This document shows, piece after piece, positions 1 to 64,000 of a stretch of 64,000 nt of DNA. The position numbers were made by a program, and so were the translations under genes. The DNA is from Rhizobium sp. SSA_523 (GTDB lineage: Bacteria; Pseudomonadota; Alphaproteobacteria; Rhizobiales; Rhizobiaceae): contig NZ_CP129381.1 of assembly GCF_030435705.1 (NCBI RefSeq), forward strand, positions 558,001-622,000. The letters run 5' to 3'. A model generated the notes under the pieces. That model was not told the DNA's origin. It ran no database searches and saw nothing but the letters and a program-made list of their open reading frames with translations. Numbering within the stretch: position 1 is the stretch's first letter; every line of letters starts with the position of its first letter.

Positions 1-502
1 CCTTGGTCAGGTTGGCAACGGCACCCTTCGTCGCCGTATAGGGCGCGATCGAAGGTCGCGCCAGGGCCGACTGAACACTGGCAATGTTGATGATCCTGCC
101 CCGGCCTCGGCCGATCATATGGCGCGCGACCGCCTGGCCCACATGAAAGACGCTGGCAATATTGGTCTGGAGAAGGCGCTCGAAGGCATCGGCCGGGAAA
201 TCCTCCAGCGGCGCCCGGTGCTGCATGCCGGCATTGTTGACCAGGATGTCGATGGACAGGCCCTTGGCTTCATGGTCGTCTATGGCTAGGCGGACTGCTT
301 GATGATCCGTCGCGTCGAAAGAGAGCGTATCAGAGCCGTCGATCGTCGCTGCGGCCGCTTCCAGCCGGTCGCGGTTGCGGCCGTTCAGCACGACCTTGGC
401 ACCGGCATTCGCCAGGCCCTGGGCCAGCGCAAAGCCGATCCCCTGCGAGGAGCCGGTGATCAGCGCCCGCTTGCCCTCCAGATTGAACAGGTTGATGGTC
501 AA
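1..502 (-). CDS. SDR family oxidoreductase, gluconate 5-dehydrogenase-like (C-terminus outside window)
   Basis: NAD(P)-dependent oxidation or reduction of a sugar or sugar acid in the cytoplasm is expected. The protein opens with a strand followed by the Rossmann glycine motif TGSSQGIG, then NNAG, and reaches the catalytic YTATK motif within the last 50 bases before the window edge, so roughly the last third is missing. I chose the TTG at 502 because GGAGAGG lies about 8 bases upstream and the protein then begins like gluconate 5-dehydrogenases; an in-frame ATG at 520 is possible. It runs in the same direction as the epimerase and dehydratase genes and probably belongs to that sugar-acid locus. 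The substrate is not determined. Confidence 0.8.
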   Translation of the reverse strand, partial: MTINLFNLEGKRALITGSSQGIGFALAQGLANAGAKVVLNGRNRDRLEAAAATIDGSDTLSFDATDHQAVRLAIDDHEAKGLSIDILVNNAGMQHRAPLEDFPADAFERLLQTNIASVFHVGQAVARHMIGRGRGRIINIASVQSALARPSIAPYTATKGAVANLTK

Positions 503-680
503 ACTCTCGTCCTCTCCCATGCCGAAAGATGCGCCGTCCGCCTCGGCGTTCGCCGCCACTGGATGATGGATCGCTGATCAATGTCAAGCGGCGAGTGCGG
601 ACCCGTTACAGAGGCGCGGAACGGTCATAAAGCTCCGGTCCTTCCATCTGCCCGCTCTGCCCTGCCACCGATCAAGATGG

Positions 681-1592
681 CTACTCTGTTGGCCGCGAAC
701 CTAGCCCTCTGACCTCGACTGCGAAGCGCGCTTCGATCCAGCGTCCGGGCGAAATCTCGGCGAGCCCCTCTTCCTCTTCCGTCAGGGAGGCTCGGTCGAG
801 TGCGCCGGCCCGGTGGGAGACCGGCTCAAGGCAGAGATAGTCCGGCATTCGGTGGACAGCGAGATGCGGAAGCCCGAGCGCGTAGGTCATCTCCACCATA
901 AAGCCGCGATCCCGGACGATCTGTGCTCGCGACCATGCCGCAAGATGGATCGTATAGCCTGCCACATCCGGCAGAAGATCCTTGCGGCGCAGTTCGGGTG
1001 CAGCGCCGTTCGGCAGGTTCTGGCCGTCGAGGGGATAGGTCAGCTTCGCATCGGTGGAGGCCCTGTCGAACAGCGCTGCATCGAAATAGGGATGCCAGCC
1101 GAGACCGCCCGGCATGACGTCGCGGCCGGTATTGATCAGCCGCAGAGCGACTGTCAGCCTGTCGCCATCGATTGCGAAATCCTGCTCCGCCCGGAAATCG
1201 AAGGGCCAATCCTCGTCGGCCGCATAGTCGAGGACCAGACCGATCGCGTTCCGATCCCGGTGGCTGACGGTCCAGACGCGCCGATGGGCTGGTCCGTGCA
1301 TGCCATCCGGCTTGAGCGCCGGATGCGGGGCGAGCCGGTAGCTCTTGCCGGCGTGCCGCAGCACACCGCCTCTCACCCGGTTGTGGAACGGAAACAACGG
1401 ATAGGCGCCCGCCTTCGGCCACTCGAAAGGCGCGAAGGGCTCGCTCGACATCGGCACCAGAATATCGCCCAGGTCACGGTGCCAGAGGCGGCTCATGCGG
1501 CCGCCGGCGGCCGGGCGAAAGGCGGCGCGCAGGGCGCTCTCGCCAATCGTGACGTCGCCTGCCGCGTTTCGGGCGTCAGGCGAAGGCATAGG
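681..1592 (-). CDS. Aldose 1-epimerase family protein (mutarotase)
   Basis: Galactose-mutarotase-like fold; interconverts alpha and beta anomers of an imported sugar. Visible family features include the FPFHNRV segment, the HGPAHR segment carrying the first catalytic-type His, the GWHPYF segment with the second His, and a conserved LEPVSH stretch near the C-terminus. The open frame reaches 1661, but the ATG at 1592 overlaps the 3' end of the upstream dehydratase gene by 17 bases and gives a normal length of 303 residues. It is the last but one gene of a minus-strand cluster of sugar-acid enzymes and an ABC importer, so it likely serves the same substrate. Confidence in the family is good, in the substrate low. 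Confidence 0.8.
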   Translation of the reverse strand, partial: PMPSPDARNAAGDVTIGESALRAAFRPAAGGRMSRLWHRDLGDILVPMSSEPFAPFEWPKAGAYPLFPFHNRVRGGVLRHAGKSYRLAPHPALKPDGMHGPAHRRVWTVSHRDRNAIGLVLDYAADEDWPFDFRAEQDFAIDGDRLTVALRLINTGRDVMPGGLGWHPYFDAALFDRASTDAKLTYPLDGQNLPNGAAPELRRKDLLPDVAGYTIHLAAWSRAQIVRDRGFMVEMTYALGLPHLAVHRMPDYLCLEPVSHRAGALDRASLTEEEEGLAEISPGRWIEARFAVEVRGLGSRPTE

Positions 1593-2763
1593 AACCGTCG
1601 GGCCGTTTGGGGACGCGCCTTTGCCAATGGATGTATCCATCCTCCTGCATGGCCTTCTCATCCATCTCGACGCCCCAGCCGGGCCTGTCCGGCCTCAGTT
1701 CCAGATAGCCGTCCTTGGGCAGGTAGGGATCGACCACATAGCGCGTCTCGTCCTCCCGGCTCTCGATCTCCGTACCGCCATAGACATAGCACTGGCCTTT
1801 CGGCAGACGATATTCGAGGATGCGAAAGTTCTGCGTGGCCGCGGCGAAGTGAACATTGACCGCGGTCGCCAGGGGTCCCATGGGATTATGCGGCGCGATA
1901 CTGACGAAATGCGCTTCAGCCAGAACGGCAATCTTGCGCATTTCCGTGATCCCGCCCACCACGCAGATATCCGGCTGCACCCAGTCGGCGCCCTTCACCT
2001 GCAGAAGGCGCAGGAATTCATATCGGCTGTAGAGCGATTCGCCCGTGGCCAGCGTGCAGTTCAGGCCCTGTTTCAGCTCGCCCCAGGCCTCGAAATTTTC
2101 CGGCCGCAGCGGCTCTTCGAAGAACAAAAGATCGTAAGGGGCAAGCGCGTTGCCGAGTTGCCGGGCCGCGGCGGGCTCGAAGATTTTCGCATGCGCATCG
2201 AAGGCGATGTCGTAATCTGCGCGCACGGTCTCGCGCAGCGTCCGGAAATAGTCCGCCGATGAGCGGATTACCTCTCCCCAGCGGTTCGCATGGATATCGA
2301 TCCTCCAGGGGCTGAGCTTGAAGGCGTTGAAACCCCAGCCCTCGTTCAGCCGGTCGAACTCATCGCGCGCAGCCGGCGCATCGGGGGCGGTGTAGACGCC
2401 GGCATAGACGCGGATGCGATCGCGCACAGCGCCGCCAAGGAGCTTGTAGACCGGAACGTTCAAGGCCTTGGCGGCGAGGTCCCAGAGGCAATGGTCGATT
2501 GCCGAGATTGCCGACAATCCAAGTGCGCCGGGCGGGAAGCGGCATTGCTGGACCAGCAGGTTGACGAGATATTCGACCCGGGTCGGATCCTGCCCGGCGA
2601 CGAAGCCGTAAAGATAGTCCAGAAGCGGCGGCAGGGCGAGGTCGGGGCCGTGATTGTAACATTCGCCCCAGCCTGTCAGCCCATCATCGGTATCCAGTGC
2701 GACGATGACCCTCGGGCGATCCTTGTCCCGCGTCACATGGACCCGCATTCGATCAATTTTCAT
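1576..2763 (-). CDS. Enolase-superfamily sugar-acid dehydratase (mandelate racemase/muconate lactonizing family)
   Basis: Predicted Mg-dependent dehydration of an aldonic or uronic acid to its 2-keto-3-deoxy form. The 395-residue protein has the N-terminal capping domain and a TIM barrel. Expected ligands and acids are visible: D189 and H191 in FDAHAK, the FFEEP motif near 214-218, E242 in TGES, and H292 in APHNP. The D-x-H arrangement at the first ligand is typical of galactonate- and mannonate-dehydratase-like members. It lies 9 bases downstream of a second, different enolase-superfamily gene. Two such dehydratases side by side suggest two substrates or two epimers. Exact substrate cannot be read from sequence. 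Confidence 0.85.
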   Translation of the reverse strand: MKIDRMRVHVTRDKDRPRVIVALDTDDGLTGWGECYNHGPDLALPPLLDYLYGFVAGQDPTRVEYLVNLLVQQCRFPPGALGLSAISAIDHCLWDLAAKALNVPVYKLLGGAVRDRIRVYAGVYTAPDAPAARDEFDRLNEGWGFNAFKLSPWRIDIHANRWGEVIRSSADYFRTLRETVRADYDIAFDAHAKIFEPAAARQLGNALAPYDLLFFEEPLRPENFEAWGELKQGLNCTLATGESLYSRYEFLRLLQVKGADWVQPDICVVGGITEMRKIAVLAEAHFVSIAPHNPMGPLATAVNVHFAAATQNFRILEYRLPKGQCYVYGGTEIESREDETRYVVDPYLPKDGYLELRPDRPGWGVEMDEKAMQEDGYIHWQRRVPKRPDGSYAFA

Positions 2764-2772
2764 CAGACGGCC

Positions 2773-3990
2773 TCATGCACGAAAATAATTGCGGCGCTGA
2801 AGGCGGGTCTGAACATACAGATGCTCGCCATAGGTGCCGGGATTGTAGGACTTGGAACTCTCCGGCACGGGAATGGACACATTGCCTTCGCTCGGGAAGC
2901 GCGCCACGAAGTCCTCGTCGATGTCGCAGCCGAGACCGGGGGCGTCGGGAACTGCGAGAAAGCCGTCCGTCTGAACCGGATGCGGCACGATCGTGTGCTG
3001 GCGCCCCTCCCAGTCATCGTCGATGCGCTCGAGGATCAGCGCATTGGGGATGGACGCCAGAACATGCAGGGCTGCATATTCGGCAACCGGACCCAGCGAG
3101 CCGGAATGCGGCGCCATCTGGATGTGATGGGCTTCCGCCATGGCGGCGATCTTCTTCATCTGCGTAATGCCGCCGGCTCGCCCCGTATCCGGCTGGATGA
3201 TGTCCACCAGTTCCTGCTCGATCAGCTGGCGCTCACCGAATATGGTGGCGCTGCGCTCGCCTGCCGCAAGCGGGATATGGGCGGCATCGCGGATGCGGCG
3301 ATAGCCTTCGACATTGTCCGGCGCGATGGGATCTTCTACCCAGAGCAATTCGTACGGCTCCAATGCGCGCACGAGACGGCAGGCATCTGCCGGCGTCATC
3401 CAAGGCGGGCCGTGCAGATCGATCGCGATATCGATCTCGTCGCCGAGCGCCTCGCGCAGGCGCGCCACCTTGCGAACCGGATCGGCAACGCCGCCGCACT
3501 TGATCGCCTTGATGCCGCGGGATTTGACCGCCAGCGCCCGCTCGGGCGTATTGGCATGCGAGTAGATCGGAATGCGGTCGCGCATCTTGCCGCCGAGCAG
3601 CATCCAGACTGGCACGCCAAGCGCCTTCCCCTTGATATCCCAGAGCGCCATGTCGATGCCGGTCATCGCCCCGGCTCCCACAGTGCCGAGCATGCCATGG
3701 CCCATCATGGCGATCGCCATCTTCTGCCAGAGCTTTTCGATATGTGCGGGATCCTCGCCGATCAGCAGCGGCGCGAGATCCTTGATCGCCGTCTCGATCA
3801 CGCGCGGCCAGCCGGAGCATTCGCCGATGCCGGTTATGCCCTCGTCGGTCTCGATCTTCAGGAACAGCCAGTTGCGCGTGCCTTCGAGCTTGTGCTGCGT
3901 AACGTGCTCGGCATGCCCGTCGGAGGCCCATTTGGATGGGTCCGGCTGGCCGGCATGCATCAGAAAGGTACGGATTGCCGTGATCTTCAT
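2773..3990 (-). CDS. Enolase-superfamily dehydratase, galactonate dehydratase-like
   Basis: Second Mg-dependent sugar-acid dehydratase, 405 residues. Motifs seen: K161 and K164 in IKAIK, D191 and H193 in IDLHG, WVEDP near 217-221, E245 in AAGER, and H295 in MAPHSG. This is the acid-base set expected for abstraction of the alpha proton of an aldonate. The start ATG overlaps the stop of the upstream ABC ATPase by 4 bases (ATGA), so the gene is translationally coupled to the importer. It resembles DgoD-type enzymes more than its neighbour does, but assigning D-galactonate itself would be over-reading. Confidence 0.85.
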   Translation of the reverse strand: MKITAIRTFLMHAGQPDPSKWASDGHAEHVTQHKLEGTRNWLFLKIETDEGITGIGECSGWPRVIETAIKDLAPLLIGEDPAHIEKLWQKMAIAMMGHGMLGTVGAGAMTGIDMALWDIKGKALGVPVWMLLGGKMRDRIPIYSHANTPERALAVKSRGIKAIKCGGVADPVRKVARLREALGDEIDIAIDLHGPPWMTPADACRLVRALEPYELLWVEDPIAPDNVEGYRRIRDAAHIPLAAGERSATIFGERQLIEQELVDIIQPDTGRAGGITQMKKIAAMAEAHHIQMAPHSGSLGPVAEYAALHVLASIPNALILERIDDDWEGRQHTIVPHPVQTDGFLAVPDAPGLGCDIDEDFVARFPSEGNVSIPVPESSKSYNPGTYGEHLYVQTRLQRRNYFRA

Positions 3991-5711
3991 CGTGCGGAGC
4001 TTCCATTCTTGATAGTGGGGGATTCGACATAGCGGAACCGTCGCGAGCGGTCGCGATCGCGCGGATCAGGCCGCGGGATCGCTGAGAGAAGTGCCTGGGT
4101 ATAGGGGTGATCGGGGGCGTTGCAGACCTTCTCGGCCTCGCCCACTTCAACGATCTTGCCGCGATACATCACGCCCACCCGATCGCACATGTAACGGATG
4201 ACACCGATATCGTGGCTGATGAAGATATAGGCGAGGCCGAGCTGGTCCTGCAGCTTCATCAGCAGATCGAGGACCTGGAAGCGCACGGATACGTCGAGCG
4301 CCGAGGTTGCCTCGTCGGCGACGATAATGCGCGGATTGAGGGTGATGGCGCGCGCAATGCCGATGCGCTGGCGCTGACCGCCGGAAAAGGCATGTGGGTA
4401 ACGCTCGCGCCCACGCGGATCGAGACCAACCTGTTCCATCAGGTGGCTGACGCGCTCGTCGAGCTCCTTGCCGCGTGCAATGCCGTTGACGAGCAGCGGC
4501 TCGCCAATGACCTGGGCCACCGTCATGCGGGGATTGAGCGAGCCGAACGGATCCTGGAACACCATTCGCAATTCCCGACGCGCCGCCTTGAGCGCTGCCC
4601 CCTCGATCTTGGCCAGATCGACGACCGTCCCGTCCGCCTTGCGGTAGAGAATTTCGCCGGCGGTCGGATCGTAGAGGCGCATGATCGCACGGCCCATCGT
4701 CGTCTTGCCCGATCCGCTTTCCCCGACAATGCCGAGGGTTTCGCCCGGCAGAAGCGAGATCGACACATTATCCAGCGCCTTGACGGTCCCGAAATCCTGC
4801 GTGAGGTTCCTGACTTCGAGGATCGGCGCCGCGCTGCGATCGAGCGGCGGGCGCGCCAGCCTGATCTCGGCCTTCTGCTCCAGTTTCAGCACGGAGCCGA
4901 TGAGCATCTTGGTGTAGTCATCCTGCGGCGAGTGGAAGATCTGCTCCACCGGCCCGTATTCTTTCGCCACTCCGTGATGCATCACCAGCACATCATCGGC
5001 GATCTGTGCCACCACGCCCATGTCGTGGGTGATGAAGAGCACGGCCATGCCGGTCTGCTTTTGCAGCCTGGCGATCAGGTCCAGGATTTCCGCCTGGGTC
5101 GTGACGTCCAGAGCAGTCGTCGGCTCGTCCGCGATCAGCAGCTTCGGCTTGCAGGCAAGGGCCATGGCGATCATGGCGCGCTGGCGCATGCCGCCCGAAT
5201 ACTGGAAAGCGTAGCGGTCGATCGCCTGGTCGGGATTGGGGATTTCGACCTGTCTCAGAAGCGAGATAGCCTCCGCCCTAGCCTGTGCCTTGGTCATGCG
5301 CATGTGCAGCCGCAGGGCCTCGGTGATCTGGTCCCCCACGGTGTGGACGGGCGACAGCGATGACATGGGCTCCTGGAAGATCATGGCGATGTCGCGCCCG
5401 CGGATATCGCGGATCTGCTTGCCGCGCGGGTTCAGTGCGGCGAGATCGACCGGTGTGCCATTCTCGGTGTTCAGCAGGATGGAGCCGGACGCGATCTGGC
5501 CGGGCGCGTCGATGATCTGCAGGATCGAGCGCGCGGTCACCGACTTGCCGGACCCGCTTTCGCCGACCACGCACAAGGTCTTGCCCGCTTCGATCGAGAA
5601 GGACAGGTCATCGACGGCGCGGAACACGCCGGTGCGAAGCGGAAACTCCGTCACCAGGTTTCGCACGTCCAGAAGAGGCTTGCGGGGCGGCATGGAGACT
5701 ATAGCAGACAT
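3987..5711 (-). CDS. ABC transporter double ATPase, DppD-DppF fusion type
   Basis: Energises the Opp/Dpp-type importer encoded just upstream. The 574 residues contain two complete nucleotide-binding domains: first Walker A GESGSGKS at 50-57, signature YSGGMRQR and Walker [13 protein letters not shown]; second Walker [10 protein letters not shown], signature FSGGQRQR and Walker [13 protein letters not shown]. Each half ends with the C-terminal zone typical of oligopeptide-type ATPases (HPYTQ). Fused DppD-DppF proteins are common in rhizobia. It is 9 bases from the upstream permease and overlaps the next dehydratase gene, which ties the transporter to sugar-acid catabolism, so the cargo is probably an oligosaccharide or glycoside and not a peptide. 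Confidence 0.92.
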
Positions 5712-5720
5712 GATCCGCCC

Positions 5721-6842
5721 TCACTTGTTATAGGGATCAGCTGCGTCGCGCAGACCGTCGCCGAGCAGGTTGAGCGCCATGACGGCAACGACGACGGCAA
5801 GGCCGGGCATGAAGAGCCAGGGTGCCGTGGCGATCGAGCGAATATTCTGGGCCTCGCGCAGGAGGACGCCCCAGGAGATGGTCGGCGGCTGCAGGCCAAG
5901 GCCCAGGAAGGAGAGCGAGGTTTCCGCCAGGATCATGGCCGGTACGGCAAGCGTCACCGAGGCGATGATGTGACTGGAGAAGCTCGGCAGCATGTGGCGG
6001 AAGATGATGCGTCCTTCGGACACGCCGTCGAGCCTGGCCGCCGCGACGAATTCCTCGGTCCGGAGCGACAGGAAGCGGCCGCGCACGACACGCGCAAGCT
6101 GCGCCCAGCCGGTGAGCGACAGGATGATGGTGATCATCATATATTGCAGCGTTGCCGGCCAGCCCTGCGGCAGGGCTGCGGCCATGGCCAGCCAGATCGG
6201 AATTGTCGGCAGCGAGAGGACGAAATCGATGACCCGCTGCATGACGAAGTCGATCCTGCCGCCATAATAGCCTGAAATTCCGCCGAGGATGACGCCGAGC
6301 ATCAGCGAGATGAAGACGCCGACCAGGCCGATGGACAGGGAGACCTGGGCGCCCTGGACGACACGACTGAAGACGTCGCGCCCCAGCCTGTCGGCGCCGA
6401 ACAGAAAGATCGGCTGGCGAGGCTCGGCAGACGCCATCAAATGGATGTTCGCATTGAAAAGTCCCAGGATCGAATACTCATAGCCCTGTCCGAACAGCCG
6501 GATGCCGATCTTGCGCGTCTCGTCCTCCTCGTAGATCGCGGCGAGCGTTTCAGGATCGCGCGTCAGTTTCAGCGGATGGAAATAGGGGCTGATGGAGAAG
6601 CCGTTGCTGGTATCGATGAAGTGGATCGGCTGCGGCGGGTGGAAAGTCGCCCGGGCATTCTGCTGGTTCGGGTCATTGATCGCGAAAAAGCCGGGCACGA
6701 GTGCCACGAGATACATGGCAATGGTGACCCAGAGGGATATCATCGCCAGGCGGTGGCGCTTGAAGGCCCACCAGATGAGCTGCCATTGCGATGCGACGGC
6801 GGCTCGGTCGGGCTGGATGGTGGTGATGGCGATATCGGCCAT
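5721..6842 (-). CDS. ABC transporter permease, OppC/DppC type
   Basis: Inner-membrane permease of the region 1 importer. The 373 residues show one N-terminal membrane segment (about 28-55), a long periplasmic insertion of about 120 residues, then five more membrane segments. The EAA loop appears as AARLDGVSEGRIIFRHMLP, and ETSLSFLGLG near the C-terminus is a DppC-type signature. The protein is longer than the usual 280-310 residues because of the large periplasmic loop, a feature of OppC-like permeases that partner with large binding proteins. It sits between the ATPase and the OppB-type permease, 13 bases from the latter. Confidence 0.9.
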   Translation of the reverse strand: MADIAITTIQPDRAAVASQWQLIWWAFKRHRLAMISLWVTIAMYLVALVPGFFAINDPNQQNARATFHPPQPIHFIDTSNGFSISPYFHPLKLTRDPETLAAIYEEDETRKIGIRLFGQGYEYSILGLFNANIHLMASAEPRQPIFLFGADRLGRDVFSRVVQGAQVSLSIGLVGVFISLMLGVILGGISGYYGGRIDFVMQRVIDFVLSLPTIPIWLAMAAALPQGWPATLQYMMITIILSLTGWAQLARVVRGRFLSLRTEEFVAAARLDGVSEGRIIFRHMLPSFSSHIIASVTLAVPAMILAETSLSFLGLGLQPPTISWGVLLREAQNIRSIATAPWLFMPGLAVVVAVMALNLLGDGLRDAADPYNK

Positions 6843-6855
6843 GGCAGCGTGTCCT

Positions 6856-7842
6856 CTATTCGAGCCGGATGCGCGGATCGACCAGCGCCAACAGGATGTC
6901 GCTGATCAGGGAGCCGATCAGCGTCAGCGCGCAGATCAGCAGGACAAAGGCGCCGGCGAGATACATGTCCTGCGCCATCAGCGCCTGCAGGAGGAGCGGA
7001 GCGGCGGTTGGCAGGTTGAGGACGATGGCGACGACGACCGATCCCGAAATCAGGTTTGGAAGCAGCCAGGCGATCGTCGAGATGAACGGATTGAGCGCAA
7101 TGCGCATCGGATATTTGGTCAGGAGGCGGAATTCCGAAAGCCCCTTCGCCCTGGCGGTCGTCACATAGGGCTTGGGCAGTTCATCCAGCATATTGGCGCG
7201 CATGACGCGGATCAGGCTGGCGGTCGAGGAGACCGCGAGGATGATGACCGGCAGCCACAGATGCGCCAGCAGATCGGCCATCTTTGCCAGGCTCCAGGGC
7301 GCGGTCTCGTATTGCGGCGAAAACAGCCCGCCGACATCCTGTCCGAACTCCACCGCGGCGATATACATCAGCACCAGGGCGAGCAGGAAAGAGGGAATCG
7401 ACAGCCCGAGGAAGCTGAAGGCGGTGAACATGTAGTCGCCGATCGAGTATTTGCGCACGGCGGAATAGACGCCGATCGGCAGGGCGATGGCCCAGGTGGC
7501 CAGGAGGCTTGCCACGGCAAGGATCAGCGTCAGCGCCATACGTTCCCAGATCAGGCCTGACACGGGCTGCTGCCATTCGAAGGAAATGCCGAAATCACCC
7601 TCGGTGATGATCCCCCAGATCCATTTGAAATACTGGATGAGGAGGGGGTCGCCGAGACCGAAGCGCTCCCGAAGGCTGGCTGCGGTATTCTGGTCGATGA
7701 TTTCGTTGGAGGCGGCCAGCGTGGCGATATAGGTGGTGACATAGTCTCCTGGCGGCAGCTGGATCAGCACGAAGGCGAGGAAACTGACGGCGAACAGGGA
7801 TGGGATCATCCACAAGAGCCGTTTGACGATGAATTTCAGCAT
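6856..7842 (-). CDS. ABC transporter permease, OppB/DppB type
   Basis: Second inner-membrane permease of the importer. The protein starts MLKFIVKRLLWMIPSLF, the usual OppB opening with a first membrane helix directly after the start, then a periplasmic loop containing RERFGLGDPLL, and further membrane helices with the EAA loop TARAKGLSEFRLLTKYPMR. The frame is open upstream to about 8265 but that extension is the 3' end of the binding-protein gene in another frame; ATG 7842 is the natural start and gives 328 residues. A hairpin lies between this gene and the binding-protein gene. Confidence 0.9.
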   Translation of the reverse strand: MLKFIVKRLLWMIPSLFAVSFLAFVLIQLPPGDYVTTYIATLAASNEIIDQNTAASLRERFGLGDPLLIQYFKWIWGIITEGDFGISFEWQQPVSGLIWERMALTLILAVASLLATWAIALPIGVYSAVRKYSIGDYMFTAFSFLGLSIPSFLLALVLMYIAAVEFGQDVGGLFSPQYETAPWSLAKMADLLAHLWLPVIILAVSSTASLIRVMRANMLDELPKPYVTTARAKGLSEFRLLTKYPMRIALNPFISTIAWLLPNLISGSVVVAIVLNLPTAAPLLLQALMAQDMYLAGAFVLLICALTLIGSLISDILLALVDPRIRLE

Positions 7843-7872
7843 GGCAGATACTCGCAGACATCCGTCCGGGCT

Positions 7873-7905
7873 CCGGCCGCACATCCCTTTAGGATATGTG
7901 GCCGG
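7873..7905 (-). promoter_or_regulatory. Intercistronic hairpin between binding-protein and permease genes
   Basis: CCGGCC-GC-ACAT at 7873-7884 pairs with ATGTGGCCGG at 7896-7905, with a two-base bulge and a loop around CCTTTAGG. It begins about 57 bases after the stop of the binding-protein gene and is not followed by a T-run on the minus strand. Such hairpins commonly protect the 3' end of the upstream mRNA, so that more binding protein than permease is made. The fold is seen in the sequence; the role is inferred. Confidence 0.55.
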
Positions 7906-7961
7906 GCTCAGGCATTGGGTGGGGCGTCGTCCGCTGGCGGTCGGCGCCGGTTTGTCGGCTA

Positions 7962-9911
7962 TCAGCTGGTGAAGGTGAATTGCTGCGGAAGCGCGGGTCC
8001 GGGGTTTGGCCAGGACCAGCTGTCCGGCTCTTTCTCCGGGACATTGCGCAGATTGTTGCGGATGATACCGAAGCCGCCGACCGCAAGGCAGATGCCGACA
8101 GTCTCGAATTCGTCCGCTGCCAGGTCGAAGAGCTGCTTCATGATCGCCCCGCGCTTGTCGATATCGGCCGTCGAGCGTGCTTCGTCGAACAGCTTGAACC
8201 GCTTCTTCTGGCTTTCCGGCGGCTCTTCGCCCTTGGCGCCGTTCGACGTGTACCAGAGCGTCCACGGGATGGCGTAGCGCGAGCCCTGCGGGTGGAAGGC
8301 GAAGTAATCGCGTGGATCGAGCATCGGGTCGAGCCCGCCGGGACCCGGCCAGACGGCGGCATCATGGGCGTTGTCATCTCCGCGCGTATAGTAGAGAGCC
8401 CGCTCGATCGTATTGACCTTCATGTCGATGCCGATCTCCGCCCAGTGTGATTTGACCAGTTCCAAGGTATCGACCAGGTCCGGATACAGTGTGGGAATGA
8501 CATCGATGGCAAAGAAGACCGGCTGCCCGTCCGGGCGCAGGCGCATGCCGTTCTGTCCCTTCTTGTCGAAACCGGCCTTGTCGAGCAGGGCATTGGCCTG
8601 ATCGGGATCGAATTCGGTGAACTGACGGGCGAGCTTCTCGTGATACCAGGGGTGACCCGGCCGCGGTCCCGTCTGATAGGGCTCGCTCTGGCCGAAATAG
8701 ACGATATCGATGATTTCCTGACGATTGACACCGAGCGACAGCGCCTGGCGGAAGGACTTGTCGGCGAACATCTTTCGCATCGCCGGGTCCTTGTGTGTCA
8801 TGTTCAGGTAGATCTGGCATTGCTGGGCGGCCGAGGGAACGAGAGACAGCAGCCGGTAGTCGCCTTTCTGCATGTTCTGCGACAGTGTCGGCTTGTTCGC
8901 CAGCACGCTGATATGGCGCTCCTGAATGTCGATCTTGCCGGAAATCACGTTCAGCATCAGGGATTCAACGTCCTGCGAGATGCCGAAGTTCAGTTCGTCG
9001 ATATAGGGAAGCTGGTTGCCTTCGGTATCCACCTGCCAGAAGTAGGGGTTGCGCTCCATCACCACGCGGGTCGCGCCGCCGGAATAGGGCTCCTTGACCA
9101 CCCACGGATCCAGAACCGGCTTTTCCGGATTGGACCAACGCGAGGGGATTTCGATGTCACCGCATTTGGCGCGGAAAAGCTCGGTCCAGCTGGACACGCC
9201 GGCTGCCTTGACGTCGGCATCGAGGTTGGAATTGTATTTGGGCAGGAACTTGCTGCAATAGTGCTTGGCAAACAGGGTCGGGTGCTGGCCGAGCGGCGTG
9301 GCGAGGTTTTCCAGATACAGCGCGTTCGGTGCGGCAAAGGTGAATTTGACCGTCTGGTCGTCGATCTTCTCGACCAGCACCGGCTTGCCCGCGACGGCCA
9401 GCTGGGCCGGCGTCGAGCTGTAGAGCTCGGTATTCTTGACGCAATCCTCGATCGCGAACACGACGTCATCGGCGGTGAAGGGGTGGCCGTCGGACCATTT
9501 GACGCCGGGGATCAGGTGGAAAGTGAAGATGGTCGCATCGGCACTGACCTCCCAGCGCTCGGCAAGGTTCGGCAGCACTTCGGTGAATTCCATGTTCCAG
9601 CGCACGAGGCTCTGATTGCCCACCATGCGCAGGATGCCGTTGTGATCGGATGAACCGCGCAGGCCGCGCCGCAGGCTGCCGCCATAAGTGCCGACCTTCT
9701 CCAGCGGCGTCACCACCATGGGCTTCGGCGGAAGCCGTTCGGCCAGTGGCGGCAGTTTGCCATCCTTGACCATGGCCGCCAGTTGCGGGGCCTCCTTGCC
9801 CTCCGCCGCCGCAGCGCCGCGGGGAACCAGCGAAAGAGCCGCCGTCGCACTCAGGCCAGCCAGAATGGTGCGGCGGGTCACGCCACGTGATCGGAATTCC
9901 TCGTCGTGCAT
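7962..9911 (-). CDS. ABC transporter substrate-binding protein, family 5, Tat-exported
   Basis: Periplasmic binding protein of the region 1 importer, 649 residues. The N-terminus carries a twin-arginine signal (TRRTILAG followed by a hydrophobic stretch and AAAAEG). The family 5 pattern follows: LRRGL start, LAERWEVSADATIFTFHL, GVKWSDGHPFTADDV, then the SFRQALSLGVNRQEI motif in the second lobe. At about 620 mature residues it is much longer than dipeptide-binding proteins, as in rhizobial family 5 proteins placed with carbohydrate enzymes. The frame stays open to 10862 but ATG 9911 precedes the signal peptide. The gene heads the minus-strand operon and is divergent from the aldolase gene at 10107. 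Confidence 0.9.
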   Translation of the reverse strand: MHDEEFRSRGVTRRTILAGLSATAALSLVPRGAAAAEGKEAPQLAAMVKDGKLPPLAERLPPKPMVVTPLEKVGTYGGSLRRGLRGSSDHNGILRMVGNQSLVRWNMEFTEVLPNLAERWEVSADATIFTFHLIPGVKWSDGHPFTADDVVFAIEDCVKNTELYSSTPAQLAVAGKPVLVEKIDDQTVKFTFAAPNALYLENLATPLGQHPTLFAKHYCSKFLPKYNSNLDADVKAAGVSSWTELFRAKCGDIEIPSRWSNPEKPVLDPWVVKEPYSGGATRVVMERNPYFWQVDTEGNQLPYIDELNFGISQDVESLMLNVISGKIDIQERHISVLANKPTLSQNMQKGDYRLLSLVPSAAQQCQIYLNMTHKDPAMRKMFADKSFRQALSLGVNRQEIIDIVYFGQSEPYQTGPRPGHPWYHEKLARQFTEFDPDQANALLDKAGFDKKGQNGMRLRPDGQPVFFAIDVIPTLYPDLVDTLELVKSHWAEIGIDMKVNTIERALYYTRGDDNAHDAAVWPGPGGLDPMLDPRDYFAFHPQGSRYAIPWTLWYTSNGAKGEEPPESQKKRFKLFDEARSTADIDKRGAIMKQLFDLAADEFETVGICLAVGGFGIIRNNLRNVPEKEPDSWSWPNPGPALPQQFTFTS

Positions 9912-10025
9912 CGCATTCTCCTCCCGCGATCCCTCGATAGGCCGGATCATAGGCGGCTCTCCCAAGCCGATCCGGCACGGCCCCTCCAAGGCCGACGCCA
10001 GGACCATAGACACCTTTTCAGATGA

Positions 10026-10040
10026 TGACAAGTATTGACA
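10026..10040 (+). promoter_or_regulatory. Candidate GntR/FadR-type operator overlapping the -35 box
   Basis: TGACAAGTATTGACA is an imperfect palindrome of the form TG-n-CAA-nnn-TTG-n-CA. It lies between two divergent transcription units, one of which encodes a FadR-type regulator two genes on. Its right half is the TTGACA used as -35 box in the promoter called at 10035-10063, so binding would block RNA polymerase. The palindrome and overlap are seen; the regulator assignment is inferred from position. Confidence 0.45.
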
Positions 10041-10063
10041 GATTTTTACAGCTTGCCTATGCC
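10035..10063 (+). promoter_or_regulatory. Putative sigma-70 promoter for the aldolase-gntR operon
   Basis: TTGACA at 10035-10040, a 17-base spacer, then TATGCC at 10058-10063. Transcription would start near 10070, ahead of the GGAGG ribosome site at 10097-10101 and the ATG at 10107. The -35 box is perfect and the -10 box moderate. Confidence 0.5.
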
Positions 10064-10106
10064 TCTCGCTGTGGAGAGAGGCGTTGAGACGCCGCTGGAG
10101 GACAAT

Positions 10107-10820
10107 ATGGCAATATCTGACAAGTCTAAGGACATGCTGGCAGCGGTGTCGACGGCGACGTTGACCACGGTTCTCTTGAAGCGGGGGCTGCGCAATGTCT
10201 TCATCCGCGGCATACACAAGATCAATCCCGATGCACCGCGCATGGTCGGCGAGGCCTTTACGCTGCGCTACATTCCGGCGCGCGAAGACCTGGACCATGT
10301 CGGCGCCTTCAATGATCGTAGCCATCCGCAGCGCCGGGCCATCGAGGAATGCCCGGAGGGCGCGGTCCTCGTCATGGATAGCCGAAAAGATTCCTCGGCC
10401 GCTTCGGCAGGGGGCATTCTGGTGACACGCCTGTGGAAGCGCGGCGTGGCGGGCGTGGTGACCGATGGCGGTTTTCGCGACACGCCGGATATCGCGAAAT
10501 TGCCGTTTCCGGCCTATCACGCGGCGCCGTCGGCACCCACCAATCTGATCCGTCACCACGCGCTGGATATCAACCAGCCGATCGGGTGCGGCGATGTCGC
10601 CGTCTATCCGGGCGATGTCATCGTGGGAGACGACGAGGGCGTCGTGGTGATCCCCGCAAAAATTGCGGAGGAGATCGCTGCCGAAGCCTTCGAGCAGACG
10701 GTCTTCGAAGATTTCGTCGAAGAGCAAGTCAAAGCCGGCCGTGGCATTTTCGGTCTGTATCCGCCGAATGCCGAGGCGGAGGCCGAATATGCCGACTGGC
10801 GTCGAAACAAGGGGCGATAA
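10107..10820 (+). CDS. RraA-like / HMG-CHA aldolase family protein
   Basis: Members cleave or decarboxylate short 2-keto acids with a divalent metal, giving pyruvate; the historic name, RNase E regulator RraA, refers to an E. coli paralogue. The protein of 237 residues has the expected SAGGILVTRLWKRGVAGVVTDGGFRD region, in which the R-D pair binds metal and substrate, plus the GDVAVYPGDVIVGDDEGVVVIP segment. The start is the ATG preceded by GGAGG 5 bases away; an upstream in-frame extension to 10035 has no such site. It is divergent from the importer operon and overlaps the GntR gene by one base, so it probably acts on the 2-keto-3-deoxy acid made by the dehydratases. Confidence 0.8.
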   Translation: MAISDKSKDMLAAVSTATLTTVLLKRGLRNVFIRGIHKINPDAPRMVGEAFTLRYIPAREDLDHVGAFNDRSHPQRRAIEECPEGAVLVMDSRKDSSAASAGGILVTRLWKRGVAGVVTDGGFRDTPDIAKLPFPAYHAAPSAPTNLIRHHALDINQPIGCGDVAVYPGDVIVGDDEGVVVIPAKIAEEIAAEAFEQTVFEDFVEEQVKAGRGIFGLYPPNAEAEAEYADWRRNKGR

Positions 10821-11533
10821 TGAACAAACCGGAGCTGATCGCCAGGTCGAGCGGCCAGACACGCTACAGCGACATCATCTACGAGAAGATCGTGTCGATG
10901 ATCGCCGATGGGCGGTTTCCCGTCCACGAACGATTGCCGTCGGAGACCAGCCTTGCCGGCATGCTCGGCGCTTCACGTCCCGTTGTGCGGGAGGCGCTGG
11001 AACGGCTGCGCAAGGACGAGCTGATCGTATCGCGCAAGGGTTCCGGATCCTACGTTCGCCAACGACCCGATTCCTCCGTCCTGACCCAGGTGCCGGTGGG
11101 CTCGCTGGCCGATGTGCAGCGCTTCTTCGAGTTCCGGGCCGGGCTGGAGGCTGAGGCCGCCGCCCTTGCCGCCCGCAACTGGCAGGCGGCCGACAAGACC
11201 CGGATCCAAGCCACATTCGAGGCGCTGGAGCGCTGTCTGTTGCGCCACGATCTCGGCGCCGAGGAAGATCAGCAGTTTCACGACGCGGTGGCGCAGGCAA
11301 CCGGCAACCAGTTTCATACGATGGTCCGGGAGTGGTTCAAGCCGCATATCGCGATCGGCATGTCGGTGACGAGAAGTCTCAGCCTCAAGCGGACGCCGGA
11401 CCATGTCCGCGCCGTGCAGGACGAACACGACGCCATCGTGCGGGCCATTTTCGAGCGACGGGAAGCGGATGCCCACGCCGCGATGAAGACCCATATTCTC
11501 AATGCCCGGGCGCGAATGTTCCGCGGCGTCTGA
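10820..11533 (+). CDS. FadR-subfamily GntR transcriptional regulator
   Basis: Cytoplasmic repressor or activator of 237 residues. The N-terminal winged helix (about 17-80) shows RYSDIIYEKIVSMI, then LPSETSLAGMLGASRPVVREALERL as the recognition region and GSGSYV as the wing. The C-terminal part is an all-helical FCD domain with D and H residues (EEDQQFHDAVAQATGN and EHDAIVRAI) that normally hold a metal and a carboxylate ligand. The start overlaps the aldolase stop (TAATG). Likely controls the divergent importer and its own operon through the palindrome at 10026-10040, with a sugar acid as ligand. Confidence 0.88.
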   Translation: MNKPELIARSSGQTRYSDIIYEKIVSMIADGRFPVHERLPSETSLAGMLGASRPVVREALERLRKDELIVSRKGSGSYVRQRPDSSVLTQVPVGSLADVQRFFEFRAGLEAEAAALAARNWQAADKTRIQATFEALERCLLRHDLGAEEDQQFHDAVAQATGNQFHTMVREWFKPHIAIGMSVTRSLSLKRTPDHVRAVQDEHDAIVRAIFERREADAHAAMKTHILNARARMFRGV

Positions 11534-11617
11534 CATTCCATCTGCCGCATGGCATCGCCGGAGGAGGCGGGTCCTGGTGCAGGTTTCTGATAATCGTCTG
11601 TCATGAGGGAGGCAGTC

Positions 11618-12496
11618 ATGCCGCAGACCACGATCATTCACCCGAAGACCCGCACAGTGCTGGATCGACCTTTGCATGTGGGGGAATCGCCGTGCTGGGA
11701 TGATCGCAGCGGCGATCTGTGGCTTGTCGACATCCTGGCTCCCGCCGTCCTGTGCATCCATGCCGGCGGCAGCGTCTCGCACTTTCCCATGCCTGCCCTC
11801 ATCGGCTGCCTGGCGCTTTGCGAGAGCGGCCGGATCGCCGTCGGCCTGCAGACGGGTGTTCATCTAATGGATCCGGAGACCGGACGTCTGGAACGCCTGT
11901 GCGATCCGGATGGTGGCCGCGCGGATAGCCGCCTGAATGACGGCAAAGTCGGTCCGGACGGGCATTTCTGGGTCGGCACGCGCGACGAGGCCGTTCCGCA
12001 GACCGGCAATGCGCGGCTCTATCGGGTGGCGCCGGATGGCAGTTTCGATCAGGTCCTGGATGGCCTCAATACGTCGAATGGGCTCGCCTGGAGCGCGGAT
12101 GGAAAGACCATGTTCCACTCCGACAGCAGCCAGCAGTTTCTGCAGAGCTTCGCCTTCGATCCTCAGACCGGCGCGCTTGGCCCGGCCCGGCGGCTCTTCG
12201 ACTTCACCAATGCCGAGGGACGCCCGGACGGTGCGGCAACCGACATGCAGGGCTTTTACTGGAGTGCCGGTGTTCTGGACGGCAAGCTCAATCGCATGTC
12301 GCCGGAGGGAGAAATCGTCGAGCTGTACCAGCTTCCCGTCAGCGGGCCGACAATGCCCTGTTTCGGCGGACCGGAGCTGAAGACTGTCTATGTAACCAGT
12401 CTGAAGCGCAAGGAGGGGGTCATCGATGAGATGGGAACCGTGATCGCCTTCGAGGTGGATGTGCCGGGCGTTCCGGTCCACCGCTTTCCCGTTTGA
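11618..12496 (+). CDS. SMP-30/gluconolactonase family lactonase
   Basis: Six-bladed propeller enzyme that opens a sugar lactone to the acid. Metal ligands fall at the family positions: E23 in VGESPCW, N154 in NTSNGLAWS, and D204 in RPDGAATD, with N107 in SRLNDGK. Length is 292 residues. The ATG at 11618 has GGGAGG about 6 bases upstream; an earlier in-frame ATG at 11603 lacks one. In this locus it would supply aldonate to the two dehydratases after oxidation of the sugar by the SDR enzyme. It is 24 bases from the DapA-type gene. Confidence 0.88.
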   Translation: MPQTTIIHPKTRTVLDRPLHVGESPCWDDRSGDLWLVDILAPAVLCIHAGGSVSHFPMPALIGCLALCESGRIAVGLQTGVHLMDPETGRLERLCDPDGGRADSRLNDGKVGPDGHFWVGTRDEAVPQTGNARLYRVAPDGSFDQVLDGLNTSNGLAWSADGKTMFHSDSSQQFLQSFAFDPQTGALGPARRLFDFTNAEGRPDGAATDMQGFYWSAGVLDGKLNRMSPEGEIVELYQLPVSGPTMPCFGGPELKTVYVTSLKRKEGVIDEMGTVIAFEVDVPGVPVHRFPV

Positions 12497-12520
12497 CGCC
12501 TGGATCAGGAGGAGTTTCCC

Positions 12521-13435
12521 ATGCCGATGGAACCGATGAAGACGGCGCTGCGAGGCATTTCCGGCGTCCCGGTCACCGCCTATGATGCGCGTGGCGAGGT
12601 GGAGCCGGACGTCACCGCCCAGGTCTATGCCCGTGTGGCGGCGGCGGGGATCCACAATATCGTCGCGGCCGGCAATACCGGTGAGTTCTACGCGCTGACG
12701 CCGAGCGAGATCCTGCGGGTTTACGAGGCAGCCATTCGGGGCGTCGATGGCAGGGCGCCGGTGACGGCCGCGATCGGCCGCTCGCTCCGGGAGGCGGTGG
12801 ATCTGGCACAGCGCGCCAAGGACATGGGAGCATCTGCCGTGATGGCGCATCAGCCGGTCGATCCCTTCGCCGCGCCACAGGCACAGATCGATTATTTCCG
12901 ACGCCTTGCAGAGCTTTCGCCCCTGCCTCTGGTCGCCTATGTGCGCGCCGATGGCTTTGCCGTGGAAGATCTGACGCGCCTTGCGGGCCATGCCAATATT
13001 GCCGGTATCAAATTCGCCACGCCCGATCTGATGCTGCTTGCGCGCGCCATTGTTGCCGCCGATCCAGCCGGTGCGATCTTCGTCTGCGGTCTGGCGGAAA
13101 GCTGGGCGCCGGCCTTTGCTGCTGTCGGTGCCCAGGGCTTCACGTCCGGGCTGGTCAATGTGGCACCGCAATTTTCGCTTGCCGTTTTGTCGGCCCTGCA
13201 GAAAGGGGATTTCGCCGCGGCGCGAGCGGTCGTCTCCCGCATCGAGGGTTTTGAGCGGCTGCGGACGAAATATCGCAACGGGGCCAATGTCACGGTGGTG
13301 AAGGAGGCGGTGGCTATGAGCGGTCTGAATGTCGGGCCGGTGCGGCTTCCGGGGCTTCCCGAGCTGGACGAAGGCGACCGCCAGGCGCTCAAAGCCATGC
13401 TCCAGGACTGGCAGAGCGGATCTGTCACCGCCTGA
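12521..13435 (+). CDS. DapA/NanA-family class I aldolase (dihydrodipicolinate synthase family)
   Basis: Schiff-base lyase or condensing enzyme in a TIM barrel, 304 residues. Pyruvate-binding motif appears as GNTGEF at 51-56 in place of the usual GTTGE, the catalytic Tyr is Y140 in LVAYVRAD, and the Schiff-base Lys is K164 in IAGIKFA. In a catabolic operon with lactonase, dehydratases and dehydrogenases the most likely reaction is splitting or dehydrating a 2-keto-3-deoxy sugar acid. A GGAGGAG site lies 6 bases before the ATG. True dihydrodipicolinate synthase is unlikely, since biosynthetic genes are absent nearby. Confidence 0.82.
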   Translation: MPMEPMKTALRGISGVPVTAYDARGEVEPDVTAQVYARVAAAGIHNIVAAGNTGEFYALTPSEILRVYEAAIRGVDGRAPVTAAIGRSLREAVDLAQRAKDMGASAVMAHQPVDPFAAPQAQIDYFRRLAELSPLPLVAYVRADGFAVEDLTRLAGHANIAGIKFATPDLMLLARAIVAADPAGAIFVCGLAESWAPAFAAVGAQGFTSGLVNVAPQFSLAVLSALQKGDFAAARAVVSRIEGFERLRTKYRNGANVTVVKEAVAMSGLNVGPVRLPGLPELDEGDRQALKAMLQDWQSGSVTA

Positions 13436-13547
13436 TCATCTGCCTTTGGCAACCGGCTCTCATTGATCTTCCTGACGAGACGCCTCATTCTGCACCTGCC
13501 CCGGGTGGGAGAGTCAGCAGGGGCAGCGTCGATCAGAGGAGACAGTC

Positions 13548-14675
13548 ATGAAGATCAGGGCAGCCGTCCTGGATAGAACGGGCGTTGAACCGCCCTATGC
13601 CTCAGCCAGGCCTCTGCGCATCCAGGAGGTGGATCTCGAAGGGCCGGGGCGTGGGGAGGTTCTGGTCAGAATTGCGGCCGCGGGGCTCTGCCATTCGGAC
13701 CTGTCCGTCATCGACGGAAATCGGCCGAGACCCTTGCCGATGGTGCTCGGCCACGAGGCCTCCGGCGTGGTGGAGGAGGTTGGCGCGGATATCCATGATC
13801 TTCAGGCTGGCGATCATGTGGTCTTCGTCTTCGTTCCCAGTTGCGGGCACTGCCTGCCTTGTGCCGAAGGCCGTCCAGCGCTCTGCGAGCCCGGCGCGGC
13901 AGCCAATGGCCGCGGTGAATTGCTGGGCGGCGCAATGCGGCTGAAGCGCCATGGAGAGCCGCTCCATCATCATATCGGCATATCGTGCTTTGCCGACTAT
14001 GCAACAGTCTCCCGCCGCTCGCTGGTGAAGATCGATCAGGACATCGCCCTTGACGTTGCGGGCCTGATGGGGTGCGCAGTGCTGACCGGCGCCGGAGCGG
14101 TGTTCAACTCCGGCGATATACGTCCCGGAGGCTCCGTCGCCGTGGTCGGACTGGGCGGCGTCGGGCTGGCAGCGGTGCTGGGTGCCGTTGCGGCCGGCGC
14201 CGAAACCATCATCGCCGTTGATCGTCTCGATTCCAAGCTTGCCGCGGCCCGGCAGATGGGCGCCACTCATACGTTCAATGCCGGCGATGCGGATCTGGTG
14301 GCAGGGCTGCGCGCGTTGACGAAGGGCGGCGTCGAGGTGGCGCTGGAATTTGCCGGTTCCGTCAAGGCGCTGGAACTTGCCTATGCCGTGACACGGCGCG
14401 GCGGCACGACGATCACCGCCGGTTTGCCGCATCCTGCTGCCATGATGCAGCTTCCCGCCGCCTCGCTTGTGGCGGAGGAGCGGATCCTGAAGGGAAGCTA
14501 TCTCGGCTCCGGCGTGCCTGCTCGAGACATACCGCGCTTTCTCAATCTCTATCGGCGCGGCAAGCTGCCGATCGACAGGTTGCTCACGCATCGCTTCCGC
14601 CTTGACGAGATCAATGACGGCTTCGACAGGCTGGCGGACGGCTCGGCCCTGCGTCAGATCGTCGTCTTCGATTGA
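13548..14675 (+). CDS. Zinc-dependent alcohol dehydrogenase, class III-like
   Basis: NAD-dependent medium-chain dehydrogenase, 375 residues. The catalytic zinc site shows C48 in GLCHSD and the GHE motif of LGHEASG; the structural zinc loop has four cysteines in SCGHCLPCAEGRPALC. The Rossmann motif is VVGLGGVGLAAV. It probably oxidises or reduces the aldehyde released by one of the aldolases of this locus. It is the last plus-strand gene here, 112 bases after the DapA-type gene, and converges on the Fnr-type regulator gene. Confidence 0.88.
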   Translation: MKIRAAVLDRTGVEPPYASARPLRIQEVDLEGPGRGEVLVRIAAAGLCHSDLSVIDGNRPRPLPMVLGHEASGVVEEVGADIHDLQAGDHVVFVFVPSCGHCLPCAEGRPALCEPGAAANGRGELLGGAMRLKRHGEPLHHHIGISCFADYATVSRRSLVKIDQDIALDVAGLMGCAVLTGAGAVFNSGDIRPGGSVAVVGLGGVGLAAVLGAVAAGAETIIAVDRLDSKLAAARQMGATHTFNAGDADLVAGLRALTKGGVEVALEFAGSVKALELAYAVTRRGGTTITAGLPHPAAMMQLPAASLVAEERILKGSYLGSGVPARDIPRFLNLYRRGKLPIDRLLTHRFRLDEINDGFDRLADGSALRQIVVFD

Positions 14676-14731
14676 CGGCCGGGCATTGCAACGGAAGGGC
14701 GTGAAAAAGCCAGCGACGATGGTCCGGGCGG

Positions 14732-15403
14732 TCAGGCTGACGGCTCGCCCTTGCTGCCCTCGGCCAAAGCTCTCAATGCCGCAAGCTCGCGGATGATGAT
14801 CCGTTCCGGCTGATCGAAGGAAATCAGGCGGGATCGCTTGAAATTGCTCAGGCAGCGGCTGACGGTTTCCGGCGTCAGACCCAGCCAGTCCGCAAGCTCT
14901 GCCCGCGTCAGGTGCAGGATGATGGTGATGCGGCGGTTACTGGCCGTGCGCTTCGGGCGCGAAAAGTGGTCGGCGAGGTCGAGAAGGGCGCTGGCCACCC
15001 GCTCGGGTGCCGTCTTTCGCCCCAGGAGAAGGCTATGGGCTTGCGCCCGGAGGAGCATCTGGCGCGCGGCCGCATCGACTATCCGGGGCTGATCTGCGGC
15101 GGCGATCCGTTCGAGGTGGCAATAAGTGAGAGTGATGGCCTTGCCGTGGCCGGCGTCAAGCAAATCCCCGCTGATCACGCTACCCGGGCCAAGCACGTCG
15201 AGGATCTGCCGGCGTCCATCGGGCAGGTCCGTAAAAAGGGCCACGCATCCGCTCTCGATCCGAAACACCAGCGGCACCTTGCGGGAGCGCAGCGGGATGA
15301 GGGCGTGCGGCGGCAGGCTCGTGACAGCCATCGCCACAGGGTCGATTTCGGGCGGGCCGTGGCGGTGGATCTTCCCGAAGGCATCCGGCAATCTGTTCAA
15401 CAT
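14732..15403 (-). CDS. Crp/Fnr family regulator, FixK/FnrN-like
   Basis: Protein of 223 residues with an N-terminal cyclic-nucleotide-binding fold (VFRIESGCVALF and GPGSVISGDLL) and a C-terminal helix-turn-helix LTRAELADWLGLTPETVS continuing into RCLSNFKRSRLI. The E-x-x-S-R pattern in the recognition helix is that of Fnr and FixK proteins, which bind TTGAT-N4-ATCAA sites. The N-terminal cysteine cluster that holds an iron-sulphur centre in Fnr is absent, so it is more FixK-like and probably not a direct oxygen sensor. No clear Fnr box was seen in front of it. It converges on the alcohol dehydrogenase gene. Confidence 0.85.
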   Translation of the reverse strand: MLNRLPDAFGKIHRHGPPEIDPVAMAVTSLPPHALIPLRSRKVPLVFRIESGCVALFTDLPDGRRQILDVLGPGSVISGDLLDAGHGKAITLTYCHLERIAAADQPRIVDAAARQMLLRAQAHSLLLGRKTAPERVASALLDLADHFSRPKRTASNRRITIILHLTRAELADWLGLTPETVSRCLSNFKRSRLISFDQPERIIIRELAALRALAEGSKGEPSA

Positions 15404-15509
15404 GATGGAATCTTCCGGCTTTCGCCGGCCAGATCCTACGGATCGGATCTGCCGGCCGAGCTGACAAGGCTGTCATCTGCGACAGCGGTTCTCACATTTC
15501 GACGATCAG

Positions 15510-15956
15510 TCAGAGAACGGCCGGGAGAGGTGGCGCCCGCGGTGCGGCATTCGGCAAAAACAGGCGTGGAGGGATCACGGAATCGGTGAAAACCGGCAGG
15601 CGCGTGCCCGGCTTGCTCCTGTTGCCGCAAGCACTGTCCGGCGGCGCTGGCAACGCGATGTCCAGGGAAAGCCGGCAGGCCTCGCAGCCGATGCCGAGGC
15701 TGCGGCTTTGGTGCCTGGCCTTGTCCTTCTTCACAAGGCAAAGATCAGGAACTGTGCCATCGGGAAGGGTATAGGCGTTTGCCTCGGCAGCGATTGGCGA
15801 GATTTCGACGACGGTGCCAGACCCAAGGACTGCCGCAGCCGGCCCCAAAGCGGCAGAAGCGCCAGGAGGAGCGTGGGAGAGGGAGACCAGCAGCAACGCA
15901 ACGACGCATAGAAGGCGGGTCAGCGCGTCTCTTATCCTGCTCCAAGCTGTCATCAT
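15510..15956 (-). CDS. Small exported Cys-containing protein of unknown function
   Basis: I do not recognise it with certainty. From the ATG at 15956 (a second ATG follows at 15953) the protein has 148 residues: a basic start, a hydrophobic segment LLCVVALLLVSLSHA, then a likely cleavage after GASAA. The mature part contains LPDGTVPDLCLV, GIGCEACRLS and SACGNR, that is, a C-x2-C pair and two further Cys. The pattern recalls the DUF2946 group of exported Cys/His proteins, but the His-rich part is missing. The frame stays open upstream to 16253 without support. It lies just upstream of the Fnr-type gene on the same strand. Confidence 0.45.
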   Translation of the reverse strand: MMTAWSRIRDALTRLLCVVALLLVSLSHAPPGASAALGPAAAVLGSGTVVEISPIAAEANAYTLPDGTVPDLCLVKKDKARHQSRSLGIGCEACRLSLDIALPAPPDSACGNRSKPGTRLPVFTDSVIPPRLFLPNAAPRAPPLPAVL

Positions 15957-16354
15957 CGTCCTGTCGCTGTCGAAGGCCGGCGGCTTGATCGTGACATCAA
16001 ACCTCAAAATGATCGCAGTTCGGCAGGCATACCGGACCACCACAAGCGCTAGCCGCATCAAGGTCGCAAATGGCGTCAGGCCGATACCGCCCTTAGCGCA
16101 GCTAACCTCGATCTTATAGCGCCCTTCCTGGCTTCGAACAAAGGTTTCGGGCTGCGACACTTGCGCCCGCCACAAGGCATGAAGGCGCGAAAAAGGGGGG
16201 AGCAAGAGAGCAAAGAGCAAGGAGGATCGCTCAAGCCGGAGCGACGAGGGCACCGGGCGCTGGACGAAGGTTTCGGGCTTTGCCGTCCGGGCAATGAGAG
16301 GCTAGATCCGGCGACCCGCTGGGACGTCTGCCGGCCTCAGGCCGGCAAACCCCA
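15957..16354. other. Intergenic region of about 400 bp without a recognisable gene
   Basis: Only short frames of low coding character occur on either strand. The 13-mer AAGGTTTCGGGCT is present twice, at 16141-16153 and 16267-16279, and a GC-rich hairpin sits at 16329-16347 next to the end of the chemotaxis operon. No convincing promoter for the small exported protein was found. Confidence 0.5.
16329..16347 (-). terminator. Hairpin at the end of the chemotaxis operon
   Basis: TGCCGGCC and GGCCGGCA form a perfect 8-bp stem around the three bases TCA, starting 8 bases after the stop of the last cheW gene on the minus strand. No T-run follows, so it may be a weak or Rho-assisted terminator or an mRNA end protector. 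Confidence 0.45.
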
Positions 16355-16870
16355 TCATGCGACGCTTTGGTGATCTGGCTGTGCGAGGCCGGCAAGCGCG
16401 CTGCTGGAAAGCGCGCTGCCGGAATCGGAGAAGAGGCGGGCGAGATCGACGATGACGACGAAGCCGCCATCGCGGCGCACGACGCCGGCAATATAATCGG
16501 AACGCCAGGCAATGCCGATATCCGGAGGGCTCTCGATCCGGCTCTTCTGGAAGGGCACGACCTCGTAGACCCGGTCGGCGACAAGGCCGAGGGTGAGGAT
16601 GCGGCCGGCAATCGGCACATCGATCACCAGGATGCGGGTATGCGGTGTCTTGTCCGTGCGCGACATGCCGAGCCGCAGGCGCAGGTCGATGACCGGGACG
16701 CCCTGGCCGCGCACATCGCGCAGCCCGAGAAGATACTCCGGCCCATGCGGGATCCTGAAGGCCTCCTCATGGTCGAGGATCTCGCGCACCACATCCACCG
16801 GCACGGCAAAGATTTCCGCGCCGAGGCTGAAGGTCACGAACTGGGCTTCCGTGGTGGCGAGCATGGTCAT
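16355..16870 (-). CDS. cheW: Chemotaxis coupling protein CheW
   Basis: Scaffold that joins the MCP receptor to the CheA kinase at the cytoplasmic membrane face. The 171 residues form one CheW domain: [24 protein letters not shown] at the start, [21 protein letters not shown] in the middle and [23 protein letters not shown] near the end. Its ATG overlaps the stop of the MCP gene (ATGA), so the two are translationally coupled. As the other cheW copy in this operon is frameshifted, this may be the only working coupling protein made here. Confidence 0.92.
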
Positions 16871-18681
16871 GCGCTTTCCCGGAAATCGGCATCGTGTTCG
16901 TCGGGGCCGCCGACCGTCATGTCGAGCGCGAAACCCTTGGCCCGCGCCTGCTGGGCAGCCACGCTGTTATCGGCGCGCTTAACCGCAAGCGGACGATGAA
17001 CCGCCCGGCTGGCCGCCGGTGCAACGCGGCTCGCGCCAGCCTTCGCGGACAGGTGCCGGTTCGACTGTTCGATCCGGAAGAAGGCGATGGAGGCCTGCAG
17101 TTCCTCGGCCTGTGCGGCCAGTTCTTCCGATGTCGCGGACATCTGTTCGGAGGCGCTGGCATTTTGCTGCGTCACCTGGTCGAGCTGCTGGATCGCCTGG
17201 TTGATCTGGGCAGCGCCGATATCCTGTTCGCGGCAGGCGGCCGAGATTTCCGAAACCAGTTCCGCGGTCTTCTGGATGTCGGGCACCAGACGGTTCAGCA
17301 TTTCGCCGGCCTCCGTTGCCGCAACCACCGTGTCGCCGGACAGGGCGGAGATTTCCGCGGCCGCGGCCTGGCTGCGCTCGGCAAGCTTGCGCACTTCCGA
17401 GGCCACCACGGCAAAGCCCTTGCCATGTTCGCCGGCGCGCGCCGCTTCGACAGCCGCATTCAGCGCCAGAAGATCGGTCTGGCGGGCGATTTCCTGCACG
17501 ATGGAGATCTTCTCGGCGATCGTGCGCATGGCGCCGACGGCCTTGCCGACGGCCTGGCCGGAGGCTTCGGCATCGCGCGACGACTGGCGGGCGATCTTTT
17601 CCGTCTGGCTGGCATTTTCGGCGTTCTGCTTGATATTGGCCGCCATTTCTTCCATCGAGGAGGAGGCCTGTTCGGCCGCCGAGGCCTGTTCGGTCGCGCC
17701 CTGGCTCAGCTGTTCCGAGCTTGCCGACAATTCCTGGCTGCCGGAGGAGACATTGTCGGAGGCCGACAGCGCGTCGCCCACCACCGCCCGCAGGCGCTCC
17801 ACCATGCTCCTCAGGGACATGCCGAGCGTATCCTTGTCAGAGAGCGGCTTGACATTGACGGTCAGGTCGCCATTGGCAATCTGATCCGCAACGCGAGCCG
17901 TTTCCCGCAGATTGCCGGTCATGATGCGGACACTCTCGACGACGTCGCGAATTTCGTCATTGGTCTTGATGTCGATCTCCTGGTCGAGGTCGCCGATCGC
18001 CACCGCATCGGCAACGCTCTTCACCTTCTTCAGGCCGCTATTGATGCCCAGCGCAATCCAGGTGGCGACGCCGACCGACAGGACGAACATCGTTGCCAGT
18101 GCGGCGATCAGCAGGTTGCGGGAATCGTTGTACTGTTCATTGGTCGCTTCATCCGTCGTCTTCAGATCGGCGGCAATGGCTTCCCGAACGGCCGCCAGGC
18201 TGATGAGCATCTCATTGAAGGCCTTGCGCCCTTCGCCCATCGACAGGTCTCCGGCCGCAGCATTGCTCTGCGCGGTGTTCTCGATCGCCAGTTTGAGGAC
18301 GCGTTCATCGATCTGCCGCCATGTCGCAAGCTGGTGGGTCAATTCCGTCGCCTTTTCGGCGATAAGCGGGTTCTTGCTGCGAACCAGCACTTCGAGCGCC
18401 TGATCGGCCTGCTGCAGATTGTTGCTCACCGAGGAGACGAAGCCGTTGATCAGGTCGGGATTCGTATTGATGATGGCGTTCTTTTCATCCCGGATTGCGT
18501 TGAGGATGCCCACCGACATATCCGAGGAGATCCGCAAATTGGCGGAGGGGCCGTCGACGATATCGGTGACGGCCGTGTTCAGGGCTGCCAGGTTGGAGAT
18601 CGCGATGATGACGGTCGCGCTCGACAGCAGGATCAGAAAGCCGAAGGCCAGGGCCAGCTTGAGTTTAATGGTAAAGCGCAT
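16867..18681 (-). CDS. Methyl-accepting chemotaxis protein
   Basis: Transmembrane receptor of 604 residues. A short basic N-terminus precedes membrane helix 1 (about 6-28); a periplasmic four-helix-bundle-type domain of about 150 residues follows; helix 2 lies in [20 protein letters not shown]; then a HAMP region and a long coiled-coil signalling domain. The conserved hairpin tip reads [21 protein letters not shown], continuing into [18 protein letters not shown]. No CheR-tethering pentapeptide ends the protein. ATG 18681 is preferred to the in-frame TTG 18 bases upstream. Ligand unknown. Confidence 0.93.
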
Positions 18682-18824
18682 GAGAAGCTCTTTCAGCAAA
18701 ATGGTGTTGATGGGTGACGCGGGCTTTGATCATCGCCCTTTGACCATGCCCGCGGGCTGGTCGGATCCCCCTCATGAGGCCCTGTAATCCTGGTGTCGGA
18801 GATGACGGCCGAATGGCCGCCAAC

Positions 18825-19339
18825 CTAGATCTGCGGTGCTGGAATGTCCGTCCTCGTCCTTTGCGCGGAGAAGATGGTCTTGAGGTTTGGAATGATGATG
18901 AACTCGCCCTGACGTCTGACGAGGCAGTCGATGAAGTCTGGCCTCCAGCGCATTCCGACGCTGGGCGGCGGTTCGCCATTGGCCTGTTCGAGTGTGGTGA
19001 CCTCGTGGACCTTGTCGGTCCGGATTCCGGTCAAGGTCGGCTCGCCGTCGAGATCGAGTTCGATGACGATGATGCGGCTGTCGATGGTGGTGGTGGTTGC
19101 CTCCATGCCGAAGGCGAGCCGGATATCGGCCAGCGGGATGACCTTGCCGCGGAAGTTGATGACGCTTGCGACGAAGGGCTTGGCGCCGGGCACCGGGTTT
19201 CGGGCAGAAGGTCGAGGATTTCCTGGACTTTCACCGCCTCGAGCGCGAACATTTCGCCGGCGATCTCGAAGGCGAGGACCTCGATCTCCTGGCGGCCTTC
19301 CCAAAGATGGTCTGGTAGCTTGCGCAATGCTTCGCTCAT
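18825..19339 (-). pseudogene. cheW: cheW paralogue broken by a single-base frameshift
   Basis: The N-terminal CheW part begins MSEALRKLPDHLWEG and runs through LAFEIAGEMFALEAVKVQEI to LLPETR in one frame. The remainder, VPGAKPFVASVINFRGK to the stop at 18825, is in the next frame. Joining the frames needs one extra G in the GGTGCC stretch at about 19191-19196 and would give a normal CheW of 171 residues. As written, translation past LLPETR continues in a wrong frame. The start overlaps the cheA stop (ATGA). Both halves are well conserved, so the lesion is very recent, a phase-variable slip, or a sequencing error. Confidence 0.8.
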
Positions 19340-21612
19340 CCTGCCGCGCGCAAATGCGCCTCCTGTTGCTGACCGGCCGCCACGAGATGGGCGACATCGA
19401 GAATGAGGGCGACGCCGCCATCGCCGAGAATGGTCGCACCGGAGAAGGTGACGACGTCGTGATGCAGCTTGGACATGGCCTTGATCACGGTCTGGTGGTC
19501 GCCGATGATCTGGTCGACGACGAGGCCGACGCGCTCGGCGCCGGTGGAGATGACGACGACCTTCTGGAAGGGATCGGGCTTTGTGCCGGTCTGGAAGAGA
19601 TCGCGCAGGCGGATGAAGGGGACCAGGCTGTCGCGCAGCGAGATGAAGCTTCGCCCGCGCGAGCGCATGTCGTCTTCGACGGAGAGTTCGAGACATTCCT
19701 CGACGGCGGACAGCGGGATGACGTAGCGGCCCGTGCCGACGCGCACGAGCAGGCCGTCGATGATGGCCAGCGTCAGCGGGATGGCGAGCGCGATCTCGGA
19801 GCCCTGGCCGGGCCTGGAGACGACATTGATGGTGCCGCGCAGCGCATCCACGGTGCGCTTGACGACATCCATGCCGACGCCGCGGCCGGACAGGTTGGTG
19901 ACCTGCTGGGCGGTGGAGAAGCCCGGCTGGAAGATCAGCTGCAGCAGGTCCTGGTCGGAAAGCGTGGCATTGGCGGCGATGATGCCGGAGCTTTCGGCCT
20001 TGGCGCGCACCCTCTCGCGGTCGATGCCGCGGCCGTCATCCTTGATGGTGATGATGACCTCGCCGGCCTGCTGGCGAGCGGCCAGCAGGATGCGGCCGGT
20101 GGGCGATTTGCCGCTTGCGCGCCGTTCCTCGGCGCTTTCCAGCCCGTGATCGCAGGAATTGCGCACCAGATGCACGAGCGGATCGGCCAGCCGCTCGATG
20201 ACGCTCTTGTCGACCTCTGTGGTTTCGCCTTCGGTGACGAGCTCGATCACCTTGCCGGTCTCGATGGCCAGATCATGGACGAGGCGGCGGAAGCGGCCGA
20301 AGAGCTGGGCCACCGGCACCATGCGCAGCACCATCATCGTGTCGCGCAGCTCGCCCGACAGGCGCTCGACATCCTCGGAGACGGCGCGCAGCATCAGGTC
20401 GCCGCTAGAGCCGGCGAGCTGGCTGAGGCGCGACTGGGCAATCACCAGCTCGCCGACCCGGTCCATCAGCTCGTCCAGCCGTTCGGCCGGCACGCGGACA
20501 TTCTCGGCAGCCTTCTGCTGCTTGGCATCGGCAGGCGCCGCGGCGCGCCCTGAAGGAGAGGCGGGGGAGGTCGCCAAAGATGCTGAAGATGCAGGCGCCG
20601 GAGAGGCGGCAACGGACGGGGCCGAAAAAGCGGTGATGGAGGCCGAAGGCGCATCCGGCGCGGCCGCTGCAGCGGGGCCATCGGCGGCAGGCTCGGGTAC
20701 GGCAGGCTCGGATACGGCAGGCTGGGATGCGGCAATCGTCGGCGCTGTATCGCTGTCCGGCGCAGGGGCCAGGCTCACCGAAAGCTCCATATCGTCCATG
20801 ACGAAGATGAACACGTCGTCGATGGCCGAGCGCGGCTTGTCGGTGACAAGCTCCAGCGTCCAGCCGATGTAAAGATCGGTGGCGACCAGCGTATCGATGG
20901 CGGGAACAGGGCTGATATCGGCCAGGACGGTGCAGGCGCCGAGCTCCCTCAGCTCGTCGAGCAGGCCGAGCGGATTGGTGCCATTGGCCATGGCATTCTG
21001 TGGCAGGCGAAAGCGGATGCGATAGGTCACGGCCTGCCCGGCGGGTCCGGAGGAAGAGCCTGAGGAAGAGCCAGAGGTTGGGCCAGAGACAGAGGTTGAG
21101 CCGGGGGTTGAAACGGAATGTGCGACAGAGGTCGGCAGCCGGGCCGGCGCAGCGCCATCTGCGGCACAAGGTCCGCCGGGCTCATCGGCTCCATCCATGC
21201 CCCCATCCTTGCCCCCTTCCTTTCCGGCACCTCCCGCGGCGGCGGCAACCGCGCAGCGCAGGCGCGCCAGCAGGGTCTCGCTCATCTCGTCATGCTGGCC
21301 GCCCGGCACCTCGATGAGTGCCCGCATATGGTCGGTGGCGCCGAGCACGGCGGTGACGAGATCGTGCGTTGCCGGCACCAGGCCCTTGCGCACCTGGTCG
21401 AAGGCGGTCTCGCAATGATGGGTGAAGGCGGCAAGCGCCTCGAAGCCGAACATGGCGCCGGAGCCTTTGAGCGTATGCAGCCCGCGAAAGACCGCATCCA
21501 CCTGCTCCTTGTCGGCAAGGTCGTGGTTGAGGTCGAGAAGACCCTGTTCCACCTGCTCGAGAAGCTCGGCAGCCTCGGTGCGGAAGACGGCGATCGGATC
21601 GGGGAAACTCAT
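19336..21612 (-). CDS. cheA: Chemotaxis histidine kinase CheA
   Basis: 758 residues. An Hpt domain leads, with the phospho-accepting H46 in GLHTLKGSG. A Gly/Ser-rich linker (about 127-200), a regulatory domain (TYRIRFRLPQ to the segment around 300), and a second Ala/Pro/Ser linker follow. Next come the dimerisation domain (RVPAERLDELMDRVGELV), an ATPase with the N box DPLVHLVRNSCDHGLE and G boxes IKDDGRGID and GRGVGMDVV, and a C-terminal CheW-like domain. It phosphorylates CheY-type regulators in response to the MCP. The start overlaps the CheY stop by 4 bases. The layout matches CheA of rhizobial chemotaxis clusters. Confidence 0.95.
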   Translation of the reverse strand: MSFPDPIAVFRTEAAELLEQVEQGLLDLNHDLADKEQVDAVFRGLHTLKGSGAMFGFEALAAFTHHCETAFDQVRKGLVPATHDLVTAVLGATDHMRALIEVPGGQHDEMSETLLARLRCAVAAAAGGAGKEGGKDGGMDGADEPGGPCAADGAAPARLPTSVAHSVSTPGSTSVSGPTSGSSSGSSSGPAGQAVTYRIRFRLPQNAMANGTNPLGLLDELRELGACTVLADISPVPAIDTLVATDLYIGWTLELVTDKPRSAIDDVFIFVMDDMELSVSLAPAPDSDTAPTIAASQPAVSEPAVPEPAADGPAAAAAPDAPSASITAFSAPSVAASPAPASSASLATSPASPSGRAAAPADAKQQKAAENVRVPAERLDELMDRVGELVIAQSRLSQLAGSSGDLMLRAVSEDVERLSGELRDTMMVLRMVPVAQLFGRFRRLVHDLAIETGKVIELVTEGETTEVDKSVIERLADPLVHLVRNSCDHGLESAEERRASGKSPTGRILLAARQQAGEVIITIKDDGRGIDRERVRAKAESSGIIAANATLSDQDLLQLIFQPGFSTAQQVTNLSGRGVGMDVVKRTVDALRGTINVVSRPGQGSEIALAIPLTLAIIDGLLVRVGTGRYVIPLSAVEECLELSVEDDMRSRGRSFISLRDSLVPFIRLRDLFQTGTKPDPFQKVVVISTGAERVGLVVDQIIGDHQTVIKAMSKLHHDVVTFSGATILGDGGVALILDVAHLVAAGQQQEAHLRAAG
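20685..20729 (-). repeat. Three tandem 15-bp repeats within the CheA linker
   Basis: CGGCAGGCTCGGGTA, CGGCAGGCTCGGATA and CGGCAGGCTGGGATG follow one another without gap. On the coding strand they give a run of Glu-Pro-Ala-Val/Ser-type units in the second interdomain linker. The unit length is a multiple of three, so copy changes would alter linker length without a frameshift. Confidence 0.7.
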
Positions 21613-21977
21613 CGGCCGAGCACTTTCTTGGCGATCTTGACGAGGCTTTCCGGATCGAACGGCTTGGTGAGCCAGCCGGTCGCGCCGGCGGCTTTCGCCT
21701 GCGCCTTCAGTTCATTGTCGGATTCGGTGGTGAGAAAGATCACCGGCACGCCCATCAAGGCCGGGATCTTGCGCAGCTCGCGGATCATCGTCAGCCCGTC
21801 CATATTGGGCATGTTCAGATCGGTCACGACGAGGTCGAACTGGCCGGCGGACAGTTTGGCAAGCCCGTCCCGGCCATCCACCGCCTCGGTGACGCTGTAG
21901 CCGGCATTGGAAAGGGCCACGCGCGTGGTCAGCCGGATGCTGGCGGAATCGTCGACGGTGAGGATGCGGGCGGTCAT
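21609..21977 (-). CDS. cheY: CheY-like single-domain response regulator
   Basis: Receiver domain of 122 residues with no output domain. Phosphorylation site is the Asp in VVTDLNMPNMDG (D53), the acidic pair is in TVDDSASIR, the switch Thr is in IFLTTES, and the conserved Lys is in WLTKPF. It would be phosphorylated by the CheA encoded immediately downstream, with which it overlaps by 4 bases. Rhizobial clusters often contain two CheY copies, one acting as phosphate sink; only one is seen here. Confidence 0.93.
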   Translation of the reverse strand: MTARILTVDDSASIRLTTRVALSNAGYSVTEAVDGRDGLAKLSAGQFDLVVTDLNMPNMDGLTMIRELRKIPALMGVPVIFLTTESDNELKAQAKAAGATGWLTKPFDPESLVKIAKKVLGR

Positions 21978-22375
21978 GCGGTTACTCCTTCATGAAGCCA
22001 GAAGTGCCGGTCCTGAGCCGTCATGGCCGAGAGAAAGCCGGCCCGATCCAGAAGATCGAGAAGGCTGCCATCGGCGGCACGCGACAGGCGGACAACACGG
22101 CCGGCCGTGCCCGCATAAATGCGGGCCGATTCCAAAAGCTGCAGAAAACTCAGATCGAATTGCGCATCACCGGCAAGGTCGAGCTCAACCAAACCGTGCT
22201 GCGACAGAGCAGACAGAAGCCTCTCCTGATGCGCCGAAATCGACCGGAGCGTGAGATTGCCGTCAAGTTGAAGTGTGAGGGAGGAGACCACAAAGTCATT
22301 CCGGTGAAGCGTTGCGAATATGTGGTCATGATTGACTGAAACTGCTATCGAATAGTTAATTTCGGATGATGACAA
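21974..22375 (-). CDS. STAS-domain protein of the chemotaxis operon
   Basis: 133 residues; the core SLTLQLDGNLTLRSISAHQE, then LVELDLAGDAQFDLSFLQLLESARIYA, fits a STAS fold as found in anti-sigma antagonists and in the small protein heading rhizobial che clusters. The usual phosphorylatable Ser in the DSSG motif is not clear. The stop overlaps cheY. The ATG at 22375 lies in an AT-rich stretch with no good ribosome site; a GTG about 28 codons later, shortly after a GGA, could be the real start and would remove an atypical leader. Role in chemotaxis not established. Confidence 0.7.
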   Translation of the reverse strand: MSSSEINYSIAVSVNHDHIFATLHRNDFVVSSLTLQLDGNLTLRSISAHQERLLSALSQHGLVELDLAGDAQFDLSFLQLLESARIYAGTAGRVVRLSRAADGSLLDLLDRAGFLSAMTAQDRHFWLHEGVTA

Positions 22376-22733
22376 ATAGTATGTTCTAAATTGATAAGAA
22401 GGGCATAATCAAGAATTAACGACTCAGTTATTCTTGGCCAAGCCAGTCGAAAGCAATGCGGGAAAACAGCTGCAAGACATTCTGAAGTAATGGCGCAGCA
22501 CGCATCCGATGGTTGAAGCGGCGGCAGCGCTGCGTCTGGAGAGGGGTAGGTCCCGCTCCACCGCCGATAGGATCCCACCAGCCCCTGCCGAACTCCGACC
22601 TTTCCCCGATCCATCGAACGGACGGGCCGGTGTGGCAGGTCAAACTGTCGGTTCCGACTTCCGAATCTGGTCGATCAGACCATATCGATCGACACATTCC
22701 TATGGTTTTATGCCGGAAAACGGAGAGAGACAT
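22376..22733. other. Divergent regulatory region between the che operon and the arginase gene
   Basis: 358 bases without a gene. Bases 22340-22440 are AT-rich and contain the imperfect inverted repeat AAGAAT(T)AAC-GACTCA-GTTATTCTT at 22411-22435. Near the arginase start TGGTCGATCAGACCA at 22668-22682 forms a short palindrome. Promoters for both directions must lie here, but none matches the consensus well enough to call. Confidence 0.4.
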
Positions 22734-23654
22734 ATGCTTTGCAAATTGATCGGGGTACCGCTTCAGGATGGCGCTTCGCAACTGGGATGCGAAATGGGAC
22801 CAAGTGCTTTGCGTACGGCCGGCCTCGTTTCGGCGCTCAGTGAACTGGGCCATGAGGTTTCGGATCTCGGCAATCTGTCCCCGGCGTCCGCAAATGTCCC
22901 GGCGCATCCCAATTCGGCTCTGCGCAATCTGGACCGAATCAGCGGCTGGATCGCTGCCATTGCCGATGCGGCCTACCAGGCGAGCTTTGACGGGATGCCG
23001 ATCTTTCTCGGCGGCGACCATGCTTTGTCCGCCGGCAGCGTCGCCGGTCTGGCACGGCGCGCGGCAGAAGAAGGCCGGCCGCTCTTCGTCCTCTGGCTGG
23101 ATGCGCATACCGACTTTCACAGCCTCGACACCACTACGAGCGGCAATCTGCATGGCGTCCCGGTCGCCTATTTCACCGGGATGCCGGGCTTTGCCCCTTT
23201 CTTCCCTGAGCTTTCGCACCGCGTCGATCCGGCCCATGTCTGCATGGTCGGGATTCGCAGCGTCGATCCGGCGGAGCGGGCGGCGGTGAGCCAGACCGAT
23301 ATCACGGTGCATGACATGCGGGCCATTGACGAGCATGGCATAGGGCTTCTTCTGACGGAATTCCTGGAGCGGGTATCGGCCGCGGGCGGACTGCTGCATG
23401 TCAGCCTCGATGTCGATTTTCTCGATCCGGCCGTCGGTCCCGCCGTCGGAACCACCGTGCCGGGCGGCGCGACCTTCCGCGAGGCGCATCTGGTCATGGA
23501 GATGCTGCATGACAGCGGTCTCGTCACCAGCCTGGATCTCGTCGAGCTCAATCCCTTTCTGGACGAACGCGGCCGCACGGCAACGCTTCTGGTGGACCTG
23601 ACCGCCAGCCTGATGGGGCGCAAAGTCATGGACCGTCCGACCCGGCGCTATTGA
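22734..23654 (+). CDS. rocF: Arginase
   Basis: Mn-dependent hydrolysis of L-arginine to ornithine and urea, cytoplasmic; feeds ornithine, proline and nitrogen use. The 306-residue protein shows all family motifs: GCEMGPSALR near the start, GGDHALSAGS, DAHTDFH (first metal set) and SLDVDFLDPAVGPAVGT (second set), then LDLVELNPFLD. The ATG at 22734 is chosen because of GAGAGAG just before it; the frame stays open upstream without support. Length fits bacterial arginase. No ornithine cyclodeaminase follows; the gene stands alone and faces a convergent aldolase gene. Confidence 0.93.
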   Translation: MLCKLIGVPLQDGASQLGCEMGPSALRTAGLVSALSELGHEVSDLGNLSPASANVPAHPNSALRNLDRISGWIAAIADAAYQASFDGMPIFLGGDHALSAGSVAGLARRAAEEGRPLFVLWLDAHTDFHSLDTTTSGNLHGVPVAYFTGMPGFAPFFPELSHRVDPAHVCMVGIRSVDPAERAAVSQTDITVHDMRAIDEHGIGLLLTEFLERVSAAGGLLHVSLDVDFLDPAVGPAVGTTVPGGATFREAHLVMEMLHDSGLVTSLDLVELNPFLDERGRTATLLVDLTASLMGRKVMDRPTRRY

Positions 23655-23718
23655 GCGGAGCAGCCGGTCCTATAGAGCCCGGTTGATCGATGATTGGCCC
23701 GAGACATCGAGCTTGGCC

Positions 23719-24540
23719 TCAGTATGACGAGGCCTTGCCGCCGTGATAGGCTTCGCCGCGGGCGCGCAGCGCCTGGATCTCGCGAAAGCCGGCGAGTTCG
23801 GCAAGCCCGGCCTGACGCAGCAGCGCCACGTCATAGGGGCCGGGAATGAAGCGATAGCCGCGCTCGAGAAGATCATGCACATTGGCACCGGCATTGGGCA
23901 CAGTGCCGAGCACCTTGCCCGCCGCCAGTATGGCGCTCTCTGCCGCTTTTGCCAGCGCCTGCACCTCAGCATGCCCGGTCTGGCCCAGCAATCCCATCGA
24001 GGCGGCCAGATCATTGATTCCGATGAAAATGATATCGGCCCCCTCGATCGCCGCAATCTCGGCGGCATTCTCGATCGCCTGGACCGATTCCAGCTGGATG
24101 GCGATCAGCATTTCCGCATTCGCGCGGAAAGCGTAATCGGGCTCCGCGCCATAGCCGGACGCGCGCACGACCGAGGCTGCATAGCCGCGAATGCCTTGCG
24201 GCGGGTAGAGACAGGCCTTGACCGCGGCCTGCGCCAGCGCCGGAGTGTCCACCGAGGGGATCATCACCGACTGGACGCCGGCATCGGCGATCCGCTTCAG
24301 AAGCACGTGATCGTTCCAGCCGACGCGCAGCATGGCCGGGCTCGGCGTTGCCTCGATCGCCCGGAGCGCGTCCACGGCATCCTTCACCTCGCCGACCCCG
24401 TGTTCGTGATCGACCAGAAGAAAATCGAAGCCGACATGGCCGAGGATTTCGCCATTGGTCGGCGAACCGCCCGCGACCCAGCAGCCAAAAAGCGTTTCGC
24501 CGGCAGCAAGCCGCGCCTTGATCGAATTGGTCTTGAACAT
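23719..24540 (-). CDS. HpcH/HpaI family class II aldolase (second copy near the SQ cluster)
   Basis: Metal-dependent aldolase that splits 2-keto-3-deoxy acids to pyruvate and an aldehyde. In 273 residues: FGCWVAGGSPTNGEI, the DHEHG segment, GIRGYAASVVRASGYG, and the metal ligands in IAIQLESV and FIGINDLAASMG. ATG 24540 has GGAG about 7 bases upstream; the frame stays open further. It lies 53 bases downstream of glycerol kinase on the same strand, and a paralogue is the KDSG aldolase at 30771-31574. It could be a back-up sulfoquinovose aldolase or serve another sugar acid; I cannot decide. Confidence 0.8.
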   Translation of the reverse strand: MFKTNSIKARLAAGETLFGCWVAGGSPTNGEILGHVGFDFLLVDHEHGVGEVKDAVDALRAIEATPSPAMLRVGWNDHVLLKRIADAGVQSVMIPSVDTPALAQAAVKACLYPPQGIRGYAASVVRASGYGAEPDYAFRANAEMLIAIQLESVQAIENAAEIAAIEGADIIFIGINDLAASMGLLGQTGHAEVQALAKAAESAILAAGKVLGTVPNAGANVHDLLERGYRFIPGPYDVALLRQAGLAELAGFREIQALRARGEAYHGGKASSY

Positions 24541-24593
24541 CAGCAACTCCAAAAAAGGGCAGGCGGGCAATGTCGTCCGTTCGGGACCCTCGG

Positions 24594-26087
24594 CTATTTG
24601 CCAAAGGCCAAGGTGCATTTCACAGCCGAATCCCAGCCTTTCAACAGAGCGCTGCGTTCGCCCGAATTCATTGTCGGAGAAAACTCCCGCTCGCGGTGCC
24701 AATCCGCCGCGAACCCGGCGCGATCCGGCCAGATTCCGGCCCCGTGGCCAGCGAGCCAGGCCGCTCCCAGCGCCGTCACTTCGGCCGAGGCTGACCGGTC
24801 GACGGCAATGCCGAGAATATCGGCAAGCCTTTGCATCGTCCAGTCATTGGCCGACATGCCGCCATCGACTCGCAGCAAGGTATCGGCCGGTCCCGGCCAG
24901 TCCTTGCGCATGGCGCCGAGCAGATCATGGGTCTGGAAGCAGACCGATTCCAGCGCCGCCCGGGCAAATTCCGCCGGGCCGGTATTGCGGGTCATGCCGA
25001 ACATGGCGCCACGCGCCTCCGCATCCCACCAGGGCGCGCCGAGCCCGGTGAAGGCCGGCACAAGATAGACACGCTGGCCGGGATCGGCCTTGGCCGCCAG
25101 CTCGGCGGTCTCGGATGCCTTGCCGATCATCTTCAGCCCGTCGCGCAGCCATTGGACCGCCGCACCGGCAATGAAGATCGAGCCTTCCAGGGCATAATGC
25201 GTGTCATTGCCCAACCGGTAAGCAATCGTCGTCAGCAGGCGGTTTTTCGAGGCGACGCGGTCGGCGCCGGTATTGAGGAGCGCAAAACAGCCCGTCCCAT
25301 ACGTCGATTTCATCATGCCCGGCGTGAAACAGGCCTGCCCGATGACTGCCGCCTGCTGATCCCCCGCCACGCCGCGAATGGCGATGCTTGCGCCAAAGAT
25401 CTCGGGATCCGTTTCGCCGAACGCGTCAATATTGCTGAGGATCTCCGGCATCATGCTGCGCGGGATGTCGAACAGCGAGAGAAGCTCGTCATCCCAGGCC
25501 ACCGTGCCGATATTGCACAGCATGGTGCGCGAGGCGTTCGTGACGTCGATGACGTGCCGCTTGCCGCCGGTCAGCTTGTAGATGAGCCAGCTGTCCACAG
25601 TGCCGAAAGCGAGATGACCGGCTTGTGCTGCCTCGCGCGCACCCTCGACATTGTCCAGGAGCCAGGCGATCTTGGTTGCGGAGAAATAAGGGTCGATCAG
25701 CAGACCGGTGCGCTCGGCCACGATGTCGGAATGACCCTCGGCGCGCAGCCTTGCACAATGATCCGAGGTGCGGCGATCCTGCCAGACAATCGCCCGATGA
25801 ATGGCTTTTCCGCTGCGGCGGTCCCAGACCAGTGCCGTCTCGCGCTGGTTGGTGATGCCGAGCGCGGCGATCTGCTGTGCCGTGACACCCGCCGCTGCGA
25901 TTGCCTTGCGGGCAGTCTCGACGGTCGAGGTCCAGAGATCGTCCGCCTCGTGTTCGACCCAGCCTGACTGCGGGAAATGCTGGGTGAACTCCATCTGGCC
26001 GACGCCGCGGCTCTGATAGGCGCGATCGAAGATGATCGAGCGGGTGGATGTGGTGCCCTGGTCGATGGCGAGAATGAAGTCCTTCAT
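24594..26087 (-). CDS. glpK: Glycerol kinase
   Basis: Phosphorylates glycerol to glycerol 3-phosphate with ATP. The 497-residue protein starts [17 protein letters not shown], the FGGY-type phosphate motif, and continues with [31 protein letters not shown], and [10 protein letters not shown] near the second domain. Length equals that of E. coli GlpK. No glpF, glpD or glpR is beside it. It is on the same strand as the sulfoquinovose cluster, 224 bases after the exporter gene; since sulfoquinovosidase acting on sulfoquinovosyl glycerol releases glycerol, a role in that pathway is a fair inference. Confidence 0.95.
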
Positions 26088-26124
26088 GCGACAAGATCCG
26101 TTTTCATCATGACATCAGCGTGTG

Positions 26125-26143
26125 CGGCAGCGCCATGCTGCCG
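26125..26143 (-). promoter_or_regulatory. Hairpin in the glycerol kinase upstream region
   Basis: CGGCAGC and GCTGCCG form a perfect 7-bp stem around GCCAT, about 40 bases before the glpK start. It could lie in the 5' untranslated region. No function is proposed. Confidence 0.35.
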
Positions 26144-26243
26144 AAAATCAGGGAAGGAAGGATAAGGTGCGCTGCAGCCGGCGCAAATTTCCGCCACTGC
26201 TCCCCGGCTCCCCCCGTCGAGACTGTTTTGGTAGCATAGATGC

Positions 26244-26264
26244 GGGCTTGCAAAAGCCTTTTTT
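26244..26264 (+). terminator. Rho-independent terminator-like hairpin facing rightwards
   Basis: GGCTT-GCAA-AAGCC followed by six T on the plus strand. The stem is only 5 bp, but the tail is the best in the window. The flanking genes both run leftwards, so it does not end any recognised gene; it might end a short plus-strand RNA started within 26090-26240, though no promoter is evident. Confidence 0.4.
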
Positions 26265-26311
26265 GACGGTGAAGCCATGCCTTCAGTGTCCTTTCTTGCG
26301 CGAGGCCGGTT

Positions 26312-27094
26312 TCAGGATCCCATCTCCAGCGCAGACTTCAGCACGGATAGAGCGGCGGGAAGCAGAAGCGAGAGGCCCGACAGGAACAGGAGGAGAAAGG
26401 CCGCTCGCCGCATTGCCACTGGTGACAGGGGAGGCGGAAAGCGGCGCGCCAGTGTCGTGGCGGCGATGACGACCGGAATGGCGGTCAGCGCCCACCAGAA
26501 CGAGGCGGAGGGAAGTTCGCCGCTTCCGGCGACGATGGCGAGGCGAATGACGGAATTGATGGCGAAAATTGCCACAAGCGTCTCGCGCACCGCGCTCGGC
26601 TTCAGCGGCTGGCGATAGAAATGATAGATCAAAGGCGGGCCGGATGTGGAGAACAGTCCGCCCATCAGGCCCGCTACGGCGCCGAAGCCGGCAAAGGATG
26701 AAGCACCCGAGGTCTTGGGAAGGACCTGCGGCTTCAGCGAGAGCTGGATGCTCGACGTGATGATCAGCGCGCCCAGCACAATCTTCAGCCAGTCCAGCGA
26801 GGCTGACACCATCAAGCCGAGCAGCCAGTAGCCGATGCCGAGGCAGAGCAAGCTCGCCGCCAGCGCCGGCCAGAACTGTCTGAATGCAATATCGCGCCAG
26901 CCTTTTGCGAGAACCTGGGCCGCATTGACGATCACCAGGATACTGACCAGCACGGCGGCGTCGGGCAGGGGCAGGATCCCCGTCAACCCGACCCCGCCCA
27001 TCATGATGAGGCCGAGCGCAAAGCCCGTCAGGGTCTGCGTATAGGCAGCGATGAAGGCGATGCCGAGAAGACCCGCCAGCGCGTGCGGGCCCAT
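26312..27094 (-). CDS. TauE/SafE family permease, likely sulfonate exporter of the SQ cluster
   Basis: Integral membrane protein of 260 residues with about eight hydrophobic helices arranged in two repeats; AYTQTLTGFALGLIMMG in the first and GLMGGLFSTSGPPLIYHFYRQ in the second are TauE/SafE signatures. Relatives export sulfite, sulfoacetate or 3-sulfolactate. ATG 27094 lies 2 bases after the sulfoquinovosidase stop, so it is co-expressed with that gene and is best read as the exporter of the C3-sulfonate end product. The frame is open upstream to 27286 but that part lies inside the sulfoquinovosidase gene. Confidence 0.85.
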   Translation of the reverse strand: MGPHALAGLLGIAFIAAYTQTLTGFALGLIMMGGVGLTGILPLPDAAVLVSILVIVNAAQVLAKGWRDIAFRQFWPALAASLLCLGIGYWLLGLMVSASLDWLKIVLGALIITSSIQLSLKPQVLPKTSGASSFAGFGAVAGLMGGLFSTSGPPLIYHFYRQPLKPSAVRETLVAIFAINSVIRLAIVAGSGELPSASFWWALTAIPVVIAATTLARRFPPPLSPVAMRRAAFLLLFLSGLSLLLPAALSVLKSALEMGS

Positions 27095-27096
27095 GA

Positions 27097-29094
27097 TCAG
27101 ATCGTCCGCAGGGCGTCGAACAGGGCAGTCTCCGCCGCACCCGCGCGGTAGAAGACCGGCGGCGAACCGAGCGGCGAGGCGATCTCGATCTCCCGTCCGC
27201 CGGCATGCTTCTCTCCCGACCAGACATGCACCCAGGTCTCGTTCTTCGGCAGATAGACGCGGCGCGCCGTATCGCCCGCCTGCCATACAGGTGCAACCAG
27301 CAGGTCCCTGCCGTAAAGGTAGGCGTCCTGGATCGTGTAGGTGTCACGATCATCTTCATGATGCAGGAAAAGCGGGCGCTGGACGGGAAGACCGGTCGAA
27401 GCCGCCTCTGCCGACAGCGCCTTCAGATATGGGGCGAGATGAACATAGATGGAGGTCATCCGGGCAAAATGGGCAAGAACCTCCGGATCCTGGTCGATTT
27501 GCACATTGTCCAGCGGGCGGTTGCCTTCGTGACTGCGCATGACCGGCGTGAACGCCGCCATTTCGGCCCAGCGCATCAAGAGTTCCGGCGTCCGGACATT
27601 GCCGAACAGGCTCGTATAACCGCCGATATCGGAATGGTGATAGGCATTGCCAAGTAGACCGGAGGAGAGCGCGCCGCACATGACGGTCACCAGACCATCA
27701 TGGCGGGAGAAGTCGACGGATTGGTCGCCGCCCCACAGGAGAGGGCAATGGGCCTGGACGCCGGTAAAGCCTGCACGCATGAAGAACAGTGCTTCCCCCG
27801 TCTGGCCCCGGCTTTCAACGGCACGGGCATTCACTTCCGCCCAGAGCGTCGGCCAGGCATTGTGCATCAGCTTGGCATCGACGCCATTGGCGAGCTTGAC
27901 GTCGATCGGCAGATATTCGCCGAAATCCGCCATCCAGCCGGACAGGCCGAAGTCCAGCATGTTCTTGCCCAGCACCTCTTCCGCAAACCAGGCAGCTGCC
28001 TCGGAATTGGTGAAGTCGACGACCCCGCAGTCGAACTCGCCGAAATCCACAAGTGCCGTGTGCCCCGCCTCGTCCTTGGCAAAATAGCCTCGTTCTTCGG
28101 CGGCCGGATACAGTGTACCGTCGACGCAGATATAGGGATTGACATAGCCGAGGAAGCGGATTCCCTCGTCGCGCAGAGCGGCAATCTTCTGCCGGAGATG
28201 CGGGTAGCGCTCCTCATTGGCGCGCCAGTCCCAGAACAGGCGTGCGCCGAACGAGGTGTGGCGCAAGCCGATCCAGTCCTCGCACCACAGGCCCGAAACC
28301 TTGACACCCGCCTGCCGCATCGCCTCCATGCGTGTGAAAGAGTTGTCGCCGTCCTTCAGGCCAAGGATGGCACCGGAATAGACCCAGTCAGGCAGTTGCG
28401 GCTGGCGGCCGAAACGCTCGGACAGCTGCCCCACCAGCGCGACAAAGGTCGGGGCGGCAAAAAATTCCAGACGCTCGGGAATGGCCCAGACCTCGATTTC
28501 GTGGAAATCCGGGCGGCGGAAGTCGAAGACCAAATAGGCGGTCGTTTCGACATGGACCGCATATCTGCGCGAGGAGAGAAAGGTCGGTTGCGGATAATTG
28601 GTGTTGTAGTAGTCGCCGCCGGCGCGACCTGTCACATCGGATTTGAAGGTGATCTCGCTGGTCTTGTCACGACCCACGCCGGGTTCGGACGTCCAGAGGG
28701 GAAAACGGCGGCCGCGCATGTCGAAATAGGACATTTGCTCGCCACCGCCCCAGACATGTTCATCGCTGTCGGCGGTCAGACGCAACCAGACGCGGTTGAT
28801 TTTCGCATCCAGCGCCTCGGTCACCAGATGGTGGCCGTCAAGGGTGATGACGAAGCGGGGATCCAGACCCTTGGCGGCAGAGAAGCTGAGGCGGTTTCCC
28901 TCGATCTCGACATGGACCAGCGCGGTCCGTTCGACGACATAGTCATCGATGTCGAAATTGCCGCGATACATGTCCATCCGCTCTTCGCCGTGCCCGACGA
29001 ACAGGGCTGGGGATGCATCGGTGTGACGCAGGATTTCGCGGCCATCAAGGGTGAGCGAAAAGCCGCCGGGTATGAGGTCAAGCTGCATGGTCAT
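27097..29094 (-). CDS. yihQ: Sulfoquinovosidase, GH31 family
   Basis: Retaining glycosidase that frees sulfoquinovose from sulfoquinovosyl glycerol. The 665-residue protein is close to E. coli YihQ over long stretches (GYVNPYICVDGTL, FGEFDCGVVDFTNSEA, GWMADFGEYLP, HHSDIGGYTSLF, MRSHEGNRP). The nucleophile is D390 in WMADFG and the acid/base D457 in WGGDQSVD. Residues that read the sulfonate are K247, E272, R285, W288 and Y493, the K-E-R-W-Y set of the Agrobacterium-type enzyme, where E. coli has Q-Q-R-W-Y. No signal peptide, so it is cytoplasmic and acts after uptake. Generic alpha-glucosidase is thereby unlikely. Confidence 0.93.
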   Translation of the reverse strand: MTMQLDLIPGGFSLTLDGREILRHTDASPALFVGHGEERMDMYRGNFDIDDYVVERTALVHVEIEGNRLSFSAAKGLDPRFVITLDGHHLVTEALDAKINRVWLRLTADSDEHVWGGGEQMSYFDMRGRRFPLWTSEPGVGRDKTSEITFKSDVTGRAGGDYYNTNYPQPTFLSSRRYAVHVETTAYLVFDFRRPDFHEIEVWAIPERLEFFAAPTFVALVGQLSERFGRQPQLPDWVYSGAILGLKDGDNSFTRMEAMRQAGVKVSGLWCEDWIGLRHTSFGARLFWDWRANEERYPHLRQKIAALRDEGIRFLGYVNPYICVDGTLYPAAEERGYFAKDEAGHTALVDFGEFDCGVVDFTNSEAAAWFAEEVLGKNMLDFGLSGWMADFGEYLPIDVKLANGVDAKLMHNAWPTLWAEVNARAVESRGQTGEALFFMRAGFTGVQAHCPLLWGGDQSVDFSRHDGLVTVMCGALSSGLLGNAYHHSDIGGYTSLFGNVRTPELLMRWAEMAAFTPVMRSHEGNRPLDNVQIDQDPEVLAHFARMTSIYVHLAPYLKALSAEAASTGLPVQRPLFLHHEDDRDTYTIQDAYLYGRDLLVAPVWQAGDTARRVYLPKNETWVHVWSGEKHAGGREIEIASPLGSPPVFYRAGAAETALFDALRTI

Positions 29095-29099
29095 GCTTT

Positions 29100-29864
29100 C
29101 TAGTTCTGGGTCAGTCCGGCATCGACGACGAAATTGGCGCCCGTGCAGCCATTGCTTTCGTCGGAACCGAGGAAGAGAGCCATGCGCGCGACATGGCTGG
29201 CATCCAGGCGGAATTTCAGCGCCTGGAGATCGATGAACTGCTGGTTCTGCTCCGGGCTGGTCCAGAGCTTCAACTGGCGTTCGGTAACAATGGCACCCGG
29301 CACGATGCAGTTGACGCGGATGCCATCGGCACCCAGTTCACGCGCCAGCGTCTTCGTCAGGCCGATAATGGCGGCTTTCGACGTCGTGTAGCCGACCATG
29401 CCCGGCCGCCCGCGCATGAAGGAGATGGAGCTGAACATGATGACGGATCCGCCGCCATTCTGCCGCATGCTTCTGCTTACCGCCTGAGTGACGAAGAACT
29501 GATGGTCCAGATTGAGCGCCAGCGCGCGACGCCAGTAATCCGGCTCCACCTCGTCCATGGCATGGCGATCATCCTTGCCGGCATTGTTGAGCAGGACGGA
29601 GACCGGACCATGATCGGCTTCAATCCGCTCGACCGTGGCGCGGGTGGCGTCAATATCGGTCAGGTCGCAGGAATAGAAGTTCGCGCCACTTGCCGCGGCC
29701 GTGGCAGCGCCGGCGGTCTGGTCGATATCGATGAAGGAGACCCGCGCTTGCTGCGCGCGGTAGGCCTTGACTATTTCTTCGCCGATGCCCGATGCGCCGC
29801 CGGTGATCAGCACATGGCGGTTTGCAAGCGATTGGTAGCGGACGGTATCATAAGGTGCGGACAT
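29100..29864 (-). CDS. SDR dehydrogenase, probable sulfoquinovose 1-dehydrogenase
   Basis: First step of the sulfo-Entner-Doudoroff route: NAD(P)-dependent oxidation of sulfoquinovose to sulfogluconolactone. A classical SDR of 254 residues: TGGASGIG cofactor motif, NNAGKDD, catalytic Ser in MFSSISFM, YTTSK catalytic Tyr-Lys, and PGAIVTERQ after it. The acidic D in SFIDIDQ suggests NAD preference. ATG 29864 is used; a GTG at 29879 overlapping the lactonase stop is an alternative. Placement between lactonase and sulfoquinovosidase supports the role; sequence alone would only say SDR. Confidence 0.85.
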   Translation of the reverse strand: MSAPYDTVRYQSLANRHVLITGGASGIGEEIVKAYRAQQARVSFIDIDQTAGAATAAASGANFYSCDLTDIDATRATVERIEADHGPVSVLLNNAGKDDRHAMDEVEPDYWRRALALNLDHQFFVTQAVSRSMRQNGGGSVIMFSSISFMRGRPGMVGYTTSKAAIIGLTKTLARELGADGIRVNCIVPGAIVTERQLKLWTSPEQNQQFIDLQALKFRLDASHVARMALFLGSDESNGCTGANFVVDAGLTQN

Positions 29865-29875
29865 GGATCTGTGTC

Positions 29876-30769
29876 TCACGCGTCGAGTTTGAAGTGCGGT
29901 TTTGCCAGGCCGGCGACGTCTGTGCGCATGGCGAACAGCGCTCCGGACAGCGGATATTGCGCGAGTTCCTCAGCCGGCCGGCCAATGCTGGCACTGGTGC
30001 AATAAAGGCTGCGCAGGTCCGGGCCGCCGAAGGTGACCATGGTCGGGCATTTCACCGGCACGGGATATTCCGCCAGCAGCCGACCGTCCGGCGCATAGCG
30101 CTGTACGCGGCCCCCTTCGAACAGGGCGGTCCAATAGCATCCCTCTTCGTCGACAGCGCCGCCGTCCGGCCGTCCCTTGTCGGTTTCGGAGCCGAATGTC
30201 GCAAACAGCTGGCGATTGCCCGCTTCACCTGTCATCACGTCGTAATCATAGGTATAGAGCGCGTAACGCAGAGTGTCGGAATGGTAGAGGCGGCGGCCGT
30301 CGGGGGAAAAGGCGACGCCATTGGAGGTCAGCAAGCGATCGGCGAGAACCGTCAGGCCGCGATGGTCGAACCGGTAGAGGCTCGCGATCGCGCGTTCCCG
30401 CGTCTCGTCAACCGTGCCGGCGATGAAACGTCCGGCAGGATCGACCATGCCGTCATTGAAGCGGCTGATCGACTGATCCTCGGGATTGTCCGCCAGTTTG
30501 CGGAGGCGCTCGCCTTGCGGCGAGAGGAGCCAGAGGCCGGAGCGCAGGCCGGCGATGAAGCCGCCACCCTCGGCCAGGCCGATGCAGCCGACCTCTTCCG
30601 GCAAGTTCAGCGTCTGCAGCGCGCCGTCGGCGGGATCAAAGCGGTGAATACGGCTCTTCTTGATGTCGACGAAAAACAGGACCTGTTCGTCGACGGACCA
30701 GAGAGGGCATTCACCGAGGTCGCAGCGCATGTACAGGACGGGAACGAAAGGACTTTCCACGTTGGCCAT
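29876..30769 (-). CDS. SMP-30 family lactonase, probable 6-deoxy-6-sulfogluconolactonase
   Basis: Opens sulfogluconolactone to sulfogluconate. Propeller protein of 297 residues with the metal set E20 (LGECPLW), N150 (LLTSNGVAFS) and D202 (RPDGGAVD), plus N105 in SRFNDG. It differs clearly from the other SMP-30 protein at 11618. The ATG is separated from the aldolase stop by one base, so it is inside the tight operon. Function is inferred from family and position between aldolase and dehydrogenase. Confidence 0.87.
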   Translation of the reverse strand: MANVESPFVPVLYMRCDLGECPLWSVDEQVLFFVDIKKSRIHRFDPADGALQTLNLPEEVGCIGLAEGGGFIAGLRSGLWLLSPQGERLRKLADNPEDQSISRFNDGMVDPAGRFIAGTVDETRERAIASLYRFDHRGLTVLADRLLTSNGVAFSPDGRRLYHSDTLRYALYTYDYDVMTGEAGNRQLFATFGSETDKGRPDGGAVDEEGCYWTALFEGGRVQRYAPDGRLLAEYPVPVKCPTMVTFGGPDLRSLYCTSASIGRPAEELAQYPLSGALFAMRTDVAGLAKPHFKLDA

Positions 30770-30770
30770 G

Positions 30771-31574
30771 TCAATAGGCCGCGGTGGGGGCGACGGCCGG
30801 CTTGTCCACGCCTTTCATCTGCCCGAGCCACTCATTCGCGCGGCCGGTCATCATGGCGATGTCCGAGGCAATGGCGGCATAATCATAGCCATAGCCGATG
30901 AAGCGCTTCACCATATCGGGATTGGGACCGACAATGCCGATCGGCTTGCCGGCAGCATGCGCATCCTTGGCGGCCTTTTCAATCAGCGCCTGGACCTCCG
31001 GATGGGCGATATTGCCGATATGGCCCATGGCAGCCGAAAGGTCGCCGGGTCCGACGAACAGCGCATCAATGCCCTCCACCGAAGCGATCTCCGGCAGCCG
31101 CTCGATCGCTTCGGGCGTTTCCAGCTGCACGATCGTGCAGACATCGTCATTGGCCGTCTTCAGATAGTTTTGAATAGTGCCGAAACGCGAACCGCGATGC
31201 ACGGCGGCGACGCCGCGAATGCCCTGCGGCGGGTAGCGCGTGTAGGACGCGGCGGCCTTTGCCTCTTCCGCCGTCTGCACAAAGGGCAGCATTACGGTGC
31301 GGGTGCCGGCATCCATGCAGCGTTTGACCAGGACCTGATCGTTCCAGGCCAGCCGTACGACGGCATCCGCCGGCGTACAGCCGATGGCGCGCAGGATATG
31401 CGCAAGATCGGATACCTCGATCGGCACATGCTCCATATCGACGACGAGAAAGTCGAAGCCGGCATAGCCGAGCGCTTCGGCACTCGCCGGTGCTGCAGCC
31501 ATCAGCCAGGTTCCGAGCGGCGTGGCGCGGTTCTTGTCGGTGAGCCAGGACTTGAAGGGGTTCAGTGTGCTCAT
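30771..31574 (-). CDS. HpcH/HpaI family aldolase, probable KDSG aldolase
   Basis: Splits 2-keto-3,6-dideoxy-6-sulfogluconate into pyruvate and 3-sulfolactaldehyde. The 267 residues have FDFLVVDMEHVPIEV (catalytic base region), YPPQGIRGVAAVHRGSRFG, and metal ligands in IVQLETPE and FVGPGDLSAAMGH, the layout of HpaI/GarL aldolases. AAGGA precedes the ATG by about 8 bases. It lies 14 bases after the dehydratase stop, the order expected for a sulfo-ED operon. A paralogue lies at 23719-24540. Confidence 0.87.
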   Translation of the reverse strand: MSTLNPFKSWLTDKNRATPLGTWLMAAAPASAEALGYAGFDFLVVDMEHVPIEVSDLAHILRAIGCTPADAVVRLAWNDQVLVKRCMDAGTRTVMLPFVQTAEEAKAAASYTRYPPQGIRGVAAVHRGSRFGTIQNYLKTANDDVCTIVQLETPEAIERLPEIASVEGIDALFVGPGDLSAAMGHIGNIAHPEVQALIEKAAKDAHAAGKPIGIVGPNPDMVKRFIGYGYDYAAIASDIAMMTGRANEWLGQMKGVDKPAVAPTAAY

Positions 31575-31588
31575 GGACTCATCCTTTT

Positions 31589-33325
31589 TCAGAAAATGAC
31601 AGGGTCCGGCACCTTGGCCGATCCGCTGAGGAAGTCGAAATCGCAGCCTTCATCCGCCTGGCTGACATGGCTCTGGTAAAGCGCTGCAAAGGAGCGTTCA
31701 TAGATGCGCGCCGTCGGCTTCCAGACCGCCCTGCGGCGCTGCAATTCATCATCATCGACCCGCATGTTCAGCGTGCCGGCCGTGACATCGAGCTCGATCA
31801 GGTCGCCGGTCCGCACCAGAGCGAGCGGCCCGCCAACGGCGGCCTCCGGCGTCACATGCAGAATGCAGGTGCCGTAATGGGTGCCGCTCATCCGACCGTC
31901 GCAGATGCGCACCATATCGCGCACACCCTGTTTCAGCAGTTTCTTGGGGATCGGCAGATTGCCCCATTCCGGCATGCCGGGGGCGCCAACCGGGCCCGCA
32001 TTGCGCAGGATGATGACGGTATCTTCAGTCACGTCGAGATCCGGATTGTCGAGCGTCTTGTTCATCGTGGCCGGATCGTCAAAGACAAGCGCCGGACCGA
32101 CATGCTGCAGGAATTTCGGATTGGCGGCGGAGGATTTCATCACCGCCCCATTGGGCGCAAGGTTGCCGCGCAGCACTTCCAGCGTCTTGCCCCTGGAGAG
32201 CGGCACGACCGGATCCTCCTCGCCGCGGATGATGTCGTCGTTCCAGCAATCCGCATTGGCGATGTTTTCGCCGAGCGTCTTGCCGTTCACCGTCGGCCGT
32301 TCGAGATGCAGGTGAGGGGAAAGCTTTTTGAGAAGCGCGTTGAGGCCGCCGGCGAAATAGAAATCTTCCATCAGATATTCGCCGGACGGAAAGACATTGG
32401 CGACCACCGGAACCCTGCCCGCCATGGCGGACATGTCGTCGAGGGTCAGGCTGATGCCGGCGCGCCTTGCCATGGCGATCAGATGGACCGCAGCATTCGT
32501 CGATCCCCCCATGGCCATGTAGGCGACGAGACCGTTTTCGAAGCTTTCCTTGCTCAGAATGTCCGAAGGCTTCAGATCCTCCCAGACCATTTCGACGATG
32601 CGCTGGCCACACAGCGAGGCCATGCGCGGGTGACCGGAATCCACCGCCGGGATGGACGAGGCGCCCGGCAGGGTCATGCCCATGGCGTCGGCGATCGACG
32701 TCATGGTGGAGGCCGTGCCGATCGTGTTGCAGGTGCCCGCCGAGCGCGTCATGCGGCTTTCAAGATCCACCCAGTCATCCTTGGTGATGTTGCCGGCGCG
32801 CAATTCGTCCCAGTATTTCTTCGTATGCGTTCCCGCGCCGGTCTTGATGCCGCGCCACTGGCCGTTGGCCATGGGCCCGGCCGGGCAATAGATGACGGGC
32901 AAATCCATCGAGAAGGCGCCCATCAACAGGCCGGGAGTGGACTTGTCGCAGCCGCCGAGAAGAACGGCCCCATCAATGGGGTGGGAGCGCAGCAATTCCT
33001 CGCATTCCATGGCAAGGAAGTTCCGGTAGAGCATGGTCGTCGGCTTGACCATGACTTCACCCACCGACAATGCCGGCATTTCCACGGGGTAGCCGCCGGC
33101 CTGCCACACGCCGCGCTTGACGGCTTCCGCACGATCGCGCAGATGCGCGTGGCATGGGCTCATCTCGCTCCAGGTATTGATGATGCCGATGACAGGCTTT
33201 CCCATGAACTCGTCGCGGCGCATGCCCATCTGCTGCGTGCGCTGGCGATGCGCGAAACCACGCATGTCATCGGAGGCGAACCAGCGCTGGCTGCGCAGTT
33301 CCGACAGGTCTCTTCTCTTGGTCAT
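31589..33325 (-). CDS. IlvD/Edd family dehydratase, probable 6-deoxy-6-sulfogluconate dehydratase
   Basis: Converts sulfogluconate to 2-keto-3,6-dideoxy-6-sulfogluconate. 578 residues with the [2Fe-2S] ligand cysteines C58 (MSPCHAH), C126 (LLGGCDKSTPG) and C199 (AGTCNTIGTAST), spacing as in arabinonate- and xylonate-type dehydratases of rhizobia. Other motifs: GGSTNAAVHLIA and CDGRMSGTHYGTCILHV near the C-terminus. It stands between permease and aldolase with gaps of 9 and 14 bases. Dihydroxy-acid dehydratase of branched-chain synthesis is less likely because of the setting and of the sugar-acid-type motifs. Confidence 0.9.
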   Translation of the reverse strand: MTKRRDLSELRSQRWFASDDMRGFAHRQRTQQMGMRRDEFMGKPVIGIINTWSEMSPCHAHLRDRAEAVKRGVWQAGGYPVEMPALSVGEVMVKPTTMLYRNFLAMECEELLRSHPIDGAVLLGGCDKSTPGLLMGAFSMDLPVIYCPAGPMANGQWRGIKTGAGTHTKKYWDELRAGNITKDDWVDLESRMTRSAGTCNTIGTASTMTSIADAMGMTLPGASSIPAVDSGHPRMASLCGQRIVEMVWEDLKPSDILSKESFENGLVAYMAMGGSTNAAVHLIAMARRAGISLTLDDMSAMAGRVPVVANVFPSGEYLMEDFYFAGGLNALLKKLSPHLHLERPTVNGKTLGENIANADCWNDDIIRGEEDPVVPLSRGKTLEVLRGNLAPNGAVMKSSAANPKFLQHVGPALVFDDPATMNKTLDNPDLDVTEDTVIILRNAGPVGAPGMPEWGNLPIPKKLLKQGVRDMVRICDGRMSGTHYGTCILHVTPEAAVGGPLALVRTGDLIELDVTAGTLNMRVDDDELQRRRAVWKPTARIYERSFAALYQSHVSQADEGCDFDFLSGSAKVPDPVIF

Positions 33326-33334
33326 GGCGTTAAC

Positions 33335-34189
33335 TTATCCCTTGATGCCGCCCGCCGTGAGGCCGGAGACGACACGCTCCTGAAAGATCACGATCAGGAT
33401 GGCGACAGGCACGATGCCCACCACCAGAGCGGCGGAAATGACGGGCCAGGGGAAGGCGAATTCGCCCTGGTAGAGCTGGATGCCGACGGGCAGGGTGCGC
33501 AAAGCCGGATTGGAATTGAAGGACAGGGCCAGCAGGAATTCGTCCCAGGCATTGACGAAGGCGAGAATGCCGGCGGTGAAAACGCCCGGCGCACAAAGCG
33601 GAACGACAACCTTGAACAAGGCGCCAAGGCGCGTGCAGCCGTCGATCATCGCGGCGTTCTCAAGGTCTCGCGGAATGCCCTCGAAGAAGGATACCAGCAT
33701 CAAGGTGCAGACCGGCAGCGACAGGACGGTATAGGGCAGGATCAAGGCGATCCAGGTGTTGAGAAGGTTCAGCGTCCGCATGATCTCGAACAGCGGAACC
33801 AAGAGCGTGACGAGCGGAAAGGTCGAGACGGCGATGATTGCCGACAGGATCAGGCCGCGATAGCGCAGGTTTAGCCTTGCAATGGCGTAAGCCGCAAGGA
33901 CGGCCACCAGAAGCGTCGTGCAGGTCGAGAGCAGCGCCACCATGAAGCTGTTGAACAGGAAGATGTGCAGCGGCTGATCGGAAAAGGCCTGCATATAGTT
34001 GGCAACCGTCGGCGCATGCGGGAACCAGGTGATCGGCTTGACCGTCAGCTCGGCTTCCGTCTTCAGCGAGGTGAAGAGGATCCAAAGTGCGGGAAACATG
34101 CCGTTCACCAGCAGTATGGATGCCGCAATCAGGCGCAGCGGCTTGCCGGTGAAGAAGGATTGGGGGCCGGAGGCTGTTACCTGGCTCAT
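33335..34189 (-). CDS. ABC sugar permease, MalG type (CUT1)
   Basis: Inner-membrane subunit of the sulfoquinovose-cluster importer. 284 residues, six predicted helices, N-terminal helix at about 16-36 (LIAASILLVNGMFPALWIL). The EAA loop, ENAAMIDGCTRLGALFKVVVPLCAPG, is of the MalG class. The gap to the MalF-type gene is 3 bases. Cargo inferred from the neighbours: sulfoquinovose or sulfoquinovosyl glycerol. Confidence 0.9.
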   Translation of the reverse strand: MSQVTASGPQSFFTGKPLRLIAASILLVNGMFPALWILFTSLKTEAELTVKPITWFPHAPTVANYMQAFSDQPLHIFLFNSFMVALLSTCTTLLVAVLAAYAIARLNLRYRGLILSAIIAVSTFPLVTLLVPLFEIMRTLNLLNTWIALILPYTVLSLPVCTLMLVSFFEGIPRDLENAAMIDGCTRLGALFKVVVPLCAPGVFTAGILAFVNAWDEFLLALSFNSNPALRTLPVGIQLYQGEFAFPWPVISAALVVGIVPVAILIVIFQERVVSGLTAGGIKG

Positions 34190-34192
34190 GGC

Positions 34193-35125
34193 TTAGTCCT
34201 TGGTCCGGATGATGCGGAGATAGACGACGGTGACACACATGGAGAGCACGAACATCACCACGGCGAGGGCCGAACCGTAACCGAGATCGAGGAAGGAGAC
34301 GGTGTTCTGGTGAATGTACATGGCGAGCGTGGCGGTCGAGGTGCCCGGCCCACCGCCGGTCATCATGTAGGGAATGTCAAAGGTCTGCAGGGCGGTGATG
34401 GTGCGGAAGATCAGGGCCACGACGATGGCCGGCTTCAGGAGCGGCAGCGTGATTTCGAAAAACTGGCGAATGCGTCCGGCGCCGTCCACATCGGCCGCTT
34501 CGTAGAGCGAGCGGGGGATGGTCTGCAGGCCGGCCAGGATGATCAGGGCCATGAAGGACGAGGTCTTCCAGATGATGGTCAGACAGATCGCCGCGAAAGC
34601 CAGGTTGGGCGAGTTGAACCAGATCACCCCCTCGATGCCGAACCTTGCAAGCACATCATTGACCACGCCATATTCGGAATGGAAGAACCATGCGAAAATC
34701 AGGCCGGCAAAGGACAAAGGAAGCGCCCAGGGGATCAGCAGCGACAGGCGCACCGGCCATTGCGTGCGAAACGGCAGATTGGCAAGCAGCGCCAGGGCCA
34801 TGCCGACAACAAGAGCTCCGGGCACCGTGATGAGGGTGATGAGAACCGTGTTCCAGGTCGTTTCCCAGAAGACGGGATCGGTAAACATCAGCTCGTAGTT
34901 TTCCAAGCCGACGAATTCCGCCGGCAGCCCGGAGGTCAGCGACAGCGAAAAGAAGCTTGTATAGCCGAGCCGCAGCACCGGATAGACGATGATCAGCAAG
35001 AGCAGGATCGCCGTCGGCGCCAGGAGGAGGACTGCAAGCGCCCGATCGCTCAGGTCCAGCCAGCGGGACCATGCCGGCGGCTGCTTCTCGATCCTGTCGG
35101 TGATGGAAAGTGTTGAGGGTGTCAC
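34193..35125 (-). CDS. ABC sugar permease, MalF/UgpA type (CUT1)
   Basis: Partner permease, about 310 residues, with six membrane helices; the first is [22 protein letters not shown]. The EAA loop reads [24 protein letters not shown] prefer the GTG at 35125, which has GGGAG 8 bases upstream, over the ATG at 35146, which has no ribosome site. The binding-protein gene is upstream with a strong hairpin in the 117-base or longer gap. Confidence 0.88.
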
Positions 35126-35210
35126 CGCTGCAGCTCCCGCATGCAAGACGAAATCAAAAGATGAAGATGAGCAAAGGCGACCGACAATCGATCAATCCCT
35201 GCGCATCGGC

Positions 35211-35241
35211 TCCGGAAGCGGTCGGACCGGCCGCTTCCGGA
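35211..35241 (-). promoter_or_regulatory. Intercistronic hairpin after the CUT1 binding-protein gene
   Basis: TCCGGAAGCGG at 35211-35221 pairs perfectly with CCGCTTCCGGA at 35231-35241 around a 9-base loop, 22 bases after the binding-protein stop. There is no T-run. Location and form match hairpins that stabilise the binding-protein mRNA and lower read-through into permease genes. Confidence 0.65.
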
Positions 35242-35263
35242 TGTTCGAGAGGCGATGCCGCGC

Positions 35264-36514
<1,251 letters not shown>

Positions 36515-36560
36515 TTACGTCCTGTACGCGGGCCCCGGTAACTCCCCCGCGCGCGGAGTA

Positions 36561-37637
36561 TCATGCGATGGCGCGTTCGCTCGCGGCATCGAAGAGGTGA
36601 ACTTTCGACGGATCGAGGCCGAGCCGCAAGGTGGTGCCCACCTTGGGACGCATATCGGGCGGCATGCGCGCCGTCAGCATCTCGCCGCCGATGAGGAAAT
36701 GGACCAGCGTGTCGGAGCCCAGCGGCTCGACGACCTGCACATCCGCCGTCAGCGTCATCGCAGGATCGGCAAGCGTCACGAAATGTTCCGGACGGATGCC
36801 GACGATCACCTCGCGGCCGTCTTCCATGTTCTGCTTGCCGGCGGCGAGCATCGACAAGGGAATGCGGTCGCCATTGGCAAATTCCAGGGACCCGGCAGCG
36901 ACCTTGGCGCGCGCGAAGTTCATGGCCGGCGATCCGACGAAACCACCGACAAAGACGCTTTGCGGCTTGTTGTAGACGTCATCGGGCGTGCCGACCTGTT
37001 CGATGTCGCCACCGCGCAGGATGACAATCCGGTCCGCCAGCGTCATCGCCTCCACCTGATCATGGGTTACGTAGATGATGGTGGTGCCGAGCTGCTGGTG
37101 GAGGCGCTTGATCTCGGTGCGCACCTGACCGCGCAGCTTGGCATCGAGGTTGGACAGCGGCTCGTCAAAAAGGAAGACCTGAGGCCGGCGCACGATCGCG
37201 CGGCCCATGGCCACGCGCTGTCTCTGGCCGCCGGAGAGCTGGCCGGGCCGACGATCCAGCAAATGACCTATGCCCAGCATCTCGGCGGCTTCGTTGATGC
37301 GGCCTTCCGCATCCTTCATGCTGACGCCGCGCACCTTGAGGCTGAAGCCCATGTTCTCGCGGACGGTTTTGTGCGGATAAAGGGCGTAATCCTGAAACAC
37401 CATGGCGATGTCGCGCTCACGGGGCGCCAGACGGTTGACGACGCGATCGCCGATACGGATCTCTCCGTCGGTAATGGCCTCAAGCCCGGCGATCATGCGC
37501 AAGGTTGTGGATTTGCCACATCCGGACGGACCGACGAACACGACGAACTCGCCATCCTCGATCTCGAGATCGATTCCCTTGACGATCCGCAAAGCGCCAT
37601 AGCTCTTATCAAGCTTGCGAAGGCTAACCGAAGCCAT
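36561..37637 (-). CDS. ABC transporter ATPase, MalK/UgpC type (CUT1)
   Basis: ATPase of the importer, 358 residues from ATG 37637, which has GGGAGG 6 bases upstream; the longer frame to 37676 lacks one. Motifs: Walker A GPSGCGKST, signature LSGGQRQR, Walker B VFLFDEPLSNLDAKLR, switch His in YVTHDQ, and a C-terminal TOBE region (RPEHF onward) as in MalK and UgpC. First gene of the long minus-strand operon; its promoter and LacI-type operator lie at 37691-37718. Confidence 0.93.
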   Translation of the reverse strand: MASVSLRKLDKSYGALRIVKGIDLEIEDGEFVVFVGPSGCGKSTTLRMIAGLEAITDGEIRIGDRVVNRLAPRERDIAMVFQDYALYPHKTVRENMGFSLKVRGVSMKDAEGRINEAAEMLGIGHLLDRRPGQLSGGQRQRVAMGRAIVRRPQVFLFDEPLSNLDAKLRGQVRTEIKRLHQQLGTTIIYVTHDQVEAMTLADRIVILRGGDIEQVGTPDDVYNKPQSVFVGGFVGSPAMNFARAKVAAGSLEFANGDRIPLSMLAAGKQNMEDGREVIVGIRPEHFVTLADPAMTLTADVQVVEPLGSDTLVHFLIGGEMLTARMPPDMRPKVGTTLRLGLDPSKVHLFDAASERAIA

Positions 37638-37690
37638 TCCTACCTCCCGACCGCCGGACGCCATATCCGGCCGCATTCCAATTGGACGCC

Positions 37691-37718
37691 ATCATAGCGC
37701 TACGATTTCAAAATGCAA
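37691..37718 (-). promoter_or_regulatory. Promoter and LacI-type operator of the sulfoquinovose operon
   Basis: On the minus strand TTGCAT (37718-37713), a 16-base spacer and TATGAT (37696-37691) form a near-consensus promoter. The palindrome ATC-R-TAGCGCTA-Y-GAT (plus strand 37691-37706) fills the spacer end and covers the -10 box. A central GCGC palindrome is typical of LacI-family operators, and a matching site lies before the lacI-type gene. Repression by occlusion is the natural reading. Confidence 0.7.
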
Positions 37719-37820
37719 TCCGGCTCTTTCTGCCTTTTCACAATTTACCTACCGTCTCCGATCTGTCGAAATTTGAGCAGAAAAAACATGAGCTTCCTTA
37801 TGTCAGGCTACAATTAGTCG

Positions 37821-37849
37821 TTGCCCTGAGGCGACCGAAAGGATAGATT
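37821..37849 (+). promoter_or_regulatory. Putative promoter of the lacI-type gene
   Basis: TTGCCC at 37821-37826, a 17-base spacer and TAGATT at 37844-37849. Start of transcription would fall near 37856, inside the operator at 37854-37867. Confidence 0.45.
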
Positions 37850-37853
37850 TCGC

Positions 37854-37867
37854 ATCGTAGCGCTATG
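37854..37867 (+). promoter_or_regulatory. Second LacI-type operator, autoregulatory position
   Basis: ATCGTAGCGCTATG is the exact reverse complement of 37693-37706, with the shared core TAGCGCTA. It ends 11 bases before the start codon of the regulator gene, so the regulator probably represses itself. The two sites are about 160 bases apart, which would allow DNA looping. Confidence 0.7.
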
Positions 37868-37878
37868 CGGAGACTGGT

Positions 37879-38931
37879 ATGTCGGAGGATGTCAGATCGG
37901 ATTTGGAGCGGCCTGTGCGGCAGCGGCGCAAGATGCAAAGCGTCACGATGACCGATGTCGCCGATTACGCAAAAGTCTCGCCATCCACCGTGTCGCTCTA
38001 TCTGCGGCGGCCCGAGGCGGTTTCCGCAAGCGCCGGCAGCGCCATAGCGCGCGCCATCGACAAGCTGAATTACGTGCCGAACCTCGTCGCCGGCGGTTTG
38101 GCGGCAGCCTCCTCGCGCGCCGTCAGCATCATCGTTCCGTCGGTCCGCAATGCCTTCTTTGCTGAAACCGTCGCGGCCATGCAGACGGCACTGCGCAAGG
38201 AAAGGCTGCAGGTCATCCTCGGCCATACGGAATATGACGAGCGCGAGGAGGAGGATCTGGTGCGCACCGCGCTCTCCTGGGCGCCGGCCGCCATCGTGGT
38301 GACGGGTCTTTCGCACAGCGAGACCACACGCCGGATGCTGGGCAATGCCAAGGTTCCGGTAATCGAGATCTGGGAACTGGGCGGTCCGCAGATCGATGCG
38401 GCGATCGGTTTCCATCATGATCAGGTGGGCGCTGCGGCGGCCCGCCATCTCCTGCAGCAGGGAAGGCGCCATCTGGCCTTTCTCGGCGCCCGCATGCACG
38501 AGGACCGCCGTGCCAAACTCCGCTGCGATGGCTTCATGGCGACCGCGCGGGACGCCGGTGTCGTCGCCGAGGTCGTGCAACATCCCGATGCCTCCTCGGC
38601 CGATGTCGGCGCCATGCTCTTGTCGGAGACGATGCAGCAGCTGCCGCAGACCGACGGGATCGCCTGCTCGAATGATCACGTCGCGCTTGGTGTCCTGTTC
38701 GAATGCCAAAGAATGAGCATTGCCGTGCCGGAGAGACTGGCGACGATCGGCTTCGGAGACCTGAGCTTCAGTGCCGCCTGCAACCCGCCGCTCAGCACCA
38801 TTCGGCCCTCCGGCGACCTGATTGGCCGCGAGGCCGCACGCCTGATCCTGGAGCAGCTTGCGGGGCGGGCACCGCAGCCGCAAACGATGATCGACACACG
38901 CTTCACCCTTCTGCATCGGCGCAGCAGCTAG
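37879..38931 (+). CDS. LacI family transcriptional regulator of the sulfoquinovose cluster
   Basis: 350 residues. Helix-turn-helix and hinge: VTMTDVADYAKVSPSTVSLYL, continuing through NYVPNLVAGGLAAASSRAV, although the hinge lacks the usual LAR start. The periplasmic-binding-protein-like ligand domain follows (VSIIVPSVRNAFFAETV, FLGARMHEDRRAKLRCDGF, GIACSNDHVALGVLFEC). GGAGA lies 6 bases before the ATG. It is divergent from the importer operon with matching operators on both promoters. Inducer unknown; sulfoquinovose or a derivative is expected. Confidence 0.92.
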   Translation: MSEDVRSDLERPVRQRRKMQSVTMTDVADYAKVSPSTVSLYLRRPEAVSASAGSAIARAIDKLNYVPNLVAGGLAAASSRAVSIIVPSVRNAFFAETVAAMQTALRKERLQVILGHTEYDEREEEDLVRTALSWAPAAIVVTGLSHSETTRRMLGNAKVPVIEIWELGGPQIDAAIGFHHDQVGAAAARHLLQQGRRHLAFLGARMHEDRRAKLRCDGFMATARDAGVVAEVVQHPDASSADVGAMLLSETMQQLPQTDGIACSNDHVALGVLFECQRMSIAVPERLATIGFGDLSFSAACNPPLSTIRPSGDLIGREAARLILEQLAGRAPQPQTMIDTRFTLLHRRSS

Positions 38932-39002
38932 CGCGAAGGGAGACGGACTGCGGAACCCAGGTCTCGAGGCGACGTTCCCCGAAGGCACATTCGGAGAGCC
39001 TC

Positions 39003-40016
39003 ATGTCCCGCGCCCGCATCTCGGTCATTGTCCTGCTTGTTCTTCTCGTTCTGCTGATGGTGGCTGCCCCCTCCATGCTCCTCCTGACCTTCGCAGGCCT
39101 GCTATTTGCAATCCTGTTGAATGCGGGCGGCTCGTATGTCGCGCGCTGGACGGGGCTCGGTGACCGAACAGGCGTCCTGGCATTCACGTTCATGATCTTC
39201 GCGACGCTGATCGTTCTCGGCTTCTGGTTCGCCCCGGCGGTCGGGGAGCAGATCGACCAGCTATCCGATGCCGTTCCCAAGGCCATAGCGCGGCTGGAAA
39301 CCTGGCTTAGCCATTATCAATGGGGGCAGGACATGATTTCACGGCTATCGGTGGAGGATCTGTTGACCGGCAGCCTCCGGTCGACCGCCACCTCTGCCGT
39401 CACCACGACCTTTGGCGGGCTCGGCAATATTGTCATCATCCTGTTCATCGGCCTTTATGGCGCCCTGGAGCCGCAGATTTATCAGCGCGGGCTTCTGGCG
39501 CTACTGCCGCCTTCCGCGCGCGCGCGCGGCGAGGATGTTCTGCAGAAATCGGTTTCGCGGCTGCGGCATTGGCTGAAGGCGCAATTCCTTTCGATGACCG
39601 CGGTAGGCCTCCTTACCGCCCTCGGTCTCTGGGCGATCGGCCTGCCTTTGCCCCTGCTGCTCGGCCTGATGGCGGCGCTGCTGGCCTTCATTCCGAATAT
39701 CGGGCCGATCCTCGCCTGCCTTCCCGCCCTTTCGCTTGCCCTGCCGAGCGGCATGACGATGGTGATCTGGGTGTTGATCGTTTATACCGCCGTACAAACG
39801 GCCGAGAGTTATTTCCTGACGCCGCTCATCCAGCGCCATGAGGTGCATTTGCCGCCGGCACTGATCCTCTCCGTGCAGATTCTGCTTGCCGCACTGTTCG
39901 GTATTCTCGGCCTCGCGCTGGCAACGCCGCTGACGGCGCTGGCCATTGTCCTCGTCCGGGAAATCTATGTACGCGATTATCTGCGCGGGGGAGAGGCGCC
40001 GGTCGAAGAGGCATGA
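39003..40016 (+). CDS. AI-2E family transporter (PerM-like membrane protein)
   Basis: Polytopic membrane protein of 337 residues with about eight hydrophobic segments. Family marks are a central soluble stretch (ARLETWLSHYQW), LLLGLMAALLAFIPNIGPILACLP and ESYFLTPLIQRHEVHLPPALIL. Members are described as autoinducer-2 exporters or ion antiporters, so the substrate is uncertain. The start at 39003 begins MSRARISVIVLLVLLVLL; an upstream open extension overlaps the regulator gene in another frame. It ends within a strong hairpin shared with the convergent gene. Confidence 0.85.
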   Translation: MSRARISVIVLLVLLVLLMVAAPSMLLLTFAGLLFAILLNAGGSYVARWTGLGDRTGVLAFTFMIFATLIVLGFWFAPAVGEQIDQLSDAVPKAIARLETWLSHYQWGQDMISRLSVEDLLTGSLRSTATSAVTTTFGGLGNIVIILFIGLYGALEPQIYQRGLLALLPPSARARGEDVLQKSVSRLRHWLKAQFLSMTAVGLLTALGLWAIGLPLPLLLGLMAALLAFIPNIGPILACLPALSLALPSGMTMVIWVLIVYTAVQTAESYFLTPLIQRHEVHLPPALILSVQILLAALFGILGLALATPLTALAIVLVREIYVRDYLRGGEAPVEEA

Positions 40017-40041
40017 GCCGTCACTTCGTCGGTGACGGCTC
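40015..40041. terminator. Bidirectional terminator-like hairpin between convergent genes
   Basis: GAGCCGTCAC and GTGACGGCTC make a perfect 10-bp stem with a 7-base loop, overlapping the stop codon of the AI-2E-type gene and lying just after the stop of the convergent molybdoprotein gene. T-runs are poor on both strands. Confidence 0.6.
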
Positions 40042-40055
40042 CAGTAGCGGCTTCT

Positions 40056-42326
40056 TCAGGCGAGAATGCGTACCGGCACTGATTTGGAGGCCGGTGTCTT
40101 CGACTGGATGTCGTGATGCGACAGCGGGATCAGCCAATTGAGTTCCGGATAATAACCGCCGACACAACCATCGGGAAGATCGAAGGGAATGACCTTCAAT
40201 CCCGTGACGCCCCGCGGCTTGCCATCCTCCGCATCCGAGGCGAGGCCAACGATCTGGCCCTCCTTCAGGCCGGCGCGCTCCATCTCCTGCGGATTGATCA
40301 GCAGGACATCGCGCGTTCCTTCGATGCCGCGAAGCCGGTCGCTGAAACCATAGATGGTCGTGTTGAACTGGTCATTGCTGCGCAGCGTGATCAGCCTGTA
40401 GCGCCCAGGCTTGTCGGGAAAGCCGGTGGCCGACAATTGCTGCGGCACGCTGAATTCGGCCCGCCCGCTTTCCGTCTTCCAGATCCGTTCACGAGCGCTG
40501 TTGCCGCGGTAGAAGCCGCCGGCGGTGAACATGCGTTTGTTGAAATCGTGGAATTCCTGGGGGTAGGTCGTCTCGATGAGATCACGGACCTTTGCGTAAT
40601 CAGCCTGCCATTCGTCCCATTTGACGCTGGGATTGGGCGGCAGCGTGGCTTTTGCGATACCGGCGACAATGGCAAGTTCCGAGAGGAGATGCTCGCTTGC
40701 AGGCTTGCGCTTGCCAACCGATCCGTGGATGCAGCTCAGGCTGTCTTCCATCGTCACCGTCTGCGGGCCGCTGGCTTGCATATCCTCTTCAGAGCGCCCG
40801 AGGCAGGGAAGCAGATAGGCCACCTGCCCATTGACCAGATGACTGCGATTGAGCTTGGTTGCGATCTGCACCGTCAGCCGCATGCGCGTCCATGCCTCTT
40901 CCATCGCTCCGCGTTCCGGAATCGCCCGGATGAAATTGCCGCCGAGGCCGAAAAACGCCTTCACGTCGCCGGCAAGAATGCCCTCGCAGGCATCCACGGT
41001 ATTGAGGCCTTTTTCCATCGGCGGATCGAAATCGAAGAGTTTCGCCAATTTCTCCATCGGGACCAGCTCCGGCTTTTCCGAAATGCCGACCGTTCGCTGG
41101 CCCTGGACATTCGAGTGACCACGGACCGGGGAGACGCCGGTCCCGTCGCGGCCGATATTTCCCTTCATCAGCAACAGGTTGACGAGCATTGCAATATTGT
41201 CGAAGCCGTGGACCTGCTGCGTCAGCCCCATTCCGTAAATGCCGATCACCCTCTCGGCCTCGACATAGACCTGGCCGGCCTCCTGCAGGGCTTGGCGGGT
41301 CAGGCCGGAATTCGCCTCGATCTCGTCCCAGCTGGTGGCGCGCACCTTCTCGACGAATGCATCGAAGTTATGTGTATGGCTCTTGATGAAGTCATGATCG
41401 AGAACGCTTTCGCCACGCGCCTGTGCCTCATCCTCCTTGGCAAGAACATGCTTGCAAAGGCCCATGATCGCGGCGATATCGCCGCCCGCCTTGACCTGCA
41501 GATACTGACAGGAGATCGGCGTTTCGTCTCCGGTCAGCATTTCCGTCGGGCTCTGCGGGTTGATCATCGAGATCAGCCCCTTTTCCCGCACCGGATTGAA
41601 GGTCACGATTCGACAGCCTCTCTTCACGGCTTCCTGCAGGGGGTGCAGAAAGCGCGGGCTGTTGGATCCGGTATTCTGGCCGAAGAAGAAGATTGCGTCG
41701 CAGGTGGAGAAATCCTCGAAGACGGAGGTGCCAACGGAGGCGCCAATGACCTTTTTCAGACCGACCGAAGTCGTCTCGTGACACATGTTTGAACTGTCGG
41801 GAAGATTATTGGTGCCGTAGAGCCGCGCAAACAGGGCATAGAGATAGGACGTCTCCAGGCTGGCGCGTCCCGATGCATAGAAGACCACCGATTTCGGGTC
41901 CAGCTGTTTCAGCTCCCCGCCGATCGCTGCAAAGGCCTCCTCCCAGGAGCAAGGCACATATTTGTCCTGCGCCCGGTCCAGGCGCATGGGATGCGTCAGG
42001 CGTCCCTGTTGTTCAAGATCGTAATCATTCCACGATTGCAGCTCAGTCACGGTGTGTTTAGCGAAGAAGTCGGGCGTGCAGCGGCGGGAGGTCAGTTCCC
42101 AGAGCGTTGCTTTCGCGCCGTTCTCGCAAAACTCGAAGGTGTTGTGCTTGGCCGGCTTGGTCCAGGCACAGGAGGTGCACATGAAGCCGCCCGGCTTGTT
42201 CTGGCTTGCCAAGGTCTCAAGCGCGCCGGGTGTCGGCCATTCCTTGCCGAAGATGCGGGAGATGCCGCGAAGCGAACCCCATCCGCCTGCCGGGCCATCA
42301 TATTTCACCGTTTCGTGGTCGGACAT
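40056..42326 (-). CDS. FdhF/YdeP family molybdopterin oxidoreductase
   Basis: Large molybdoprotein of 756 residues, similar in design to E. coli YdeP and to formate dehydrogenase H. The N-terminal Cys pair GGFMCTSCAWTKPAKHN is a shortened iron-sulphur region. Then come the molybdopterin domains (FYASGRASLETSYLYALFARLYGTNNLPDSSNMCHETTS split over the pterin site, FFFGQNTGSNSPR) and the C-terminal barrel (LITLRSNDQFNTTIYG). At the position of the catalytic selenocysteine or Cys of formate dehydrogenases lies the NMCHETTS Cys. No fdhD, electron-transfer subunit or maturation gene is adjacent. Substrate unknown; YdeP is linked with acid resistance. Confidence 0.85.
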   Translation of the reverse strand: MSDHETVKYDGPAGGWGSLRGISRIFGKEWPTPGALETLASQNKPGGFMCTSCAWTKPAKHNTFEFCENGAKATLWELTSRRCTPDFFAKHTVTELQSWNDYDLEQQGRLTHPMRLDRAQDKYVPCSWEEAFAAIGGELKQLDPKSVVFYASGRASLETSYLYALFARLYGTNNLPDSSNMCHETTSVGLKKVIGASVGTSVFEDFSTCDAIFFFGQNTGSNSPRFLHPLQEAVKRGCRIVTFNPVREKGLISMINPQSPTEMLTGDETPISCQYLQVKAGGDIAAIMGLCKHVLAKEDEAQARGESVLDHDFIKSHTHNFDAFVEKVRATSWDEIEANSGLTRQALQEAGQVYVEAERVIGIYGMGLTQQVHGFDNIAMLVNLLLMKGNIGRDGTGVSPVRGHSNVQGQRTVGISEKPELVPMEKLAKLFDFDPPMEKGLNTVDACEGILAGDVKAFFGLGGNFIRAIPERGAMEEAWTRMRLTVQIATKLNRSHLVNGQVAYLLPCLGRSEEDMQASGPQTVTMEDSLSCIHGSVGKRKPASEHLLSELAIVAGIAKATLPPNPSVKWDEWQADYAKVRDLIETTYPQEFHDFNKRMFTAGGFYRGNSARERIWKTESGRAEFSVPQQLSATGFPDKPGRYRLITLRSNDQFNTTIYGFSDRLRGIEGTRDVLLINPQEMERAGLKEGQIVGLASDAEDGKPRGVTGLKVIPFDLPDGCVGGYYPELNWLIPLSHHDIQSKTPASKSVPVRILA

Positions 42327-42454
42327 GGCGCATCTCCCTGTTTGCCGGTCATATGGTGTCCCGGCAACTATGGAACAGACGCCAAGGTTCCCCCGTCGAC
42401 AGCGTCATCGGGTCGCAGCCGCTGTTTCCGCTGCGCGAAGACAGCCTGCCTTGA

Positions 42455-43636
42455 TCACTCGGAGAGATAGCGTTCGGCAAGCCGGGCCCAGAGAGCGGCA
42501 CCGACAGGGATATTGGCATCGTCGAAATTATAGCGGGGATTGTGCAGGAAGGCCGAGTCAAGCCCGTTGCCAAGGCGTACGAAACTGCCGGGGCACTCTT
42601 CCAGCATATAGGCAAAGTCCTCGCTGCCGGGAATAAGCGGGCACAGGCTGACCTTGTCTTCGCCGAGAAGCTCCTCGGCCACCTGCCGTATGAGAGCCGT
42701 CTCCGCCTTGGAATTCACGACGACCGGAGTCCCGCGCATATAATCCACCTCCACACGGGCGCCATGGCCTGCGGCAGTGGACGTCGCAAGCGAGGTAATG
42801 CGGTCCTGCAGCCGGTCTCTTATGCCTGCGTCGAAGGAGCGGATGCTGAGCGCCAGCGTCGCTGTCTCCGGAATGACATTGGCGGCCTCGCCGGCATGAA
42901 TGGCCCCCACGGTCACCACAGATGTCTGCGTGGGATCGATGCTGCGCGAGACCACCGATTGCAGCGACACGACCAGCAGGCAGGCGATGTAAACGGGGTC
43001 GATGGCCAGGTGCGGGCGCGAGGCATGGCCGCCTCTGCCGATCACGGTAATGCGGGCGGTATCCGAGGCCGCCATGATGGCGCCTGGCCTTATCATGATA
43101 TGGCCTTGCTCGACGCCTGGATGATTGTGCAGGCCGTAGACGGCATCGCAGGGAAAGCGCGTGAAGAGGCCGTCGGCGATCATCCGCTGCGCGCCGCTCC
43201 GGCCGCTCGCCTCTTCAGCCGGCTGAAAGATGAGGTTCAAAGTGCCGGAGAAGCGTCGTGTGCGCGCCAGATATTCGGCGGCTGCCAGGAGCGTGGTCGT
43301 GTGACCGTCATGGCCACAGGCATGCATCTTGCCCGGGCTCGTGCTGGCATAGTCCAGGCCGGTCTCCTCCAATATCGGCAGAGCGTCCATATCTGCGCGG
43401 ATGCCGATGCTTCGCGATCCCGTCCCCACTTTCATACGAGCCACGAGGCCGTGCCCGCCAATGCCGGTCGTCACCTCGTAGCCGAAGGCTTGCAGCTTTT
43501 CCGCAACGAAACGCGCCGTCTCCACTTCCTCGTGGGATAGTTCCGGATGCGCATGCAAATGCCGGCGGATGGCCGTGAACTCGGCATGAGTCGCTTCGAA
43601 GTCGGAAAGACGGGCATAGGCATTGTCGTGCGGCAT
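42455..43636 (-). CDS. M20 family amidohydrolase, hippurate hydrolase-like
   Basis: Zinc or cobalt aminoacylase of 393 residues that hydrolyses N-acyl amino acids. Motifs: RRHLHAHPELSHEE, GIRADMDALPI, MHACGHDGHTTTLLAAAEYL with metal ligands, FQPAEEASGRSGAQRMI with the catalytic Glu, GRGGHASRPHLAIDP in the dimerisation lid, and PGSEDFAYML near the end. Cytoplasmic, no signal peptide. Stands alone, in the same direction as the molybdoprotein gene but 128 bases away. Could equally act on auxin conjugates or N-acetyl amino acids. Confidence 0.88.
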   Translation of the reverse strand: MPHDNAYARLSDFEATHAEFTAIRRHLHAHPELSHEEVETARFVAEKLQAFGYEVTTGIGGHGLVARMKVGTGSRSIGIRADMDALPILEETGLDYASTSPGKMHACGHDGHTTTLLAAAEYLARTRRFSGTLNLIFQPAEEASGRSGAQRMIADGLFTRFPCDAVYGLHNHPGVEQGHIMIRPGAIMAASDTARITVIGRGGHASRPHLAIDPVYIACLLVVSLQSVVSRSIDPTQTSVVTVGAIHAGEAANVIPETATLALSIRSFDAGIRDRLQDRITSLATSTAAGHGARVEVDYMRGTPVVVNSKAETALIRQVAEELLGEDKVSLCPLIPGSEDFAYMLEECPGSFVRLGNGLDSAFLHNPRYNFDDANIPVGAALWARLAERYLSE

Positions 43637-44002
43637 GTTGGACCTCGCTGTTGTGCATCGCGGACTCGATATCTTTGGGAGGCATCATAAACAGCGATGG
43701 TGGCAAGGGTCACCCTGTTTCGCATTGACCGCGCGTGAGCGCCGTGGGCGGGGCCACAACTCCCCAGCCCTCGAAATATATACATTCACAAGTACATCGT
43801 GTTCTAGATTCAATATTTTTCAATATTTCTTCCTGAAAATCCGCGAATGGCAAACGGAAACTTCGGTTATTGCCTGATACGCTGCAGTATATATTGCAAG
43901 ATTATAATTTAGACATCCATCATGATCAGGACCAGGCTACCTGTAGGCTTTTTTTACTGAGTGTCTGTCGGATTGGATGCCGAGATCAGGAAAGGAGAGA
44001 AT
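43637..44002. other. AT-rich intergenic region before the PilZ gene
   Basis: 366 bases without a gene. The part 43770-43930 is markedly AT-rich and includes TATAAT at 43903-43908, about 95 bases before the PilZ start, with no good -35 box in front. The promoter of the leftward amidohydrolase must also lie here. Nothing else was recognised. Confidence 0.4.
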
Positions 44003-44245
44003 ATGTCGACGGAACAACCCGCACCCCGCCGCCGGATGTTGAAGAGCGCGCGGCTTGTCTTCAACGGCGGCCACAGCGCGCTGAGCTGCGTTCTGCGCGA
44101 CATGTCGGAAACAGGCGCCCGCGTATCTCTCGAAAACACGATGGATGTGCCGGATGAGGTGCAATTGCTGCTGGATGACGGTACCCGCCATGAATGCCTG
44201 GTTGCGCGCCGGCAGCTCAAGGAAATCGGCCTGCGCTTTCGCTGA
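44003..44245 (+). CDS. Small PilZ-domain protein
   Basis: 80 residues; binds cyclic di-GMP if functional. The N-terminal Arg cluster APRRRMLKSARLVF supplies the RxxxR element and DMSETGARVSLE the (D/N)xSxxG element, followed by the short barrel VPDEVQLLLDDG. The ATG at 44003 has GGAGAG 4-5 bases upstream; the in-frame ATG at 43961 is less likely. Single-domain PilZ proteins are common in rhizobia. It converges on the HWE kinase gene with 13 bases between stops. Confidence 0.82.
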   Translation: MSTEQPAPRRRMLKSARLVFNGGHSALSCVLRDMSETGARVSLENTMDVPDEVQLLLDDGTRHECLVARRQLKEIGLRFR

Positions 44246-44258
44246 CCGCTTCCGTCGA

Positions 44259-46658
44259 TCAGAACTGGCGCAGCTGTGAGAGCAGTGCCCGCATCTCCAC
44301 CTTGAGACCGTCCGGGGCGTAGTCGATGGTCGCGCCGCCGCTGCCGGTGAGGCCGAGCCGGATCAGTTTCGATCCGAAGCCGGTCGAAAGCGGTGCAGAC
44401 ACAGGCGGACCCTGGCGTTCAACCCAGGTCATCAGCAATGCGGAATCGTCATTGGCTGGCTCGACAGTCCAGGTCACGGCGACAAGCCCGCAATCATTGG
44501 CCCAGGCGCCATATTTTAGCGCATTGGTACCGAGCTCATGCATCAGCAGCGCAAGCGCCAAGGCAGTGCGCGGCCCCACCTCCAGATCCGGTCCGGAAAT
44601 TTCGCAGCGGGCAGGCGGGGAGAGGGGGCCGAGCACAGAGCTCAGGACGGACATGATGCGTGCCGAGGAGCCGTCCCGGCCGAGAAGAACTTCATGGGCA
44701 TTGGACAGAGCGTGCAGCCGGCTGATGAAGGCCTGGACATGAGCTCTTTCCTTGACCGGCCGAAGCGTCTGGCTGGCAATCGCCTGCACCATCGCCATCG
44801 TATTCTTCAGGCGATGGCTGATCTCGTGATTGAGAATCTGCTGTTCTTCCTCGGCCCGGATCCGGGAAATGGCTTCGCGCGTCCTGTCCGCAACCGTGCG
44901 GACGAAATCCTGTTCCTCGACCGTGAATTCGTGCGGCTTGTCATAATGGACGAACATGACCCCGACAAAAGCGCCGTGGGCCATGATCGGCACATTGACC
45001 AGCACGGAAATACCGATGGATTGCAAAAGCGCCGCCGAGCCTGCCGTGCGCGAATCCGCGGCGACATCGGATATGATGACGGTTTCGCCGCGCTTCAGGT
45101 CTTCGATGTAGGAGCCGTAGTCGCGGAAATGGTGAAGCCCAGCCACGGTATCGACGCCGGCCGCACGCCAATCCGGCAGGAGCGTCACGGTTTCAGCAAT
45201 CGGGTCCACGATTCCGTAGCCAGCCCGCGTGGCGCCGGCGAGGCTGTGGGCCATGATCTCCGCAGCCGCGAAGGCAACCTCCGGCGCGCTGTCCAGTTCG
45301 CGAATCTTGTCGCCCAGCTCCAGAAAGGCCAGTTGCCGGCTTTCCGAAAGTTTTTGTGCCGTGGCATTTCGCGCGACCTTGATGAAGCCGGACATGCGCC
45401 CTTGCGCCGTATCCGGCAGCGGCCGGATCGTGCCGTCGAGAAAGACGCGCGAGCCGTCGGCCGTCATGTGCCAGCGGCGATCGGGTGCGACGCCCTCCAC
45501 CAGCGCCCGCCGGCATTCCGCTGCCGGAACCCCGGCATCGCGGTCTTCATTGGTGAAGATCGAATCGAAGGGCTGGCCCAGCATCTCGGCCTCAGCCCAG
45601 CCAAACGTGTCTTGCGCGCCGCCGAACCAGCTGGTGATCGTCTGGTCTGCGTCCAAGGTCAGGATGATATAATCCTTGGCCCCCTCGACGATCAGGCGCA
45701 GCTTGGTCTCGCTGTCCTGCAAAGCCGCGGCGGATTCCATGCGGTCGGTCACGTCCAGGAAGGTGATGACGAAGAGATTGTCTCCCATCGTCTGGATATA
45801 GCCCTCCACCCAACGGCCAGGCGCCGCAATCCAGCGGGTGAAGCGGCGATTGCGCCCTGTCTGCAGCACCTCGGCGACATCGGCGATCCAGTCCGAGCCG
45901 AGATTGGGGAAAAGGGTACGGATGGTCTTGCCGCTGATCGTTTCGATTTCGACGCCGATCAGTCTCGACCAGGCCGGATTGACGGTCTCGATCCGCCAGT
46001 CGATCACACTGCCATCGCGGTCGCGGATGACGGATCCGATGACGATACCCTCTTCCAGCTGCTCGAAGAGCCGGCTCCAGCGCTGCTCTGTCAGAAACAC
46101 TTCGATCTGGCCCGATGCTACCTCGCCAAGCCGCGCCATCAGGTCGACATCATGGGCCGTCCAGCCGCGCGGCGCGTTGTCGATCGCCGCCAGGGCGCCG
46201 ACCACCAGCCCGTTCGGCAGGGTCAGCGGAACGCCGAGATAAGAGGTGACGCCGAGATCCTCGATCGCCAGATTGTCCCGGACGAGATCGTGCAGACGGG
46301 CGTCGCCGACGATCAGGGGCGCATTGGCGTTGACCACATGCTGGCAGAAGGAGTGGGTGAGCGGCGTTTCCCCGCGTCTGGCCCATTCCCCCGGAAGGCC
46401 GATATGCGCGGCAAAGACCTGCCGGTCCTCGTCCAGAATGGATACCAGCGCGACGGGGCAGCCGAGCGCCACCTTCACCAGTTCGACGACATTTTGCAGT
46501 TCCGGACGCGTTTGCTTGTCCAGCAATCCAGAACCACGTGCGACGCCGGCATTTCTCTTGCGGATGATATCCGACCCCTCCGGCCCGACGCCATGCGGGG
46601 CTGCGGTGTCTTCTTCATCGAGGGACGATATCGATCCGCTCACCGGCGTTCCTGTCAA
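44259..46658 (-). CDS. HWE-family sensor histidine kinase with GAF-PAS-PAS-GAF input
   Basis: 799 residues, no membrane helix, so a soluble sensor. Order: GAF (about 50-195), PAS (200-310), PAS with trailing coiled coil (320-440), GAF (455-605), HWE kinase core. The phospho-accepting His is H615 in NHEISHRLKNTMAM; the N box is LMHELGTNALKYGA and the HWE mark W-x-E is TWVERQG (745-747). It is the third gene of an operon after a LOV kinase and a response regulator, 12 bases from the latter. The ligand of the GAF domains is unknown. Confidence 0.9.
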   Translation of the reverse strand: MTGTPVSGSISSLDEEDTAAPHGVGPEGSDIIRKRNAGVARGSGLLDKQTRPELQNVVELVKVALGCPVALVSILDEDRQVFAAHIGLPGEWARRGETPLTHSFCQHVVNANAPLIVGDARLHDLVRDNLAIEDLGVTSYLGVPLTLPNGLVVGALAAIDNAPRGWTAHDVDLMARLGEVASGQIEVFLTEQRWSRLFEQLEEGIVIGSVIRDRDGSVIDWRIETVNPAWSRLIGVEIETISGKTIRTLFPNLGSDWIADVAEVLQTGRNRRFTRWIAAPGRWVEGYIQTMGDNLFVITFLDVTDRMESAAALQDSETKLRLIVEGAKDYIILTLDADQTITSWFGGAQDTFGWAEAEMLGQPFDSIFTNEDRDAGVPAAECRRALVEGVAPDRRWHMTADGSRVFLDGTIRPLPDTAQGRMSGFIKVARNATAQKLSESRQLAFLELGDKIRELDSAPEVAFAAAEIMAHSLAGATRAGYGIVDPIAETVTLLPDWRAAGVDTVAGLHHFRDYGSYIEDLKRGETVIISDVAADSRTAGSAALLQSIGISVLVNVPIMAHGAFVGVMFVHYDKPHEFTVEEQDFVRTVADRTREAISRIRAEEEQQILNHEISHRLKNTMAMVQAIASQTLRPVKERAHVQAFISRLHALSNAHEVLLGRDGSSARIMSVLSSVLGPLSPPARCEISGPDLEVGPRTALALALLMHELGTNALKYGAWANDCGLVAVTWTVEPANDDSALLMTWVERQGPPVSAPLSTGFGSKLIRLGLTGSGGATIDYAPDGLKVEMRALLSQLRQF

Positions 46659-46670
46659 TGATCTTGGAGA

Positions 46671-47096
46671 TTACGCGGAGCGCGCAGCGTGATAGGCCGG
46701 GGAGATGACCAGGCTTGGCGGCGGATCGGGATTTTCGCGATCACCGGCGACGAAGGTCTCGACGAAGGACAGGGCGTTCTTGAGGCCATTCATCGTGTAG
46801 GGCTTTTCGATAGCGCCCAGCGCGCCGGCAAAATCATCGGGGATGCGCTTCAGATTGCCCGATACGAAGACGTAAGGGATCTTCCTTTCGGCCAGGAAGC
46901 GGCCAACCTCGATCCCGGTCGGACCATCCAGAAGCTGGATATCGACGAAGGCGAAATGAGGCTGCTTTGTCTCGATGAGCTGGATCGCCGCAGTCTTGTC
47001 AGCCGCAATGCCGGCAATGTCATGCCCGGCTGCGTCGACTTCGCTTTCCAGTTCCATCGCCAGCAGCGCTTCATCTTCGACAATCAGTATTTTCAC
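46671..47096 (-). CDS. Single-domain response regulator of the LOV-HWE operon
   Basis: Receiver domain of 141 residues: acidic pair in IVEDEALLAMELE, phospho-Asp D52 in FVDIQLLDGP, Thr/Ser switch in FVSGNLK, Lys in AIEKPYTM. The C-terminal tail of about 25 residues is Pro-rich and has no DNA-binding domain. Start is the GTG at 47096 with GAGAGGA about 8 bases before it; the frame is open to 47135, overlapping the kinase gene. It is a likely shared target of the two kinases that flank it and resembles regulators paired with HWE kinases in general-stress circuits. Confidence 0.85.
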   Translation of the reverse strand: MKILIVEDEALLAMELESEVDAAGHDIAGIAADKTAAIQLIETKQPHFAFVDIQLLDGPTGIEVGRFLAERKIPYVFVSGNLKRIPDDFAGALGAIEKPYTMNGLKNALSFVETFVAGDRENPDPPPSLVISPAYHAARSA

Positions 47097-47107
47097 TAGT
47101 ATTCCTC

Positions 47108-48217
47108 TCAGTCCTTGACCGGTAATGTGACGCAAACTTCCGTCATGCGTCCTTCGACATGCCTTTTGATTTCGGCGCGCAGCTGGATCGAACAGGCCTC
47201 CAGCATGCGGCGGCTGAAGGCTTCCTCTTCGGCATCAACCTCTACGGGGGTGACCGTATCGACGACACGTATGAGGAAATGGCCGTTCAGACGCCGGATC
47301 TCGAGATGAATCTCGCCTCCGCCGTCGCTCAGCCCGCGACGCACCGCATCGCCGACCAGTTCGTTGATGATCAGCGCAAGGGGTGATGCCTTGGTGGCAG
47401 GGACCACAACTTCGTGCAAATCGGTCGTCAGACGGATGTCGGTTCTCTGCAGGGCCCCGACGATATCGATCACCAGCGTATTCGCAAAATCCGCGACATC
47501 GAAATGGCCGACATCCTCGTCGTTCAGGAGCTTCCTCTGGACCGTGCTCAGGGCCTCGACACGGTTCAGCACCGACATCAGCGTCCGCTTTACCAGATCA
47601 CGCTCGGCCATCCGAGCCTGAAGCTTCAGGATGGAAGCGATCGTCAGGAGATTGTTCTTGACGCGATGATCGACCTCGTGGACCAGCGCGGTCTTGGCGC
47701 GCAGCGCATCGGTCAGGTCAGCGGTGCGCTGCTCGACCTCCTCTTCGGCAATGTGACGGGCCCTTGCGAGCTCCGCCTCCTTGCTCTTGATATCGGTGAA
47801 GTCGAGCTGTGAGGCGAAGAAGTAGATGACTTCACCCGACACATCGCGGACCGGGCTGACAAAGAGCGCGTTCCAGAATTTCGAGCCATCCTTCCGGTAA
47901 TTGAGGATGTCGATCGCCAGATCGCGCTCTTCGGCAACGGCCTTGCGGATCTTGTCCACCGCCTTGGGGTCCGTATCGGGACCTTGGAGAAGGCGGCAGT
48001 TGCGGCCGATGAGTTCCTCGGACGAATAGCCGGTCAGCTCGCAGAACGAGCGATTGCAGAAAATGATCGGATTGTCCGCCTGGCGTGGATCCGTAATCAG
48101 CATAGGCATGCGGGTCGCCTTGAAGGCGGCCGCGAACGGATCTTCCGAGGCATGGGCCGCGACGAGCCGTTCGCCGGCGTCTTTAGCGTCCCGCCGAGAT
48201 TGAGGAGTATCGGTCAT
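47108..48217 (-). CDS. Blue-light sensing LOV histidine kinase
   Basis: 369 residues. The LOV core contains the flavin-binding motif GRNCRLLQG with the photo-adduct Cys C74, preceded by NRSFCELTGYSSEELI and followed by LNYRKDGSKFWNALFVSPV and YFFASQLDFT. A coiled coil leads to a HisKA_2/HWE-type kinase, His H184 in EVDHRVKNNLLTIASIL. The layout equals the LOV kinases of Brucella and rhizobia. The start ATG 48217 is preferred to the GTG 12 bases upstream. First gene of a three-gene signalling operon, divergent from the acid-sugar kinase gene. Confidence 0.92.
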   Translation of the reverse strand: MTDTPQSRRDAKDAGERLVAAHASEDPFAAAFKATRMPMLITDPRQADNPIIFCNRSFCELTGYSSEELIGRNCRLLQGPDTDPKAVDKIRKAVAEERDLAIDILNYRKDGSKFWNALFVSPVRDVSGEVIYFFASQLDFTDIKSKEAELARARHIAEEEVEQRTADLTDALRAKTALVHEVDHRVKNNLLTIASILKLQARMAERDLVKRTLMSVLNRVEALSTVQRKLLNDEDVGHFDVADFANTLVIDIVGALQRTDIRLTTDLHEVVVPATKASPLALIINELVGDAVRRGLSDGGGEIHLEIRRLNGHFLIRVVDTVTPVEVDAEEEAFSRRMLEACSIQLRAEIKRHVEGRMTEVCVTLPVKD

Positions 48218-48410
48218 TCCAAGTCCCACCAGCGTGCAAGGCCTTCAATGCGCCGCGTCATAATTTGTTCCCGCATATGCTGGCCGTCAGCCCTCTCATC
48301 TACAGCCTATACTTGCTCTTGGCCATCGCTGTTTCACAATCAGGAAGCGCTTCGAAAACGGTCGCGATATTTGTGATCCTGTTCGATTATTTTGCTGAAA
48401 ACGAAAGGTA

Positions 48411-48422
48411 TTTGTGTCAAAG
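48411..48422 (+). promoter_or_regulatory. Candidate GntR-type operator before the acid-sugar kinase gene
   Basis: TTTGTGTCAAAG contains TTTG-TGT-CAAA, an 11-base palindrome, 18 bases before the annotated start. Similar TGTCAAA or GACAAAG words occur before the binding-protein gene of the same locus. Assignment to the GntR regulator is inference. Confidence 0.3.
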
Positions 48423-48439
48423 AAAGATGACAACAATGT

Positions 48440-49540
48440 TTGGGGGCCAACTTGCTTGCGATCATCGCCGATGATTTGACCGGAGCGCTCGATTCGGCGG
48501 CACCCTTTGCGGCGCGCGGCTGCAAGACTGTGGTCGTTCTGGCCGAAAACGGTTTGACGGAAGCCTTGCAGGAAGCGCCGGAGGTATTGTCGGTCGACCT
48601 GTCCTGCCGGGAAGCAACGGCACAGGAGGCGCGGCGAAGGGCCGCTGCAACCTTGGCGGCGCTGCCGGCCGGCACGACGCTCTTCCTGAAGATCGATTCG
48701 CGGCTGAAAGGCCATATTGCGGAACTTCTCGAGGTCTTCTCCTTCCATGCGGCGCTGGCGGCGCCGGCCATACCGGAATTCGGCCGCATCGTTCGGGATG
48801 GGCATGTGGCGGGCTTCGGGGTCGACACTCCGATCGAAGTCGCCGCAAAGCTTGGCGCCTTAGTGGAAAGATGCACGATCCCCGACACGGTGACGACCTC
48901 CGACATGCTGGAAGCCGCCCGCCAGGCGCAGGCGAGAGGTGTTGATCTCTTCATCGGTGCGCGCGGTTTGGCCGAAGCGCTCGCACAGATCGAAACGTCT
49001 ACGGTGCATCCCGTGATGGCGCAGATTCCCGCAGGCCCGGCCGTCTTCGCGATCGGTTCGCGCGATCCGATCACTCTTGCGCAAATCGACATGCTGAAAC
49101 AGCATGCGGCTCTCGATCTGCGACCGGCGCCGAATGGCGCAGTGTCGGACCGGGCGCCCGTGCGGGGGCCGCTCACCCTCGTGCAGGCGACGGAGGGCGT
49201 AGAGGTCAATTCACCGGAGGCGGTTGCAAAGGCTTTGGCGGACGGCATTGTGCCGGCGCTCACTGAGACGGCCGCTACCTTGCTTTTATGCGGCGGAGCG
49301 ACGGCGGAGGCCGTTCTTGATCGCATGAAAATCACGCATTTCCGCCTGGTGGGAGAATGTCTGCCGGGGCTGGGCCTTGCGCAATTGGGCACGCAGTGGC
49401 TCATTGCGAAATCCGGCGGATTCGGTGAGCCGGACACGCTGCGCCGTGTCGCCGATGCGGTTCTGGCGAACTCGGCCGGCGGAGCGACCCCAAGCGGCAA
49501 ACCCGGCATTCGAATAACGGCGATCGGAAAGACGAAATGA
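48440..49540 (+). CDS. Four-carbon acid sugar kinase family protein (DUF1537, DtnK/OtnK-like)
   Basis: Phosphorylates a four-carbon acid such as threonate or erythronate at O4. 366 residues: N-terminal domain LLAIIADDLTGALDSAAPFAARG and FLKIDSRLKGH; C-terminal nucleotide-binding domain LLLCGGATAEAVLDRM and GLGLAQLGTQWLIAKSGGFGE. It is shorter than typical members (about 420). No ATG fits; start is TTG 48440 or, with a G-rich site in front, TTG 48452. The PdxA2-type gene in the same locus encodes the usual next step. Followed at once by the GntR gene. Confidence 0.85.
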   Translation: MGANLLAIIADDLTGALDSAAPFAARGCKTVVVLAENGLTEALQEAPEVLSVDLSCREATAQEARRRAAATLAALPAGTTLFLKIDSRLKGHIAELLEVFSFHAALAAPAIPEFGRIVRDGHVAGFGVDTPIEVAAKLGALVERCTIPDTVTTSDMLEAARQAQARGVDLFIGARGLAEALAQIETSTVHPVMAQIPAGPAVFAIGSRDPITLAQIDMLKQHAALDLRPAPNGAVSDRAPVRGPLTLVQATEGVEVNSPEAVAKALADGIVPALTETAATLLLCGGATAEAVLDRMKITHFRLVGECLPGLGLAQLGTQWLIAKSGGFGEPDTLRRVADAVLANSAGGATPSGKPGIRITAIGKTK

Positions 49541-49541
49541 G

Positions 49542-50252
49542 ATGAGGCCAAGCAGCGGAGCGGCACGCAAGGCGCTGCCGGACATCGTCTTTGAACGAAT
49601 ACACCGGGCGATCAAATCCGGCGCCTACGGCTCGGACGAGCGCTTGCCGACCGAGCATGAATTGGCGGCGGAGTTCGAAGTCTCGCGGCCGGTCATTCGC
49701 GAGGCACTGCGGCGATTGCGAGAGCAGGGCCTGATTTACTCCAGGCGCGGCGCCGGCAGCTTCGTCCGGTCGCTGGGCATGAAGGAGCCGCTGGGCTTCG
49801 GCCAGCTGGAAAATGTCGCCGACCTGTTGAACTGCTATGAATTCCGGCTGACGCTGGAGCCGGCCGCAGCGGCTGCCGCAGCACTGCGGCATTCAGCGGA
49901 AGACCTTGCAAGCCTGCGCCAGGCGCTGGAACTGCTGCGCGATGCCACGAACCGCCAGTCACATCGCGAGGATGCCGATTACCAGTTTCATCTCGCGATC
50001 GCGCGCGCGGCGCAGAACAATTATTTTTCGACCGCCATGGAGGCGTTGAAGGATCATATTGCCGTCGGCATGCGGTTTCATGGCGCCTCTGTCAAGCGGG
50101 AGGCGTCGGGCCTGTCGCGGGTCTTCGGGGAGCATGAGGCCATTGCCAAGGCGATAGCGGCGCGCGATGCCGAGGCTGCCCGCCAGCTGATGCTGGACCA
50201 CCTGACGGGTTCGCGCGACCGGCTGTTCCAATCCTCGCCGCGCCGAGCGTAA
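49542..50252 (+). CDS. FadR-subfamily GntR transcriptional regulator (second)
   Basis: 236 residues. Winged helix with PDIVFERIHRAIKSGAYGSDERLPTEHELAAEFEVSRPVIREALRRL split by the usual turn, wing RGAGSFVRS, then an FCD ligand domain (DADYQFHLAIARAAQNNYF, EHEAIAKAIAARD) with the metal-binding Asp and His. Starts 2 bases after the kinase stop. It converges on the alcohol dehydrogenase gene and likely controls the 48.4-60.1 kb locus, perhaps through GACAA-TTGTC type sites near 53727 and 53856. Confidence 0.88.
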   Translation: MRPSSGAARKALPDIVFERIHRAIKSGAYGSDERLPTEHELAAEFEVSRPVIREALRRLREQGLIYSRRGAGSFVRSLGMKEPLGFGQLENVADLLNCYEFRLTLEPAAAAAAALRHSAEDLASLRQALELLRDATNRQSHREDADYQFHLAIARAAQNNYFSTAMEALKDHIAVGMRFHGASVKREASGLSRVFGEHEAIAKAIAARDAEAARQLMLDHLTGSRDRLFQSSPRRA

Positions 50253-50273
50253 ACCGATCGTACGAGGAGCAGG

Positions 50274-50298
50274 GGCGGCGCCTGCGGGCGCAGCCGCC
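50274..50298. terminator. GC-rich hairpin between convergent gntR and alcohol dehydrogenase genes
   Basis: GGCGGC at 50274-50279 pairs with GCCGCC at 50293-50298, with GCC/GGC pairing possible inside. It lies 22 bases after the gntR stop. No T-run; weak call. Confidence 0.35.
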
Positions 50299-50402
50299 AT
50301 GCCTTGGGCGCAAGCAGCCGGAACTTTCCCGTTGAGCCTGCTGCGCCTTCCTGCGCTGGCATGCTTTATCCGACGCTGGTCTGCGCAGATATGGGCGAAA
50401 GC

Positions 50403-51536
50403 TCAGTACGCTGCCTGGTAGATCCGGGAAACGTCGTCGACCGTCATGTCCACCGGATTATTGTCCATCAGCCGACGGATGGCATGCGCCTCGGCCGCGA
50501 AACCTGGCAGGTCCTCCTGGCGCGCGCCGTGCGCGGCAAGGGACATTTCAATGCCCAATGCCTGGCAGTAGTCGAAGGCCGACCGTCGCAGATCCTGTTG
50601 CGACAGGCCGCCGCCAAGACCCAAGGCCGTGGCGATCTCTGCCGTCTTTTCGACAACGCATGGCTGGTTGAAGGCCAGGACATGCGGAAAGACCACGGCA
50701 TTCGCCAGACCATGCGGCAGGTGAAGCCGCGTTCCGAGCGGATAGGCAATGGCGTGGCCCGCTGCCGTGTTGACGGGACCAAGGCAGATGCCGCCGTAAT
50801 AGGAGGCGAGCATCATGCCCTCGCGGGCCTCGGCATCCGAGCCGTCGCGGACAGCCCGCTCCAGATAGCGCCCGACCAGTCCAATGCCCATGCGGGCAAA
50901 GCCGTCGATCATCGGATGCGATCGCCGATTGGTGAAGGCCTCGACGCAATGCGCCATGGCGTCGACACCCGTTGCGGCGGTCACCGAGGGCGGCACGGAA
51001 TAGGTCAGTTCCGCATCCAGAACCGCCAGATCGGCGATGAGATGCGGACTTTCCACGGCAATCTTGTTACCAGCCTGCGGGTCGGTGATCAGCGAGCGGA
51101 TGCCAGCCTCCGAGCCTGTGCCGGCCGTGGTGGCGACCTGCGCCAGCCTTGTCGCCCGTCCCGCCACCCGGTTGGGGCCGGCGACGTCAAGAAGCGACTG
51201 AGAGGAATCCCAGAGGGCGGCGACCAGCTTGGCGACATCCATGACGGAGCCGCCGCCAAGCCCCACTACCAGATCGGGTTTGGTCTCACGTGCAGCCGCC
51301 AGGGCAGCGTCCAGAGTGGCGATGTCCGGCTCGCCGGGAATGGCGTCGAACAGGCTGACGCGGCCGCGAAGCTGCAGGCGCTCCACAAAACCTGCGGTGA
51401 TCGGCGTTGCAATGACCAGCGTGGATCGTGTGTCGCCCGCCCATCTGCCCGTTTCTGCAATGCTTCCCGTGCCGACGATCAGGCGGCGCGGCTGATGCAC
51501 GGTGATGGCGGTGGTGCCCATGATCGTTTGCGCCAT
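50403..51536 (-). CDS. Iron-containing alcohol dehydrogenase
   Basis: Group III Fe-dependent NAD(P) dehydrogenase, 377 residues. Cofactor motif VVGLGGGSVMDVAK, the ATTAGTGSEAG segment, and the metal site formed by DAMAHCVEAF (His), LPHGLANAVVFPHV (two His) typical of the family. ATG 51536 lies 8 bases after AGGAG; GTG 51545, overlapping the pdxA stop, is less likely. In this locus it may reduce an aldehyde from the DapA-type lyase to the alcohol substrate of the acid-sugar kinase, or oxidise a hydroxy acid. Confidence 0.88.
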   Translation of the reverse strand: MAQTIMGTTAITVHQPRRLIVGTGSIAETGRWAGDTRSTLVIATPITAGFVERLQLRGRVSLFDAIPGEPDIATLDAALAAARETKPDLVVGLGGGSVMDVAKLVAALWDSSQSLLDVAGPNRVAGRATRLAQVATTAGTGSEAGIRSLITDPQAGNKIAVESPHLIADLAVLDAELTYSVPPSVTAATGVDAMAHCVEAFTNRRSHPMIDGFARMGIGLVGRYLERAVRDGSDAEAREGMMLASYYGGICLGPVNTAAGHAIAYPLGTRLHLPHGLANAVVFPHVLAFNQPCVVEKTAEIATALGLGGGLSQQDLRRSAFDYCQALGIEMSLAAHGARQEDLPGFAAEAHAIRRLMDNNPVDMTVDDVSRIYQAAY

Positions 51537-51541
51537 CTTGG

Positions 51542-52498
51542 TCACTCCTGGCTTTTGCCGCCAGCCACCAGCCGGCGTGCATAGGCAATGGCGGACAGCA
51601 TGTTGCCGTGATTTGCAATTCCCTTGCCGGCAATATCGAAGGCCGTGCCGTGATCGACGGAGGTACGGTCTATCGGCAGTTCCACCGAGACATTGACTGC
51701 CGTGTCGAAAGCCACCAGCTTGATCGGGATGTGACCCTGGTCATGATACTGCGCCACCACCAGGTCGAAGGCTCCCGAATAGGCGCGGTGGAAGACGGTA
51801 TCGGCAGAGATCGGCCCCTGTGCATCGATTCCCTCTGCCCGGGCCGCCGCGACAGCCGGCGCGATCTGGTCGTCATCTTCCGTTCCGAACAATCCGTTCT
51901 CGCCGCAATGCGGGTTGATGCCCGCCACCGCGATCCGCGGCGCGGCATAGCCGATCCGTTTCAGATGACGGTCGCCGGCGCGGATGGTGGCCAGCACACG
52001 CTCCGTCGTGGCGCGTGCAATGGCCTGCTGAAGCGAAACATGGGTCGAGACATGAATGACCTTCAGACGCTCCGAGGCCAGCAGCATGTAGGCAGCCGAG
52101 GCGCCCGTGAGACTGCGCAGCATGCCGGTATGGCCATCATAATGATGTCCGGCAAGATTGAGCGCCTCCTTGTTGATCGGCGCTGTCACAATGCAGCCGA
52201 TCATGCCGGCCTCGGCATCCCGAACGGCCTTCTCAATGAAGCGGAAGGCGGCATCGCCGGCGATTGGAGAGAGCTTTCCCCAGGGCAGGGGGGCGCCCTC
52301 GACTGGCAGGTCGACCACGAAGGGTTCGAGCTCGAGCGCAAGGCCAAGTGCCTGCCGCGCTGCCTCCAGCGTCGAAAGATTGCCGTAGATGCGGGTCACG
52401 GCCCGATCCGCCTCGCTCATATCTGCAAGCGCCCGGACCGCGATCTCCGGGCCGACGCCCGCCGGATCTCCCATGGTGATGCCGATGATCTTGCTCAT
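51542..52498 (-). CDS. pdxA2: PdxA family dehydrogenase, probable 4-phospho-threonate/erythronate 3-dehydrogenase
   Basis: Oxidises the phosphorylated four-carbon acid with NAD; spontaneous decarboxylation gives dihydroxyacetone phosphate. 318 residues. Metal ligands H153 (STHVSLQQA), H197 (INPHCGE) and H252 ([10 protein letters not shown]) match the three His of E. coli Pdx[13 protein letters not shown] opens the protein and [12 protein letters not shown] closes the substrate site. Neighbouring DtnK-type kinase points to the PdxA2 catabolic group and not to vitamin B6 synthesis. Start overlaps the sialidase-like gene by 4 bases. Confidence 0.88.
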
Positions 52499-53691
52499 GC
52501 TGTTCTCCCGCCCTTGATGCCGGCCCAACCTGGGGCGAGGCGAACATATTTGATCGCCCGGCGATGATAGGTATAGCTGATGTGAAGGCTGCCATCGCCA
52601 CCTTCGAGAAGCCAGGGATAGGACATTTCCTGGTTTCGTCCGTCGGTCGAATCGTTCGACAGGCAGGTGCCCGGCCCGCTCTCGATCGTAAGGCGCACGG
52701 GGAAGCTCGCTCCGCCATCCTCCGACAGGCACACGCTGACCGGGGCGCGGGGAACGCCCCAGATCGGCACGCAACCGCCTTCGGGATCGGCATCGGGACG
52801 ATCATCCTCCTCGCCGAGCTCGTCGTAGAGCGAGGCCCTGCGATCGCTGGCCTCTACCGCGCTCACCGGATTGCAGATCATGGCGAGCCGCCCATCATCG
52901 AGGCGAATGGCTGCGATCGACGAATTGTTATTGGGAACATCGACAGGCGCCGGGGAGGACCAGCTCAAGCCGCCGTCCTCGCTGACCGCGCGGTGGACGA
53001 AATCGGCCTGCCGACGCCGGAAGAAGGCCGCATAGCGGTTCTCTCCGATCGCGACCGGACTGAAATGGACGCAGCCGATGGAGTCCGGCACCGCCTCCAG
53101 GGTCCAGCTTTTGCCGCGGTCACGGGATATGCCCATCGCCGCCACGTCGTGGCTGCCGTTCCATTTCTGGCCGGGTCGCTGCACGCATCGGAAGATCGGC
53201 AGAAGCCACGCCCCGTCCTTTCGCACAACCAGCGGCGCACGGATGAAACAGCCAAGCGGCAGATCGAGATAGGATCCGTTTTCGGCGCTCAAGAGGCCAG
53301 GATCGGCTGGATCGCGATGCAGTTCGGTCATCCGGATCCGACATTCATCCTGATTGCCGGAGGGTTGTGAGGTGTGAAAGAGGAGCAGGCGGCCGTCGGG
53401 TGCTGTGAAGAGAACCGGGTTCTGCTCGGAATGTGCCTCATCGAAACTGAGCCTCTGCGCCGCACCCCATCGGGAGGCGCCGGGCTGCAGAAGCGACGCA
53501 TAGATGGAAATGTCCGACTTGCCTTCAAGCGAGCCGCCAAACCACGCGCAGATCAAGGTGCCGTCCGGTAGCTCATGCAGAAAGCTCGCATGATTCTGGA
53601 CCATGGGCGACGGAAGAAGCGCTTCCTGGCGCGTTGGCGTGATCCCGTGCAGGGCTCCGGTCATCCCGGCCGCAATGTCTTCAGGTGTCAT
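52495..53691 (-). CDS. Sialidase-like beta-propeller protein (BNR repeats)
   Basis: 398 residues with Asp-box type repeats [16 protein letters not shown] and SEDGGASF, and an opening [27 protein letters not shown] typical of the BNR_2/sialidase-like group. There is no signal peptide, so it works in the cytoplasm on an imported compound. Family members include sialidases, Kdo-type ulosonic acid hydrolases and unsaturated-uronate or rhamnose-glucuronate lyases, so cleavage chemistry is open. Coupled by overlap to pdxA2 and divergent from the importer. A full catalytic Arg triad cannot be confirmed by eye. Confidence 0.75.
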
Positions 53692-54103
53692 GGACCTCTC
53701 CTCTCGGCTTCGAAGAATGACAATTCGACAAAGTTGTCAAGTTTGTTTGATGACGGATCTGGGCACGATCTCTGTATAAAACTGCCACAAGTCACTGATA
53801 TGAAACAAATATTATGCTGTGTCAAAAATTCTATAGAGGGCAAAGCGGAAAACAATTTGACAAAGTAAGGCAAAAGACTGATGGTCTGGTCATCGGCTGG
53901 CATCCGCAGGGATGGGCCAAGGCGCCAGTCGCGGGGCTTTGTTTGTAGCGGCGGCGTTGTCGTCCGCAGCATGCGGGGCGAGGAAGCTGCCGGGCAGGCG
54001 AGCGCAAGGGAAAAGCCGCCTGCCTATCCTGCGAGACGCCGCGCTTGCAGCGGCTGCCGCCGGCAAGACTGAACAGAACGTCTCAACCTGGGAGGAGCAT
54101 GAC
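53692..54103. other. Divergent regulatory region before the Dpp-type importer
   Basis: 412 bases. Bases 53700-53880 are AT-rich; GACAAAGTTGTC at 53727-53738 is a perfect palindrome apart from its two central bases, and GACAAAGT recurs at 53859-53866 inside TTTGACAAAG. TTGACA at 53857-53862 with a 17-base spacer precedes GATGGT, a weak rightward promoter. The GC-rich part 53900-54090 stays open in the frame of the binding protein but has no ribosome site before the GGAGGAG at 54091. Confidence 0.5.
53727..53738 (+). promoter_or_regulatory. Candidate FadR/GntR operator
   Basis: GACAA-AG-TTGTC, a 10+2 palindrome in the divergent promoter region; on the minus strand it overlaps a TTGACA at 53740-53735. 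It resembles the TGACAA-TTGACA site of region 1, which also lies beside a FadR-type regulator gene. Confidence 0.4.
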
Positions 54104-55615
54104 GTGAAGAAATCTCTATTTTCCGGCGCCCTGATTGCAGGCGTTGCGCTTGCGGCCGGTTTCTCGCCGGCGCTGGCAGCCTCCGGGCCCATCAAGATCG
54201 TGCTGCCGGAAGAGGCGGATCTGCTGGAGCCCTGCATGGCGACGCGGTCCAATATCGGTCGCATCATCATGGAGAATGTCAGCGAAACCCTGACCGAGCT
54301 CGACGTGCACGGGAAGGAGGGGGTCATGCCGCGTCTGGCGGAGACATGGGAGCAGAATGCGGACGGCAGCTGGCGCTTTCATCTGCGCGGCGGCGTCAAG
54401 TTCTCCGATGGCAGCGCCTTTGACGCGAAGGATGTGAAGCACAGCTTCGACCGGGTCATGAGCGACAAGATCACCTGCGAGGCGAAGCGTTATTTCGGCG
54501 GCATGACGATCAACACAAGTGTGGTCGACGACAAGACGATCGATATCAAGACCGATCCGGTCCAGCCGATCCTGCCGCTTCTGATGTCGCTTGTGACCAT
54601 CGTGCCGGAAGACACGCCGATGGAGTTCGTGCGCGAACCGATTGGCACCGGCCCTTACAAGCTGTCCAACTGGACTCCCGGTCAGCAGATCGTGCTGGAC
54701 GTGAGGGATGATTACTGGGGCAAGAAGCCGGAGGTTACCCAGGCGACCTACCTGTTCCGCACCGATCCTTCGGTTCGAGCTGCCATGGTCCAGACTGGTG
54801 AAGCCGACCTGACGCCGACGATTTCCGAACTGGATGCGACGAACCCCAAGACCGATTTCGCCTATCTGAACAGCGAGACCGTCTACCTGCGTATCGACCA
54901 CAATATCCCGCCGCTGGGCGATGTGCGCGTGCGCCGGGCATTGAACATGGCGATTGATCGCGAGGCCTTCATCGGCACGCTCGTGCCGGAAGGCGCGGTC
55001 CTGGCAACGGCCATTGTGCCGCCGACGACGCTTGGCTGGAATCCCGAGGTGAAGCAATTCGCCTATGATCCCGAAGCAGCCAAGAAATTGCTGGCGGAGG
55101 CCAAGGCAGACGGCGTTCCCACCGACACACCGATCACCATCATTGCCCGGACGGCGAATTTCCCCAATGTGACGGAAATCATGGAGGCCATTCAGCAGCA
55201 GCTGCAGGAAGTGGGCTTCAAGATCGAACTGAAGCTGGTCGAGGTTGCGGAACACGAGACCTATTATTCCAAGCCCTTCAAGGAAGGGCGCGGCCCGCAG
55301 ATCGTTGCAGCCATGCACGATAACTCCAAGGGCGATCCGGTCTTCTCCATGTTCTTCAAATACGCATCGAAAGGCACGCAGTCCGGCTTTTCCGATCCCA
55401 AAGTCGATGACATGATCCAGCGCGCTTCAGCCGCGGTGGGTGACGAGCGGGCAAAGCTCTGGTCGCAGGCCATTGCCTATCTGCACGACGAGGTCGTGGC
55501 GGATGCTCTCCTCTTCCACATGGTCGGATTTGCGCGGGTTTCGGAGCGGCTGGAATTCAAGCCGACAATCGCCACCAATTCGATGCTGCAGCTCTCCGAG
55601 ATCGGCATCAAGTAA
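54104..55615 (+). CDS. ABC transporter substrate-binding protein, family 5 (second importer)
   Basis: 503 residues. Sec signal peptide KKSLFSGALIAGVALAAGFSPALA, then mature SGPIKIVLPEEADLLEPC. Family 5 marks: LAETWEQNADGSWRFHLR, GVKFSDGSAFDAKDV, GTGPYKLSNWTPGQ, VRRALNMAIDREAF. The start codon is the GTG at 54104, 6-7 bases after GGAGGAG; a nearer ATG is out of frame. It is first in an operon with two permeases, a double ATPase and a DapA-type lyase, so it probably binds a glycoside or sugar-acid conjugate. Confidence 0.9.
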   Translation: MKKSLFSGALIAGVALAAGFSPALAASGPIKIVLPEEADLLEPCMATRSNIGRIIMENVSETLTELDVHGKEGVMPRLAETWEQNADGSWRFHLRGGVKFSDGSAFDAKDVKHSFDRVMSDKITCEAKRYFGGMTINTSVVDDKTIDIKTDPVQPILPLLMSLVTIVPEDTPMEFVREPIGTGPYKLSNWTPGQQIVLDVRDDYWGKKPEVTQATYLFRTDPSVRAAMVQTGEADLTPTISELDATNPKTDFAYLNSETVYLRIDHNIPPLGDVRVRRALNMAIDREAFIGTLVPEGAVLATAIVPPTTLGWNPEVKQFAYDPEAAKKLLAEAKADGVPTDTPITIIARTANFPNVTEIMEAIQQQLQEVGFKIELKLVEVAEHETYYSKPFKEGRGPQIVAAMHDNSKGDPVFSMFFKYASKGTQSGFSDPKVDDMIQRASAAVGDERAKLWSQAIAYLHDEVVADALLFHMVGFARVSERLEFKPTIATNSMLQLSEIGIK

Positions 55616-55657
55616 AGGCGGACCGGCCGGTCGCCGCTCGGGTGGCCGGTGGGCAGA

Positions 55658-55681
55658 CGGCGGCGGGGTCACCCGCCGCCG
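55658..55681 (+). promoter_or_regulatory. Intercistronic hairpin after the second family 5 binding-protein gene
   Basis: CGGCGGCGGG and CCCGCCGCCG form a perfect 10-bp stem around GTCA, 42 bases after the binding-protein stop and 27 bases before the permease start. No T-run follows at once. Confidence 0.65.
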
Positions 55682-55707
55682 CATTTGACTTCTGAGGGAG
55701 GATGACC

Positions 55708-56622
55708 ATGCTCGGTTTCATACGAAAACGCTCCATCGCCAGCCTCATTTCGCTGGTCGGCCTGGTCGTGATGGTGTTCTTCCTGTCGCGCCTGACTGGC
55801 GATCCCGCAGCTTTGTTTCTTCCCGTCGAAGCCTCCGCCGAAATGAAGCAGCAGTTCCGCGAACTGCACGGCCTGAACGATCCCCTGATTGTCCAGTTCG
55901 GCCGCTATGTCGCGGATGTTGTGACCGGCGATCTGGGGGAATCCTATCGCAAGGCCCGCCCGGCCCTGGATGTCGTTCTGGAAGCCTTCATATGGACCCT
56001 GTGGCTCGCCGTCATTACCATGAGCCTGGTCACGAGTGCGGCCATCGTGGTGGGCTCGCTCGCTGCCTTCCGCTCCGGCGGCTTCTTCGACCGGTTCTCC
56101 TCCATGCTATCGCTGATCGGCGCATCCGTGCCGGATTTCTGGCTGGCCATCGTGGCCATCGTCGTCTTTTCGGTCAATCTGGCGATCCTGCCAACCTCCG
56201 GCACAGGCACTGTTCTGCACTGGATCCTGCCGATCGCCGTCCTGTTCGTGCGTCCCTTCGGGATCATCGTTCAGGTCGTGCGCGGCTCGATGATCAGCGC
56301 GCTTTCCTCTGCCTATGTGAAGACGGCAAGGGCCAAGGGCGTGCGCTCCGGCCCGATCATCTTCATCCATGCCTTGCGCAATGCCATGTTGCCCGTCATC
56401 ACGGTCATCGGCGATCAGGCGGCAAGCCTGCTGAACGGTGCGGTCATCGTCGAGACCATTTTCGGCTTCCCCGGCGTCGGCAAGCTGATGATCGATTCCA
56501 TTTTGCAAAGAGACTTCAACGTGGTTCTGGCTGCCATCCTGGTCACGGCGATCGCGATCTTTCTCATGAACCTGCTGATCGATCTGGCCTATGCGCTTCT
56601 CGATCCCCGCATCCGGCATTGA
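55708..56622 (+). CDS. ABC transporter permease, DppB type
   Basis: Inner-membrane permease of 304 residues: MLGFIRKRSIASLISLVGLVVMVFFLSRL split into basic start and first helix, FRELHGLNDPLIVQF, five further helices and the EAA loop KTARAKGVRSGPIIFIHALRNA. The ATG at 55708, 6 bases after GGGAGG, is preferred over the one at 55702, which directly abuts that site. Next gene starts 13 bases after its stop. Confidence 0.9.
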   Translation: MLGFIRKRSIASLISLVGLVVMVFFLSRLTGDPAALFLPVEASAEMKQQFRELHGLNDPLIVQFGRYVADVVTGDLGESYRKARPALDVVLEAFIWTLWLAVITMSLVTSAAIVVGSLAAFRSGGFFDRFSSMLSLIGASVPDFWLAIVAIVVFSVNLAILPTSGTGTVLHWILPIAVLFVRPFGIIVQVVRGSMISALSSAYVKTARAKGVRSGPIIFIHALRNAMLPVITVIGDQAASLLNGAVIVETIFGFPGVGKLMIDSILQRDFNVVLAAILVTAIAIFLMNLLIDLAYALLDPRIRH

Positions 56623-56635
56623 GGGGAGCCGTCCC

Positions 56636-57574
56636 ATGAGCATTCCCGCCCCCCGTCTTGCAGACCAGGCAGAGGTTCTCGCCGAGGAAGCCTCGTTTCC
56701 CCGCCGTCTTTTCCGCATGCTGCTGGCCGATAAATTCGCACTCTTCGCCGCCGCCTTCCTGCTGCTGATGATTTTGCTCGCGCTGATCGGACCCGCCTGG
56801 CTGGCAGAGGAGGCGGTGAAGCAGAACCTGCGCGGCCGCAACCTGCCGCCGTTCAATTTCGACCGTCCCTTCCTGTGGTGGCTGGGCGCCGACGCTCTGG
56901 GACGGCCGCTTCTGGCCCGCATCATCGTCGCGGCACAGAACACGCTGCTGGTCGCCGCCGGGGCGGTCCTGATGTCGGCCCTGGTCGGCACCTTCCTCGG
57001 CTTGATCGCCGGCTATGCCTCGCCGCGTGTCAGCCAGGTCATCATGCGTCTCGCCGACGTGATCATGTCCTTCCCCTCGCTGCTGATCGCGGTCATCGTC
57101 CTCTATCTGCTCGGCTCGTCCATCGTGAACCTGATGGTCGTTCTGTCGATCACCCGAATTCCGGTCTATCTGCGCACGACGCGCGCGGAAGTGCTGGAAA
57201 TCCGAGAGCGCATGTTCGTCCAGGCGGCCCGCGTCATGGGAGCTTCAGACAGGCGGATTCTCTTCCGGCATATCCTGCCGATCGTCTTCCCGACCCTTAC
57301 CACCCTCGCGACCCTCGATTTCGCTTACGTCATGCTGGCCGAAAGTGCGCTCTCCTTTCTCGGCATCGGCATCCAGCCGCCCGATATCACCTGGGGCCTC
57401 ATGATCTCGCAGGGGCGCCAGTATCTTACCAATGCCTGGTGGCTATCCTTCTGGCCCGGGCTTGCCATCATTCTCACCACGCTGTCGCTGAACCTTCTGT
57501 CCAACTGGCTGCGGATCGCGCTGGACCCGTCACAGCGCTGGCGGCTTGAAATGAAAGGGTCCGCGAATGGCTGA
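56636..57574 (+). CDS. ABC transporter permease, DppC type
   Basis: 312 residues; N-terminal helix FALFAAAFLLLMILLALIG, the DALGRPLLARII segment, EAA loop QAARVMGASDRRILFRHILP and AESALSFLGIGIQPPDITWG as DppC signature. GGGAG precedes the ATG at 56636; open frame further upstream overlaps the DppB-type gene. Its 3' end overlaps the ATPase gene by 8 bases, so translation is coupled. Confidence 0.9.
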   Translation: MSIPAPRLADQAEVLAEEASFPRRLFRMLLADKFALFAAAFLLLMILLALIGPAWLAEEAVKQNLRGRNLPPFNFDRPFLWWLGADALGRPLLARIIVAAQNTLLVAAGAVLMSALVGTFLGLIAGYASPRVSQVIMRLADVIMSFPSLLIAVIVLYLLGSSIVNLMVVLSITRIPVYLRTTRAEVLEIRERMFVQAARVMGASDRRILFRHILPIVFPTLTTLATLDFAYVMLAESALSFLGIGIQPPDITWGLMISQGRQYLTNAWWLSFWPGLAIILTTLSLNLLSNWLRIALDPSQRWRLEMKGSANG

Positions 57575-59174
57575 TCACCTGCTGGAGGTGCGCAACCTCT
57601 CGGTCGAATTCCACACGGCTGCCGGCGTGGTGAAGGCGGTGCGCAATATCTCCTATCATCTTGATCGGGGCGAGACGCTTGCCATCCTCGGCGAGAGCGG
57701 ATCGGGCAAATCGGTGTCGTCCTCGGCCATCATGAACCTGATCGACATGCCGCCCGGCCGGATCACGTCGGGTGAAATCCTGCTCGACGGGCAGGATCTG
57801 CTGACCATGCGCCCCGAGGCCCGCCGGGACGTGAACGGCAAGCGGATCGCCATGATCTTCCAGGATCCGCTCAGCCATCTCAACCCGGTCTACACCGTCG
57901 GCTGGCAGATTTGCGAGGCAATGACCGCCCATGGCATGCCGGCGAGAAAGGCCGAGGCAGAGGGACTGCGCCTGCTCGGCCGTGTCGGCATCCCGGATCC
58001 GCAGGCGGCAATGGAGAAATATCCGCATCAGTTTTCCGGCGGGCAGCGCCAGAGGGTCATGATCGCCATGGCGCTGGCACTGAAACCGGATTTGCTGATT
58101 GCTGACGAACCGACGACAGCGCTGGATGTGACGGTGCAGGCGGAGGTTCTGTCGCTGCTGAAAGAGCTGCAGCAGGAGATCGGCATGGGCATCCTGATCA
58201 TCACCCATGATCTCGGCGTTGTTGCCGAGCTCGCCGACCGGGTCGTGGTCATGGAAAAAGGCGTCCTGGTGGAAAGCGGCAGCGTCCGCGATGTCTACAA
58301 GAACCCGCAGCACGATTATACGCGCCGGCTGATTGCGGCCGCGCCCGGGCGGGGCGCGATGCATGAGGACGAGCCACGCGGCGACCTGCTTCTCACTGTG
58401 CGCGATGTGCGAAAATCCTACGGCGCCTTCGAGGCGCTGAAAGGTGTGTCTTTCGATCTTGCCGCCGGTCAAACCCTGGCGATCGTCGGCGAAAGCGGCT
58501 CCGGCAAATCGACACTGGCCCGCGTTCTCTTGCGTCTGGACGAGCCCGACAGCGGCAGCGCGCATTGGCAGGGCAGGGATCTTTTCACCTTGTCGCCTGC
58601 CGAACTCTACAAGCTGCGGCGGGACCTGCAGATGGTCTTCCAGGACCCGACGCAATCGCTCAACCCACGCATGACCGTCTACCAGCTCATTTCCGAGGCC
58701 TGGGCAATCCATCCGGACATCCTGCCCAGATCAGGATGGAAGGAGCGGGTCGCGGAACTTCTGCACCAGGTTGGACTGTCCCCGGAGCATAGCCGGCGCT
58801 ATCCGCACCAGTTTTCCGGCGGCCAGCGCCAGCGCATCGCCATTGCCCGTGCGCTCGCGCTCGAGCCACGGCTCATCATCTGCGACGAGGCGGTTTCGGC
58901 CCTGGACGTGTCCGTCCAGGCGCAGGTCATCGATCTGCTGGACCGGCTTCGCAAGGAAACCGGAATCTCCTTCATCTTTATTGCCCATGATCTGCCGGTC
59001 GTGCGTGATTTCGCCGATCAGGTCATGGTGATGCGGCAGGGGCAGATCGTGGAAATGGGCGGCGTACGAGAGATCTTCGAACGACCGCGCGAGCCTTACA
59101 CGCAAGCGCTTCTGGCAGCCAGCCTGGAGCCCGATCCCGACATTCAGGCTGCAAGGCGGCTCGGCCGCAGCTAG
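57567..59174 (+). CDS. ABC transporter double ATPase, DppD-DppF fusion type (second)
   Basis: 535 residues with two nucleotide-binding domains: Walker A GESGSGKS at 42-49, signature FSGGQRQR, Walker [13 protein letters not shown]; then Walker [10 protein letters not shown], signature FSGGQRQR and Walker [13 protein letters not shown]. It parallels the fused ATPase at 3987-5711 but is 39 residues shorter and clearly divergent. The gene follows the permeases and precedes the DapA-type lyase by 29 bases. Confidence 0.92.
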
Positions 59175-59203
59175 AGACAGTTCGTCTGCAAAGGAGTTTC
59201 TCA

Positions 59204-60094
59204 ATGTCCGCCAAGGCCTACGTCGCCCTCGTCACCTGCTTCAATGACGATGAGACCATCAATTTCGAAGCCACGCGCGCCCAGGTGCGCCGCCAGGTCG
59301 AGGCCGGCAACAACATCATGTGCGCCGGAACCAATGGCGATTTTACCGCGCTGACATTCGAGGAAAAGGTTCACCTGACGGAGCATGTCGTTGATGAAGT
59401 TGCGGGCCGGGCAAGCGTCATCGTCAATGCCGGCATGCCCGCCACCTTCGAGACCATCAAGCTCGCCAAGGCGTTCGACAGGATCGGCGTCGATGGCATC
59501 GCCGTCATCACGCCCTTCTTCATCGCCTGCACGCAGGACGGCCTGATCCGCCACTTTTCCACCGTTGCCGATGCCGTGAAGACCCCGGTCTATCTCTACG
59601 ACATTCCGGCCCGCACGCAGAACCATATCGAACCGGAGACCGCCCGCGTGCTGGCCGCCCACGGAAATATTGCCGGTATCAAGGATTCCGGCGGGGCGCA
59701 GCAGACACTGGAAGCCTATCTCGGCGTGGCGCGATCCGTGCCGGATTTCGCCGTCTATTCCGGTCCCGACCATCTTGTCCTCTGGTCGCTGCAAAATGGC
59801 GCTGCCGGCTGCATTTCCGGCCTTGGCAATGCCCTGCCGCAGGTGCTTTCCGCCATGATCCAAGCCTATAATCGCGGCGACATCGACGAGGCGGAGCGCC
59901 AGCAGGCGATCTATACCGCCTTCCGGACCGATCTCTACGCGCTTGGTTTTGCGCCCGCCATGGTCAAGCGGGCTCTCTATCTTCAGGACCCGAGCGTTGG
60001 CGCCAGCCGGCAGCCGGCGCTTCTGCCCGACCCGGAGCAGGACGCCCGGATCCGTGACATTCTGGTCCGCTACGGGATCCTGACCGCCGCCTGA
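59204..60094 (+). CDS. DapA/NanA-family class I lyase (second)
   Basis: 296 residues, TIM barrel with Schiff-base Lys K160 in IAGIKDSGG and catalytic Tyr Y132 in VYLYDIPAR. The pyruvate-binding motif is AGTNGDF in place of GTTGE. Being in one operon with a sugar-type importer, and in one locus with a sialidase-like protein and a four-carbon acid kinase, it is a plausible N-acetylneuraminate-lyase-like enzyme for a 3-deoxy-2-ketoacid. AAGGAG lies about 9 bases before the ATG. Confidence 0.83.
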   Translation: MSAKAYVALVTCFNDDETINFEATRAQVRRQVEAGNNIMCAGTNGDFTALTFEEKVHLTEHVVDEVAGRASVIVNAGMPATFETIKLAKAFDRIGVDGIAVITPFFIACTQDGLIRHFSTVADAVKTPVYLYDIPARTQNHIEPETARVLAAHGNIAGIKDSGGAQQTLEAYLGVARSVPDFAVYSGPDHLVLWSLQNGAAGCISGLGNALPQVLSAMIQAYNRGDIDEAERQQAIYTAFRTDLYALGFAPAMVKRALYLQDPSVGASRQPALLPDPEQDARIRDILVRYGILTAA

Positions 60095-60110
60095 ACCCGG
60101 CCTTTCGCGT

Positions 60111-60129
60111 CCGGCCTCCCGCGGGCCGG
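60111..60129 (+). terminator. Hairpin after the DapA-type gene
   Basis: CCGGCC at 60111-60116 pairs with GGCCGG at 60124-60129, 16 bases after the stop, in the short gap between convergent genes. No T-run; modest support. Confidence 0.35.
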
Positions 60130-60165
60130 CGCTCGTCACTACTGGTCGTATTGCCCGCAGAATTG

Positions 60166-62160
60166 TCAGCTGCCGGTCTGCGTATGCTCCGGCGCGCCGA
60201 GCACCAGCGAGGTCTCGGGCATCTGGACCACTTGCAGGTAGCGGTCGAACTGCACCAGGACATCGGCAATGATCTGGTCGCGTCCCATTCCCATCACATC
60301 ATATCCGCGGCTTCCGTCGCTGAAATAGGTGCGGGCCTCGGACCTGTGCTCCTGCCGCGTGGCCTCCAGCGCGGAAAAGGCCGGCAGCCTGAAGCGGGCG
60401 GGCTGTACGCCATAGACGAAGTCCCGCACGCCTTCGGCGGGCACTGTCAGGCTGACGGTGTGTTCCTGCGGATCGTGGGCGACCGTGGCGCGCCGTCCGC
60501 GCCGCTCCAGTTCCTGCGCCACATCCTTCAGCGCCGGCGTCACCGTATCGGCCAGAAAGCGCTGCACGTCGGCTTCCGTCGGTGCGTTCAGGATCAGGCT
60601 CAACCGCCGCTGCCAGGTCAGGCCGGCGGCGGGGGCCGCCTGCGGCTGGCTGCCGCCGAGGCTGATGCGGCTCTGGGCAAGATCCGAGGACATGCCCTTA
60701 AACAGCGCCCAGACGAGAAGAAGCATGATCAACGAGAAGGGCAGGGCGGTGGCGATGGTGGCCGATTGCAGGGCGGCAAGTCCGCCCGTCAGCAGCAGAA
60801 CCCCTGCGATAATGCCTTCGAGCGAACACCAGAAGACCCGCTGGATGGTCGTTGTTTCCGTCTCGCCGCCGGCGGCGATCGTATCGACGACCAGAGAACC
60901 GGAGTCCGAGGAGGTGATGAAGAAGACAGCCACCAGCAGCACGGCGAGTGTGGAGGTGACGGTCGGCAGCGGCAGATACTGGAAGAACTGGAAGAGGGCG
61001 ATGGAGAGATCATCCTGCACGGCCACGTGCAGCGCTCCCTGCGCCACCGTCGTATCGATGAAAAGCGCCGTATTGCCGAACACCGTCATCCAGAAAAAGG
61101 TGAAGCCGGCGGGGATGAACAGAACCGCGGTCACGAATTCGCGCACCGTGCGGCCCCGCGAGATGCGGGCGATGAACATGCCGACAAAAGGCGACCAGGA
61201 AATCCACCAGGCCCAGTAGAACAAAGTCCAGGCATCGATCCATGGCCGCGGTTCATAGGCATAGATATTGAAGGTCCGCAGCACGATCGAATCGAGGTAG
61301 AAACCAATATTCTGGACGAAGTCCCGCAACAATTGCGCGGTCGGCCCGACGGCAAGGACGAAGACCATCAGCAGGACGGCGATCATCAAATTGAGCTCGC
61401 TGAGGCGCCGGATGCCCTTGTCGACACCGGTGACGACGGAAATAGTCGCCGTCATGGTGATCACGGCGATCAGGATGAGCTGGACGGTGACACTGTTCGG
61501 CAATCCGAGCAGGTAGTTCAACCCGGCATTGATCTGCAGAACGCCGAAACCAAGCGATGTGGCGATCCCGAACAGAGTGCCGCAGATCGCAAATATATCC
61601 ACGGCATGGCCGATCGGGCCATGAATGCGGTTCTTCAGCAGAGGATAGAGGCCGGAGCGCACCGTCAGAGGCAGATTATAGCGATATCCGAAATAGGCGA
61701 GCGACAGGCCCACGACGGCATAGATTGCCCAGGCGTGGATCCCCCAGTGGAAGAAGGTGACACTCATGGCCTGGCGCTGGGCGGCAACGCTCAGCGGCTG
61801 TGCTTCCGGGGGCGCGGCGAAATGCGTGATAGGCTCGCCAACGGAAAAATACATGAGACCTATGCCCATGCCGGCGGCAAACAGCATGGCGATCCAGGAC
61901 AGATACTGGAAATCCGGCAGCGAATCCTCCGGTCCCAGCTTGAGATTTCCGTACTGGCTTGTCGCGAGAAACAGGACCGAAAATATGAAGATCGCCACCG
62001 CCAGCAAATAAAGCCAGCCGAATGTGCTCAAGATCCAGGCCTGGACTTCGGCAAACACAGTTTCCGCATTATCGGGAAAAAGAATGCCGATCGTCAGGAA
62101 GATCACGGTGACAACCACGGCGCCGATAAATACAGGCGGGTTCATGACGAGCTTCGGCAT
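60166..62160 (-). CDS. betT: BCCT family choline/betaine transporter, BetT-like
   Basis: Proton- or sodium-driven uptake of choline or betaine. 664 residues with twelve hydrophobic helices; marks are [24 protein letters not shown] split over helix 3, [29 protein letters not shown], and the [23 protein letters not shown] substrate/coupling region. The glycine run M-G-I-G-L and the aromatic box W-A-W-W-I-S-W are intact. A long C-terminal tail of about 150 residues is as in E. coli BetT, where it senses osmolarity. ATG 62160 has AAGGA upstream; frame open to 62223. Confidence 0.9.
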
Positions 62161-62492
62161 TAGCCATTCCTTGCGATGTTCTTCTTTGGAACCCTTATCT
62201 GCCGCAGCTGAATGACCTTTCAAGTGTCAGACAGCCACAACCGCGTCCCGGCTCGCATTTCCTCTCGCCCCCGGTCCGTCCGGGCGTCTTTTGGCGTTGA
62301 CATTGATGATGCTGCCCCTTGTCGCGGCGGCTTCCTGCGCCACCTAAAGTGCAACGCGTGGCGGGATAGGTCACCGCCGCGATGGCGGCGTCGAATGCCG
62401 CTGACATCGACCGCCCATCCGGGCGGTGAAAATCCGGACATTGTCACTGTTGAGCGCCTGGGCGTGGGAAGATTTCGAAGGGATAGGGTATC
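62161..62492. other. Divergent region between BetT-type and OsmF-type genes
   Basis: 332 bases, no gene. Contains two hairpins, CGCCGC-GATG-GCGGCG at 62375-62390 and ACCGCCC-ATCC-GGGCGGT at 62410-62427. Either could be a terminator-like or regulatory element; no consensus promoter or BetI-type site was recognised. Confidence 0.4.
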
Positions 62493-63410
62493 GTGAAAAT
62501 GTTTGCAAAACTGCTGATGGCGGCCACGGTTTCCGCCATGACGGCGCTCGGCGCGCAGGCGGCTGATCCGGTCGTTGTTTCGTCGAAGCTGGATACGGAA
62601 GGTAGCGTCCTTGGAAACGTCATCATCCAGGCGTTGAAGGCCAAGGACATTCCCACCGAGAGCAAGATCCAGCTGGGCGCAACGCCGATCGTTCGGCAGG
62701 CGATCACCCAGAACCAGATCGACCTCTATGTGGAATATACGGGCAATGCCGCGTTCTTCTTCAACAAGGCTGATCTTCCCGTCTGGAACAAGGCGGACGA
62801 AGGCTATGAGACGGCAAAGAAGCTCGATTACGACGCCAACAAGATCGTCTGGCTGACGCCGGCCCAGGCAAACAACACCTGGGCGATCGCCATCAGATCC
62901 GATATCGCCGAGGCCAATTCGCTGAAGACCATGTCCGATCTCGGCAAGTACATTGCCGGTGGCGGCCAGATCAAGCTTGCAGCCTCGTCGGAATTCGTCA
63001 CCTCCGCCGCGGCCTTGCCAGCCTTCCAGAAAACCTATGGGTTCGAACTCAAATCCGATCAGCTGATCACCCTTGCCGGCGGCGATACGGCCGCAACCAT
63101 TGCCGCAGCCGCACAACAGACCTCCGGGGCGAATGCTGCCATGGTTTATGGCACGGATGGCGGCATCGCGCCCTCCGGCCTGGTGGTGATGGAAGACGAC
63201 AAGGGCGTTCAGCCGGTCTATCTCCCCACGCCGATCATCCGCGAGGAGGTTTTGAAGGCCTATCCGCAGATCGCGGAGATCTTGAAGCCGGTCTTCGAGG
63301 CGCTTGATCTGAAGTCCCTGCAGGAGATGAACGGTCGCGTCCAGGTGGGCGGCGAGCCGGCGGATGCGGTTGCCGGCGATTTCCTGGCATCGCATGGCTT
63401 TGCCAAGTAG
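62493..63410 (+). CDS. osmF: Glycine betaine/choline-type substrate-binding protein, OsmF/YehZ-like
   Basis: 305 residues. Signal peptide FAKLLMAATVSAMTALGAQAAD; mature part matches the OpuAC/OsmF group: VVVSSKLDTEGSVLGNVIIQAL, QNQIDLYVEYTGNAAFFF, AQANNTWAIAIRSDIAEA and YLPTPIIREEVLKAYPQI. It binds betaine or a similar compatible solute. Start GTG 62493; ATG 62499 is possible. The permease begins 101 bases downstream after a strong hairpin. Confidence 0.88.
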   Translation: MKMFAKLLMAATVSAMTALGAQAADPVVVSSKLDTEGSVLGNVIIQALKAKDIPTESKIQLGATPIVRQAITQNQIDLYVEYTGNAAFFFNKADLPVWNKADEGYETAKKLDYDANKIVWLTPAQANNTWAIAIRSDIAEANSLKTMSDLGKYIAGGGQIKLAASSEFVTSAAALPAFQKTYGFELKSDQLITLAGGDTAATIAAAAQQTSGANAAMVYGTDGGIAPSGLVVMEDDKGVQPVYLPTPIIREEVLKAYPQIAEILKPVFEALDLKSLQEMNGRVQVGGEPADAVAGDFLASHGFAK

Positions 63411-63443
63411 AGTTACAGGCTCTTGACCTGCGCTTCTGGTTTG

Positions 63444-63466
63444 GCCCGGACGACCTTCGTCCGGGC
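63444..63466 (+). promoter_or_regulatory. Intercistronic hairpin after the OsmF-type gene
   Basis: GCCCGGACGA and TCGTCCGGGC form a perfect 10-bp stem around CCT, followed by TTTCC. It lies 34 bases after the binding-protein stop and 44 bases before the permease start. It may act as partial terminator or mRNA stabiliser. Confidence 0.65.
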
Positions 63467-63510
63467 TTTCCGGTAGACGATAAGACGGAAATTGCAAGCA
63501 GCATCCGCCC

Positions 63511-64000
63511 ATGGCCAATCCGACGCACAAGGCACTGACCGCAGAGCCTATCCGACGCATCGACAAACTGGGTGCGATCCTGCTGCCGATCATTCTGCTT
63601 GGCCTGTTCGCCGAGCCCTTTGCGCTCTCGCGCGCGAACCGGATTGTCGCGGCGCAACCCGTTTTGCTGTTCGATGCCTTGCCGGCGTGGCAGGCCGGAG
63701 GTGCGATGGCCGGCATTGTTCTTGCGGGCCTGATGCTGATCCTGCCCACCCGCACCACCCTCAGGCTGTCTCTCGCCAGCCTGGCCATCGCTGTGTTGAC
63801 CCTGCTTCTCGGACAGGCGGCGGCTAACCTGCTGCCGGAGGCGAACCGCTATGCGCGCGTCTCGCCCGGCGGCGGCTACTGGCTGATGCTGTTCGGTTTT
63901 TCCATCGCGCTTGCGGATTCCATCGCAAGGCTTCGTCTAGGGCCGGGCAGGCGGATCGGCCTTTTGGCCGTCGCTCTGCTGGCGCTTGCCGCCCTCCTGG
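63511..64000 (+). CDS. Betaine-type ABC permease, YehY-like (C-terminus outside window)
   Basis: Open from ATG 63511 to the window end, 163 codons visible. Starts MANPTHKALTAEP and shows hydrophobic helices LGAILLPIILLGLF, MAGIVLAGLMLILPT, LASLAIAVLTLLLG, YWLMLFGFSIALADS and LLAVALLALAALL. An extra N-terminal membrane block before the transport domain is characteristic of YehY-type permeases that work with OsmF/YehZ. The permease domain itself lies outside the window, so the assignment relies on context and this N-terminal form. Confidence 0.75.
   Translation, partial: MANPTHKALTAEPIRRIDKLGAILLPIILLGLFAEPFALSRANRIVAAQPVLLFDALPAWQAGGAMAGIVLAGLMLILPTRTTLRLSLASLAIAVLTLLLGQAAANLLPEANRYARVSPGGGYWLMLFGFSIALADSIARLRLGPGRRIGLLAVALLALAALL

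Follow-up and report, generated by a model that had tools for sequence, protein, structure and literature searches.

The window, a stretch of 64,000 nucleotides from Rhizobium sp. SSA_523, contains an importer and an enzyme block encoded by ten minus-strand genes, with a lacI gene diverging on the plus strand (open reading frames, Pfam); this layout had been predicted and was found at the predicted positions. The product of the regulator gene (37879..38931, plus strand; Pfam LacI and Peripla_BP_3) is 87 % identical to its syntenic counterpart in Allorhizobium pseudoryzae. The importer genes on the minus strand encode an ATPase of the UgpC/MalK type (36561..37676; Pfam, NCBIfam UgpC subfamily above cut-off), a SmoF-like sugar-binding protein (35264..36499) and two permeases (34193..35146 and 33335..34189; Pfam BPD_transp_1). 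They are followed on the same strand by an IlvD/Edd dehydratase, likely a sulfogluconate dehydratase (31589..33325), a HpcH/HpaI aldolase, likely a KDSG aldolase (30771..31574), a SMP-30 lactonase, likely a sulfogluconolactonase (29876..30769), a SDR, likely the sulfoquinovose dehydrogenase (29100..29864, reading frame to 29879), a GH31 sulfoquinovosidase (27097..29094) and a TauE/SafE permease of 260 aa, likely a C3-sulfonate exporter (26312..27094, reading frame to 27286; Pfam TauE). Computed from the ORF calls with likely starts, the gaps within the enzyme block are 14, 1, 11, 5 and 2 bases, hence 1-14 bases where 1-15 had been noted. Identities in four syntenic loci are 87-92 % for the dehydratase, 87-96 % for the aldolase and 59-71 % for the TauE permease. 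The gene order recurred in all four plasmid loci opened, so the arrangement is not due to chance. The predicted end of the cluster at 26312 was too short: genes for a glycerol kinase (24594..26087; TIGR01311, 681 bits, cut-off 590) and a second HpcH/HpaI aldolase with no assigned role (23719..24540 from the likely start, reading frame to 24702; Pfam PF03328) continue on the same strand.

An unstranded palindromic operator-like site of 16 bp (37691..37706) precedes the importer genes, and a second site with two mismatches to the pattern (37854..37869, unstranded) lies 163 bases away from it, next to the start of lacI. Sites with at least 14 of 16 matches were present in 50 of 51 divergent lacI-ATPase gaps; the first site was the sole match in the genome at one mismatch or less. 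Two sites 118-180 bases apart occurred in 40 of the 51 loci, and in only four of the ten loci of the window's own group. The conserved palindrome is a likely operator and LacI likely a local repressor, which would act on the operon from these sites.

Sulfoquinovose (SQ) is the sulfur sugar of plant membranes and a very abundant organosulfur compound. The sulfo-Entner-Doudoroff (sulfo-ED) pathway for its degradation is already known, and the operon is of a known type with a modest variant in its tail; judged from its sequence, it belongs with high probability to the alphaproteobacterial sulfo-ED type, with the gene for sulfolactaldehyde (SLA) dehydrogenase missing. Best relatives, synteny and the conservation of residues that contact the sulfonate all speak for the sulfo-ED assignment of the original prediction. 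Among solved structures, the binding protein scored 681 bits to SmoF (PDB 7nbz), a binder of sulfoquinovosyl glycerol (SQGro), versus 223 bits for the next best, in agreement with the dedicated importer that had been proposed. The SDR reached 280 bits to the SQ 1-dehydrogenase of Pseudomonas putida SQ1 (PDB 9gwu) versus 209 for the next, a likeness at the protein level only, and keeps all five substrate contacts of PpSQDH, including Arg152 and Arg154, which are both missing from the two next solved SDRs. Asp99, Arg101, Arg152 and Gln198 were invariant in 85 of 85 SDR rows and Arg154 was present in 75 of them (residue set according to the accessible part of PMC12133307). The GH31 enzyme, predicted as YihQ-type, had its best solved relatives in PDB 5ohy and 5ohs (1203 and 1201 bits, both named YihQ), followed by the YihQ sulfoquinovosidase 5aed (741 bits). 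Aligned to the solved enzymes, Lys247, Glu272, Arg285, Trp288, Tyr493, Asp390 and Asp457 were invariant in all 71 rows; here as in all counts related loci share descent and are not independent events, several genomes are drafts, and 80 of 128 relatives were used. We take the first five residues to be the sulfonate pocket (KERWY) and the two aspartates to be catalytic; a literature search for the KERWY motif gave nothing. The lactonase (Pfam SGL, 273 bits), the dehydratase (PF00920) and the first aldolase (PF03328) belong to the expected families, from which alone their substrates and the KDSG role are predicted. One published search definition for sulfo-ED, in the accessible part of the source, comprises the four core enzymes only (PMC13372026).

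A generic sugar-acid ED locus, e.g., for L-arabinose, galactose or glucose, is very improbable: NCBIfam names above cut-off an L-arabinonate dehydratase (932 vs 882 bits, which counts against the sulfo-ED reading), a UgpC ATPase and a GH31 alpha-glucosidase, and below cut-off a SDR D-xylose dehydrogenase, but the wide margins to SQ-specific solved relatives for the binding protein and the SDR, the YihQ affiliation of the GH31 enzyme, the arginine pair of the SDR and the presence of SLA dehydrogenase in syntenic Rhizobium loci stand against it. Just as improbable is an operon for sulfofucose (6-sulfogalactose); the Paracoccus pathway for this sugar also has a SDR, a lactonase and a HpcH/HpaI aldolase, together with SfcF, a PF13378/PF02746 enzyme of the D-galactonate dehydratase family, and the authors of that study detected no dehydratase of PF00920 in the genome (PMC12421959), whereas the window operon has a PF00920 dehydratase, no gene of the PF13378/PF02746 type, a sulfoquinovosidase and a SmoF-like binder.

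For a sulfo-ED operon we infer that SQGro would be imported by the SmoF-like ABC importer and cleaved by the sulfoquinovosidase to SQ and glycerol. SQ would then be oxidized by the SDR, the lactone hydrolyzed, the product dehydrated by the IlvD/Edd enzyme and cleaved by the HpcH/HpaI aldolase to pyruvate and SLA, and a C3-sulfonate would be exported by TauE. The claim that the gene families match each step is correct for the four enzymes; the exception is the final conversion of SLA to sulfolactate, for which there is neither a gene in the cluster nor a close orthologue in the genome.

Gene-order comparison with known loci, as had been suggested, revealed agreement with Rhizobium and Shinella loci. 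The dehydratase of the Shinella locus is also annotated as L-arabinonate dehydratase. Rhizobium leguminosarum Vaf-108 and Rhizobium sp. WSM4643 match the window in all eleven genes and their order, divergent lacI included, with proteins of 59-92 % identity; in both, SLA dehydrogenase follows directly after tauE, where the window has the glycerol kinase and the second aldolase instead. A sulfo-ED operon of R. leguminosarum strain SRDI565 is reportedly known from a 2020 paper. A. pseudoryzae, whose plasmid record ranked first (81.7 % DNA identity over 97 % of the query), shares the order including the glycerol kinase and second aldolase genes, lacks SLA dehydrogenase and showed no difference in gene content, with proteins 71-96 % identical; by the criterion used it has one operator-like site, the window two. 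The smo operon of Agrobacterium, a sulfoquinovose monooxygenase operon with a chemistry different from sulfo-ED, has the SmoF-type binding protein and, as we assume, the sulfoquinovosidase type in common with the window, whose operon, unlike smo, has no monooxygenase among its genes (Pfam).

SLA dehydrogenase was encoded by the gene after tauE in 24 of 45 comparable loci (three loci at contig ends were dropped from the tail counts, though labelled as lacking the enzyme in the tree). As annotated, its gene and the end of tauE share four bases in Shinella WSC3-e and Rhizobium WSM4643, and the aldehyde dehydrogenase of the latter matches PDB 8c54 over 489 of 489 residues. A tblastn search did not find SLA dehydrogenase (RlGabD/SlaB) in the window, and the best relative in the genome was 49 % identical (locus L002). 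This protein retains one of the two RlGabD sulfonate arginines; by eye, we take the neighbouring ORFs to resemble ectoine breakdown genes. Throughout the ten genomes of the window's group the best relatives were 49-66 % identical, and in a control set of eight genomes and one plasmid, chosen for an operon-borne SLA dehydrogenase, they reached 79-95 %, as expected. A relocation of the gene as close orthologue was thus ruled out, with none above 66 % in the ten genomes. Eight of these have a relative of 63-66 %, while the best is below 60 % in the window genome and in G299; by its similarity, the 63-66 % relative may stand in for SLA dehydrogenase in most of the group, but not in the window genome. 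Other loci, too, lack the gene after tauE: ten outside this group, nine of them from Microvirga, have neither SLA dehydrogenase nor glycerol kinase at this position, a count at locus level only. In the window's lineage the absence presumably reflects a loss of the end-of-operon gene, with glycerol kinase and the second aldolase now in its place.

Because the cluster has no SLA dehydrogenase and the genome no close orthologue, the predicted sulfolactate is no more than a possible product; SLA may undergo oxidation by a different enzyme, reduction or some other fate. It is easy to conclude that an aerobic soil bacterium with a sulfo-ED operon makes sulfolactate, but for this lineage the conclusion is unsafe, and ten genomes in which a needed pathway step lacks an assigned gene present a well-defined gap. 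The C3-sulfonate released by a degrader decides which organisms feed next.

The last conversion of SLA would fall to an enzyme whose gene lies outside the operon. Tentatively, and with less than even confidence, this could be a core aldehyde dehydrogenase, in the window genome G000:C4:2177583-2179115 and possibly the 63-66 % relative in eight other group genomes. Among 12 near-full-length aldehyde dehydrogenase matches (a thirteenth is partial), the C4 enzyme alone keeps both RlGabD arginines proposed as sulfonate-binding (PMC10599462), but a human enzyme binds succinate semialdehyde with the same two arginines (PMC10599462), so that these residues cannot separate SLA from succinate-semialdehyde dehydrogenase. 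It is 90-100 % identical in all ten group genomes and passes E 1e-150 in three of eight control genomes; however, it belongs to the core of the genus (56 of 57 genomes, three of which gave no match to sulfoquinovose dehydrogenase), and its link to the operon-bearing group may therefore be ancestry only. Its identity to RlGabD-type enzymes is at most 41 %, the gene does not lie near the operon and has no operator match, and five of the ten group matches contain one in-frame TGA.

The formation of dihydroxypropanesulfonate (DHPS) instead of sulfolactate by an unlinked SLA reductase is unlikely. The sulfo-ED cluster of Vibrio splendidus JLJ25 likewise has no SLA dehydrogenase and, according to the accessible part of the source, yields DHPS by a SLA reductase in its place (PMC13372026), and a close SLA dehydrogenase is missing from the window genome; but neither enzyme was found in the window cluster, none of whose genes resembles a reductase of the Vibrio type, and a search with E. 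coli YihU was non-discriminating, revealing only paralogues of 25-39 % in all 18 genomes, with or without SLA dehydrogenase. Other loci have an additional gene, placed between those for the aldolase and the lactonase, which was rejected as SLA reductase; from the printed starts, we take it to be an aldose 1-epimerase. An HpsN-like gene at C3:1330830 scored 369 bits to 8v35 versus 261 for the best histidinol dehydrogenase. The other nine group genomes scored 272-299 bits, and among the other 17 genomes searched only the controls G305 (63 %) and G312 (43 %, 360 bits) had matches above this range. To our knowledge, the neighbours of the C3 gene include no recognised DHPS family. HpsN (DHPS 3-dehydrogenase) as a general answer is ruled out by this sparse distribution, by the neighbours and by its action on R-SLA, SLA dehydrogenase acting on S-SLA (accessible part of PMC11382572). 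A third PF00815 gene resembles histidinol dehydrogenase. Sulfite release after sulfolactate is disfavoured: no xsc above cut-off was detected in the genome (best 292 of 676 bits), and the single PF20629 match reached 400 bits on the galactarate dehydratase model (cut-off 731), a weak test for SuyB, which presumably falls within PF20629.

The glycerol kinase and the second aldolase occupy the usual place of SLA dehydrogenase. All nine loci of the window's group have the kinase and eight of them, counting the window, the second aldolase (61-74 % identical in the other seven), which was not found in L018. In a midpoint-rooted tree of 61 loci with dehydratase, SDR and sulfoquinovosidase in operon direction, the group was monophyletic (local support 0.997) and nested among dehydrogenase-bearing loci. 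L019, which ends before the sulfoquinovosidase with its tail unseen, and the G204 locus L098, with its tail seen, are outside the tree; their genomes were assigned to the group by similarity and synteny. Since the glycerol kinase gene begins 224 bases after tauE, versus 1-14 bases in the enzyme block, and no operator match lies beside it, it may be a separate transcription unit. The region 23600-26500, including this gap, gave no promoters and four terminator-like sites versus a shuffle mean of 2.1.

From gene context, the kinase probably, though by no means surely, captures the glycerol half of SQGro. The broader reading, that a Rhizobiaceae lineage dropped SLA dehydrogenase and refitted the operon for SQGro glycerol, with SLA then leaving by a route not yet described, be it through recruitment of a core aldehyde dehydrogenase, through an unlinked reductase or through some reaction that the second aldolase catalyses, is speculative and rather doubtful. 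Two Microvirga loci on separate branches also have tauE-glpK without SLA dehydrogenase, with an importer differing from that of the window; in both, the ORF after glpK presumably encodes a glycerol-3-phosphate dehydrogenase, which its printed start resembles.

The sulfo-Entner-Doudoroff (sulfo-ED) operon at 26312..38931 was correctly recognised and is largely ordinary, in a lineage-specific form with the last gene replaced. ORFs and Pfam confirmed the predicted layout of ten minus-strand genes and a divergent lacI gene on the plus strand. The contig has a size of 1.54 Mb, the genome comprises four contigs with 5.48 Mb. The top-ranked plasmid record for the window was Allorhizobium pseudoryzae, with 81.7 % identity across 97 % of the query. 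Sulfo-ED, its Rhizobium form and the sulfolactaldehyde (SLA) dehydrogenase are already known (available text of PMC12890257, PMC9594981 and PMC10599462).

The sulfo-ED assignment of the original prediction was supported by the best solved relatives of binding protein, SDR and GH31 enzyme, three proteins that are diagnostic for sulfoquinovose (SQ), and by the SDR contact residues. Among solved structures, the binding protein matched SmoF, the sulfoquinovosyl-glycerol-binding protein, with 681 bits (runner-up 223) and the SDR matched SQ dehydrogenase with 280 bits (runner-up 209). The GH31 enzyme matched PDB 5ohy and 5ohs, both deposited as 'Alpha-glucosidase yihQ' and presumably from Agrobacterium, with about 1200 bits each, and PDB 5aed, deposited as YihQ and sulfoquinovosidase, with 741 bits. 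SDR contacts were transferred from the Pseudomonas putida SQ dehydrogenase (PMC12133307, available text) with a PDB chain numbering offset of 13, derived from its catalytic residues. In the numbering of the window's SDR, Asp103, Arg105, Arg156 and Gln202 were invariant in 85/85 alignment rows and Arg158 was present in 75/85; both arginines of the 156/158 pair are missing in the next two solved SDRs. Lactonase, dehydratase and aldolase were assigned at family level alone. The dehydratase exceeds the NCBI cut-off for L-arabinonate dehydratase, a name also carried by the Shinella locus annotation. Since the dehydratase of the sulfofucose pathway belongs to a different family (PMC12421959, available text), an operon serving sulfofucose rather than sulfoquinovose is disfavoured.

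In Rhizobium leguminosarum Vaf-108, Rhizobium sp. WSM4643 and Shinella sp. WSC3-e, an aldehyde dehydrogenase gene directly follows tauE. The WSM4643 protein matched PDB 8c54 with 1073 bits over 489/489 residues and has 8/8 of the RlGabD residues checked (PMC10599462, available text), thus it was taken as SLA dehydrogenase. In contrast to these three loci, the window and the A. pseudoryzae locus lack an SLA dehydrogenase gene after tauE and carry genes for a glycerol kinase (in the window 24594-26087, minus strand; above the TIGR01311 cut-off) and a second HpcH/HpaI aldolase (in the window 23719-24540, minus strand). Among the papers listed, no title or abstract opening named a glycerol kinase tail; most subscription literature was outside the search and an unpublished status is not claimed.

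Relatives were collected by SQ dehydrogenase (80 of 128) and the operon genes were mapped in each. With the window and four plasmid loci included, 45 loci had tauE and room beyond (three further loci were cut): 20 carried SLA dehydrogenase alone, 4 both genes, 11 glycerol kinase alone and 10 neither. Nine of the last ten were Microvirga loci, so more than one group lacks SLA dehydrogenase at the position behind tauE. Nine of the eleven glycerol-kinase-only loci were in the window's group; two were Microvirga with a different importer, in which the ORF after glycerol kinase, by its printed start, presumably resembles glycerol-3-phosphate dehydrogenase. In the tree, the window's group is monophyletic (0.997) and branches from within the loci that carry SLA dehydrogenase; by parsimony, this suggests a loss of the gene.

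Whole-genome searches revealed no close SLA dehydrogenase orthologue in 10/10 genomes of the window's group (best identity 49-66 %), and the best relative on the one A. pseudoryzae plasmid searched had 55 %. Positive controls, eight genomes and one plasmid picked for an operon-borne SLA dehydrogenase, gave 79-95 %. A 63-66 % relative occurs in 8/10 genomes of the group and in many other Rhizobiaceae; it is missing from the window's genome (best 49 %) and from genome G299 (best 55 %).

The search of the window's genome gave 12 aldehyde dehydrogenase matches of nearly full length; one of them kept both proposed sulfonate arginines and is a candidate, no more, for finishing SLA. The same arginines also bind succinate semialdehyde in the human enzyme (PMC10599462, available text). 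This protein was found with 90-100 % identity in 10/10 genomes of the group, passed E 1e-150 in 3/8 control genomes and was present in 56/57 genomes of the genus, three of them (G047, G140, G259) without an SQ dehydrogenase match. Reductase and HpsN routes were inconclusive or weak; a sulfo-ED cluster with a reductase replacing the dehydrogenase was reported in 2026 (PMC13372026, available text). The sulfofucose degrader P. wurundjeri resembles the window's genome in having no recognised SLA dehydrogenase, yet accumulates sulfolactate (PMC12421959, available text). An HpsN-like histidinol-dehydrogenase relative (contig C3, 1330830-1332137) lies beside CUT1-type importer, LacI, SnoaL and cupin genes in a putative small-molecule locus.

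A 16-bp palindrome-like sequence, ATCGTAGCGCTATGAT, precedes the importer gene and may be a LacI site; a second copy with two mismatches lies 163 bases off, beside lacI. Sites of at least 14/16 occurred in 50/51 divergent lacI-ATPase gaps and pairs of at least 12/16 in 40/51, but within the window's group in only 4/10 (window, L020, L022, L025). With at most one mismatch, the whole-genome scan gave exactly one match in the window's genome, the site before the importer gene; the reversed control pattern had zero matches across 14 genomes. The window-only scan was not significant (3 matches at up to three mismatches; 9/100 shuffles reach 3), and the weight of the putative operator rests on its conservation. 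The papers listed for sulfoquinovose together with a LacI operator have E. coli in their titles.

Three Bradyrhizobium loci (L062, L076, L080) combine LacI, importer, SQ dehydrogenase and sulfoquinovosidase, with no operon-type dehydratase, KDSG aldolase or lactonase in the fetched stretch. In five Jiella and Aurantimonas loci (L058, L060, L067, L071, L075), SQ dehydrogenase and sulfoquinovosidase lie beside a quite different ABC importer; lactonase was found in 4/5, dehydratase or KDSG aldolase in none of the mapped stretches. In 26 loci, e.g., L043 (Microvirga) and L078 (a gammaproteobacterial MAG), the aldolase and lactonase genes are separated by an additional ORF (264-316 aa) that looks like an aldose 1-epimerase; the window lacks this ORF. 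Just past the sulfo-ED operon of Shinella locus L013, a second binding protein (20011-21228) is 60 % identical to the SmoF-like one. The stretch overlapping the window start (contig C3, 546001-560000) holds, by eye, an ectoine-breakdown-like gene set and a succinate-semialdehyde-dehydrogenase relative. An arginase gene (22509-23654, above the TIGR01229 cut-off) is convergent with the second aldolase gene of the window, and a relative lies at most 9 kb past the sulfoquinovosidase in 7/8 other loci of the window's group.
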